DNA of 64,000 nt from NCBI RefSeq assembly GCF_000003815.2, contig NC_049991.1:13122034-13186033 (forward strand), read 5' to 3'. Under the pieces are notes generated by a model, which worked only from the letters and a program-made list of their open reading frames with translations, ran no database searches and was not told where the DNA came from. Source of the DNA: Branchiostoma floridae (taxonomy: Eukaryota; Chordata; Leptocardii; Amphioxiformes; Branchiostomatidae). This document shows positions 1-64,000 of this stretch, one piece after another (within the stretch, counting starts at the first letter, position 1; every line of letters begins with the position of its first letter). A program made the translations under genes and the position numbers.

Positions 1-387
1 TTAAAAGGGTAATACTGATATCCTACTGAAACGAGATGTTTTCAACTTTTTTCACATTAAGCACCAATTAAATGCACATTACTCACTGTACACTGTACAG
101 TGCTTTTTCTGTTTCATGTCTCTGCATCGCTCTTCTGGTAGGGACCAAATGCCTATGCCTGTCCATCTGTATTCATCTTTTTTTTTACATGGTGTAAGAA
201 TGAAAAGTTTGATTTGAGGGTAGCTTGGGCTAGTTACAATCATATGCACTTTTTTTCATTGCATAAAGCATGCTGATTTGCTCTGGACTCTCACAGGCAC
301 AAATTATTTCAGTAGACTCTCAAAATGAGACAGATACTAGGCAATCTGAAGACAAAATGATACACAACTTAATAATTCACAACACAG
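1..387. other. Intron of the ABCA3-like gene
   Basis: AT-rich sequence ending in a normal acceptor (cacag at 383-387) before the first visible ABCA exon. I see no other feature in it. Confidence 0.7.
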
Positions 388-2417
388 GTCCAGCAGCTGA
401 TAGGCTACTGCCCACAGTTTGATGCCCTGATTGACCAGATGACCGGCAGGGAGACCCTGTACATGTTTGCCCGGCTCAGGGGTGTGCCTGAGAAGAACAT
501 CAAACCTGTGGTGGACGACCTGCTGCAGGCTCTGATGATAGAGGAACATGCCGACAAGCTTACCAAGGCTTACAGGTGATATATAGTTTGTTTTACAATC
601 AATTCTCATAGTTTCAAGGTGACTCCAGTTCATAATCTTTTAAATCTTAAAATGAATTTGAATGTCTGACTAAAAGTGTATAATTTTGTAAGAGCTGATT
701 TAATCATCCTGACATTTACATTACCAGCCATGGGCCAAATAGATTAGCCTATCACACTTTATCTTAGTTTAATAATTGAAATACATGTAGGTATAGGAAA
801 ACGTGTGCTACCTATTGTAAAGAAACAACTGGATATGCTACTTAACGTAATAGTATTTACTTTGATGAAAGATAAAGTATTTCTTAAGATCACTGTTTCT
901 AGGTGACTGTAGACATTGAAACCTTTACATAAGATTTTCATTATTAACATATATAACTTGTGAAGTTACCACAATGTAATACATGTATGTATCTCACTAT
1001 TTTCCAGTGGTGGCAATAAGAGGAAGTTGAGCACAGCCATTGCGCTGGTGGGAGACCCTCCCATTGTGTTTCTGGACGAGCCCACCACGGGGATGGACCC
1101 TGTAGCCAGGAGGATGCTGTGGGACTCTCTGTGCCAGGTGCGACAGGCGGGCAGGTGTATCGTCATCACCTCTCACAGGTGAGTTGGGAGATAATGGTAG
1201 TCAATGGGATGACATACCACCATAAATCATCATTGATTTTGTTCAGGTGTCAGTCATAAAAAAACAAATAAGTTGTCTGTCCAGGCTTTTAGCCAGGCAC
1301 GCATCCAGGCGTCATTTGGACACTCTAGACGCCATAACACTGGAGAAAAGAGCCTCTGACAAGCATGAAATTCTGATTGACCAGGGATGCCACTAGGTCA
1401 TTTGTGGTCAGTCTTCTACTCTGACCTCTCTGACAGTAATTTTGTCCCTCAGGATACTTTTGGAATGCACCGTCTTAACTTAAAATTCTCAAAATCTCTG
1501 CACCATGGAAGGTGGATGCCCCCTGACCCCCCTACAATAGCCGCGCCTATAAGACTTACATGTACCACGACTCACCAAGAAATGTGGACCACCTGTAATA
1601 ATATCCTAGCTAAAAGCCTGTAGCATGTAACAAGTATTGACATTGAGAATTTTACTTTTTTTTGTTGAAAATGCTAACTCTGTGTACTATACTTTTTTCA
1701 GTATGGAGGAGTGTGAAGCCCTCTGCACCTGTCTTGCCATCATGGTTAATGGACAGTTTAAGTGCCTGGGCAGCACCCAGCACCTGAAGTCCAGGTTTGG
1801 GGAGGGCTACATGCTTATCGCCAAGGTGGCCTGTAACACACCACAGGAGGAGAGACAGAACATCTTGCCACTTAAAGACTTCATAGAGGAGAACTTCCCA
1901 GGTACTGTTTTTTTTGTTCAAATCGTATTGATTGTAATACCTTAAGTTTTCCTTAAGATAGAGTCCACATTTTATATACCTTGATCAATCTTAGATTCAT
2001 TAGCTTAAAGTTACTTTTCATATCTATCTCATCATCACGGCACTTTCCCCCACGGTTGAGGATGGGAGGGAAGTTCTAGTCATCCTGCAGGCCCTTAGGT
2101 GGCTACGAAGATCTGTCTACGAAAGATATATCCCTCCTTCACACATCATCACGTTACTGTAATTGATGTTGATATTATACATTATTATACTGACATTTCC
2201 TCCTCCATCCTATGCTATAGGGAGTATCCTGAAGGACGAACACTACGGTATGGTTCACTACCACGTCAAGGACCGCTCCCTGACTTGGGCCCGGGTGTTC
2301 GGCACCATGGAAAGGGCCAAGACCAGGTTTAACATCGAGGACTACCTTGTAAGCCAGACCTCACTGGAACAAGTGTTCCTCAACTTTGCTAAGTGGCAGA
2401 GACAAACAGATGAGTAG
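388..2417 (+). CDS. ABCA3: ABCA3-like ABC transporter, C-terminal part (last four exons; 5' end outside window)
   Basis: Exons 388-575, 1008-1178, 1702-1901 and 2221-2417 (TAG) join in frame and encode most of the second nucleotide-binding domain plus the C-terminal tail of an A-subfamily ABC transporter. Visible parts: a Q-loop-type segment ([10 protein letters not shown]), the ABC signature SGGNKRKLS split across the first intron, Walker B and D-loop ([12 protein letters not shown]), the switch histidine (VITSHS), then MEECEALCT and the terminal [10 protein letters not shown] block that is typical of ABCA proteins. Walker A must lie upstream of position 1. Family knowledge: ABCA transporters move phospholipids and sterols across membranes; ABCA3 loads surfactant-type lipids into lysosome-related organelles. 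The FKCLGS..HLKS.FG and GMVHYH tracts resemble ABCA3 more than ABCA1, but the exact orthologue needs the full protein. It is convergent (tail to tail) with the DRC3 gene. Confidence 0.93.
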
Positions 2418-4305
2418 CTGACAAAAAATATTCAAAACAGATAAAAGCAATGATAGTAAAATGAGCCACTAATGCCTCGAGTTTATTACTGTTGTTACAT
2501 TTCAAATGGAAATTTGTGACTTTAAACTACTCATCTCAGGCAGTGATCAATTTCAATCAAAAGAAAATGATGAAAAAGTAGCACTGTGGGGAATGATTTG
2601 TGCTTAAATGCAATACAGTACACTATTTTCATTGGGAATAACAGGCACCACAGCAAGCATGCACAAATAAGGTTTTTAAGACATAAAACAACATATTGTA
2701 TCACTGAATCTTGAAGAGTTTTCTAACCACGTAAATGGTCGCACTTTAAGTACAACCGAGTATAATGTTATATGGTCCAATAGACATGGGAGTGCATGGA
2801 TGTAAAACAAATTGTTGCAAGCCCACTTAGAGAAATGTTGACTATTTGGTCCTTTTAAAGTTTAAACCCCTTGATCTATAATAAGCTGTAACAGCTGCAA
2901 AATTTTTTAACTTTGTGTAATCTGAATTTTTATATTGTTTATAATCTTATTTTAGTCTAATAGTATGTAATGAGTACAATCAGATCACCGCAATGTAAGT
3001 TGACAGTACAATGTTTTTAAAAATGTAGATTTCTGTTTTTGTGGTTTTGATTTGCTAAGCAACAAAAATGCAGCACCTGATTGTGTACATTTACTTCATG
3101 GAGTGACTCTACTTAGTGGGGTTAGTTGAGAGTAGGTTTCTCAACAGTTGTAACATTATATTCCAATTTTGTTAAATTCCATATCCATACACAGTTGTAA
3201 CAGCCTAGTCTTGAGTAGTGTATTTTACTTAGTAGTGTTTTTGACAAATTTGAAATTCCCAAATTTTCATTTCAAATTGCACTACAGCTGCTATCATACT
3301 TTAAGGCTATCAACTTTTCATAATTAAATATTCTAAGTCATGTAATGTTTTGACCTACAATTGGGTTTGCATGCACATATGCATGTAGCCTGTCCTGAAT
3401 AGATTAGAAACGTATCTATGCCTAAGATGTCCGTAATGTAACAGTGATGTTAAGAAATGACATACTACAGATGTACACATTTAAATTCATAGTCTCCTGG
3501 TGAGGCTCATTTTAAGGTGTAAATAAAGAAATTGATCAGAGAATGCATTTGATAAATACCTGGAAGAGATTTAATGACAAAGATGTACAAAGTTCTTGTT
3601 CAGAATATTTGAGAAAATTTATATCAAGGTAATAAACCAACAGGTTGAAATGTACACCTTTTGTCTGTTGACTTATTTTTAAAGTAATTTAAAGTAGTTT
3701 ATAATGACATTCATGCAACAGTGACATGTGAAGGGAACTTAAGATACTCCAAGGACGTTATATCACACATCCTTGGATACTCTGACAAGCTCCTATTAAT
3801 AATACATTCAGTCTTGGACAAAGGATGGAATGTCTTTAGTTATGTTTTTTTAGACAATGAATTAGGGAGCCACGGTGACTTAGCATACTGGTGCTCATGA
3901 AATTACAGAAACTGTGCTACTGAGGCTATTTTCAAAGGCAAGTTCACTTTTTCTCTCTACAGACATACAGAAAACTCTCACAAGTGATTGTTCTGATTCC
4001 TTTTAGTTTTAGTAAGGTAACAAGCCTATAGTCAGACTATCCAGTGCATCATGAATATCAATTCCCCTATCAGACAATTTTGACTATTTGTGGCAAAAGA
4101 GTGCAGTGTGGCCTGACTCAATCAGTTATGCTTCTCCATTCAATTAGAAATACAGCCCTGGAAAGCAAATTTTGTCTACATACAACAAGAATCTGGCATT
4201 ATTTACATGGTCAATGTAATATAGTTGGAAGAGCTCAAACTTACAGTGCATAGTAAAGATAAAACATCTACATGTACAAGCAGTCCAATGCTTCTATAAT
4301 TCTAT
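2418..4305. other. Convergent intergenic region / 3' UTRs of ABCA3-like and DRC3
   Basis: AT-rich, with no coding frame I can support. It should contain the ABCA 3' UTR on + (an AATAAA lies near 3520) and the DRC3 3' UTR on -. No transposon ends were recognised. Confidence 0.6.
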
Positions 4306-7300
4306 CTATGCTGCCTGGATTTCAAATGTCTCCACTTCCTCCCTGAGATGGTCGATGAAGTTGTTGATCTCGGACACGCGGTGACGGTTGCGTTTGACCT
4401 CCTCCTCGTTGTGCACGCGCTCCATCAGCGCTGCCAGCCAGTTGTTGGCTCGCGTGATGATGTCATCCTCCTTGTTGTCGATCTTTAGCAGGTGGAGATC
4501 ATGTGATGCACCTACTGCGTTGGTGATGGTGTCTTTGTCCACAAACAGCTAAGGGCAGAAAGGTCATCAACGAATGTTTATCTGATATCCTGTGCCTTAC
4601 TGATTCACATGTTTTTGATTGGCTTGAGGTGCCTTCTTTGATTTTTATTACAGGTGCCTTACATTTTGCAACTGTGTAAGTCCAGAATACGAACTCATAT
4701 TTCCTTTATAACTTAGCCCAATTCTATCCTTAGAAAACTTAAGCCTATTGGAGACGTGGTTAGGTGATTGCAGATATGATATTTCTTTGAGATAATAACT
4801 ATCTGTGTCTTTTTTTTTAACTTTAAATTTACAAAATCAAAAAGATGTCCTACCATTCTGACATCATCAGGCAGTTCATCATCCAGCTCATTCTTCACCA
4901 TCTTCTCCAAGGTTACTATGGCAACCTCCAGCAGTTTCTCATTGTGCGTGTTCTCAAGGTCACGGCACTGAGAGATCGTAAGCTTAGGTTAAGGAAATGA
5001 TAGTTTTCATATTATGTATAGAAAACATATTGAATAGTCTTGTGATTTGTTTTCGTAGCAATCAATGTGTTCAAAAACTAACCTAGGGTATAGTAGAGTG
5101 GAGTAGAGTTCTTCTGGCACAGGTAGGAAAATCCAGTTCCAATTTAGGCCACTCTTCAAAACCTCTACTAGTTATTCACATTGATAAAAAACTTTTTCAG
5201 AAATTGGTACCTGGTTTTGTTTGTATTGCACAGTACATGCACATCCAGTAATGCACATGTACAAATGTATGTGACATCAGGTGAATTCACTTCACAGATT
5301 CATTTTAACTGTAGACAAAACAAAGACTTGCAAGAGTGAGGACTCTGTACAAATGAAAGGATATAGTGCTTGAACATTCTCCACAAAGGTTGACACCATA
5401 TCAGCCATGTTCCGTTCAAACTCCTTGATGGTATCCTGAAAGGGCACAAAGAAAAATAGAAGTTAACAAAAATTGTAGCTATAGGTTTCGTCATCCTTTA
5501 TTGATACAACCTTATAATTTACATAGCAGTGTAGCTTATAATAAGTGTCTGTCTTGTTTATTAACTTCAGCCTCACATTGAAAGGTTAACAGGATAAGTT
5601 ACATATATCCAGTTGCTTGTCAATGATTAACATTTGTATTGTGTATCTTAATCGAATGTCTAAACTTCATCAAGAACATAAAAGATGGTGTGTCATAAGC
5701 CACACTACAATCAATAATAGATACATGTAGTTTATCTGGCAGTAGCATGATGTTCCAAAATAAAGCTCAGAAGCTATGTGCTCAACTGTTCGAATGGTAA
5801 CAGTGGTGTTCAAAGGCTATCAAGCTGGCCATGCCCTTTGGCATATAGCAGTTAGCGAGTTGGGTTTGTCTCCGGGGGTCAGGAGACTTTCTGCTTGCTT
5901 CTCACAGTGTCATACCTCTAGCTGGTCCACCAGCTGCATCTCCAGGGCCATCAGTCCATCCCATAACTTGTCAATTTCCTTGTTGTGCTGCTCCAGGGAG
6001 GTGTCGATGTGCGCCTGGTCACTGCTCTGTGCCAGCTCAGTAAACAACTGCAGAAAGTCAATTGTCGTATACAATGTATATGTCAGTCAGTAGATCTAGA
6101 AAATCTGCATACAATGCATTTAATTAATTGGGGTGGGCAAACTACTCTTTCTTCACAGCCAGGGGCTGAATTGTGAGGAGCATAACAATTGGCTGGGTTA
6201 AATTACAAGTGTCTGAAGCAGCTGCAATTCGGCACTAGCTTAAATGTACCGCTTTTGTGATGATGAAGATTTATATGTGTAATGCATAGTTGGTACTAAC
6301 AAAAAACATCTTGTAAAGAAGAATTCACACACTTAGCTAGCTACATTTAAATATGATCAAATAATTTGAGTTCACCCCTCTTTAACCTACAGTGAGGAAA
6401 ACAGAACTATCATGCTGACTGCACCTTTCTCCGATACTCGTTGAAATCGTTGATTTTCCTCATGCCCATGTTCCTGTTATCCTCCTTTGCTTCGTCCACG
6501 GCAGTCTGGAAGCCGCTGACTTCATCCCCACGTCTCTGGTGTTCCTTCAGACCGTACTCAAATATCTGCTGGCAGATAGCTGTGTACTTTTCTTTATAGG
6601 TGGGGCAAGAATTAAGGAACAAACCAACAAAAGTGGATTCTATTTTGTCTCCTAAGAAGTCGTTTAATGACTCAGAGTTATCTAAACAGAAACAGAAACA
6701 GTAGCAATGCCCCCTTCCTAAATCTTAGCCTGGTATCCAGCTGTATTATAGCTCCTGAGTCTCTTTTGTCTGCTTGGGAGCTGTAATATGGCTGGATACC
6801 AAGTTCAGATTAAATCTTGCTTGAATTGTAAACTCTATTTCTTGAACCCATTTTAGGCCAAGAATGTCCTTTCACTTTTCTCCCCATTTAGAACTGATAT
6901 ACATTTTGCTAATTGGTTGAATGTACATATACATGGCCAGTATCTAATTCTACGTTAACTTCACAGTAGTAAAGGATATCCAGTGAGAAGTTCATCCACC
7001 CCTGGGAGTAGAGCCAGTTTGGGGCCCTCCGTGTCATCTGCAAACATGGAGTCAAACAGAGCTGAGCCATTCAAGTTCTCCACATAGGCACCCTGAAAGG
7101 AGGAGGGGGATAAAAGAACTGTCAAAGTGCTGAAATGTCTGTTGTTATTAAGGATTTCTGTACAAAGAGGACACTCAATTTATTCAGTTCAAAAAGTTCC
7201 AATAAAATCTTATGTTGTGTTACAATGAAACGAAAGTAAAAAGATATAACTGCAGTGCTGTGCATGGGTACATATGTATGTTCTTGAGTTCACATTGTAT

Positions 7301-10118
7301 GTAACAACGAGTTAAACATCAGCATGCTACATTTTGTATGACATTATTCGCTGAGAACCAACATATAACAACAGAAAAAGTGGTTCTAATACATATAACT
7401 AATACACTATACCTGTACTACTCAGGTATAACCACAGGTATGAAGTATACTTTTCTCTGACCTTGTGCAAGTTGAATTCTGTTTCCTTTGCCTCCTGGTC
7501 CTCAATCCTCTTCCTTGCTTGTTCCTCATTGTGCTCCAGTTGCTGGATGGGATATGTGTACTGCTCATTGGCTGCTGCCCTCTGTAACACATGGTTGTAA
7601 TTGGTCATAACTCAGGTCTTGTGATCATTTGAAAACTAACTAGAAAGGCCGACATTTGCTTGAGAGCAAATGCAGCATATTTCAGCCATCTCCCTCCCCA
7701 TGCAACAACAGACTATTCCAAAATCACCCATGTGCAAGAATCGAACACTTTTGTTTAAAAGTCACTTCCACTAATGACACTTAATGACACCCAAAAATGA
7801 ATCTTACAAAATTCCTAGTGCAAGAATGGACTCTTCCAGTGCACCCCATGTGAATTTGCACAATAGACCAGTCCAGAAATACTCTCACTGAAAACATGGT
7901 CAAGGTTGAACTAAGCAAAAAAGGCATGAAAAGGTAAAATAGACCAGTCCAAAAACACTTCCACTAAAAATGGAATATTGAATTATCACCTTTCTAAAAC
8001 TAAATTTGAAAACATCCCCATGCAAGAATGGACTCTTTTTGCGATGCCCCTATGTAAAGTGGTGCAGTCCAAAAATACTAAAATTGGACTTGGACGTAAT
8101 CACCAAAGTCCCAAAAATGGAGTTTAAAAATCCCCCCATGTAAGGATCGACTCTTCCAACACAACATCTTTAAAATTGCAAAGTTGACCAGTCAAAAAAT
8201 AACCACACTGAAACACTTTGACATATCAAATCACCAAAGTCCATAAACAAATTTTTAAAAAATGCCCCCCTCCATGCAAGAATGGACTCTTCCAGTACCC
8301 CATGTAAGATTGCAAAATAGTCCAGTTCAAAAATACTCCCATTGAGAGACATTATATAATCAACAGTCCAAAGATGAATTTAAAAAATATGTACCCCCTC
8401 CGTGCCAGAATGGACTCATCCAGATAACACCGGGCTCACTGATTGGCTGCCAATCCCCTTCGGGATGTTGACTCAGGCTACGTGATTGGTTGCCTCTTTA
8501 ATCAAGTTACTAGTATATATAGACATGTGCACATGCTGTCTTCAGGTGAGAGAGGTCAACGACCTTGAGGTCGTTGACCCTCTGGCCAGTGGAGAATTAC
8601 TAAAAAAGTACCCAAATATATCATTTTGAAGTGGTTTATGCCAGAAATTATACATGGGTCATTTGAATGAATATCTAGTGCACCTATTTACCAAAATGTA
8701 GGTCATTTGGTTACAAGACCAGGGAACAGGAGCCAAAAGCGTACGTTTTTGGTCAAACAATGGCCAGAAAATTCCAAAATTAAGCATTTTGTTGTACCGT
8801 ATGCCAAAGGTGTCAATGAATTCATGTGCGCATATGTAGACGGCACTCCTATACCAAATTTCAGGTCATTTGGTTGTAAAATGGGGGTATAGGAGCCAAA
8901 AAATGTCATTTCTGGGGCAGAAAATGCCAAAAATGCCAAAATTAAGCACTTTGCTGTACCGTATGCCAAAATTGTTTTTAGAATTTTGTGGGCACAGTGT
9001 TCTCACCAGGCCTTTTCAGCATAGCGGGCCGATACGCTGTGGGCTGGAAAAATGACGCTGTAAAAAGCCCGCTACGCTGTATTTTCACCCAGCGTAGCGG
9101 CAAAAAAATGGGGGAAAACTGGAAAAATACCGTAGTAAAAATGCGAAAGCACGTGCCAAGCACGCGCCTCCGCTGTTTCAGGAAGTTTCAGCTCGAAGGG
9201 AGGTGTTTTATAGCACCCCGCGTACCGCTATCTCGCAGCCCCCACCCAGGACCGCCCCTTTGCGCGGCGTGCGTTCTGTACTGTAAACAGAGAACCGGCA
9301 CAAAACTTGTAAAAAGTTTCGGTTCAAGTCCGGTTAAAATCGGAACGGCAAGAAACGCTTCTTGGACTTGCACAAAAATAGCACTTGTATACATTCCCTT
9401 TTATGTTGCAGTATACTTGTAAATCATCTAAAACCTTCCAAAGATCGAGAAATTTGCGTTGAGAAATGACGAAAACATCGTGCGTGCATGCAGGCAGCTA
9501 GCGGTAATGGCGGCGAAAACATCGTAAAATCTCGCAAAAAATTCTCGCGAGATCTGATGCGTCTCTGTGACGTCAGGGGAAGCTAGCGATCTCATTGGTT
9601 TAGGATAAACAACAGCAACGACCGCCATTTTTAGAGCAAATTTTACCGTATTTTACCCCGAAAATTTCTGCCGTTTTGGAGATTTTGCGGGCCCAAAACT
9701 CATATCAAAAGGAAGCAAAGGTATTCTTGTTGTTTTTACGTCCAACACCTCTTATGTGAACGCATTATTCGTCCGCCGATCGCGAACTTGAAAGTCGGCC
9801 GGGGATTCCCCGTGCCGAGCACATGTTTCTGCGTGTTTTGTTCTGTTTACGATGAAAAAAAATACGATGGAAACAGAGACTGTCAAAGTTGTTTATCTAG
9901 AAAAAGTTGGTGGCAAACCGGACAATATTTATGAGTACTGTTGAGCTGAGTAAAGTTTGTTGTTTATGAGTTTTTAGTTGTCTTTGATGCTTTGACTCAA
10001 AGTATCGTTACGTCAAACTGCTACAATTATCGTAGATATGCCCCTAAAAACTGATACAATAAGCCTTCTGAATAGCCTAAAATGCAAGAGCTTCCGGGGG
10101 GCTTCGCCCCCCTGGGGC

Positions 10119-10149
<31 letters not shown>

Positions 10150-13100
10150 CGGGGGCCTTCGGCGGCCCCCGAACCCCTGCCCGACGCTGGGAAAAAATCC
10201 TGGTGAGAACACTGGGGCATATGATCAAGGCACCTCTGTACCAAATTTTAGGTCATTCGGCTGTAACACCAGGGAACAGGGGGGCAAAATGTACATAAAA
10301 ATTGCAAAAAACATGAATAAAATCATTTTAAAGGAAGATATGAAAAAAATGAGAAAAAAGCACATGGGTATTGACCCATTCTACCCTTGTGCCAAATTTC
10401 AAGTAATTCGGTCCAGGAACGACGGAGTTGAATCGATTTGAAGATTTGACAGGAGAAAGAAAGAAACATTACGAATACAATATATTTCACCATACCTATG
10501 GTATGGCTGAAATATAAAAAAATATCCAATACTCATTGTGATTGGTCATTGGTGTTTAGATGATTTCTTTAGGATGGTGACTGTATAGCTATGCCTAAAA
10601 TTTACTATATTCCTGCATTTAAATGCTTAATCTAAAAAGAACGAAAAACATCATCCACTTTTGCAATTTATTGAAGTTATTACAGTTACGAGGGGCGTGC
10701 AATTAGTAATGGTCCTGACCCATTTCCCATAGCAGGAGATTAATGAAACTTGGCACAGTTATTAGTCTTTCTCTTCATAGGAATCATCCAGAGTTATGCA
10801 TTTCTCCCATCGTTTGATGCAGCTCTGGACACCGATTTTGTAGGACACCCCAGGTTGGTCCTCCAACTGATGCCTCATCAATGGCACAAGAGGGACGACC
10901 AGGTCTGGGAGCTGTTTCCACAGACTTCCAGCCACGTTTGAATTCAGGATGCCAGCGTTTTACAAGGTCATATGATGGGGCATCATCACCATAAGTTTCA
11001 TTTATTTCATCAAAAGTCTTCTTTGGTGTGCGTCCTTTCAAATACAAAAACCGGATCACTGCGCGACACTCAACTGGTTCCATTTCACACCTGGTCCATT
11101 TCGCACCTGACTAAGTTCAAACACCAGTAAATCAGAAACCACAATTAGTTCAGAGCTGTCTTTTGCAACATAACCCAAAGAGATATGAATTATTACACAT
11201 ACAAAATTTCATTTAGATCAGACAACTGGAAGTGGGTCAGGACCATTACTTATTGCACGCCCCTCGTAACTGTAAATTCATTTGTTTTTCACAGTAAAAG
11301 GGGAAAAGAGGTCTTGCAGTGTATTAACTTTGTGGCTCAAACAATATTCTGTATTACAGTTGGATTGCACATTGGAAAAGTATATTCACTGCGTAACAAA
11401 TTTGCCGCAGAGAAATCAGTGCAAAAACCATGAAAACGAAACCACTGCAACCGTTTAAAATATCTCTGATCAGCTATATCTTTCTTCAACCACCTGTATG
11501 ATTCTGACTTACGGTGTTCTCATCAATAAGCCTGTAGTCCAGGAACTGCAGGCTTGGTAGGTAGGCGATCACATAGTGCTTGAAGTTGGGATCATCACAG
11601 AACGGGTTCCCATTCAGGTTCAGTGTCTTCAGCTGTTTAAATCTTCTCAGGTAGATCAGCTGGATGACAAAAGTAATAATAATGGTTTTAACTGCATGAA
11701 ATGAAGATAAAAACATCTGGTTTGGATTACAGCAGCATACTATAATCATTGCAACATTGTGAAGCATTGTTTGAAGAGTGAGGTTGGCTAGAAATATTTC
11801 TTTCATTGATACTTGAAATTAGTAACTCCTTCTACCCCATAACATATTTCTTAGTGTATACAAGACATTCAAGCCATCGAGCAACAATGGAAATTACACT
11901 ATCATTATCAAGAGTTACTTTATCAAGAGTAGATACATGTATCTGTATCTGTATCTATATAGCCGGTATAACCGCCCTTCGGCGTAACACACCAGCTTCG
12001 CAGGCACGCGGCGCGGCAGCAGCTGGTTATATTACACTGAACGACTCATCACACCTAACTTTTGCACATCTATATGCAAGTGTTCTCTGAAACTATCCAG
12101 AGAAGACGCCCCTACTGTGCTTGGTGATAACATATTCCACTCTACAATAGTTCTGGGGAAATAGGAATTTTTGAACACATCAATCCTAGGTTGGTAACTC
12201 TGGTACTTGAAAGCATGACTGTTTCTAGTTCGTTTTTGAGCTGGTGTTAGATACTTATCAGTCGGTACGTCCACCAGTTTATTGGTCATTTTGTACATCA
12301 TACAAAGTCTGGACATTTTCCTCCTGTCTTCAAGTGATGTCCACTGCAGATCTGTTTTCATTTTGGTAACACTAGCATCTCTGCTGTAGTTGTTTGTACA
12401 GAATCTGGCAGCTTGGTTCTGTACCCTTTCCAGTTTATCTTTGTCTTTCTTTGTATACGGATCCCATACTGTTGCAGCATATTCAAGATTTGGTCTTACC
12501 AGTGACGTGTATGCAAGTGATTTTACCCTGGCTGGGCATGCCCACATGTATCACAATTGGAATGTAAATGTCTGATGTATCAGTTTCAAACTTTTAGACT
12601 TCAAAGTTTGATGATATAAAATATGTAACTAATCATGTTGAACTTGCATACATTTTCCAGCTGGTCCAGCTCATTGTTGCCCACTGACAGGACATGCAGG
12701 TCCACCAGGGCATCCATGTTCTCTATACTGGAGATCTTGTTGTTGTACAGGGTCAGGTCTCGGATCTTAGTCAGCTTGTCTAGGCCCTCTATCACCTCAA
12801 TGTTGTTGAATGAGAGGTCTGTGTGACATGGCAAAGAATAATCTGTGAGACAATACATTCTTTACCCTTCTCCCTGCAGCCTACGTCTATAACCAACAGA
12901 CACTTTAGTGTGCTTAAAGTAAGGTTTAAGTATTGTTTACATGTGGTACTCAGAGAATTGAGAGAAAGCAAACTATGGCACCAGCGTTGGTTTTCCTGGT
13001 CACTAAAATGTTTAAAAGTATGCTACAAAGACAATTGCTCCAAAATTCACAAACTTTTATCGAGCCTGCTTCACAATAAACTTTTCAATGACATATTTCA

Positions 13101-13920
13101 CAAACCAAACAATAAAAAATAAGCATAACTTCTTGCCATGATGCCTTGGTTAATGTAACAAGTTTTTCTTGTAGCCCATTGTTATTGTTTTGGGTGTTGG
13201 AACAATAACATGTTAACTTTAGTCAGATACAACAGGTGTAATACTGACCCAGCCAGACCAGGTTGACCAGTGCATCCATCCCCTCGATCTTCTCTATGAT
13301 GTTGTTGTCCATTTGCAGCTTGGTTAGACTGGTGAACCTCCACAGGTTATCTATCTTCAAAATGTCTGTTGGTACAGAAGTTTGTTTGATAACAGGTTAG
13401 CATAATATGTATACACTCATGTCATATGCTGTAGGCTTCATGCCACTTTTTGTCAAACTCTATTTTTAATGTTATATGTTATATGTGTATGATACTTCAT
13501 GGTACTGTAAATACATTAATTTTAGTTCTCTGTGATTTCATTTATGGACTACCTTTATATTTTGTGGTAGGAGGGAAATGGTGTTTTTGTGGTGTTTGAA
13601 GTTCTCAGTTTTAAAAAATTCTGCAATACAGTTAGTATTACAAAACACTTTTTTGCTAGGTTATGATTTTGCTTTATAAGAAACCTAAAACTGTGAAAAT
13701 AAAGCTATAGCGAACATTTCATTACATCTTTTTCTGATGGCTTTTGACTTGGGCACTCACTTTTAAAGTCTAGCCTGAGAGCCAGGACATCTGCAAAGTC
13801 GATGCCCTCTTGTTTGGCGATGCGACCAGCCTCGTCCTTTGGACCCTGCTCCTCCACCGCCTTCTGCAGCATCTCCTCATCGATCACTGCTGGCTCCACC
13901 GTGTCGTACAGCCGGCTCAT
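4306..13920 (-). CDS. DRC3: DRC3 / LRRC48, nexin-dynein regulatory complex subunit 3
   Basis: Eleven exons in transcript order: 13761-13920, 13249-13365, 12652-12818, 11513-11659, 7462-7581, 6980-7092, 6425-6599, 5916-6047, 5365-5435, 4854-4977, 4306-4548 (stop TAG). Together 1569 nt, 522 aa, almost the same length as the human protein. The start is the ATG at 13920 ([18 protein letters not shown]). Residues about 55-200 are SDS22-type leucine-rich repeats ([34 protein letters not shown]-like), followed by an LRR cap ([14 protein letters not shown]) and then long charged coiled coil to the end. Family knowledge: DRC3 is part of the N-DRC that links outer doublets in motile cilia and flagella, so it acts in the axoneme. 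Introns 6 and 9 are AT-AC introns; the other eight are GT-AG. The 3.9-kb intron 4 is swollen by transposons. Upstream lies a shared promoter with an RFX X-box, as expected for a ciliary gene. Confidence 0.96.
4978..5364 (-). other. U12-type AT-AC intron (DRC3 intron 9)
   Basis: On the - strand the intron begins ATATCCTTT after exon 9 (ends 5365), has the branch motif TTTCCTTAACC around 4987-4997 and ends in GCTTAC before exon 10 (starts 4977). Joining gives [18 protein letters not shown], matching human DRC3 QSLMAQCRDLEN. The branch-to-acceptor distance is about 11-12 nt. It is independent evidence of the same intron class as intron 6. Confidence 0.95.
6600..6979 (-). other. U12-type AT-AC intron (DRC3 intron 6)
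   Basis: On the - strand the intron starts with ATATCCTTT directly after exon 6 (ends 6980). It carries the branch-site motif TTCCTTAAT at 6611-6619 and ends in CCCCAC just before exon 7 (starts 6599). The branch adenosine is about 12 nt from the 3' splice site, inside the narrow spacing known for minor-spliceosome introns. Splicing there rebuilds the codon GGC and the sequence LLTGYKEKY, which aligns with human LLETYKDKF. No nearby GT-AG pair would keep this frame. It contains a short palindromic MITE (6731-6802). Confidence 0.95.
6731..6802. repeat. Short palindromic MITE in DRC3 intron 6
   Basis: Left arm TGGTATCCAGCTGTATTA and right arm ending in GGCTGGATACCAA are inverted repeats of about 25 bp around a small centre. 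A half copy of the same arm (GCCTGGTATCCAGCCGTAT) lies at about 55489-55525 in the mucin gene, so this is a dispersed family. No transposase is present. Confidence 0.7.
8554..8579. repeat. Perfect 12-bp palindrome inside copy A
   Basis: GGTCAACGACCT, a 2-nt centre, then AGGTCGTTGACC: a perfect inverted repeat in the junction between the two satellite arrays of copy A. The function is unknown. Confidence 0.75.
8995..10214. mobile_element. 1220-bp TIR transposon nested in the copy A satellite, 5-bp target duplication
   Basis: It is bounded by a perfect 16-bp terminal inverted repeat, CAGTGTTCTCACCAGG at 8995-9010 and its reverse complement at 10199-10214, and flanked on both sides by GGGCA (8990-8994 and 10215-10219). 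Removing 1225 bp restores the 162-bp period of the interrupted satellite exactly (GGTCATTTGG at 8864, next at 10251), so the borders are firm. There is no recognisable transposase. The CAG-starting TIR with 5-bp duplication would fit a hAT5-like non-autonomous element (inference). Inside are AGCGTAGCGG-type subterminal repeats near the left end and a GC-rich hairpin chain near the right end. Confidence 0.85.
10092..10185. repeat. GC-rich chain of hairpins
   Basis: Consecutive G/C palindromes in an otherwise AT-rich locus: GGGGGGCTTCGCCCCCC, then CCGGGGCTCTGCCCC, then GGGGGCCTTCGGCGGCCCCC, each with a 3-7 nt loop. It lies just inside the right TIR of the nested transposon. Confidence 0.8.
10683..11272 (-). 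mobile_element. Internally deleted mariner (Tc1/mariner) element
   Basis: It has 40-bp TIRs starting CAGTTACGAGGGGCGTGCAA at 10683-10722 and 11233-11272 with one mismatch, flanked by TA at 10681-10682 and 11273-11274, the mariner target duplication. On the - strand an ATG at 11083 opens the transposase N-terminus ([17 protein letters not shown], then a helix-turn-helix and PRPGRPS). Around 10870-10885 this joins, out of frame, to the transposase C-terminal tail ([20 protein letters not shown], stop at 10762-10764). The whole DDD catalytic core is missing, so the copy cannot make active transposase and could only move in trans. Confidence 0.93.
11935..12550 (-). mobile_element. 5'-truncated non-LTR retrotransposon (CR1/L2/Jockey-like), end of ORF2 and 3' tail
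   Basis: An open frame at 12032-12547 on - encodes the region C-terminal to the reverse transcriptase core: [20 protein letters not shown], then [12 protein letters not shown], then [15 protein letters not shown], a set seen in CR1/L2/Jockey-type LINEs. The 5' part is missing, as is usual for LINE copies. The 3' side has a short UTR and a simple-repeat tail of GATACA-type units (11935-11965), resembling the microsatellite tails of this group. It lies in DRC3 intron 3, in the same orientation as DRC3. Confidence 0.85.
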
Positions 13921-14650
13921 GGTGATGGCGTCTCCGAACACGCACTAGTTCAATTACGGAACTCCTGCAGCAACTTTGGAGAAAAAAGGAAATTTTAGCA
14001 CTGTGATCATATTTTCTCATTGGAGCAATGATACATATTTTCATTGTAACTATGAAAGAAGAATGTATGACTATGAAGAGAAGTGAGGAAGATGAACCGC
14101 CTAATGTGTGGTGATTGCCGACCAATGGAAAAAAAGCAGCGAGAGATGAGCCCACAAGAACGAAGCACGGAGAGAGAGAGAATAAAGCACATGTGACCAG
14201 TAACCGACTAACCGACTAAGAGACAACAATTGTAACTGTAATATCAGTAACGTTATGCTGTTACTGTTGAAACTTCAATTGTACTTTATGGTATGAAAAT
14301 TGGCACACAATTGCCTTACCAATAAAACAAAACATCAGTTTGATAAGAATACCTTGGGTTCCTTTCAATGTTTTCGCAAAGTGTGAATTCCCAGTAACTC
14401 TATTCAAAATCCTTGTAATCAAAACAAACTATTGGTTTAACGGCTCGCCCCTCCCCATATATGTATTTTGGTAAGAGCTACGTCTGTCATTATGATAAGA
14501 AATACCTGGATGACAACCTTATATAGGACAGAGTTTCCTACAAAGACAAGTTCATTGTCAAACCTGTGAAAATAGCTACTCGAGAGACACGAATCTATGA
14601 AACTCTGCCCAAATCTCTTCGCTGCCTTTCGACCCACCAAAACAAGTTTC

Positions 14651-14674
14651 AAAATGGCGCCGTTGTCTAGCAAC
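14651..14674 (-). promoter_or_regulatory. RFX X-box abutting a YY1-like site
   Basis: GTTGTCTAGCAAC (14662-14674) is a near-palindromic X-box with a 1-nt spacer and right half AGCAAC. It directly touches AAAATGGCGCC (14651-14661), a YY1-type core-promoter motif. RFX factors are the known activators of ciliary genes, which fits DRC3. Site calls are by eye. Confidence 0.65.
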
Positions 14675-14838
14675 TTGTAACCTCTGACCTTAGGGAAAGA
14701 AAATCTTGTAAAATTTTCAAGAAATTGCACTGCATGTGTACCTACTGATTTGAATTTATTTGTGTTTGATAAAATAGCCTAAACAGCTATAAAAATTTTG
14801 TTATATTTTGGCGAGGTTCCTCGAAGGTGCAAAGGGTA

Positions 14839-14846
14839 TGACGTCA
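14839..14846. promoter_or_regulatory. CRE (ATF/CREB) palindrome in the TOM1-side promoter
   Basis: A perfect TGACGTCA 56 bp upstream of the TOM1-family ATG, a common position for functional CREs. It is one of only two exact copies I found in the first 41 kb. Confidence 0.5.
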
Positions 14847-14894
14847 TTGCCTATATTTACTGCCATTCCCTCCCATCCATCGTACCAAGGCAAG

Positions 14895-17800
14895 ATGTCG
14901 TTCTTCGGAGGTAACCCGTTCAGCTCCCAAGTTGGGCAGCAGATAGGTACGTCTTACATCACGCCAGTCAAATTTTCTTTCTGTCACGTCGTACCTTATC
15001 ATTCCATCTATCTATGTCGTAAACTTAGCGGGCTAGAAAATCATCAGCTATGATAAATTTGAATGTTATAATTGAACAGTCTGTCTGGCCACCTTGCAGT
15101 GTTGCTGTGCTTCCGCGTTCGAAACATATATATCGTCAGCTATCAACAGACTGCACTGCCTACTTTTGTGACCAATATAATTTGTCCCTGAGTTGAAGCG
15201 TTCAGACTCATGTCGTAATGTGTCTATGGAATCCATCGAATTATATGCTTGTCTGTATTCTATGCGTGTAAGATGTTAAACTGATTTTGACGTAGCTCTG
15301 TCGCAGAATTATATTTTGATGTTGCACTGCGTCGGTTAACTTCCGTATATAAGATTATGTAATGGAAATTTTTAAGTTATTTGTTATCTAGAAAAACTGG
15401 TATCTTTAACGCCTTGTGACACTTAAGAATCTTTAGAAGAAAAATGCTCCGAATCTCCTTACACCTTCACACCATAGGTTCCCTAATGTCTACTTTGTTT
15501 ATGCAGTTCATCATTTGACAGTATAAGAAATTAAGTGCCAAANNNNNNNNNNNNNNNNNNNNNNNNNNNNNNNNNNNNNNNNNNNNNNNNNNNNNNNNNN
15601 NNNNNNNNNNNNNNNNNNNNNNNNNNNNNNNNNNNNNNNNNNTAGAAAAGGGGGGGCAAAGGGGGGAATATCCAACCTGGGAGGAAGTGCATAGGGGGCC
15701 AAGGGTTAATCGGTGCAAGCAACTAAGGGACCCCCTTAGGGATGTGTCTGGGAGGCCTTGCCTTGCAGCATGTCAGGAACACAAGTACCAGCACTGTGTT
15801 TGTGTATGTTTGTGGGTGTGTAAATGTGTGTGTGTGTGTGTGTGTAAGAATGGGCTTGCCAGCAACAGAAATTTGTTTCTTTATTGAATATCTATCTTCT
15901 AGAACAGAAACTATCTCAGCTTGTGCAACAAGAAGGGAGAGCATAAATCACTTGCTCACTGTAAACTAAAGCTAAACTTGTATTGACCAAGGGGGGTACT
16001 GTATAATTACATGTACCTCATTGTTCTCTATGCTAGTATGCCATGTTGACATATACAGTCTTAGTAGTCACATAGCATTTTTGAGGCTGTGGATTGTTAT
16101 CCACTGTACAATTTTTGTGTCCAGGACAGAGCCCAATCCTCTCCTTCCACTGACAATAATCTCTCCAACCCCCTTGTACAAGTTGGAGTGGGGAAAGTAC
16201 TGTTAACAGATTTTGTGACATGTCAAAGGATTTGAACCCAGGACCTCTGTTTTCTAGGTCTAACACCCTAAAGCATTTACCGAACACAGTACTGGTACAG
16301 TACATGAATGTGTTCCTGACAGCTGCAAGGCAAGGAAGGCCTCCCAGACACTTTCCCCAAGGGTCCAGCCAGTGGACACTGGCAGGGTTGAAAATTAGCA
16401 ATTACTATGCCTGTCAATCAGCTATTTTGGCTGAGTGCCACATGATGGGGGTATGAATGGGGGGATCTGAGTAGCCTGACGTGATAGCCAGGCCAGGTAG
16501 ACAGGCCAGGTAGCCTGGCCTGGTAGACAGCCCAGCCTTTTAAGCGAACCCGATCATATGTATCATATGACTATAACAGGTGGTACCAATTTCATCTAGC
16601 TCATGGCCAAATGTGATGTGGCTGATCCTGTCTTGGCCCACCTGCAATATAGTACTATTATGCTAACAGAGAAGCTTAGTGTTGTGATTTAAGAATTCAA
16701 ACTGGATCATTTTGACTTTGGCTTAATCCAGGTCAGGGCTAATGTACCACAACAGTAGTGACCCAGAATAAGTACAAAGGCCATGTTTTGTTATCCAAGC
16801 ACAGCTGCATAAATACTAGAAATCTAGCTCACATGAGTCACAATCAACAACACCTACTAGTACCTTAGCGCCCAATTTGTCTCTATACACCCAAAGCCTT
16901 AGTACCATTGAGGACAGAAAAAAAGACTAGATTCTCAAATTTTGCAGTTTGCTTCAGAATATTTGCAATGTTTGAGGCTCTTAAACTGTCATGTAAGGTA
17001 TTAGGATTTCAAATTGCCAATCAACTAGAAATAATTTCTACTGAATTCTGCAAATTCTCTTAAGGGGTTAGACATTCCATGCAAATTCAGCAAAGTGGAG
17101 AGCTATAATTGTCCTTAATTGACCATAATTGAAGACCTTACTTATTAGCCAGTTAATGCCAATATGGCACTTTTTCATTTATAACAGTCCTGCTGCCAGC
17201 TTAGAATAATGAAATTGAATTAGATAGATTCTGACATTAAAATGCCTTTTGTCTGTTTTCATTCTCCATACTATTCAAGAATGTTTCTCAAGTTTTACCT
17301 AAGAGAAGTAAACAATGGTGTTTATGTCATTTTCTCTTTTTTTTTTTGTAAATTGTATATGCAAAACTTAAATTTAAAAAAATTTAGGAATTCAGGATAT
17401 CACTTGTCTTTTAATATCTTTTGATTTCCTGAAACATCAACCAACATATCAAACAATGTGTGCACTATGTAATTATGGTCATATAGATGAATTACACTGT
17501 CTTACTCTTCAAGCAGAGGTTTGGCTGTGGCTGCTTTTTTTACATACTTTTTGACATTTTTAACAGGCTTTTTATTTTCTACATTATCACTATGTTTCTC
17601 ATCCTGCAAGACACAAGGAAAACGGTACAAAATAGAAAGCCTGATAAAAATGCCAAAAATTAAGTAAAAATATGTCACAAAACAGCCAATGACGAACCTC
17701 TTCTTGGAGAGTGGATTACACTTTCCAGTGGAATGATAAAACAACTCTTGTCTGTTTTCAGAACAAGCCACAGACGCAACCTTGGGCAATGAGAACTGGG

Positions 17801-20800
17801 CCATGATGATGGAAATATGTGACATCATCAACGAAACTGATGAAGGGTGGGTAACAGCATATCAAACAGACATTTTACTTTTTTAGACTGCGATAAAAAA
17901 AAACTTCTTGCATAAACAGATTTGTTCATTTAATGATCAGTATGATGTTTATATGTAAACCCTTACACCCAGCTAAGGTATTAAAGGAAGTGTAATAGTA
18001 CTTGTACTGATATATATAAAATAGAATAGGTCCAGAGGTATACTATGATGAGTATGTTTTAAGATACTAAGCGATATATCAAATCATTTAATGCATATTT
18101 TCACATTCTACTTAACACACTTGTGTAAAGCATGTGCTTCCGACTGACATTGTCTCAAGTATGCTTAAATGCTTACACATGGCTGCACTCATTGATTTTG
18201 TTCAAGTAGATCAAATTTTTTCCTGTTACATGTTGCTGCTTGCATCAGCACTGAGTTACCAAACATCATATATGTGTACCCAGGTAGTTAGGCTGATTGT
18301 GATTTTATACATATATTGGCATTATATTTGTTACTTACTAATATTAATGTTTATTTTGCTAAGATTCAGACCTTATATGTCTTTGCCTCTGATGATATTC
18401 ATTATATTGTTATAAATTTGTTTTTCCTCCTTATAATCTAGCAATTTTATTGTTTTATTATCAAAAGGACACTGATGTAACTAGAAAGGCCGACATTTGC
18501 TTAGGAGCAAATACAGCATATTGCAATCCATCTTCATCCTTGCAAAAATCTCAAAATTCAACAATTTGAAGTAATGTTTGCTCAAAGGGAAAATGAAGTA
18601 CTGTGGGTACGTGTCCTACACACCTTCATGCCGAATTCTAGGTCATTTGGTTTCAATATAAGGGCATAGAAGCCAAAAATATACATTTTTTAGTTAAAAA
18701 TGGCTAAAAATCCCAAAATAACTCATTTTATAAGTGCTCTATGAAGAAAGTGTTGATGGGGTCCTGTTGTCATATGTCCAATTTACCTTTGTACTAAATT
18801 TCAGGTCATTTGGTTTACATACAAGGGCATAGAAGCCAAATATATACATTTTTAGTCAAAAATGACTGAAAACCCCCAAATAACTAATTTTTGAAGTGAT
18901 CTATGAAGAAAGTGTCAATGGGGTTCTGTGAGCATATGTTCAATGCACCTCTGTACCAAATTTCAGGTCATTTGGTTTCTATACAAGGGCACAGGAGCAA
19001 AAAATATACATTTTTAGTCCAAAATGGCCAAAAACCCTAAAATAACTCATACTTGGAGTAAACAATGAATAAAGTATTGATGGGGTTATGTGATCATATG
19101 TCAAACGCACCTATGTACCAAATTTCAGGTCATTTGGTTTTAATACAAGGTCATAGGAGCCAAAAATATACATTTTTAGTCAAAAATGGCCAAAAACCCT
19201 AAAATAAATAATTTTTGAAGTGATCTATGAAGAAGATGTTAATGGTTTTCTGTGCTCATACGTCCAATGCACCTCTGTACCAAATTTCAGGTCATTAGCT
19301 TGTAATACCAGGGCACAGGGGCCTAAAAAAGTAAAATATACATATTTTGTCTAAAAATGACCCAAAAAAAATATCATAAATTCTAAGGCCTCTATCAAGA
19401 AAGTGAAAAAAACGTCTGGGGGTATTTGCTATTTCTACCACCCTGCCAAATTTCAGCTCATTTGGCCCAAAAATGAAAAAATTAATCCCATTTGAAGATT
19501 TGACAGGAGAAGAAGAAGAAGAGACAAAGGAAAAGCAATTAAATATATTGCAATCCCATACTGTAGTATGGATTGCAATATAAGAATATAATGTTGTCAT
19601 TCATGCCAGTGGTCATTGTATCAAACGTTATTGTCTGTGTTGTTTCATTATGATTGAGATGTGAGATGTCATGAATAAACAGAGGGACCATTTTTTAAGA
19701 CCACATGCTGCGCTGTATGCCTAGACTAATTTTCTTCAGAAGGCTGCTGTTTATAGAGATCTAGATGCATGTTTTGAGCTACCAACTGTGCATGCTATAT
19801 TTGGTGACAAAAATTGTCCACTGGTCAGCTAGCATGATCGTTCAAGTCCATAAGTGAATTACTGAACAATCAATGCTTGAATGGATACTTTTAGGACAAA
19901 GATAGGAGAGGCACATTTCTTGTTTGTTTGTTTGAACCTTTATTTATTCATGAGAAACTAAGATTGGTTGCTTTTCATTGAGGTCATGAGGGAGGTATGG
20001 GTCAGCTAAGATATAACACATATAGAGATTACATCAAGTCCGAATAAATCTCTCTATATATTTGTTGTATTGATCTTTAATAGGCATGCAATTATTTTCA
20101 AAAGTACAGCCATATACATGTACTGCTACATTCAGCTTCTAAATTAATCAAAACCATTAAGCTATGGTCAGTGGTATGATATGATATGGCTCAATGTTAA
20201 TCATTCATTTAGACAGATGATTTAAGCAGTGTCACTCAGATTATATTAACCAAATATAAAAGCCTATAACACTTTTCATTTCATACATTTCAGCTGCATG
20301 CCAGAATCATGCCACTTCCCCACAACTTTTTTTTTTCATCTCACTTTGCCAATATTTCTGATGTCGGTAATTTGAAGTGTTTCTTGAAGGCCTCAGGATG
20401 CAGTAAAAGCCATCAAGGGACGGTTTCAGACCAAGGCCCAGAGATATGGCTGCAACCACAAAGTCATCGAGCTCTCCTTATTAGTAAGTTTTTCTCCTCA
20501 GCTTCTGCGCTGCATCAGCTTTTTGTTTCAAATTGTGATTGTATGGTTTTTAGGCCCAAAGACGCCCTAAAGGCCATCAAAAGACGACTGCAGACCAAGG
20601 GCAACCACAAGGTGCTGATGCTAACCCTTACGGTATGTCGTCTTTTCTATTCTATTGTTACAGTATACTACATTCTAAACGGTAAAAGGCAAATCCCAGC
20701 TCTGGGCACAGCATTAGTGCAGCCTTTGCTGCTGCCGAAATATCTGGAAACATTTTGTACCAAAATAGTACATGTACAAACAAAATGTGGGAGTGAATTT

Positions 20801-23800
20801 ATGCATGGCTGCAATATGCTATTTTCTTTCTTTACTTCATTCTGCCATGTCACAAAGTATATATCTTTGCGTTAATGTATTTCTTTTTCTTTAATTGCTG
20901 GATTAGCAACAGATATGTTCCCCATTAAGAATTTGATATATTTTGAAAATGAAGAGCTGGCAGATGGACTCGATATGTGATGGTAAGGCAGATATGTCAT
21001 TTAAGTCAGTACATTTTTGTACATAAAGTGGACTTTGGGAAGAAAAGGGTGTTCACTCATGAAGAACTGTTTTTGACTCTTGACCTTGACCATCAGATCA
21101 GTTCAGTTCATTGTTATTGGAGTGTAGTGCTCTCACAGTTGTTTTAGACTTTCATGACTTTCATAATTTCAAGCCTATACAGAGCCATTCAATAAATAGC
21201 AATGTACAAATTAGGTTTCTTCCACCAAACAGAATTTTTGTCACAATTTCTTAAAGTTAAATTTACTAAACATTGCATGCATATAGAAGAATTCATGTGA
21301 CAAATCCATTTGTACCTACATGGTATGCTCCACGCTCCAGACAATATTATGCATGCTAAATTTATCTCACCATGGCTACTAAATTATACATGCACCAGCT
21401 GTATGCATGTGTGTACATGTAGCTCAAAATGTTGTATACAAATAGCTAAAACATTCAGAATGGCATTAAAAACAGCTGGTATTACTATATTAGTATACAC
21501 AGTGTGGATATATCTTTTGCAATTGTCTAGCTTGATCAAGAGGGATTTTGTTATAACATGCCAGCCTGAATTCTTGCTTCACAAATCCAAACATATGTAT
21601 GATGTCAATGCCATTAGTCTCAGTGGTTCCAGTATTATTACTCTAAGTGGTTTAACTCTGTTCCTTGTCTGGCCTTTACTTGACATCCAGGTTCTTGAAA
21701 CCTGCGTGAAGAACTGCGGACACAGGTTCCACGTGCTGGTGGCCAACAAGGACTTCGTGAACGAGATGGTGAAGATCATCCAGCCCAAGAACAACCCCTC
21801 CACCACGCTTCAGGAGCGCGTCCTCAGCCTGATCCAGACCATGTCCGACGCCTTCAGAAACTACCCAGACCTGCAGGGGGTCGTCCAGGTGCACGAAGAG
21901 CTCAGGTCTAAAGGTAAGGCAGCCATTGCTAGCACTTCTAGTCGTATGTCATACATTGTATTTTTATCTAGTAGTACCTTCAATCTTCTTAGCAATCAAA
22001 TTACAGGCTACCCAAGTAGGACTATCTCCAATTTAGATTTTTTCTCCATTCCTCTCATTGTTTGGGAGCCAAATGTTGTTGATTTTCCTGGTTACGTATG
22101 TCATTTTAAGCTCATGAAAGTTCATTTCAGCTTCATGTCATTTTTGGGACGGATGGGGTAAAATTAGTTTCCGTCCCAACAAGCAAATTTCCGTCTTGGG
22201 ACGGAAGGACAGGTCCTGGAGACAGCCCTGTGCCCAAGACAATAAGATTTACATGTAAATTCATATACACTGTGAAAAAAAGTACAGTCATGTATTATAT
22301 TACTATATGGAATGCATGTGGAAATAAAACCTGTACAAGTGACCATATTTGCATATATAAGGACCACCTGGTCTATGTGACCACATGTTAGTGATCCCTA
22401 AGTTTTTCCCATTGACATAAGCATTTAGTATGCTGTCTCTAGTGACCACCTGACCACATAGACCAGATTTTATCAGTGGCCTCTGATTGATCAGTTGGAC
22501 AGGTTTGACTGTAGCTACTCTTGGACATCACAAAGAATACTGTCATGCATTGACATTCAATTTGTTATGGGATTTATTTAGCAAATTGTGTTTGGAATGT
22601 TATGAATGTTTACATCATTTGGATTACATTTTCTTCAGGAGTGGAGTTTCCCATGACAGACTTGGACAACCTGGCACCAATCCACACACCAGAGAGGGTA
22701 AGACACAGAACAGCATGCCTTATATATTTCTTCTGAACATTCAGCCAGGCTTTTTTGTCCAATCACACCATCTTTATGATTGCTTTTTAATCCTGACACT
22801 GCAACCCTTCTCTCTTGCATCAAGTCACTCTTTCATATGCTTTCAATCTGATTGATTTGATCTGGTTTACTTTCTCTAGAGTGTACCTCCAGAACTGGAC
22901 CCTGCCATAGCTAGGACTAGACCTGTAAGTCTTCCTCTTAAATGTGTCTGGAGTCCTGAAGGTTTGAAGCTAGAATAAATATGTATTAATGGAAGTCTTT
23001 CAGGGGTGCAGGTATCAGATTTTTATTTTCTTAATATGTAGACCAGAAAATTCAGTTTGGGTATGATGGAACAGTTTGAAGGTGGCCTTGTTAGAAATGG
23101 TGGAAGAATGGTGAAGACACAAAATGTCATGTATTCTGCAATTCTTAAGGCTCTTACTTCTTTACTTCTTTTTACTTTATGCCTGCACTTGTGCCTTAAT
23201 GATAATAAGTGCATACTTTATGCTACTTTGTTCCTAATTGTTCTGTAGCAACTACTACTCTTGCTAGCTAGTATACTTGTAGACAAGACATATACAGTAG
23301 ATGATATTCAAGTGGCTGCAGTTTGTTTCTGTTCCTCTAGGTGGCAATCATGTATAGCCAAGATGCAGTGCATGATCAGACTCCATGCAGATAACATATA
23401 CTTATGATGACTATGTGACAAACCTTTTGTTACTACAATATTCTTCAAACAGTGATGGTTTTTGAAAGGCATAAAGACATACCTCCAAATTGTTAATGTT
23501 TTGTAGCACATCTTGTTCACAAATTGACCTAGTCTCACGAGAGAGCACGAGACTAGGTCCAGACTTAGGTAGGCCCCCTGCCATCTTGTGCTGTACAGAT
23601 AGGTATGTCTCTACCATGTCAGAAGAGAAGAAGAAGAACATGTATGCCTTTCAAAAACTGTCACTGTTTGAAGAATATTGTTGTAACTGTATTCATCGTG
23701 ACTGATGAACCTCTTCAACGAGTGACAAACATTGTTTTCCTGCCCCTTATCACCACCAGATGAGTGTATGTCATCTGCATGAATTATGAAGATGACATAC

Positions 23801-26800
23801 ATATGTACACTTATGATGACTATGTGACAACCATGTTTTACTGTACCACCAGGCGAGTGTTACCGCTGCTCCAGCCCAGCGCCCCCCCTCCCAGCCCCAG
23901 CAGCAGCCAGCCCAGCAGCAGCAGCCCCAACAGAACCCACCAGGCTCCCCGGGGGCCATCGGTGCCCTGCAGGGTCCCATCAATCCCACCCCAGAGCAGC
24001 TGGGGAAGCTGCGCAGCGAGCTGGACGTGGTGGAGGGCAACACCAAGGTCATGTCAGAGATGCTGACAGAGATGACCCCAGGGCAGGAGGACCCGGCAGA
24101 TTTGGAGCTTCTTCATGTGAGCAGGATATTCAATTAACATAATGAAATTCATCATTGTTAGCATATAAAGTCAATTGATAGCTGGTGTAAAACCTGCTAC
24201 AGTGTCACTGACGAAAGGTAGCAGATGATAGCTGAAATGTCTGAACGTTTCCAAAATCATATCCAGTTGTAGTGAGTAACTACTGTTTGGCATATCTTAT
24301 TACCTGGATGTCTTATTGACATAACATAGTGAAATGTTTCCTTTTTTTACAATGAAAGTTAGAACATGTTTTAATGATTGTGGTATTGTGATACGATTAT
24401 CAGTGACGTCATTGTTATTCTTCTGACAATGCCCACAAATTGAAACATGCCACTTTCAATGCATTACTTGTATGTGTACATTTGTACTGTATAAAATGTT
24501 AAACCCTATCTGTCCAGGAATTGAACAGGACCTGTCATGCCATGCAGCAGAGAATAGTAGAGCTTATTGACAAGGTGGCCAATGAAGAAGTCACTGGTAA
24601 GTAGGAGACTGTTAGCAACTGGTAGCTGTAAGTACAGTTGAATCTTGTGTCTGGCTTTCTTTATAAAGATCTAGTTTGAGTTTCAATCATAAATTTATGA
24701 AGACTACGCAAAGAAATTCAAAGGTGTTCTTAGTGTATTTTTATGTTTTTACCTCCAGGAGAGTTACTTAGAATCAATGATGACCTGAATAACGTGTTCT
24801 TGCGGTTCGAGCGCTTTGAGCGATATCGCACCGGCAAGACCGGCCAGCCATCCACCACCGCCCCCGCTGTGGCGGCCACTGCAGGGGGTCCAACAGCAGT
24901 GACTGGCGGGGCCCCACCCGTCAACGCTGCACCAATGGGAAGCTTCCCTCCTCCACCAAGTTACAGAGAAGTAAGTACATGGGACAAAGTTGTTCCCAGG
25001 TCAACATACTTTGTTGTGCAATTATAATTTTGCTTTCCATATTACACTGAGGTAGATTATGTATACAGAATTGCCAAAGAGAAAGTTTGAAATTAACTAA
25101 TACTGAGTGACGTACAGGTACTTAAGAAACATACAAAAATGTTACAGTAGAGCTAAGAAGGAAAGGAACTCTTGCACACACATGTAGCATAGCATTTGTA
25201 TTTAAGGTGCCTATCTTTTACATTTTCTGATGGTTGAACTACATCATGTTACCATGTCTTACAGTCCCATAGATAGGCTCAACACAGTGTATACAGTTAA
25301 ATTCTAATGTAGTTTACATCGTACAAGCAATAAGAGCTGTACATGTGTGGCAGCTAATACAGCTCATGTTTTTTTATAATCCTGGTTTAACTTGTACCAA
25401 AAGCAATCACAAACACCCCCTCCGGTGGCAAGCATGACCAGCTTTCCAGCTCCAGCTGCAGCTGCAGCACCTGCTCCACAGGACATGCCCCTCAACATCC
25501 CATTCCCACCTGCACACACTCAGGTAACAGCTGTGCCCCTGTGTGAGGCTTGAGATCCCTGACTGAGACATTTTACATCCTTCCTGCACATCATACTATT
25601 ATACAGTCCCCTGTTCTCCTAGACCCCTTTAATTACTATCATCTATTAACCAACATAAAGATCCAGACAGAAAAATTGACATAACTATCATCTCTCAAAT
25701 CTATGGCTTCACATATTTTCCAACAGCAGAATGTAGCTGTGACAGTGGCAATATTATGATGGCTTGAGAAGTCTGAAAAATACAAATTACTCAAACCAGC
25801 AAACCAAATGTCCTCATTGTCATATGAGACTTTTTGAAGTACATCAGTTATTACTGGATGCCTGAACAATAAACCCTGAAAGCCTATCGTATCAGAGTCA
25901 TGTTTTCTCGGTGTGTAAAAAGGCCTGTCATGACATTGTTTTTCTAAAGACACAAACGGTATCACCATTTCAGTACTAGACTTTCCCTAAGATTATTCAT
26001 TTGGAAATACACATAGAGACACAATCATAAATTCTTCAAAAGGCCAGAATAAAGACCATACAATTTTCTACTCACCCTCTCCATTAACTCTTTTCAACTA
26101 ATAAGTTTGCTGTGTGTTAGCATAACACCAACTAATAAAAAGACCAGGTAGTTGCTTTATACAACTAAATTTGAACTTAGAAAACAAGAGTACTTGCAAC
26201 ATACAACATTTTTGCAAATACATGTATCTAGTAAGTATGAATTGATTAATAAAGTTGTGTAAGTTTGTACATGTACTATAGATATCTGCATGAGTATCAT
26301 ACTAGTAAAGAAGTTTCAGCATCTTGATTAGAAGTTTGTGACTTGTTTCTAACTTCACTTTTCTTTCCAGTGATTCTATATGTAGTTGCTAATCATCAGC
26401 TGATATTTATATATGCAACCTCAACTTTACATGTTACATTCATTCAGCTATACAATATATATTCTTTTTAAAAACAGGTATTGTATGAATAGAGGCCTGT
26501 CCTCTGTCATGACTTCCATTGGTCTTACTTTGCACAGTCACATCCGTACCTAATGTACATGTCACAAGTTGTATACATAAGGTGATCTGTTTATACACAT
26601 GCTTTCTGAAGTGGCATCAAATATGTGAAATTCACACTAAGTCTGGTAGCAGTATCTTTAAAGATGTCTGGATGGTCAGGGTTGCATTGCATTGCATTTT
26701 GTTGCTGAATGTTCACCCCTGCAAGTATATGCATATCACATTAATTCACACCTGCGCTGTGGAGATCAACTAGCAACAAACATACATTCCTGTATCAATC

Positions 26801-29800
26801 ATACTTGTTCATTTTTATATAGGTGCTCTCTTACACTTGCAGCTGTACAGTCATTTAAATGCTACATTGATAATTTTCATCTCTAAACACCTCTCATGTC
26901 CATGCCACATCTATGGCAGTTTTTTCCTTCACGTTAGATGCATCTGTAGTGTGTGATAGCTCTTAGTTAATGCACCTGTCAAGTAGTATCTGCAGCTTAT
27001 TGTAGCCCCTACCCCCACCTGTGTATGTAGCTGTCTGCATGCTGCACTTAGAGCTGCACACTAATAGTGATTGTGTTTCTCACCCCCTGCATGTGATTCT
27101 CTTGGTGAACTCTAAAGGACCCAAATGCCACCCCTCTGATGGGGACCCTAGACAGCCTCAACCCTCCACCCACCTACACTGAGGTAAAGGGAGGTGGTCT
27201 TGTGTGCTCAGAAGTCTAGCATAAGAACTATCAAATATATTTAATGCTGGTGCACCTTTATACATAGGGTTATAACTATACCTGTTGCTTTTAAGAGGCA
27301 AGGTATTTAGGGATATCAAGTCAACAGACAATGGTTTCAAGCTGCAATATCAAAATTACTGCAGTTTGAAACCACTGTACATCGACTTGATATTCCTAGA
27401 TACCCTGGTTTTAAAAGCAATGGATAATAGGTTACACTGCGGATAAAGGTGCACTAGTGTTATGTAATAAACAGTTGCTGGACATAGGCAAAACCAATAG
27501 TCAACTGTATCCTTTCTGAGACTATGCTGTTAGAGGGTGTGGTCTTGTACTTCTGTCTTTTTCTGGTAGAGGGAGCAATCTTCTTTCTGACAGGGACTAT
27601 TTGGTACTGGGCTTTAACTGACTATATTTCCTGGTGAACTTCTGTCCATAGCACTATATTTGTTTACAGTGTGATACTGTGACTTCCTTCTTGAAATTAG
27701 TATTTTTAGCACAATTTGTCTGAAACAGACATCATGTTTAACTCCAACAGGTGTTTTAAAACAGTTATGATATGAATTCTGTTTATTCATGTAACATTTT
27801 TTCTTCAGCATCACTTACACACTGACCACAACTTATTTTTTCTCATGTACACTCTTCTAACCTGATTAACCAGTCTTGTTCTGTGGTATTGGTATAAACT
27901 GAAAATGTTGATTTGCCTCTTCATTTAATAAAGACGTCTTGACATTTGAATTCATAAAAAGTTTCTTGATTTGTTGTTTTGTTGTGTGCTAGTCTCAGAG
28001 TGCAGAGCCCCAGACAGACACCCTTATCGACCTGGGCCCAGCCGTGAGCCCAGGAGGCCCTCCCCCTCTCCAGCCTACAGCAGCCGGACTACAGCAGCAA
28101 CTAGCAGGCCTCAGTAAGTGTGGAGTGCTGACCACAGGGCTGCCTCCAGGACCTGTCCTGGGACGGAAATTTGCTTGTTGGGACCGAAAAGAATTTCACC
28201 CTATCCGTCCAAAAAATTGACATATGATGAAACTTGTTAAAAATGTACAAAAAAAAAAAAACATGCTTAAAATAATATATTTCACCAGGACGATTAACAA
28301 CATGGGCCCTCAAACAATGAGTGGGACAGAAAAAAAATTAAAGCTGGAGACAGTCCTGGGTGACCAGATATGTGGAAACAAATGAAGTTGTAATCTGGCA
28401 TGCTCAGATTATCAAGAGCTTTGTTTAGTATGCAACCATAACAAATGGACATGAACCAGCTTTCAATCTATTGGGTGTTTTTTGTACTAATTAGGTATGT
28501 GTAGTAATACAAATGTATGTGTATAGATTTATCAAGAATTTATCTTTGATACCTTTTCCCTGACCCTTCCCTCTTATTTTATGACATTGGTTCAAACAAA
28601 CAGACCTGTGGATGACCATAGCAATGTACACAGTACATGTTGATCTTAGATTTATCAATGAAAGTTCTTATCAGTGAAAACTGGTGAACAGCTACCAAGT
28701 TGAAATGTATCTGCATAATGTGTATGTGTGAGTATGCATGTGTCTTTGTTGATGTGTGTGTTTGCATGTGTTTTTACTTTGTGAGTTTGCTTCTTGTTCC
28801 CTCCTTCACATTTGGATTCTCCATTTCACACCCAGGTATCACCAGTTCCAGCATCAGCAGCACCCTGAATGCCACGCCCACTGTCACAGCTCAGAACACT
28901 GCAGGGAGGGATGATGATGAGTTTGACATGTTTGCACAGACCAGAGGGAAGTCCATGGAGGAGTCCAGGAGAGGGTTGGTGTTTTCTTCTCTGATTAAGT
29001 AGTAGTAGTAGTAGTAGTGTCCAGTATTTGATATACTGCTGCTGGTATCCCAGACACAGTGGTAGGCAGCAGTTGGCTTGTCTATACACTATATGCTACA
29101 ATGCGGCTCTGTCCATCAGGTTCCATGCAGTATCAGAAACAGAATAATTTTTTTTTGTATTGCTCATCATCCATCCATTTGTTGCTACCCATAGACCTTT
29201 TATATCTTTGTTTTTAATTTTGGCATACAATGATTAAGATCAAATGTACACCCTGGTTAGTCAAATGCATCAAAACCCATCAAAATGCTGCATACCTAGC
29301 CCTTAACACGTATTGTTTTTTTTTTTTTGTTTTTTTTCTATTTTGCTTTTGGACAGACGAGGACAATGTGGCACTGCACTCAAGTTTTAGTAACTTATAT
29401 TAACAGTGCCACATACACGGTACAGACAGAAGGTACCCATTTTTACACCTGGGTGAAGTGAGGAAGGTCGTGTAAAGTGCCTTTCCCTAGGGCACAACGT
29501 CGGGGCGGGGCATGGCGGGGATCGAACTCAGAACCTCTAGGTTCCGAGCCGAACGCTCTACCAGTTACGCCATGCCCGACGCCACAGGGCGACACGTATT
29601 GTTGTTGTTTTTATTTACCACTTAATTTAGGAATGCCTATTTTGACTGTAACAGTAACATGCATTAGGATATACACAGTAAGGGTTGATCTGACTGGTAT
29701 AAGTTGATAGATGATTGGTTGTCTCCCATGTTTCTACAGTGGTAGCACGTATGAAGACATATCCCATTCCGGTGACCTCATGAGCGGAGGCCTAGCCCGA

Positions 29801-32800
29801 GCTGTCAACACCAAATCTAACCCGAACCAACCTGTAAGTGAAACTCTTTCTTTATGTCTTAATTCACTTTCTTTCATCACGCTAGAATGAAATTCTGAAT
29901 GGGTTTCCAGTCCAGGCCATTTTTGGTTTATCAGCTTCTATGTCCACTCATAGTTATTTTACATGATAAAAAGTCTCCACTATTATTAATTGTGTCACAG
30001 TATAGCTGTAAATGTTAGCTTCATATTAACCTTTAAAAACTATACCATACATTGTAGGTGAATTTTTCTCACACTCATAACCCGTCATCAATACAGTTGT
30101 GTTTACAAGGTGTACAAGTAAGAGATATAATGCACTATTGTAGATCATTTTTCTGTAGTTTCACTGGAAAACAAGGTGGAGATAGTGACAAACCTATTGA
30201 CTTACAATAAAGTTCTTGCTAACAATATGACTTCAGCTACAGTTATAAACCATTATGTTCTGTCTTGTCTGCTACCTGACCAACTCAAAGGACGAACCGT
30301 ATGACGAGGTTTGTACATGGTGCTTTATGTAGTCATTGGCTGGGCGGTGTTTTGCCTTCAAAATAAAGGAATTAGCTTTAATCATCATAATGGCTAATGG
30401 AGATACTGAACATGGCAAGGCTATACATACACTGTATGTAGCTGGGTCAAGCAGATTGCCAGCATGGGACCAATGCATGAAATTGGTTATGACAGCTAGC
30501 AAGGCTAGCAGTTATTTAAAGCAAACCGTTGCTCATCATGTCAGGCCAATTGCTTCACAGACTGTTGAACAGGCCACATTGGAAGTAATCGGGGCATATA
30601 TCCAGGGTATTGTTCAATGTTGTATAATGATGATATGTTCCAGCGAGCCCAAGATGCATTGAGAGGTTATGACGAGGTAGAAAGGTGGTTAGCAGACAGT
30701 GACTTGAAGCCATGCCTGAGTGGTGTGCCGCTGAGCGTGTAGTAGACTGCACACATGCTAATGAGCTCTACAGTAGAGCACTGTGGGACAGAAACTTGTC
30801 ATACATTACGGCTGGCATGTGCCTTGATATCTGTGTGTTCACAGTTTGGCAAGGAATATTTTTCTGATGTTTCAATCTCACTTCCAGAAAGGAGGCTGAA
30901 ATTAATTTTTATGATTGGTTGCACAAGACACAATTACTTCAATAATGTCCAATGTCACTGACTAAAGACACCGGATGGTGGTCTGAAACGTCTGACCATT
31001 TCCATAATCATATCAAGTGACTGCTTTTTGGCATAATGTCCAATGTCTTTACCCTTTGTATAGAATATCTCAGTAATGAGTTATTATACTGTGCAAAGGA
31101 TGCTAATTAAAGGTATTTTATTAGGTAGAACTTTAGAAAAGGACATGTTAGAAATTCAACTGTGTGAAGTTCTTGAAATTATGCAAAAAGTAATCTTGAG
31201 TAAAACTTAAACTATCTCTCTGACATTCAACACCAACATCACTGCTCAGGTAACAAGTGTCTTGTACGCCAGCCAGTGACAAGTGTCTGTCCTGTAGTGT
31301 GGCACTTGTAGCAGCATCTTATACTTGACTTGTCTCTGCATGTGTGTGACCCTGTCTGTCCCTTTCAGCATGCTCAGCCCCTAGATGAGGTAGAAAAATG
31401 GCTTGAGCAGAGTGACCTGCCGGTAAGTAGAAGAAGCATGTGCACATGCGTGCGTGTGTAGTTATTCTGTGTCTGCATCATTTGAAGCTCTGTCATGGAT
31501 TGTACATCTTTCAAAATCTGCTGTTACGGCTTATTCTGTTTACTTAGCATAATGGGGTGGATCATATACATGTACAATGTACGTGTAGTACCACAATGTC
31601 ACACCCGATGTCATTTTCTAGTAGATGATGGGCCTTGATGATTCAAAAACAGATTGAAACTCCGTGGCCCATAGTCCCCCAATCAATATAAAGTGGCCTG
31701 CAGGCCAATTTGAGCTTCTCATAAATAAACCAAGGTTCAAACAAAATCGTGAACCAGATATATAAATGAAATGGGAACTGGTGATGCAAACATGGCAACT
31801 ACCATGCACTTTATGTTAGTATAGACAGTTTTTGTTGTAGTCAAATTTTTTGTTGTAGTAAAATGTGTCAGTCTTTTCTTGCTTTCTTGCCCTTCAGAAG
31901 CTGCATGCTGATAACTAGACTTTACTTAACAAAGCATAATTAAAGTCGATAGAATTTGTTCAGTCTTTCTATAATCTCACCTGTGTGTAATGAAATATGT
32001 TACCATATGGTCCAGCTGTTTTTCTTAACATATGAATGTTATAATTGTTTCTTACACAAAAGGAAAGTTTGATACTGTAACAATACATGCATGCCCCCTG
32101 TTGGGTTAATACCGGCCCTTGCAGATAGACACAGTGGGTGAACAGGCTGCTAGCAGGTCATCAGGGCTCACTTTGCCGCAATCTCATGTTCGTCATGGCT
32201 TGGTAACATCTGTTGCATCTTCATTTAATCAATCAATTCTCCAAGAGGGTCTTACATTGGATGCAAATTACCAGTTTTGCAAACCTCATTTCATGCTTAA
32301 TTCCTCCCAAGAAGGTTGAGATTCAGGTCTGAAAAGTGTCAGAAAAATGAAACAAAAATGTTGTAGTACCAATCACACCTTAATTGATTTACTTTCTATC
32401 TGATCAATCTGCATGCGCACAATTATTTTTAATCCCTTTAAAGGAATAGAAAGTTCCATTTCTAACTTCTAAATGAAAATAACAGGACGGGCATTGACAA
32501 GTAGTTTAACTGAAACAAAATGATTGCCTTCATACAGTCGATTGCAGTACTGTTGCCAGTATTTAAAGGGATAGCTTGCAACTCCCTTCTTCAATTCGTA
32601 TTCCCATCACTGAAAAAGCCTTGTTGCTTATCTTATGAAAAAAGAGTCATCAAAAGTAAGTATGATGTAGGATGTTGTTTCTCTTCCACAGCAATCCCCC
32701 GGCGGTGCTGCTCAGCAGGAGGAGGAGGATGTGGAACCTGTCACCAGCGCAGGTGGGTGCTCTCCGGTCAAAAACTGTAGTGATACCTTCCCTACAGTTT

Positions 32801-33370
32801 GTAGACATAGACTAGCCTCCAGTAGGCCTTCTTATTATGGCAGTAAGGGAATAATAGAATTTGGCAAAAAAATTGGAAAATTGACCAGGGGAGACAGTGC
32901 TCTGCTGACCAACTCCTCTGGTAGCAAACTCCCCTGGCGAATTATTTTCCCTACAATAGCCAGCGTATTCAGTCTGGTAGAGACTAGACATAGACCTAAC
33001 TGTTGGAAACTTTGGGGGGGGGGGGGGGTTGATGACGAAAACATGAGAGACCATAGTTCTCTTATGGATTTAATTGTCCAGTATTTAAATCATTGTTGCA
33101 TAAGATTGATATTTCCTTGTATTTATCTTATCGGTGAAATGAAACTTATTTCCTGATACACGCATTCTTTGTTTCTGAACAGAATTTGATCGGTTTTTGG
33201 AAGAGCGAGCAAAGGCAGCCGACACCCTGCCAGACCTGAACAGCCTGCCTGAGGTGCCAGCTCATCCTATCAACCCAACCTCCACGGGCGCCCCAGCACC
33301 TGCCATCCCGCCCAGGAGAGGCAGGCAAATGCAAATGGAGGAGTCTGAGAATACATTATTTGGGTTGTAG
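14895..33370 (+). CDS. TOM1L2: TOM1/TOM1L2-family endosomal adaptor (VHS-GAT protein)
   Basis: Exons 14895-14946, 17762-17846, 20554-20632 (or 20390-20483), 21691-21913, 22639-22697, 22880-22924, 23853-24116, 24518-24596, 24759-24970, 25404-25523, 27118-27183, 27993-28113, 28836-28974, 29740-29833, 31369-31422, 32692-32752, 33183-33370 join in frame: 1941 nt, 646 aa. The N-terminus is [20 protein letters not shown], like human TOM1 (GNPFSTPVGQ). The VHS domain spans about 15-150 ([20 protein letters not shown]), then IHTP; the GAT domain about 220-325 ([25 protein letters not shown]). The tail has two PPxY motifs (PPPSY 360-364, PPPTY 422-426), a clathrin-box-like LIDLG (439-443), [10 protein letters not shown] and the terminal [14 protein letters not shown] module. 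Family knowledge: these adaptors bind ubiquitin, Tollip and clathrin on endosomes and sort cargo. Head-to-head linkage with DRC3 favours TOM1L2 identity; a single pre-duplication TOM1 gene is equally possible. Confidence 0.95.
15543..15642. other. Assembly gap (100 N)
   Basis: Exactly 100 Ns, the usual placeholder for a gap of unknown size, inside TOM1-family intron 1. The right edge is a G-rich run, a likely reason the assembly broke. Confidence 0.99.
15733..16363. repeat. Foldback element with long imperfect inverted repeats
   Basis: The left arm (about 15733-15800, containing GTGTCTGGGAGGCCTTGCCT) is repeated in inverse at about 16290-16363 (GGCAAGGAAGGCCTCCCAGA). Between them are a TG microsatellite and, on -, a pol III B-box-like GGGTTCAAATCC (16228-16239), hinting that part of it is a tRNA-derived SINE. 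The composition is not resolved. Confidence 0.55.
15821..15846. repeat. (TG)n microsatellite
   Basis: About 13 TG/TA-type dinucleotides in TOM1-family intron 1, next to the assembly gap. Confidence 0.8.
18478..19582 (+). mobile_element. Satellite-bearing, Helentron/DINE-like non-autonomous element, copy B (TOM1 intron 2)
   Basis: Same left end as copy A (TAACTAGAAAGGCCGACATT), subterminal motif ATATTGCAATCCAT (18518-18531) and a terminal hairpin whose right arm 19568-19581 is its exact reverse complement. The core is a tandem array of about 162-bp units, marked by GGTCATTTGG-type starts at 18641, 18804, 18966, 19128 and 19290. The right part carries the shared GATTTGACAGGAGA block. It is intact and uninterrupted, so it gives the reference structure for copy A. 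It has no coding capacity. Confidence 0.7.
20390..20483 (+). CDS. Alternative VHS exon 3a of the TOM1-family gene
   Basis: 94 nt, entering in phase 2 and leaving in phase 0 (donor gtaagt). It encodes [20 protein letters not shown] followed by [12 protein letters not shown]. It is clearly homologous to exon 3b ([27 protein letters not shown]) with 5 extra residues between helices. It would give a 651-aa isoform. The two exons lie 70 nt apart and have identical phases, so including both, or neither, breaks the frame. Confidence 0.8.
20554..20632 (+). CDS. Alternative VHS exon 3b of the TOM1-family gene
   Basis: 79 nt, phase 2 in and phase 0 out, with a strong polypyrimidine acceptor (ggtttttag) and donor gtatgt. 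Its length matches the usual TOM1 family spacing between GPKDA and HEVMLALT, so it is treated as the default exon. Confidence 0.9.
22145..22232. repeat. Fragment of the same hAT-like MITE family
   Basis: Holds GGGACGGAAGGACAGGTCCT and ends GGAGACAGCCCTG, the reverse of the left end of the 28135 element. The other end was not found, so it is truncated. TOM1-family intron 4. Confidence 0.6.
23436..23690. repeat. Foldback MITE in TOM1-family intron 6
   Basis: ATTCTTCAAACAGTGATGG then TTTTTGAAAGGCATA on the left is matched in inverse by TATGCCTTTCAAAAA then CTGTCACTGTTTGAAGAAT on the right. The centre is itself palindromic (CCTAGTCTC...GAGACTAGG at about 23528-23556). Confidence 0.65.
24206..24325 (+). 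repeat. Dispersed repeat family R1, copy 1
   Basis: Contains GTCTGAACGTTTCCAAAATC, ATATCCAGTTG and GTAACTACTGTTTGGC. The same string of motifs recurs at about 30953-31045 and, as an inverted pair, at about 47410-47590. It is probably the end of a transposon family; the class is not recognised. Confidence 0.6.
28135..28358. mobile_element. hAT-like MITE with 8-bp target duplication
   Basis: TIRs CAGGGCTGCCTCCAG (28135-28149) and the inverse of CAGGACTGTCTCCAG (ending 28358), flanked by GCTGACCA (28127-28134) and GGTGACCA (28359-28366). CAG-type ends with an 8-bp duplication are the hAT signature. It starts 21 nt downstream of the exon 12 donor. A related fragment in the other orientation lies at about 22145-22232. 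Confidence 0.8.
29318..29591 (-). mobile_element. tRNA-derived SINE with target-site duplication
   Basis: On - the element starts with a tRNA-like head: A-box region TGGCGTAACTGGTAGAGC, then TTCGGCTCGGAACC, and B-box GAGTTCGATCCCC. It continues with a body that includes the AAGTGCC...AGGGCAC motif (+ strand 29476-29493), seen in several animal SINE families, and ends in poly(A) (poly-T at 29318-29337 on +). It is bounded by a perfect 12-bp duplication ACACGTATTGTT at 29306-29317 and 29592-29603. TOM1-family intron 13, antisense to the gene. The intact duplication suggests a recent insertion. Confidence 0.9.
30644..30742 (+). CDS. Possible alternative 3' terminal exon of the TOM1-family gene
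   Basis: After the acceptor ttccag, phase 0 (the phase left by exon 14), the frame reads [20 protein letters not shown], then [12 protein letters not shown] and a TAG. It resembles exon 15 ([18 protein letters not shown]): (R/H)AQ, DEVE(R/K)WL, SDL. No good donor follows the matching part, so use of this exon would end the protein early and drop the [14 protein letters not shown] module. It could also be a decayed duplicate. Confidence 0.45.
   Translation, partial: RAQDALRGYDEVERWLADSDLKPCLSGVPLSV
30953..31045 (+). repeat. Dispersed repeat family R1, copy 2
   Basis: Carries CTAAAGACACCGGATGGTGG, CGTCTGACCATTTCC and CTGCTTTTTGGCATAA, collinear with copy 1 in TOM1-family intron 14. Confidence 0.55.
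33014..33028. repeat. Poly(G)15 run
   Basis: Fifteen consecutive G in TOM1-family intron 16, a possible G-quadruplex or sequencing trouble spot. Confidence 0.85.
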
Positions 33371-35422
33371 TCGAGGGTGAAAGTGCTGTCTTGACAAGGA
33401 GGGTCTTGAAGTTCTTTTGGGTTGTCAAGTAGATTCTTTCCTTGCCAATTGTACAAAGTATTTTTTCCATAGCAAATAATGAAATGAAAGTAAACTGTCA
33501 AATTAACTATTTTCCCATGTCACCTCACTAAGGAGAGAGTTCCTTTTCTTTATATCTTTTTTTAACTTAGTTGTGGATTCCATTTCATGTTCTTGTGTAT
33601 GTTTTTTTCAACTATGAGTAAGAAAGAGAGCTTGGGATACATTTCCACAATGAATTATCATTTATGTAATCATAAGAAATAAGTGAAATGTTATTAGGAG
33701 ACAGGTGACAACAATGACTTAACATGTTTTCACTGCTCTAAGTAACAAAGTTAGTAGAGGCTGTATTTGTAGTTTTGGTGGTCTCTGTGTTCATGTCAAA
33801 GGTACATGTACCAGTGCCCAGGTCTCACTGCCTAATATGTATCTGGAGTAGATGTAGAAACTACACATTCTTCAATGTCATTATTTATGGAAAATTCATT
33901 TTTTTATTGCTCCAAGCATTACCGGACACCATCTAAGATTAAGGTGATGACCTCTATTGGAAGGTCATTAAGAGGTAGAATGCTGATCAGATTGGAAGAA
34001 AGAAAGCTCCTGCACAGAGAATGACTCTATCCGTCAAGGGATAGAGATGTTGTAGAACTTTCCATTAGATTTTTGAGCTGCAATTATCAGAGTTTCTGCC
34101 AACATTCATTATCATGTATTCACTCTTAACCATTTATAGCTCCTCTTGATTGGCAGTAGGGATCAATTTCCCTATAGAGAAAGACTGTGTAGCAAAGAAA
34201 TCTATTAGCACATAATAGAGAGTTTTAAATGGTGTTCAGACTATAATGTAGCTGTAAAAAGTCTTATAATGAGTACAAATAAAATAATTTCTCTGTCATT
34301 GTGGTATACTTATCTACATGTACATTTGTGACTAACGGTCCCTCCTATTGCATATATTGAAGCATTACAAACCAAAGGGAAATGTATTGCTTGGTGGTTT
34401 ATGTAACATACAATGTAGTGCCATCCATATCTACATCATGAAATCTCAGTTGGAATAACAATGAAACTGTGTCTACTAAACAAGAATAGAGCTATATTCT
34501 TATGTCAAAAGATTTTATTCACAATACCGTGGTAGCCAGTGGACACCAGCAAAATGTTGATTTGTCTGCAACCGAAAACTAGTAACTCAAACTTTAAGGT
34601 AAATTTAAGTAAAATGATGAAGTTCTTGGAACAAATACAACAAAATGTGTTGATGACACAAGATGAAAGTGAAGACAAAAGGATGGGAAAGATCTGTTAA
34701 GTGCTACTGGTATGTACAAAAACGAAGCCTATGGAAAATGTTGTACTGTTAAGACTGAGGTTCTATTATAATATATAATTGATATCTAAAGACTCTCTTA
34801 ATGTAAGACATTGTCTTTGAATTCGGGATTCATCAATGTAGTACATGTAGGTGTGCAACAAATGATTACAATGCTTTGTACACATGTAAAATATTAGACA
34901 GTGAAGGATTTCGCTTAATGTGATGTAACACATGATACAAATTTGAGATATTGCAAGATCTGAATATGGGCATAGATAACTGCTCTGTATGAATGTGTGT
35001 AGCCTTCCAACAAAATATTAACTGCCAATCATTTTGGGGGAGGCTTGGGGTTGCTATAATAATGGCAGGTGGTATTTTTCATACATATCTCTGTTGGAGC
35101 AGACCATACTGTGCTCGGTAGTGAGTGGATGACAACTGTGTAAATGAGGGATTTCTATGGCCACATGTTTCACCCTGTTGTATGCTTAATGTGTATTGGG
35201 TAGCTTTTTTCGGTCGCTTTGCTGGCCAACATACTGTATGACTTACTGTACAAGAAATCTGATATAAATTGTACTTCCTGGCTCGGATTTCATTAGTGCC
35301 ATCATAATCTCATCATTTTCCCTGATGGAATCTGAGTTAGGTCTTGTGGTGTTGTAAGCAATGTTCGTTGTTTCGGTAATCATTTCATTTTAATCATTAA
35401 GTCAGCAATGAAAACAAAAAAG

Positions 35423-35765
35423 CAGGGCTCGAAATACTTTTTTCTGCATACCTGCACATGTGCAGGTAACATTGAAAATTACCTGCACCAGACAAATGTT
35501 ATCGCACCACTCTGAATTTAGGAAGTATGGATGATACTAAAATTGTCCAGGAACCATTGTATTTTTTCTTTTATACTGTATAGGTATAGGTAGTAACATC
35601 AATACAGCTAATTACAATCCACATACACTTACATCATATGGGCATTTATGTATAAAACTTAATACATGGACCAGTGCAGGTAAGGTGGACACCACAAATA
35701 CCTGCATGCACAGCTCCAATTTCACCTGCACTAACCTGCATATACAGGTGGTATTTCGAGCCCAG
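35423..35765. mobile_element. hAT-like MITE
   Basis: Ends CAGGGCTCGAAATAC (35423-35437) and GTATTTCGAGCCCAG (35751-35765) form a 15-bp TIR with one mismatch. Subterminal CCTGCACATGTGCAGG and CCTGCATATACAGG palindromes lie inside. CAGGGCTCGAAAT ends are familiar from hAT-derived MITEs in animals. I could not see a clean 8-bp duplication, so the borders may be off or the flank has diverged. Confidence 0.7.
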
Positions 35766-36575
35766 GAAAGATATCAGCAACAACACTCATACGTTTTCCA
35801 GGCGTAGCAATGAACATAGGCATTGTCCAGTAAGACGCCAGAATGACGCATGGAGGAGAATCATTCGAATGATCGCTTCACACTTGTTGATTCCCTCCAG
35901 CCTAACACTCACCAACACTGCTATATGTAATGTGGGTATCCAACATATCGTTATTTTCTCCCGCGACCTTTCCCTATCAAACTAACTGTACGAGAGAGGA
36001 AGAATTGTGAAATACCAGAATGCAGTTTTTACGAATTATAACGTTATAATAAAATTCCATGTTCAAGCAGCAAGAGAGGACAACGCTTTTCGCTCATCAA
36101 ACAGACTGAATTAGATTTGCCTCTGCAATACTATGACCCTTTGCATAAAATACGGTGAAAACAATTCAAGTCGTGCGGGATGTGCATAGGCTTTGATATC
36201 TGACTGCCAGACGCGCTTTTTAGTCTCATCTGTACACCCCCGCGGAAGGCAGGAAATTAAACATGGATCACTTCATTAGACCCTGGAGCTTTGCAAGTAG
36301 GTCTCCCCAGGGCCATGCTAACAAAAGGAAACTGTCGTCAACACGCTGTCTTTTTACCATGTACTCTTCCCGAATGTTAAAGTGGCTTTGGTATATTTGT
36401 TGTTGTTTTATGCTAACTTGAAGTTTGACAGTCACTGGAATACTGCACCCAAAATGTATAATACAATGTTTCTTTGCTGTTGACTTTTCATGTATTTCAT
36501 AAAGCCACACCATGCATGAGGACCTTTACGTCTACCCATGTTTTCTAACAACAGCACATGCGTCACCTGGACACC

Positions 36576-36589
36576 GTTACCATGGCGAC
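36576..36589. promoter_or_regulatory. Candidate RFX X-box (isolated)
   Basis: GTTACCATGGCGAC fits the RYYNYY-AT-RRNRAC X-box pattern and lies in the GC-richer island at 36150-37330. No gene is assigned to it. Confidence 0.35.
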
Positions 36590-39500
36590 TGCATCCACAC
36601 GTCTCTGGATGAATTCCTCCCAGCCAACTGAGAACCCAGTCGTATTTTACGTGCGTAGGCGGGCAAGGCAGGGCGGATTTAGCCCAGGGCGAAAGCACTC
36701 TTCGTAAGAAGCTGTCCGCCAGCGGCAATCTTGACGTCTCTGATCCTACAATAATCCTCCATTTAGCGGCGCTACTGTATGACAAATCTTCTTGCTTGCA
36801 TCGTTGAGAAGGAAGTCTGAAGCGGCTGATCCTGGACACGGCGGCAGAGGCGCTCTGCTCTGCCGGTAGGATTAAGTCAGGTAAGCACACGGCTTTGTCT
36901 TCTGTGTCGTCCTTAGCCCAAATTTTATTAGCTCGCCACTGTAAGTTGTAGGACATAACTTAGCTGTTAGGTATGAACAACGGTATATTTTAAGAAATAG
37001 ATATACAGTAAAGATACAATTTGTCAATGAACGTTTATCAAGGGAATATTCTAATACGACGCGGTAGTGCACTTCTTGAGATGTGTCTTTCCCACGATAG
37101 GTGCAACGGCTTTCTACTTTTAAACCCATCCAAACGCTTTGTACCTATATCATAGAGATATTGTAGCGCTGCTCCCGACAACTGTCTGTATGACAGTATG
37201 TAGTAAGGGGTTATTTTAAGTGCTGTCTTTCTTGACGCATGGAAGTGATGAAGTTAGCCCTTATTAGAGCAATCAGACGGCCACGCCGCGCTTTGTTCCC
37301 GGGAAGTCACCCGCAGATCCTGGTATACCAGGAATTGCACACGTCAGAAAATCCCAAAGCGCATCTTCTGGTGCAGCCAACGTTCGAGATGTGAATATTC
37401 TTTCATGCACGCAACCTAGTTCGAACAAAGGCAATTTTGTGTACAGTCCTACTTTTAATTTTTATCGTGTTTTTTTTTCAATCCATTTACATGCAAACCA
37501 CGTCTGTAGGATCTCATTACGTTACGTTCAAAGATAGTATTGCCGTCAGCGTCAGGTTAAAAACCATCCCGTCCCTCATCAGCGGATTTTTGTATGTTCA
37601 CGAGTGTTCTTCAGAAGATAGTTATTGGAGTGAGTAAGTGTACAGTGCACATTCAACTAGGCAAATTGGCGGGGAGAAGAGATGCCAGATCCAGTGGGAT
37701 CCCTGAAAACAGCACCGGTATCAATTTTTGGATTAAGGCTTCGCGCAACATTTTTGTCATTTTTAGAGCTAAACTTACGGAAACCGGTCTATAGTATATT
37801 GATGACAGTAGTACTGTACATTTTAATACTACATACACTAACTATTCCTGTTCATCTACTGCATTGCTAACTTCTTAGAGTTGCCTGGATCTTTTGCAAT
37901 AATGTGCCTTTTTATAGCTTTCATCTGTCAACATTAAAAAAACTATAATACATAGAAAAGGACAACATTTCTTTCAATAAGCAATCAACGTTTCCAAGCA
38001 ACACCACGACACGACATTTACCAATTAAAGACTTACATTGTGTATGAGCACCCATTGATACATGATGCGCGTCACTTCTAAAGATTTCGCTTTTACAATA
38101 GCTCCTCATCAAGGCATCGTCTTTCATACGTCACTGGAATTTCACAATCATTCTGTTTTTCATATTGAAAGTCCAAGATTGTTAGTGTTGTAAAATGGTT
38201 ATATGAGTTCAATATGTAACTATTCATACTCAAAAGCATCGGTATGGAAAATATATTTCTATCACTATTGTAAACTGTTACATGAGTTTCAGGATCCAAA
38301 TACAAGCCGATTATATAAAAACTAACACAAACTTTGATTGACATACACCCAATGATAGAGGAACTTATGTGAGTGAAGGAAAAAAATTGGCCAATACTGT
38401 TGGTGGTGAAAACGACCCTATGATAGATTGTATTATAACGAAAGACCAATCTTGACATATCAATGTCTTATACTCTTCATTTTGCACTGACGTCCAGCCA
38501 TATAGAACTGTACCGTGCCTTTTAGTTCTGGATAGGCTACATCAACCTACGCAATGCGCCATCCTGTTGACTTTGTAACCCCCTATCTCATGCCCCACTA
38601 TCGAAAAACTCTGGAACGATTAGTGAAGTAACCATTAGCGGCATTACTGTGAACCACAGTGACCTAGGAACACCTGCTTACATGTCCCTACAAAGGATAG
38701 TATGACCACAATTCTGTCTGCTGTCAGGGGCTGCCTCCAATATGACGGTACAATGTTTGTTTTGTTGTAACACGAGGAGCTGCATTACGAAAACTGGCGG
38801 ACTGTTTCACTTTCAGAGGGTGAAGCCCCTTAGTAATCTGATAGTAAACTCAGACTACCACACATGTTTTCATGGTATCCATGACGATAGGAAGTGTAGG
38901 GATGTCTTGAACAGGAAGTCATGAAATAAATCGTTTGGAGCGGTACAGTGCAACGTTCATACAGTTTGTAAAGCTACATTTGTGTCTGGTAAGTTGTTTT
39001 TGTTTCTGCATATTAGACATGCTACTCACTTTTTTAAAAGAAAGAGCTTGCTGTGAATCCTATCCTTCGCGTCTATCCTTGCGATTTATCTAATAGTATT
39101 TACCTATCTTTGCAAACTTGTTCCCAATGGACAATTTATAAATTGTAGTAAATTGATTCCTTTATAACATCACTGCTAGATTTCAGGTTAAAGGCTTCCT
39201 TGATCTTGATACAACCTTCCTACCATAAAGCAAAGCGTTCTTACACTCAGTACCACTTTAATTTGAGCAACAATACCTATGCATTTATCTTGAAAGTGAA
39301 CAAGACTTTGTTTTGTAAATAATCATACACCGTTTCCATTATATTTCATGTAGAGAAATTAGCATTTTGCTAAAATGATTATATTTCTTTCTTGTTGCCA
39401 CGGAACTTTTGATGAGAAAAATAGTAAACGCAGCATCGAAGAACTTATAGAACACTTAGTTTGCTGACCTGTCTGTGGTGCTGAAAGTTGCGATGTGATA

Positions 39501-41531
39501 CTGTTATCCATCAATTCGCAAGATATCAGGTTTTACCATGTCTTTTTCACCATCAAAATTGCTTCTAAAACCTTGGTAGCTCTCAATTAGCTAAATCTAA
39601 ATTTCTATAGTATATAGCGGATTGATTGTGCACAGCCAGAATTTTGTTTGTCGACCTTGCTGTTAAAAGTTGTCTCCCCGTGTAGAAGGTCACAAAGACC
39701 TATTCCTTTGAAAAGACTTATTGTGTCATTTGAAGTGAAATGCTTAAGAATAACATAACAATTTCGTGAAATTTGTATTTCCTTATGCTACATAGAAGCA
39801 AAATCACACGTGGTTTCTGTGCGATAATGGATATAAAGATTATTTGGGTGCATTTATATCCTGTGACAACATCTCGTAGGCCGAGTTATCATTTCCATTG
39901 ATGTGCACCTGAGGCTATGAGAAGTACCTTGTCTGTCGGTAACCTCTGGTGACATGATCTATCTTATTAGTGGAAGGTTTGATCATGTATGTTTGTATTG
40001 TAGGAACTTTTCTTGTGCAATAAGCTTACTGTTCGTCAAGATTTCAAGCCCAGTGGGTCGGCTTTTGACCTTTCGGTATACACTTTTGCAACAACAACGT
40101 TAACAAAAATGCTATAACAAGCATTTGTTGCAGTGATGGGAATTTGTACACTCGGTATATGCATATGGTACCATGTGGGGAAAAATCTGCCAAAATTTAC
40201 CATCTACATCACGCTGTAAAAAGCCTTCTTGGATTTGAGAGCCACAAAGGATTCATTAAGATGAGAATTCAGAGGAAGAATTCCTCGTATTGATGTTGGT
40301 GCGGTAAACAAGGACAAAATCGTATTCGTGAGCGAATCGTTAATTATCTATCATTCATGACTTGGCAATAATTCAAATCCCAAGAATTCCATACAAGTTG
40401 TTTTGTGAAAGAGCACAATAAAACGCTTGCGTTAGCAACCAAGCAACCAAGCACATCATAACAGTTCGTTATTGTGTATCAAGATGCTCCGCATGCTTTT
40501 GAACAATATAAGCATTTTGAGTATTGTACTGAAAGGGTAATGTTATCATGTTTGTCTTGTCTGATTTTGCATCACTGCTTTGATAGGTTGTTGACTCAAG
40601 AAGCTGTCGTACGTACTGATGATCGTACGTACTTCAACAATTCGCTTAATGAGGTACCAGCTGGTATTTGCGCAGATGATCTAATGAAATGGAAGACTCA
40701 TGCGGTTATGCTCGGTCAGTTTGCAGTACAAAGATATACAAGGATGTAATTGCTTCTAGATGAAAGCGTTGGCTTTGGATGGCATGTTGTTAGATATTCC
40801 CCTACACTGTGGTTTGAGAGAAGAGGTAAATACATTAGTCTCGATGCCGACATTCTGAATAAATTCATCTGCTACAAAATACAAATTGGGTAGAAAATAC
40901 TTCTTTGGGGCTAAGAGTGGAAGCTTGCATTTTTCAAATTTACATTTTTGTTCATACACGTTTTTAAGCTATTTTGATACGGAACAGAAAGATTGTATGC
41001 ATGAACAGATCTAAAGATTTTCAGGGACACGAGATTTCTTTCATCTAATCCGCATAACATACGCATTTAGGCTGAGCGTGGTTTGTCCTAATTGCAGTCC
41101 AAAATGAAGCCCCTCTGATTTGAGTATTTCTGGGATTGTCAGACTGTTTTGTATTTGGTATTTGAGTGACGCAGTGACGTGTGTCTTTTAAAACTATGCA
41201 ATTGCGTCTTTCTTACATGTTTTTCTAGGTTCTGGCAATTACTGTGTGCGTCATTGTGCGTGGACTGTCAGCTCATATCAGTATGTTAATCATATCCGCA
41301 CCAAACAGATAAAGCTTAAAAGATTACTTATCCAGACGCTTATTTGCATTCATGGGTGAGTCTGTTTTCGATTTTTAGAAATGACATCAGTTGGTCACCA
41401 TCTAATCTCTGCCTTGTTGTAAAATTGTTTAATGCAGCTGCAGCATCCATAGCAATATATTTGATTTGGCTCACTTTGTAACTCCTACTTTACCGGTGTG
41501 TTTTAGTCTAACGTAGAGGACTGAGACCAGG

Positions 41532-44500
41532 ATGGCACGGCGGGACAAGTCTTGCGGTCGTACAGGGTCTGCCACTCTGTGGATTATTGCCATGGTCTCA
41601 GTGTTCTTACAGGTATACGAAGTATTTCTTATCTCTTCCTTCGATTGAGTTTTGAATTTCATCATGGGGATCATTCATGAATTGATGACTTTTGTATCTA
41701 CTTGTATTCCTTTACAAACCTTGTAAGACATGACATACTAGTATAATTTTCTCGATCCGAAAATTCTGCTTACCTTGTCACTATTGTGGTGGCAGAAATC
41801 ATTGGTTCCAAGAAGAAAGTAATCTATATTATGTCTCTCTCCATAAAGGTCATAAACGGCCAGACCACTGAGATTCCACCGACTGATATTGCGTCTGTAA
41901 CGGACATCCTGACATCTGTCAACAATACAGAAGGTAAGAAAGTACTGGTGTTTGTCATTCGTTTCCTATCTATGTCATACCGAAACTTTTATTTGTGATA
42001 GCCACCCCCTCCCAATAAAATACAAAATGCTTTGATTCAATGCAATTTTCATTATGCCTTTTGGGGCAGCGTAATTCAGTACAATTATCATCGACAACGT
42101 CCATATACAACGGACGTAGATATGTCAAATATGTTGGTGGAGATAATCCGATTTGAGAGCGCATCCTCCTTCCCGTCTATCCACATGATCCTCTATTCTC
42201 TCTAAGCAGTAAATGCAAATTGTAATCTCATATCGAAATATTGTCTTGAAATTACATTGTATTCAATTCAATTAAGTTTTCATATTTTTACATAACCATT
42301 ACTTCTTCATTTACTTGATTATTGAAATAGCAGTCTTGCTCTCAGTCTTTGGTATCACCAAGGTCATGGGATCTGCTACATTGGTTTATAATTCGTATAA
42401 TACTGAAAAGCATAAGGCGGTGTTAATGGCACAGGCTCAGTCAGCCTTACTCATAGCCAAAAACAGATATGGTTACTATTAACGCTTAACATGACAAAAC
42501 TGCACGGAGTGACACACCTTGGAGCTGAAAGACGATTAGATACGATATGAGAAATAAAATGGAGCATTTGCGCAAAAGTAACTTCTTGGTAAAGGGTGAA
42601 AAATGATTGTGTTTCCCGGTAACGTACAGGAAACAACTCAACCGAAAGAAGAATAGATCAAACCTCAGAAGAATCTGCAACTACTGAGTTCTACTCTACT
42701 CCAAACCCTGGGACGACCGAGGAAACAAACACCCAAACTACGCAATCAACAAGGGTGGCAACAGATGAAGAGGCTTTGTTGAGCACGGAAGCTATGCCTC
42801 AGACGACAACCATTTTGGAGTCTATTGAATCAACTGAAGAAACAGCTACAACAACAGATACGTCAACTGAAGACTACCTCTCAACAACTCTATTGCAGCT
42901 CGAAGAAACTACAGTTGTAGCCTTAACAGAGGAGGCAATCGCCGAAAGTGATCCGACTGAAAAAACAGTGACGACAACAAAAACGTCAACAGAAGAATAC
43001 CTCTCAACATCTCTATTGCAGCTCCAAGAAACTACAGTTGTAGCCTTAACAGAGGAGGCAATCGCCGAAAGTGATCCGACTGAGATAGGAATCGTCTCGA
43101 CAGCCACGGCACCACTAACCTACTCCTCAGAAACAACGGAAGAAGCAGTCTCAACTGAGGCGGCAGAAACAGAGCTGGCTCCAACTGAGTCTGCCTCACT
43201 TGACGTCAAGTCCACAGGGGTAACGTCAGTTCCAACTGCAATCACGGAGTCAGAGGAAGTCGCCAGTGAACCCATGACAATCCTCTCCGAAGTCACGAAC
43301 ACCGTAAAAGCTGCCACAACTGAGTTCACAGAGACATATCCGGCTCCAACTTCACTTTACACAGAGATAACTTCAGTTGCAATGACGGAGTCAGAAGACG
43401 AAGTCAGCAGTGAAACCATAACAACACAATCAGTTCTCAGCGAGGTCACGGAAAGTGAAGAGGCTGTCTCAACTGAGGGATTGATCACACAGTCTAGTCT
43501 AAACATGGTCACTGGCACCGAAGGCTTTGTCTCAACTGAGAGTATGACCACACAGCCAGCCTCGAATGAAGGCACTGAGGGCTCTGTCTCAACTGATGTT
43601 ATGATCACGCAATCAATTCTAAGCGAAGCCACGAGCAGCGAAGATTCTGCCTCGACTCAGGTTATGACAACGGAATCAGTTTCAACTGATGTCTGGCCGA
43701 CAGAACAAGCCTTGTCAACTGAAGTTCGCACTGCACACTCAGCCTTCAGCGAAGCTACTAGCACCGAAGACTTTGCCTCAACTGACATTATGGGAACGCA
43801 GTCATTTCCAGCTGAAGATCTCAAGACAGAAGAAGTCGCGTCGTCAACCGATGTCCTTACCACACTGTCAGTCACGGACGGAGTTATCGGCATTGAAGGT
43901 CCAGCCTCGACTGTGGAGATGGAAACACAGCCACTTCCAACTGAGGTCTTGAGTATAGACGAATCTGTCTCATCAGAGTTTACAACACAAGGCTCGGTCA
44001 CAGACATGGCCATGGTGACAACAGAGTCAATGTTCACAGATACACTGGTAACAGAAGTAACTACGCCCTTAACGACAAAGGATGAGGTCCCAAGTGAACT
44101 GTTGTCAACTACCACGGGATCGCGGACAGAGCATACTGCTACTACCAAACCATTCCTCACCACCGAATCGTACACTACAGGCACTGATGATCTACTGACA
44201 GAAAGTCCACATGTTACAATCGTCACGCAACCGCTGCAGATAGCAGGTACAACTCTCCCATCGGTCACAACAGAGGCTTCTACACTGTCTGATGCCAGTC
44301 CAACGACGTCACCTAGTGAAGTTGCAATGTCCACGTCTGTGGTGACAGGGGCTGGAAATATGACCGATGAAATGGTTTCAACAGAGCTCATGGAAGGCAC
44401 CAGTGTCACCACGGTTACCGAGCAACCCACAACCATGCGAATATCGTCCACAGAAACGCTATCGCCCACTACAGGTACAACGATGAACCAGAAGCTATCC

Positions 44501-47500
44501 ACCTACAGAACTAGTTCCATGGAAACTACGAGGTCGGCACTGACAGAATTTGGAAATATGACCGATGGATTGGTTTCCACAGAGCTCATGGACATCACGG
44601 TTACTCCATCTACAGCAAGGCAATCATCATCCACAAACGATTTCTCATCTACAGCAATCACAACATCGGAGCAGATGCTGTCCACTTACAGCAGCAATGT
44701 CATAGAAACTACGAAGCCAGGGACGTTGGCTGTAACAGTGTTTACTGAAGAAGTCACTGAAGAATACAGCGCAACAACAGAGGACAGTGATGCAACCGTC
44801 TCTACAACGACTGACAAATCAGTGACAGGTCAAACCATGGACCTGTCTACGATGGACATCATGGCCACTACAGAAGAAACCACCGATCGCATTGGGACTT
44901 CTGTTCCAGGTACTGCTATGGATCACCTGACGACACATCTGTCTGTTGACACGATGGAGCCAACTGTAGTAACAGAGGCACTAAAGGAAACGACAACTAC
45001 AGCTTTCCTTACCACCGATAGTTTCACTACTACGACTGCCCAACCTGAAAGCACAACCATGCATACCACGATTAATCCAACAGAGGAAGCAGGTATGCAC
45101 TCAACCTGATGGACTGAGCTGTACAGTATCTTCTTCTGTGTTATACTATGGTCCTATTTGAACCGGTGTCCTTAGGGAAGTAGCCCCGACCGGGCTCTAA
45201 AGCCACAAATTTGTCCCAGTGGACTGCTGGACACCGCGGGGTACCTCTTGATATTTTCACGGATAGCTCATGACGTTTATTTGTTACCGGGTCCCGGGTT
45301 GCTTTTAGCCTTTTTTTTATCCAAGGGGCCCATGCGTGCCCCAACATAGCCCGGTAGCCGCAGGGGGTTTGAAAGTGCAGAAAACAGCCCCTAAACTACC
45401 CGGAAGGACCCCTTTTCACAAATGGGACCGTAGCATAACTTCCTCTCTCACCGGTCACCGTTAAACATCTTGGGATAGCCAGCCTCGTCTCCTGCACCTC
45501 TGTAGAAGTTTTTTCCTCTCTTCTGTGGCAACTTCAAAGATGGCATCTTTTTTTCACTTAACTTCTTCCTCTCTTCTTCTCATCAAACACCAGCTGGTTC
45601 CTTCTTCAGTACGAAAACACAGTTAAGCAAGAAACTAACCTAGCTATCGTAGTTAGGATTCACAAGTCGTTCCGAGAATTTCACGTTTAGTCTTGACAAA
45701 TCTTATGATACATATTTCTTTTCAATTTCTGACACACAGATACTATGTATATGTTATGTATACCTATATTACACATGGATTTCTACCAATTATTCCAAAC
45801 ATTTGTATGGCACTAACTTAGCATACAAGATATATTTCTACGTTGTAACATACATGAAAATTGTTTCTTTCAGACATTAAAAGCTGCATCCAAGACATCG
45901 ACATTTGCCACGAGAACGCAACGTGTGTCAACACAACATCCGGGCACGCCTGTGTCTGTAGGAGAGGCTTTCAGGGAGATGGTCAAAACTGTACTGGTAA
46001 GACTACTCAATATTTCATCATTCATCTTAACTGATTTGGTGATAGAAGATCATGGATTTCAGTGTGTGTTCATACGTACGTGAATACCAGGCATTTTTGC
46101 TGATTCCGAGACCATCTGGGACAGAGGGCACACAAGTTATTATATGTAAAATCTATATCTGAAGACTATCAAATACCATGTATGGATATTAAAATCATGT
46201 GTTATGTTACAGTTTTAAGACCTTATATACGTGGACAAAGCGCTTACCAACAAGCTTTCGATCAGTGCTCTGATCCTTCGTAAGTTGAAATGACCCAGAG
46301 CCTAAGTCACACATCCGGAAAGCAAGTGTGACGTCAGCAAAGGGTCAAAGGTGCTTGGCAGTCATGTGTGGTTGTGGAAGATCTATGACGCAACAACAAG
46401 GACTTAGTTTGTCGTACACTCAACGTATAAATAAGCTACTAAACTACACACTGTACCTGTTTCAGACATAGATGAGTGCTCCATACAGCCAACTCTACCG
46501 GACGTGGCTACAATGTCTGATGAGATTTCTCGCCATGGTTGTTCTGATGTTTGTGTCAACACCCTGGGGTCGTACCACTGCGCCTGCCCGGAGTATTTCA
46601 TCTTGAATGCGGACGGAAGGACGTGTGAAGGTAGACAAGCTTAGTAATTACCTGTTAGCACACCGTTACATTTGGCTATAGGTCAAGCAGTGAAGGACAA
46701 TTCAACGGTTACTTTTAGTATTGATGAGTCGCATCAACAACGCTTGACAGCCTTCTCGAACATCTTGCAGCATAACGTTGAATCAGGACGAAATATTATA
46801 TCAGTGGATTTACAAACTTCTTTTTTAAAACTTTATTCTACTTTATTCTATACTGAGATCTTGTTTGACATTCTGGTATACATTCATGTACTATCAGTCG
46901 TACATCCAAAGCAAAGCGTCATGAATCAGACGGGACAGAAGTATTCATGTTAAAGCAAGCATAGAATAATCAACCTTGTACGGAGAAAAGAAATACAGAA
47001 AAGTATGGAACACCTCGTCTTTTAGGACTTCTTCAATTATCTTAATATCTTAACCCAAGACACGTAAATCTAGTACTTATCAATGAGTCAATGGGGTAAT
47101 GCAGAATTGTTGGATCCCAGCAAAACTTCATCCTGAGGTTTTACCAAACTTCTGTCATCTCCATTGTGCACCATAGCTCAGGAGTCCTGTGCGGCCAGCT
47201 CGAACCCCTGCAGACCCACCGTGCACTCCAGGTGTGCGGTCGCCAATGGGACACATGTCTGCAGCTGCTTACTTGGATTTCACCTGGCAGATAATGGATA
47301 CAGATGCGAAGGTACGAATTTTCAAATGCTGTTAAGTCATGTTGAATGGGACTACACAACAAAACGTCATGTTCCATGTAAAGATCTTTAAGCGTCGATG
47401 AAGGTTAGGCGTCCAGGTACAAATGTAATAAGACACGCCAACAAGCAGTTACTCAAGCAACTGGATCTTGGAAACGGTCAGACACCATCCGATGTCTTTT

Positions 47501-50324
47501 GCCAGTTTCACTGACGTCGGAAACGTCTGACCGTTTCCAAAATCATGTCCATTCGCTCGAGTAACTGTTTTTTTGTCGTTAAGATCTTTAAACTATAACA
47601 CATCTGATTTGAGCTCATATACGATGACTTCCATTTATCATCAAATCAAAATCCAAAGCGCAATACGCATAGGATACCTATAATGGGAAGAAGCAGACTA
47701 GCCCGGATACATCTCTCTATCTTCATATAGTCAAAGGACTAGTGACTAGTCATTTGTGACCTTTTTGTCTTACAGATACTGACGAATGTTCCTCCGGACA
47801 CCACAACTGCCATGGCTCGGCTCAGTGCACGAACACCTATGGCAGTTTCTCCTGTTCCTGCCTCGATGGATATATTGGAGATGGAACCAACTGCACTGGT
47901 ATACATCGTTATATTAACTTATAACAGTATCATATCATTCAGTCTGAAATGCTTTGTGTTTTCTGATTTTATTTCGTAGCATTAGTCTGCATGTAAATGA
48001 AATATTAGACAGTCCAACTTGATCTCAAAAACCACAAAAGAGACTGAGGAACATTTCTACTTACTGAGGGTGGTTGCTCCAGATAGGGCCTTAACTATGG
48101 TCAGGACTATTTCAATGTGGACTATGTTTCATTTTTATCACGTCTTTGTTCCACAGATGTGGATGAGTGCAGCTCAGGGACGGCCTCTTGTGACGAGAAC
48201 GCCTTCTGTGAGAATACAGGCGGTTCCTACACCTGCACCTGTAAGGAAAACTACCAGAGCACCGTGCCAGACGGCACCGGATTCGTGGGCCAGTGCAGAG
48301 GTAATTGTGTCCAAACTTTCCCTACCATTAGTCATGACCACCATAGAAAAGGGCTGCCGTACCGAGGTAATTTCCTCTTGCAATTGCATGGTGTTTTATA
48401 TCCAACCAGATACAATCACGTCCTTCTGATGCTGTAATATAACCCACCTCAACCTCCTCCTCTGTGGTTGACTCCTTCCGGAAACAGATGATCAAGACAT
48501 TCCGTGCAATACGGTAGAAAGCAGGCAAGGACATGGGCTGTACCACGTATATACGGTCCATCACTGTAGTTCAACCATAGCCAATGACTGATTAATAAAT
48601 GAACACATTTCAACTACTGGCAGCAGGTTTACGTGGAACAGACACGGTCTTAAAACGTGATGGAATGTGCAGTTAGTTTTACTTCTTTTCCTCCCTTTGT
48701 TAGAGGTTCGCCTGTACCCGGATGGTCCGAACGGACACCTGCTGTTCGGTAACGCTACAAGGGAGGGGATGTCTCCACTCATCGAAATACCGGAGGGTTT
48801 GCCGATGCCTGGCGGACGATTATGCAACTCTGTCTACGTAGGTTCACTTCTAAACATTCCACATGACAATGAAAATTATTCATTCAAATAGTGATGTCGA
48901 TCTTAGAGCTAAGGCAAACAAACTGCCGAAATTGTGGGCATAAGAATATCATCGAGAAGCTTTTTGCATTAACGTTTACGAATACATCCTGGGAAACAGT
49001 GTTAATTATCTCTCTTTAAAACAACCGCACTGATGTATAGATGAAATCAATAGATTTAATGCAGCGAATAATGCATAGCTTTCTCATATTTCACACTTGC
49101 CATAGAGATTTGCAGCTACAGGACTCTTCAAAGACTGTAGAGGCAGAACACAGTTGTTGTTGATGATGATGATAATGATAGAGGAAGATGTCAACTGACC
49201 CCCATATTTGAATAAAGACCGAATGAATAGTTTCGCCTCTTACGGTTACCTAGATTCTAGCCTTAAACTGCTCTGTCCCATTCTCTAGATCCTGGAGAAT
49301 GGGGTAATCGTGATAACGACGCTGAAAGCATCTCAGCGTAGCGCCGGGAGACCTTCCTACCGACACCCCACTACAGACCCGCGCGCGTTCGGAGAAACAG
49401 TCTGTGGAGTTATCGCACCTTTCTGGAGTGACGTCATCATGGGAGAGACGTATCCATCCGAGGTAATTAGAAGAAACAAATACATCTATTGAGATAAATG
49501 TCACCTGCTCTCATGAGATAAAACTAAACAAGCCCAATGAATTTTATGTCATATATTATTTCAGCCATACACATTATCTATGTTCTCCTGATTTAAGTTG
49601 TCTCCATATTCTGTAACGGTATTGTATTTATACCTATTTTGTTTACGTTATGTCTTTTATATGTATAGTGATGGCGCTAACATAAGTTTGCTAACTTGAG
49701 TGCGCCACCACTATGTCATCGTACCGTTTTGAATAAAAATTTTAAAAAAAACAAGCACAAAAATGATATTACTCGTTGATGAGTGATCTACGTGAATATG
49801 CCAAGCGACTATAATTTGTTTGCCTTTTACATGTCATACCACCATGTAGGTCCGATACGAAGTGTACCAACAGGACAGAGACCAAACACTTACGCGAGGA
49901 AGTAGTTTTTTGCGAGGACCAGCCAGCAGAGGGCGACATGAAAATATCATACTTCGTGGACTGACTATTCTTGTCAGGTAGTTATTCTCTACGACTACGC
50001 TTTCATCCTTAAAAACACATACTGGCTGAAATATCCAAAGTGTGTGTCAACATTTGTCAGGTATCTTTAATATATATATGTTAAAGAGCACGATCGTACA
50101 TGAACGATATTTGCAAATTTGAATTGCACATTTAAACTGCTTGAATTCGTTCATTGCATGAAAAAAAATTAAGTCGTTTCTCTTCTATGAAAGTTCGGAG
50201 CTCGGCATAAGTACGAGGACGATGACGTACGCTCTGGTGGTCACGTGGAAGAACATGGCGATGGCAGGCGATTCTGTCAGGGATGGCATGCCGGTGAGTT
50301 CTGAGTTGTTGTTTGTTGTTGTAG

Positions 50325-50361
<37 letters not shown>

Positions 50362-53300
50362 AGTTGTTGTTGTTGTTGGCGCCACATGTTCGTCATCGAC
50401 TCGTTGCCAAACTGTCAAAACAGAGAATACGAAAGGTACTAAGAATGACAGGACATAAAAGACAAACATTATACAGGTAATGTTAGAATATGACATTTGA
50501 TATTCAACAGAGGGATATGATTATTTCAGACCAAAATCTGTGATAGTGCTGCAAAGACATACCTACATCTACATCTACGTTTACATCTATATTTACATCT
50601 ACATAATGGTTACCCCCCATCAGACGAGACCTTACCTGATTATTGGTCATTTGTCACACACCTTATTCCGCCATTTTCCCTGCCACAGACCAACACCTTC
50701 CAGGCGGTTCTCATGACCGACCACAAGAACACCTACGCTGCGTACCTGTACGACGACCGCAGGATGCAGTGGGACCCCCAGATAACCCGGGACAACCTGG
50801 TGGACGGAAAATGGCCGGCATTCGTAGGGTACATCATCCGGGGGACAACCGGACAATTGACCGTTGTTGAAGACGAGAATTCACGGTAAGATAAGAAAGT
50901 TGCGATTTTTTGGGTAGTTGGCCTTGTTTTATATTGGAAGTAAAGGAAGAAAAACGTGACATGACAATGAGTCACCTTTACATTTTTTGTGGTAAAAAAC
51001 AGTAAGAGTATGATGACAAAGATGATATAGCTGCTTACAAAAATGCAATACTTTGGGATCATCTGAAAGTTATTTTTTTTAACACTGACCCCTTAAGTCT
51101 TATTTGCACCCCATGTTACATTCGCATTGCAGACAAAAATCGACCATGGAAAACGGCCAGAAGAACTGCTCCCAGCCGAACGTGTACTGTCTGGACAGGA
51201 AGTCTGGAGTTAACTCCACCCGGCCGGGCCGCTGGGTCTACAGAATAGACGACAATGACGTCACATACGTCAACCCTCGGAAACAGTGTATGGACTGGTA
51301 CCAGGTAGGTTGTATATGCCTTCTGTGTTGGGCATAATCTGTAACTAACAAGAAATGTTCGGTAAAGATAACATTCACGGCGTGTGTTTCCTTTGTGTTG
51401 GAACAAGAGTCATATTGTATAACTGTAAGAAAATGAAAAGATTCATAAAATGCAGCCCATATAGACAGAGCGACTGCAGTCATCTAAACTGTCTCTCTCT
51501 CTATATATATATATATATCTTGTATGATATGGCACCGAATACAACTGCAGTCATGTAACGTTTTCGTGTGTGAAAAAAAAAATGCTGTCCCTGAAGAAAG
51601 ATGACATGATAAGAAGACTTAGAAGAACAGAAAGAAAGATGCCACGACGAGAGAATCCAAGCCTCTTGTTTGCCGCGTTGTTGTTTCACACCGAATCTTT
51701 TTAGAAATTCACACTTTTTCGTCCGATACTTAGTCTAAATATTGGAGCGAATCACTTTGTTCACAAATGATCTGTTTACATCCCTAGATACAAGCTGACG
51801 TCATTGATAGGTTTGGCGCGCTTCCTCCATGTCCAATCACCGCTGCGCATGCTCAGTTGGACGCACGATGGAGGACTGCCTCTGACGTCAGTTCCAGTGA
51901 TCGACTTTGCTTTGATCTAAACCGACCTTCATCATCATCGGGTACGTACAAGTACGAGTTTCACAAAGTTGAATGAACTTCCCAATTCTACCATCTTTCT
52001 TTCTTTCATTTACATCTAATTGGTAACACTCACAATACAGGTGCGAACATGCAGTGCTGCTATCAAATGCCAGAGGGAGCTTTCATCAGAAACAACCGAG
52101 AGCTGTCCGGAACGTTCGAAAGGTATCAAAGGGTAAGTAAGCGACGAATACAAATATCTATCTGCCATGTCAAGATACGAGGGTTAAAATGATTAGAATA
52201 TCTAGGCAAAGCCTAATAATCTGAAAAGTTTTACAATACCGTAAAGGTATTAATTATTAACAAAACGTTGTTGTTGTTTTTTGTTGTTGTTGTTGTTAAA
52301 GGGATCAGCCGCCTATAGGGCCAATGACGCCCAAGCACGAGAATTCTGCTGTCTGGACTACGGCAGCAAATACTGTGACATGTACTTTGAGAAACGACCA
52401 ATGGGATCAACTGAAGGATACGTTCCACCGCGGACATGTAAGGATTCATTGTTTTGTGCATATACCTCTTTGTGGTTTATGTGTGTGTAGCTGGTTCTGT
52501 CTTGTAATGCGTTTTCTGATGCATGAATTTGACAACCTCCAAAAAGATCTGCTGCTGATACTGATAGAACCAGTTGCAACCACTTCCAACGAAAGAACTA
52601 GCTTGTGGCACAAGTAATATGTGTTGTCTTTTTACAACTACCCAACGTCCTGTAGCCAGTATTATACATGTATACATCCCGGCCCACTTAGACTGTTCAA
52701 AAACCATATTCTACTTCATGAATCCTTCATGCTTGTGTGATGACTATGGATTTGAAATTCTAAGTCAATGATTGTCCATTTCCGCCCTCAACAGAGTTTT
52801 GACCCAACATATTGTTTCCTGCAGCGGCTGCAGCCGGCGATCCACATATTCTCACCCTCGACCGAGTCAGATATTCTTTCAATGGCCTCGGAGAGTACCT
52901 TCTCTGTCGCACAGCGCCCTCCAGCGCTTCATCCCAGAGTGCAGCGACGTTTTCTTTGCAGGGTAGAACAAAGCTAGTGGAGGTAGAACCAGGAAAAACT
53001 CCGAGAGCAACCGTCTTTAGGTGATTTCTTTTTCTTTGATCTTCGAATTTCAGTGCACCATTCAGATTCCTTTGTGTTGATTGCAAACTTCAACTAACGA
53101 GTCAAAGTTTTCTCTAAAGCATGTACGCAAAAGTAGATACAGTGTACTAGGAAGTTACCAGGAAGTCAAAATCGAGGCAAAAAACCCGAACAAACCCGTG
53201 TTGAGGCAATCATATCCTCCGGCAAAAATGTCATTAGCTTATCATCAACAATACCTGAGGACAATAAAAGTCACTGTACGTTGCCCTATGTGCATATATA

Positions 53301-56300
53301 TTTCACACAATCCCTTTCACTACACAGTGCCATCGCTGCACGTTCAGCGGCCAACAGCATACAGGTTTACCTGGACAAAACGAGAGACGCACTAAACATC
53401 ATGGTTGATGACGTCAACATCACTTACAGCCAATATCAAGACGGTCAGGACACCTTCGACGACGGACGGTTGTTGATGACCACGGGTTGGTTTTGAAATA
53501 CAGATTGTTTTAGTTCTATAAACTTTCATACGTCACTAATTTCCAAGCAGATCCTGCGGTATCATAAGATAGTACATTGTATCAAAAGCTGGCAAAGGAG
53601 TGAGGCCAGCCTTGGAGTGTGTATGGCTACCTCCGGTGCCAGCTTTTGATGCTAGATCATAGATGTATCTTATGCTACCATAGGATCTGCTTGGAGATTA
53701 ATTGATATTTCACCACTAATGTTCATACGAACGTTTAACATTAGTGTATGAAAATTTGTGGTCATACGAACATTAGTGCTGTTAACATACCTTCCGTATT
53801 TTTCTAGATACGGCAGGCAACGTCACATCCGTTAAAGTGATATTCGACATCGGAGTATCAATTGAAGTAAAGTCTGGACAGCAGATGTTGATCTACACCG
53901 CCATTATGCCCTCTGACCTCATGGGAAACCTGCAGGGAATGATGGGAAACTTCAACGACAACACGACGGATGAATTTCACTGGCCAAACGGCACAGCCGT
54001 CGGATTTTCTAATGATACTCACCCTAGTGAGGAAGAACTGTACGTCTTTGGGGAGTCATGTAAGTCGATTTTGAGTTGATCAGCAACGCCACCTATCAGC
54101 TGCAATTATGTTAGCTTTGTGTTCCAACGGCTAATTCTATCCACTTGAGCAGTACCAGAGAATCATACCTTTTTCTCATCGGTTGTTACCTCTGGTATTA
54201 AAACAATCTCAATGCCAGTGGACTTAAACGTGTGTTTATTTTCTTCACCTAGGGTCACTGAAGAGTGTAGCAAACCTGAGGATGGAGGCGGTCACCAATC
54301 TCACCCTCTTCCACTTCTATCCTGACGGCCAATCGGCAGGAACCTACGGCAATGACAGCTTCACGCCCTTGTTCTTTGACCTTGACGCCATGTTTGAGAA
54401 CGCCACGGAGAGACAGCGGGCGGTGCAGGTGTGCGGCGGGGAGGACAGGAAGGAGTGTCTGTTTGACATCGCGCTGACGGGGAACGAGGAGATCGGGGTA
54501 GCCGCCGAACAGGGGATGAAGAGCGCAGAGATATCAAATAACGTCCTAGGTGGGATCTCTTGACTTAACGTTATTAAGACCGCATATTTTTTATTAAGCA
54601 ACAAAAGAATACACAAGACACAGAGGTGATGCACTCTAGCAGATTGCTAATATCAAACATCACCTCTAAAAATAAAACTTAAAGCACAAAAACAATAACA
54701 ATGACAATAACAAGTATGTCACAGCATTTAGCCTGGGTTGGATCGTCCAAGATGTTAAAACAAGGTCATACTTCGATGGAATTTCAGGATTGAAACACGT
54801 ATTCATGTGTTTGGAAGCTCATAAAAATTAACGTTTACGATGTTGTGTTCATTTTTGTCGCTTAATGTTCTGTAGGCAACACTCCTCCAAGATTTAACGT
54901 GACGTCAGAAATCAGAGCTGTGGTTGGTCAGGAATTCTCCTTACACGTTGCGGTAGAGGATGACGGTCAGGTTTCTGTCTCGCTCATTGGCCCTGGTGAA
55001 CTAGACGCAAACAACACATACAGGTAAGGGCATTCTGACACAATTTCCTAATGATTTGTTTTCAATATTATTCCTTTTTAGTTCGATGGAAGTTTCTTTA
55101 TTTGCGATTCACGTATATACTCTTTCTTGCTTATTTAGACAAGTAAGTGATATTCTTCTGCATTGTTCCTAGTTGTAACACTTTTAAAATCTTTCCTTTC
55201 AAAGATGGACCCCTGAAGACACAGAAAACGTCACGATCCGGTTCCTTGCGCAAGACGACATGGGCGCGACCTCCATGGCAACGCCTGACGTCACCGTGTG
55301 CAACTGCCAACATGGCGGAGCGTGTGACTGGGACGTGACGTCACAGCAGGTTGCAGGGTTTGCAGTAGCCACGTGCGCCTGTCCCCTTGGGTACACCGGA
55401 ACGTTCTGCGAAACTGACTTTGACGGTTGCTCCATCGCTCCCTGTTACCCAGGTGAACAAAAAAAGACGTGCAATTAATGAACATAGCCTGGTATCCAGC
55501 CGTATTATAGCTCCCGAGTCTCTACTGAACACTCTTGTTACAAAAGGAAAAAGCGCTTCAGAAGTAAGAAAAAATAGCATATGGAAAGCATATAACTGCA
55601 AAATCAAAAGAAATAGATAGACCAAAAACAATACCTCCTGTATAAGTAGCCTTGTCCGTGGACTGTCTTATCAATAACTAGTTCTAACAAATCTGAACTG
55701 TGCTTCCTGCCACTTCGCTACGTCTGACCTATGCGGTCATCTTCCCATTCACGTCATGCAAATCTATTGATAGTGTATTCAAGTATCCAGCAAAAACAGA
55801 CGCACCGTAACGTACGGAACCAATAGCAATCGACCAGAAGAGTCATCTACGGTACTAATTCCAGACAAAGTGGGCTCTGTTATTTTCATACCTAAAAACA
55901 AAATTCTCCTTTACTATAGGTGTGAATTGCACAGATTCACAGGCACCCCTTGAGGCAGGTGAGAACGAGTACACCTGTGGTACCTGCCCGACAGGTATGG
56001 TGGGAGACGGAGAGTCTTGTTCAGGTGAGGGGCAAACATATTTACGTCAATTGTATTTGGAAAAACTCGTTATGATATGAGCAATTTACGAACGTCTGGC
56101 AACAATCAAAGTTATTTCCATCTGATATCCACGTTTTATCCCCTGCAGATCTCGATGAATGTACCCTACCAAATGACGATCCGAACGTACACGCATGCGT
56201 GAACGCGGTCTGCCACAACACGGCTCCGGGATACAGGTGTGAGTGTCACCCTGGGTATGAGATGACCAATGACGTACGAACATGCCAAGGTGAGATACAA

Positions 56301-59300
56301 GCCAATACGTATCTTTGCAAGAGAAACTTAATAGTTAACTGCATACTGCGCACTATACTACAAAAGACTATAAGAGTTTTGTTCCTTTTGTTTTGATTTT
56401 GCAGACATCGACGAGTGCACTAGTGCGAGTCATGACTGCCATGAACATGCGCACTGCAACAACACAGCGGGAGGATTTACTTGCGCATGCTCAGAAGGTT
56501 TCACAGGGGATGGGCGATCTTGTACAGGTACGTCATTTCTAGTAATACTTCTCCATTAACTGTCATCTTTTATTGCATGAAATTTACAACAGAGATCTGT
56601 TGCAGTCTTAAGTTTTGAAAAATGATTATGTGTACTTGTATGTGTAACCTTTGTCATATTACTTTCTTTCTTTTTATGTTCATTTTGAAAGAAGACCATC
56701 ATCAATCCAAAACTTATTTTCTTTATTTCCTTTATCTAGATGTCGATGAATGCACTGCCTCATCTGGTGGTGATTGCAGTAACCTATGTGTCAACACTGC
56801 TGGGAGCTTCTATTGCGCATGCACAAGTGGCTATACTCTTGACGAAAACATGCAGTCCTGTATCGGTGAGTTTCAATCTTTGAAACTACATCAAAATATG
56901 AACAAAAATTATAATGTAATAGAGATACTAGTACATGTATTTAGATGTCAGAAAAGAAGTGTGAAAACGTTTATTACAATTGTTGGAACGGATTACAATC
57001 ATCTTTTTCTCAGTTTTGGTTCATCGCCACCTTTTAACATTTCTCGTATGTCCAACAGTTGATAATTGCTTCTTGCTCACAGATACGGACGAGTGTGCCC
57101 TGGATATTGACGGCTGTTCCCATGTCTGTACGAACACCGTGGGTGCCTATAACTGCAGCTGTCCGGTTGACTTCTCTCTGGGCTCAGACGGCAAGACTTG
57201 CCAAGGTAGGGGCACGAGCTCTTTTAGACTACCATGTAATTATGTATTATACTTTCTACATTTAGTATCAGGAACAAGTTGAAAATGAGACGTTTCTTTC
57301 ATCCTTATGTGTCATTTCTAATCTAATCTTGGGTAGCATCCTCCTTAGTTACCAATGGCTCTCCTTTTTTTCCCGTGGTAAGCAAGCCTTAACCACTGAG
57401 GATGGTGCTTATGCGTCCTGAAAACACCTTTTCGGGTGTTTTGACTGATGAATGACCATCTCATAATGCCTTCCATGCAGCTTCCGAACCGTGCCTCAAC
57501 ACAACCTGCTCTCCCAGTGGAGTAGCCTTCTGTGCCGTGGTCTCTGGGAATGAAACATGCAGTTGTGCAGATGGCTACAGTCTAAGTTCAAACGGAACGT
57601 TATGTGAGGGTGAGTCAAATTCTTATTATCTCTCTTTTACCAACTCTTGCACTAGGTCAACGTGCGCCACAGGTTGAATAGGCTCTTTGTCTATCTACTC
57701 AATAAATACATGGCCATCGATTGTATATACAGCTGTGTCAATACGTATAACTCCAAAACAAATACCAAAATATTACAGTTCTAACGGCAAGAAATATTTG
57801 CTCACAGATATCGACGAATGCCAAAATGCTGTCAATTGTCAAGGACCTAACGTCTTGTGTAGGAACGTCCCTGGAAGCTACATCTGCGCATGTGCAAGCG
57901 GGTTTTATGCAACTGAAGGCTTTAATGGGTCTACAACATGCACCGGTTAGTAACAGTATCTCGTCTTTCGTCGTTTTAATATTGTGTGTTGTTCATTCTA
58001 CCGCTTCGTTTTGTATCACTTGCTTTTCTCTAGTGCTTGAACAAAATCTCTCGCAATGTCCAACGTTTTGAAAATATCATATATAGAGAGATCCTGATAC
58101 ATAGACATATACAGGTGATATTTAGATTAAAATGATACGCTGATGCATTCATGTTACTGACTAGTAAATCACATGCGGTAAAAATGTTTACTTTGTTCGT
58201 TTGTCTCGTTGGTTGCAGAATCCAAGACATATGCGGCTGAAATACGGGTTACAAACCAAGTGTTCACTGCTGAACTGAGAGACCCAGCATCCACTGAATA
58301 CAAAATAATGAAGACGAAAGCACAAAGAACCGTAAGTACTTCTAGTTCTTTTGAAGTCATAATGACTGGGTATGTAGAAATGGCCCCAGCATAGGGAATC
58401 ATTTCCAAGCCAAGTTTCCATATTCTTGTGTTGAGTTTATTGTTGCCTGACTGACATTCGCTTTTGTCTCAAAATACAGTTAGAAATGCTGTATAAGTCA
58501 GTAATGGACAACAGTTTCCTGGGCGTAACCGTGGACGGGTTCAGTAACGGGAGCGTCGTGGTCATCTTCACCTTAAACCTGGCGTCAAACACCACCCACA
58601 ATGCATCATCGTCTGAGCACGCACTCAGGGAAGCCATCGGGTCATCGGGTGGGGGTGAGCTGGCAGTGGACGCAAGTAGCGTCACAGTTACAGGTAAGAA
58701 TCATATAATTCTTCTGTTCCTGTAACATTGTGAAGAGTCTAAGTTTGTGTCTACAAGATAAAAATGTGATAGCACCCTTCTATGACATTAATTCCCCTCA
58801 TATATATGCAATTATTGAAATAACCGTTCGAAAACAAGTTTCCAACTATCACGTTTTTCTAAAATACCTTTCGGGGCTAAACAAATGTGCTAAATAACCA
58901 AGTCTTTGTGTTTTAGGTGAGCAATTCATTTAGCATGTTAAAGAACCCACCACGTCTGTCGTTAGGCGGTGGTGAACATCAGTCAATCTCTTACCCAGTC
59001 TGTCTGTACAAGAACAGGGCTGGTATCTTACAAAATATGTGGTTTACCAATTGTGTTATACAAGCGAACAAAATAGTAGGCCCCCACCCAAACACTTATA
59101 ATGATTACTTATATCTGTAGACATAGATGAATGTGCCAGTGACGTCACAAACCTTTGTGACGTCAATGCGGACTGTACCAACACGGATGGGGGGTACATC
59201 TGCACCTGTACTGATGGCTACTCAGACGTGTCGGAGGGGGGCAGCATCTCGGGATCTACCTGTCAAGGTAATGGAACATCCCACTTAACATATAACTTAA

Positions 59301-60912
59301 CTCGTGACATCTGTAACGTGCATAAATTTGTTTAAAATCCACAAGTAACTAAGCATCATCTTAGTTAACAACATCGCATCTCTCATCCTCCCAACATCTG
59401 CTTTAAGATCAACAAAGCAAGCTGAAAGGGATATGTACGAGTCGATGAAGTGTTCTGATGTATGTAAAGAATAGGATAATGATCATAATCATATGGCTAG
59501 ATCCCTTACACTGTACTTCTGAAGCTCAGAGGCTAGTCAGTAGGATTTTGAATGTATGAAGGTCGATGTGCGTTTTCTTGCATGCGTCAATTAAGCTCCC
59601 ACGTTATCTAACAAGCAGCCATTGTTATTTCACATAAAATCTTCGTCTACATCCATAGAGTAATGCGCAAAGCCCCTCTTGGGACATAGCCCTCAGGGAT
59701 AGATGTTTTACTATAGCATGGCCGGTAGAAAGAATGCTATGGGGGACAGAGTTGTCTGGAAAGAGAGAGTGGAACTGGTCCTGGCAACCCACCTGTGATG
59801 ATGATGATGATGGCCGGTAGTGGCGGTTACAACAAAATGGTACATGAAAACGAAATATTAAAAAGAGGAAGAAAATAAGTTAAGTGTAGATCTATACACA
59901 TATTGGAATGTGTAATTCTCGTCCTCCCTGCCTGCCTTTGCAGCCACCCCGACCCCGTCAACGTCCCCGGACAGGAGGGCGGCTACCTCAGCCATCCTCA
60001 TCACCTTCGGGGTGATGTGCACCGTCAGCATCCCGACTCTGTGTCTGCTCCTCCTGATCAAGATCAAAAAGGTGAGTTCAGTCTCCTCTGTCTTACATTC
60101 TTTAACTGAAAGAAAGTGCCAACATCAACCTTTCATCGTCTTTAAACTAGGCCCAAACGCAATTTGTCACAACTGGAGAACACACCGTTGCTAATCTATT
60201 GGAAATCATATATATATATATCACTTTGATCAAGGAACGAAACTTGGTTAGGAGGAGAGCCGTTGAAATTGAAGCGCACGGATATTGTCCTTTGGAGTCA
60301 ACTTCCCGTGGCCGTATTAAAACTTACGAAACTACCTGTGTTCACTTAGTGGAGATTTTATCGGCAGGTGTCACGGCAGGTGTATCCGTGGATAGGATTT
60401 TCAGGGATTTTGATCCCTTGGGATAAGCTGTCATGTTATATGAAACGCAAGAGGGGCAAGTAGAACAGAAATAAACAATACATACAAATATACTGACACG
60501 GGTCCTCAGGGTTACAACACTAGCAGCCTAACTGATTGAGTCAAAAGTCTGACAGGCGTTTGGCATGGTCAGTTAGCGCTATTTGAACCCCCACTGTTAC
60601 ACATATACGAGAAAGAAAAAATTTCTTTTTATGTTGAGTGGAATAAACTACTGAAACATGTGAACGTATTTACTTTGATCAGTATACCTTTGGTCTGTAT
60701 ACCTTGGCGAATTTTATGTTAAAGTGATATCACTAGTCTGTTAAAGAGAAACACATTCTAAAACAGTCATCACCAAATACAAGAAAACCACATGTTTGTT
60801 CGCACGAAAAAGATTGGACGTTTGATAGCGTGTTTGCTTTCTTTTGCAGAGATCAGCAGTGGAGCCATCTCCATCGGAAGGAGAGATAAACACAGGAAAT
60901 GACGCCGAGTGA
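41532..60912 (+). CDS. Transmembrane mucin with EGF, NIDO, AMOP, VWD and SEA domains (MUC4-like)
   Basis: 35 in-frame exons, 7455 nt, 2484 aa: 41532-41612, 41849-41933, 42630-45092, 45874-45996, 46466-46630, 47177-47311, 47776-47898, 48157-48300, 48704-48837, 49289-49462, 49850-49977, 50194-50293, 50689-50885, 51133-51304, 51788-51941, 52041-52132, 52302-52437, 52825-53020, 53328-53485, 53808-54059, 54253-54549, 54876-55023, 55205-55452, 55920-56024, 56149-56289, 56405-56527, 56740-56865, 57083-57205, 57481-57609, 57808-57945, 58219-58331, 58480-58693, 59121-59267, 59944-60071, 60850-60912. Order: signal peptide ([11 protein letters not shown]), Ser/Thr stalk to about 876, five EGF (877-1106), NIDO (about 1107-1350), AMOP (to about 1535), VWD with GDPH 1540-1543, EGF group (about 1885-2263; DxDEC calcium type), SEA (2264-2372, GSVVV 2325-2329), EGF, TM (about 2436-2459), 25-aa tail. 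NIDO-AMOP-VWD is the MUC4 core; MUC4 itself has no SEA. Expected role: cell-surface glycocalyx, shed by self-cleavage (inference). Confidence 0.93.
42630..45092 (+). CDS. Giant Ser/Thr-rich mucin-stalk exon
   Basis: A single 2463-nt exon (phase 1 in and out) of the transmembrane mucin encoding about 820 residues dominated by Thr, Ser and Glu, with almost no aromatic residues or cysteine: a dense O-glycosylation stalk. Recurring STE, TEV and TTQS words show old degenerate repeats. Its antisense strand also stays open for 281 codons (43657-44502), a composition effect and not a gene. Confidence 0.9.
42861..43083 (+). repeat. Coding tandem duplication, 123-bp (41-aa) period
   Basis: 42861-42960 and 42984-43083 are nearly identical, encoding two copies of [17 protein letters not shown] with flanking [10 protein letters not shown] / [10 protein letters not shown]. 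The 123-bp period keeps frame. Confidence 0.9.
45093..45873. other. Mucin intron 3 with repeat-like sequence
   Basis: About 45130-45480 is GC-richer than its surroundings, with ACCGGGTCCCGGGTTGC and CCCGGTAGCCGCAGGGGG, probably an unclassified transposon fragment. The rest is AT-rich intron. Confidence 0.4.
47410..47590. repeat. Dispersed repeat family R1, inverted pair (copy 3)
   Basis: Left arm CAGTTACTCAAGCAACTGGA and GAAACGGTCAGAC, right arm GTCTGACCGTTTC and CTCGAGTAACTG: two R1 ends in inverse orientation around a short centre. This shows that R1 ends can form a complete MITE. Mucin intron 6. Confidence 0.65.
50305..50377 (+). repeat. (GTT)n microsatellite
   Basis: About 24 GTT units with three interruptions, starting 12 nt after the donor of mucin exon 12. 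Confidence 0.95.
52265..52299 (+). repeat. (GTT)n tract forming the acceptor of mucin exon 17
   Basis: GTTGTTGTT, a T-run and GTTGTTGTTGTTGTT run directly into taaag and exon 17 (52302). The microsatellite therefore replaces a normal polypyrimidine tract. Confidence 0.8.
52836..52847 (+). other. GDPH self-cleavage motif codons (VWD domain)
   Basis: Codons GGC GAT CCA CAT give GDPH at the start of the VWD domain, followed by [17 protein letters not shown]. In MUC4, MUC2 and MUC5AC the same motif is cut between Asp and Pro without a protease. Confidence 0.8.
53541..53699. repeat. Palindromic MITE in mucin intron 19
   Basis: Near-complete foldback of about 160 bp: TCCAAGCAGATCCTGCGGTA and CATAAGATA on the left, TATCTTATG and TACCATAGGATCTGCTTGGA on the right, and inner arms AAAAGCTGGCA / TGCCAGCTTTT. 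No coding capacity. Confidence 0.8.
58549..58563 (+). other. GSVVV autoproteolysis motif codons (SEA domain)
   Basis: Encodes GSVVV in [12 protein letters not shown], the canonical SEA self-cleavage site (between Gly and Ser), in the same setting as MUC1. The SEA domain is split over exons 31 and 32. Confidence 0.88.
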
Positions 60913-61205
60913 GCAGTTCCCCGGGGTGTCTTTATCCGGGGAATGTCATTTCTTAAGGACGTTCAACTTCTTAAAGACGTGCTCTGCTCGCCTTAGATGG
61001 ATTAAGAAAGTAGCATGTTATTTTACAAGCACGAACGATGTAAAAAAAGATGAGCACAATGTAGAATATTACATACACAATTCGAGCTTCAGGTTATGTG
61101 TAAAGAGTATGTTTCAACACAGTGACTTGGGTTATATACCCAAGGCTGCATCGCACGCACAAAATCAAACAAAATGTATTTTTGAAAAGCTAGACGAATG
61201 TTTGT

Positions 61206-62289
61206 TACCTCCATGAAATGTCATGGAATGGAGGTTATATTTTCTGTTATGTGTCTCTGTCTGTGTAGATGATTACTCAAGAACGGCTGGATGGATTGGT
61301 TTCATACTTGTTGTGTTGGTGGGGTGTGATGAAAGCTCGAATCGATGAGATTTTGGGAGCCGTATCTGTCGTTATAATCGATGTAATAATATCAGAAATC
61401 ACCCCTATATTTGAGATATATTGGTACAGGCATCGTGCTTTATGTGTTTGTTAATGGGCTTAGCTCCAAGCAGATGGTGAGGTGACAGCTGTTTGGGGAA
61501 CCCCGAGTTTTTTAAATATGATAATTAGTTTTATTTATGTCTGCTCAGGATATCATGGAGATGTGAAGCGTAAGTATAATTGTAAGAAGTTGAGGTACAT
61601 TTAACGATAATGCTTAACAGGTATGGATGTCTCACATACTGTACTGCTGATTTGAGTGACATGGTGATTAAAATGCCATTAGGTCCTCTCATCTGGGTTG
61701 GGTGTCAGAAGTTTTATGGGTGATACAGATGTTATGATTTTGTTACGATAAGGGACAGTTGTTAGTTGTCTCTTTCGTAGCCAATGGTACTTGTTTTTTA
61801 GCAGACAGGGTTGGCGCCAAGTATTCATCTTACAGCTGGTGTAAGGCTGTCAGAGGAAAGTGTGCATCTCGTTTTTGTACCGTGTGAACAGCTGATCTTA
61901 TGACATATTGGTGGAAAATCAAATCACCATCTGACTAAAGTTGGCCACATCCCTTCTTCTTTCTGAGTTTCCCAACTTCCTCCCACCACACAGCTCTGAG
62001 GCACATAGTCGAACCTCAATAATGCTGACAACCTTAGACATTTTAAATGGCAAACATCAAGCTTAAGGAACACCACGCTACCAAATGCCGTCGACCTCTT
62101 AAACGCACATTACACAATTAAGTGTCACATTTTGATAATTACTAATCAGATGGACATCCTCTGTGTCATTAAATAAATACACCACTACTTTCCCATAACA
62201 TTTATGTTATATAACCATTACTCTCAAATACAACCGACTATAAACATACATACCATCCACAAAAAAGCAATAAATATTTCATGGAGGTA
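61206..62289. mobile_element. 1.08-kb element with 14-bp terminal inverted repeats
   Basis: TACCTCCATGAAAT (61206-61219) and its exact reverse complement (62276-62289) bound AT-rich sequence without a transposase. A further CATGGAATGGAGGT at the left makes a small hairpin. No clear target duplication. It may be a non-autonomous DNA transposon, or the two ends may be separate MITE fragments. Confidence 0.45.
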
Positions 62290-63689
62290 TGAGGTCCCGA
62301 ACTCTAGTTTTTATATATTTTAAAGCTGCTAAGAAAAGATGCTGCAGTACGGTGTGTGTTTGTGTGTGTACACTGTTGTATCTAAAGAGTATACCTCATT
62401 GGTCGGCGCCTGTTGGTAACTGTTGGCGAATGACAGGCACACCACATGTAACAGTGAAGGGTGGACGATTTCAGGGAATATTAGAACTATAATAGAACTA
62501 CACAAAACATTCATTTGTAAGAGTAACGTTATATGAGATTTTTTTAAACGTATTCAAATCCTGCAGTATAGTTTATACCCGTCAATGGTTGCTTTGCCTT
62601 GCCGGCTGTGTTTTGATAATTCTTGGCAAAGTCAAGGTCTTGTGCAATGATGCTCAGTCGTTTGTTTTTGTGTTCGTATAATCACGCTATTGTTTGAATT
62701 TGTACATGTATTTCCTCTTAGTCGAAGTGCTATCTTGTTTATCTGTAAACTGAACATCAGCTATCACGGTGATTTTACTTGGCGTGTACGGTCATTGCAG
62801 TACAACATTAGAATTGAATTATAATCTGGCGGAGCTGAAACAGAGTTGAGTTGTGTGTTTTTTTTTCATTCAACAACCCACCAGGTACATGTGCATGTAT
62901 GCCATCATGAAGTACATCACAAAAAAACGACTTCATTGGTGAGAAATGAACATGTGTGTATCTCATTTTTCAGTCCGAATATTTAGTCCATGGGCCAGAG
63001 GGGTTTTTGGTACCACCGAGAGGGACAAGTGCTATCATGGATTTTTTGTATTAGTAGGAACTAAAGTTTATTTTAAGCCATGATAACCAGTTGTCATGCA
63101 CAGCTTTCCTACTGTAATCACGTGACCAAGTGACGTCATCCAAATTGACCTGGCCGTTTGGTCATTTATTGAAAAGGACGAGATAAATATGTAAAACATC
63201 AATAATTTCCAATGAAAATTGGTTTACATGTGAAAAATACCACAAGAATTACAAAGTATTAAGTTTTTTGTCGGTATTTAGCATCTTTAGGAAGTTATGA
63301 ATCTTTAAAGGCTGATTTTTGGGGTAATTTTTGCGTAAAAATTACATTGTTTACTTTCCAAAACCAGGCATTTATTCAGCCTGCCTATGTGGCCTTGTTT
63401 GATACGTTTTCGTGATTTGCCACATCTTTACCTGCATTTTGGGCTTTAAAGCAACAAAATCCGTCAATTCCAGCAGGAGTTACGAGTATTTCAATAATTA
63501 CACCCAACGGACTTTTTATCAAATTTCTGCGAATATCGCAATGCATCAGGGGTAATCCAAGAGACTGTCTATAAACTAATCCATGTGGCCGAGTCAAAAT
63601 GTTGATTTTTCTCAACATTTGGGGTAGTAGTAGGGCATTGGTCCATACATAAAAAAATGGCTACGTTTTGGGTAAAGTGCTGTTCACCG

Positions 63690-63713
63690 GTTGCCATGGC
63701 AACGGCCATTTTT
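63690..63713 (+). promoter_or_regulatory. Perfect palindromic RFX X-box abutting a YY1-like site
   Basis: GTTGCCATGGCAAC (63690-63703) is the ideal symmetrical X-box. It is followed at once by GGCCATTTTT, the reverse of a YY1-like AAAAATGGCC. The same X-box/YY1 order and abutment occurs in the DRC3 promoter when read in its transcription direction. This suggests the start of a ciliary gene on + just beyond here. Confidence 0.6.
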
Positions 63714-64000
63714 CTAATGGCGATTTTCATCTGTTTATGGTCATTCAGTCGTTTGTATCATCAGTCATCATTTGTTGTTGATGGTATCTGACGTAATTCC
63801 GACTTACTTATTTGGTGTTTACAAGTATAGAATTCTGACCTATTTCCCATCTAATAGCAAAAGATATCTTTAAGTTAGTCTGAATACGGATACAATTTGT
63901 GGAAATCTCACTATTATAACTGAATCAAAAACCGCTGTAAAATGATATCCAAAATGTATCCAAAATAGCTTTTCAGTAACAAAAGGATGTTTGCTTTTGA

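Follow-up and report, generated by a model that had tools for sequence, protein, structure and literature searches.

A TOM1-family gene and its neighbourhood

The window, i.e. the whole stretch of 64,000 nucleotides of Branchiostoma floridae DNA that was analysed (contig NC_049991.1; positions are counted from its first letter), carries on its plus strand an intact gene with a coding span of 14895-33370 and 17 coding exons, whose spliced reading frame is open. When exon 3B is used (see below), the product has 646 residues and contains an N-terminal VHS domain (Pfam, residues 8-147, 151.5 bits) followed by a GAT domain (residues 243-316, 76.7 bits), which is the domain order that marks members of the TOM1 family. 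Its top relative of solved structure is 1elk (TARGET OF MYB1; E 2.7e-58), with which the 3B form aligns nearly end to end. The assembly has a gap of 100 Ns within the span of the gene, at 15543-15642.

Several other features lie in the window. Exons of DRC3 (LRRC48, dynein regulatory complex) are found on the minus strand at about 6410-11818, head to head with the TOM1-family gene, and are recognized by their best matches, which are chains of DRC3 (E 9e-13 and 7e-10). DRC3 presumably adjoins TOM1L2 in human as well, so that the two would constitute a conserved gene pair. On the same strand, a fragment of a Mos1-type mariner transposase is present at 10784-11107 (HTH_48, 41.7 bits). The plus strand at 42623-55475 comprises an 828-residue Ser/Thr-rich open frame followed by a VWD domain, a MUC4-like C8-3 match and a sub-threshold EGF match, and it perhaps represents a single MUC4-like mucin gene. 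Within the TOM1-family gene itself, intron 2 contains (at 18620-19480, as seen by eye) a unit with 'aaatttcaggtcatttggttt' that is repeated in tandem several times, the copies having diverged.

Two homologous exons for one segment of the VHS domain

Exon 2 of the gene (17762-17846, plus strand, like all exons below) exits in phase 2 and encodes, by alignment to TOM1, the residues W30 and M34; exon 4 (21691-21913) is entered in phase 0. Residues are numbered here as in human TOM1, anchored on W30 and K48 (PMC6659632) and on the alignment with 1elk. Between these exons lie two candidate third exons, namely 3A (20390-20483; 94 nt, 31 codons) and 3B (20554-20632; 79 nt, 26 codons), which are separated by an intron of 70 nt (20484-20553). 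Both are entered in phase 2 and left in phase 0, both have GT-AG ends and the length of both is 1 modulo 3. An earlier, sequence-only reading had proposed two homologous exons in this very arrangement, 70 nt apart and identical in phase, within the VHS domain of a TOM1-family gene. The positions it gave proved exact, and the Pfam matches to VHS and GAT together with the match to 1elk bear out the assignment to domain and family.

At the protein level, 17 of the 26 aligned residues of 3A and 3B are identical, and 3A has a five-residue insert in addition (an indel of 15 nt that keeps the frame). At the DNA level, a free alignment gives 54 identical bases of 79, and one with the indel set by codon gives 52 of 78. 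The local DNA score of the pair (162) lies above the maximum of 2000 dinucleotide shuffles (107) and the protein score (72) above the maximum of 5000 shuffles (34), by which a chance resemblance is ruled out. The flanking introns showed no residual homology above shuffles in three comparisons. Neither did the window yield a convincing third copy, as the next matches score at most 36 against the shuffle maximum of 34.

As is required of homologous mutually exclusive exons, the splice sites of the two are compatible and the reading frame is common. Their lengths differ by 5 residues, the default tolerance of WebScipio being 20, and their local score of 72 represents 56% of the self score of 129, where the WebScipio survey, with alignments that are global instead of local, applied a cut-off of at least 15% of the self score (PMC3228551).

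The divergence of the pair is informative with respect to its age. Synonymous sites are near saturation and replacement sites are not: the method of Nei and Gojobori yields a pS of 0.72 and a pN of 0.21 (dS 2.4, dN 0.25), with a bootstrap lower bound for dS of 0.7 and 41.7% of the resamples saturated. The near-saturated dS, the lower dN, the unrelated flanks and the homology above shuffles together indicate that the duplication is old and that both copies have mostly been maintained as protein. The same data bear on the view that one copy is an artefact, i.e. an assembly or allelic duplication. The gap noted above does show that the assembly is imperfect here, but a difference of about one base in three, synonymous sites near saturation and unrelated flanks lie far above what allelic difference would give, and on the divergence and the flanks we reject such an origin as scarcely credible.

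With regard to the direction of change, nine aligned positions differ between the copies. When these were compared by eye with TOM1 and TOM1L1, 3A matched neither at seven (its V51 and I67 match TOM1L1) and 3B matched one or both at five, and for that reason we read 3A as the derived copy.

Frame logic of the pair

Exon 2 ends on two bases of a codon and exon 4 begins on a codon, so that the length of whatever is spliced between them must be 1 modulo 3. Either 3A or 3B singly provides an open VHS frame. Inclusion of both exons, skipping of both or retention of the 70-nt intron leads to an early stop in each case, which on double inclusion and on double skipping is reached in exon 4; the frame shift that had been predicted for these two spliced products is thereby confirmed. 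Messengers with such premature stops are expected to undergo nonsense-mediated decay, because many exons follow the stop. A frame of 201 residues (20270-20875) spans 3A, the short intron and 3B; it was taken as chance, for 3A is read in it outside the homologous frame, and splicing from exon 2 leads into a different frame.

Selection on exon 3A

Over the 26 shared codons, the two exons differ at 10 first, 2 second and 14 third positions (second versus third, Fisher P 0.0006), and the pN/pS ratio is 0.30 (bootstrap 0.13-0.58), with 0.04% of 5000 resamples at or above 1. We compared this pattern with a model in which 3B was limited to synonymous change and 3A was free, with runs matched for total difference (2347 accepted of 40000). 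Under that model, the probability of at most nine amino acid changes was 0.018 and that of at most two second-position changes 0.0017, and the two conditions combined with the lack of a stop occurred in none of the 2347 accepted runs. The lack of a stop is in itself little evidence, as 55% of the accepted runs were also stop-free. An earlier simulation of neutral decay had given a probability of 0.013 for at most nine amino acid changes (302 accepted runs), and with both copies neutral the probability was 0.004 (1398 accepted runs). Neutral decay of 3A since the duplication is rejected by these simulations, and purifying selection on the pair, beyond what a neutral 3A explains, is supported.

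The selection statistics are coarse because the exons comprise only 26-31 codons, and a recent loss of function of 3A may be compatible with them. According to this alternative, 3A would be a former working exon that was recently abandoned in the lineage, with only 3B in use now. Its weak splice sites (see below), its non-conservative changes (K48Q, R56G, G62C, M68E and T72L) and its codon-usage score, which per codon is 0.28 versus 0.78 for 3B, all fit early decay. Nevertheless, 3A is free of stops and of frame-breaking indels and has kept its GT-AG ends, and its in-frame codon usage still outscores all 93-nt windows taken from the two long introns on either side. This codon-usage result is supporting evidence only: those introns also supplied the background, 3B was part of the training set, and the score of 3A is well under that of 3B. 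Altogether, we attach a small but real probability to recent abandonment.

Splice sites and the 70-nt intron

Scored with approximate human matrices, the acceptor (2.3 bits) and the donor (4.4 bits) of 3A are each the second lowest among the 16 internal exons scored, and the acceptor of 3B (4.5 bits) is the fourth lowest. Regulated exons usually have weak sites, and so do dying ones. By the same matrices, the AG at 20396, 7 nt into 3A, makes an acceptor of 6.0 versus 2.3 for the one at 20390; an exon that starts accordingly at 20397 runs, by eye, into a stop in its third codon. The intervening intron ends on the AG at +70 and contains two more at +18 and +35 (exon starts 20502 and 20519), which score 6.2 and 5.4 and are thus above the 4.5 of 3B. 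Both are backed by pyrimidines, and the use of either shifts the frame. The stronger AGs at 20396 and inside the short intron count against a simple mutually exclusive reading.

The acceptor scores also touch on the view that 3A is a poison exon, which would lower the level of TOM1 by way of an early stop. The better-scoring start at 20397, with its almost immediate stop, and the stop in exon 4 upon joint inclusion with 3B would both provide for that. For a poison exon, however, no constraint on the coding sequence would be needed, and the pair shows the constraint given above, with the homologous frame of 3A intact; the exon start of 3A (AG|GCC) is moreover common to 3B. We regard this role as decidedly unlikely.

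Since the remaining introns of the gene model measure 162-2815 nt, a length of 70 nt is unusual for the gene; a publication on lancelet-wide intron lengths was not found. The branch-point-like adenines in the intron are, in the order given by a simple matrix, +17 (3.3), +55 (2.9) and +47 (2.1). The first sits upstream of two AGs, to one of which it belongs itself, and the other two are located 15 nt (+55) and 23 nt (+47) from the 3' splice site. On spacing, we favour +47: the adenine at +17 was discounted since it belongs to an AG, with a second AG downstream, and the one at +55 since its distance to the 3' splice site, just 15 nt, is disfavoured by the normal spacing of branch points. The steric threshold between a branch point and the upstream 5' splice site is given as about 50 nt (PMC7969005, PMC5740500), and the candidate at +47 falls just below it. 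Steric help from the short intron is plausible, an argument that would be weaker if the branch point were +55, which just exceeds the threshold. As regards RNA structure as an exclusion device, the single local fold that was made is not unusual (z -0.96).

Taking the above together, we consider it probable, on the evidence of the sequence, that 3A and 3B represent an old tandem exon duplication that is used as a mutually exclusive pair. In this model, the duplication gave rise to two exons that each encode the segment equivalent to TOM1 residues 47-72. Productive mRNAs would carry exactly one of them and the other products would be lost to nonsense-mediated decay. The 70-nt intron is perhaps too cramped to let U1 bind at 3A and U2 at 3B simultaneously and, with less certainty, a regulator that promotes the weak sites of 3A might set the choice.

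What the swap would change in the VHS domain

The segment that corresponds to residues 47-72 covers helix alpha-3, the next loop and the start of alpha-4. Aligned with 1elk, the VHS domain scores 199 bits with 3B and 181 bits with 3A, and the Pfam VHS model is matched in full by both forms. Because the 3A form still scores 138.3 bits as VHS, compared to 151.5 bits for the 3B form, its fold is likely kept, with one surface altered. The sequence-only reading was right about the shared helix region and the five-residue insert, and its statement that many surface residues differ is not established: the difference concerns 9 of 26 residues, and some of these are L/V, L/F, L/I or T/S exchanges. Residues specific to mutually exclusive exons are described as enriched at the surface and at functional sites (PMC7954323).

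The 3B form would be the ordinary TOM1 VHS domain. It carries all four of the basic positions proposed for PtdIns5P (K48, K52, K55 and R56), the equivalents K48, R52, K55 and K56 of TOM1 being assigned to alpha-3 (PMC6659632). Two of the four basic residues are absent from 3A, which has Q48 and G56 instead. At the position of M68, where the alignment shows M63 in STAM1 and a Q in TOM1L1, 3A has E. We take M68 to be located in alpha-4, and the M68E change lies probably on this ubiquitin-facing helix. In addition, 3A has L at the position of T72, and the insert lengthens the alpha3-alpha4 loop. A domain with the fold kept, K48 replaced by Q, K/R56 by G, a glutamate at M68 and a longer loop would differ in its binding of endosomal phosphoinositide and/or ubiquitin, with W30 and M34 unchanged.

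Ubiquitin is bound by VHS domains via alpha-2 and alpha-4, mainly through W26 and L30 of STAM1, i.e. W30 and M34 of TOM1 (PMC6659632). Since the latter two are encoded by exon 2, outside the swapped segment, the choice of exon more likely tunes ubiquitin binding than abolishes it. The switch in ubiquitin binding that had been suggested is thus to be toned down, and the basic patch on alpha-3 would be at least as likely a target of the swap. The PtdIns5P site on alpha-3 is disputed in its own right: PMC6659632, whose own helix labels are inconsistent (C77 and C81 are also put on helix 3), points out that the evidence for the site comes from alanine mutants whose folding is unproven, and a 2026 review places the site in alpha-5/alpha-6, at V89, V100, R101 and L104 (PMC13386808), all of which lie outside the swapped segment. 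PMC11507603 yielded no contact residues, and a literature search turned up no paper on the contacts of STAM2.

If both exons are used, the gene would offer natural paired VHS variants that differ in one segment only, which runs from alpha-3 through the loop into the first part of alpha-4. Such variants would be a clean tool in the dispute over the PtdIns5P site of TOM1 (alpha-3 versus alpha-5/6) and over the relative weight of ubiquitin and lipid. It would also mean that an ESCRT-0 adaptor is regulated by splicing inside its cargo-binding domain.

A candidate second duplicated exon near the C-terminus

All 17 exons were scanned against the gene region, with the reversed sequence as a control. 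Extra copies well above the control were recovered for 3B (72 versus 30) and for exon 15 (31369-31422; 50 versus 35). Exons 9 and 12 also exceeded it (49 versus 40 and 48 versus 41, respectively), but did so via Pro/Ala/Gln-rich stretches. The copy related to exon 15 (30644-30742) is identical to it at 27 of 39 bases, carries an IEXWL-like motif and then runs into a stop. Its phase fits exon 14, and its acceptor is weak (-0.7). The sole positive in-phase donor is located after 30676 (3.6), upstream of the shared motif, and the strongest donor, after 30722 (6.3), is out of phase with exon 16. The hexamer ATTAAA occurs at 31106. The copy could be an alternative last exon, and it may equally be a decayed one.

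A stretch of 19 residues in exon 17 resembles, in a by-eye comparison with the human sequence, the motif around F444, F447 and L448, and may be the counterpart of the 437-463 motif of TOM1. These three residues belong to the myosin-VI-binding motif of human TOM1, which comes after the conserved IEXWL motif, the latter not being the myosin VI contact (PMC6673701). As an alternative last exon, 30644-30742 would therefore yield an isoform that retains the IEXWL-like motif and drops the myosin-VI-binding helix. One may speculate that a single TOM1 gene, via exon duplication at both ends, yields a diversity that in vertebrates is distributed among TOM1, TOM1L1 and TOM1L2: the 3A/3B pair would exchange the face of the VHS domain that is turned towards lipid and ubiquitin, and the last exon at 30644-30742 would keep the W-L motif without the myosin-VI helix, so that cargo grip and motor attachment are spliced separately. 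As a whole, we deem this scenario improbable.

Comparison with known systems

To our knowledge, human TOM1, TOM1L1 and TOM1L2 have no alternative copy of this segment. Among the matches listed in a search of open articles, no report of such an exon pair was found for TOM1, TOM1L2, VHS or amphioxus/Branchiostoma. Human clusters of mutually exclusive exons have been surveyed, and TOM1 and VHS are absent from the main text of that work (PMC5740500). PMC1779574 and PMC8548661 concern no such TOM1 exon pair, and for fish tom1l2 PMC8869236 mentions exon skipping or intron retention, and no pair of this kind.

The 3B form corresponds to the TOM1 VHS domain of PDB 1elk in domain and residues. A close parallel is provided by exons 4a and 4b of OGDH in vertebrates, a mutually exclusive pair with a size-restricted intron in between, in which exclusion is enforced by branch points located 25-41 nt from the 5' splice site in human and 46 nt from it in sunfish (PMC7969005). 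Unlike the present pair, they belong to another gene and domain and have mapped branch points, where those of 3A/3B are guessed; exclusion of 3A and 3B would moreover be enforced by the frame as well. Exons Ab and 3 of U2AF1 are likewise a duplicated pair that gives rise to two protein isoforms (PMC5224494); in contrast to 3A and 3B, their regulation has been studied experimentally, and the gene is unrelated. Mutually exclusive homologous exons are in themselves well known, and the TOM1 VHS pair looks like a new example of them.
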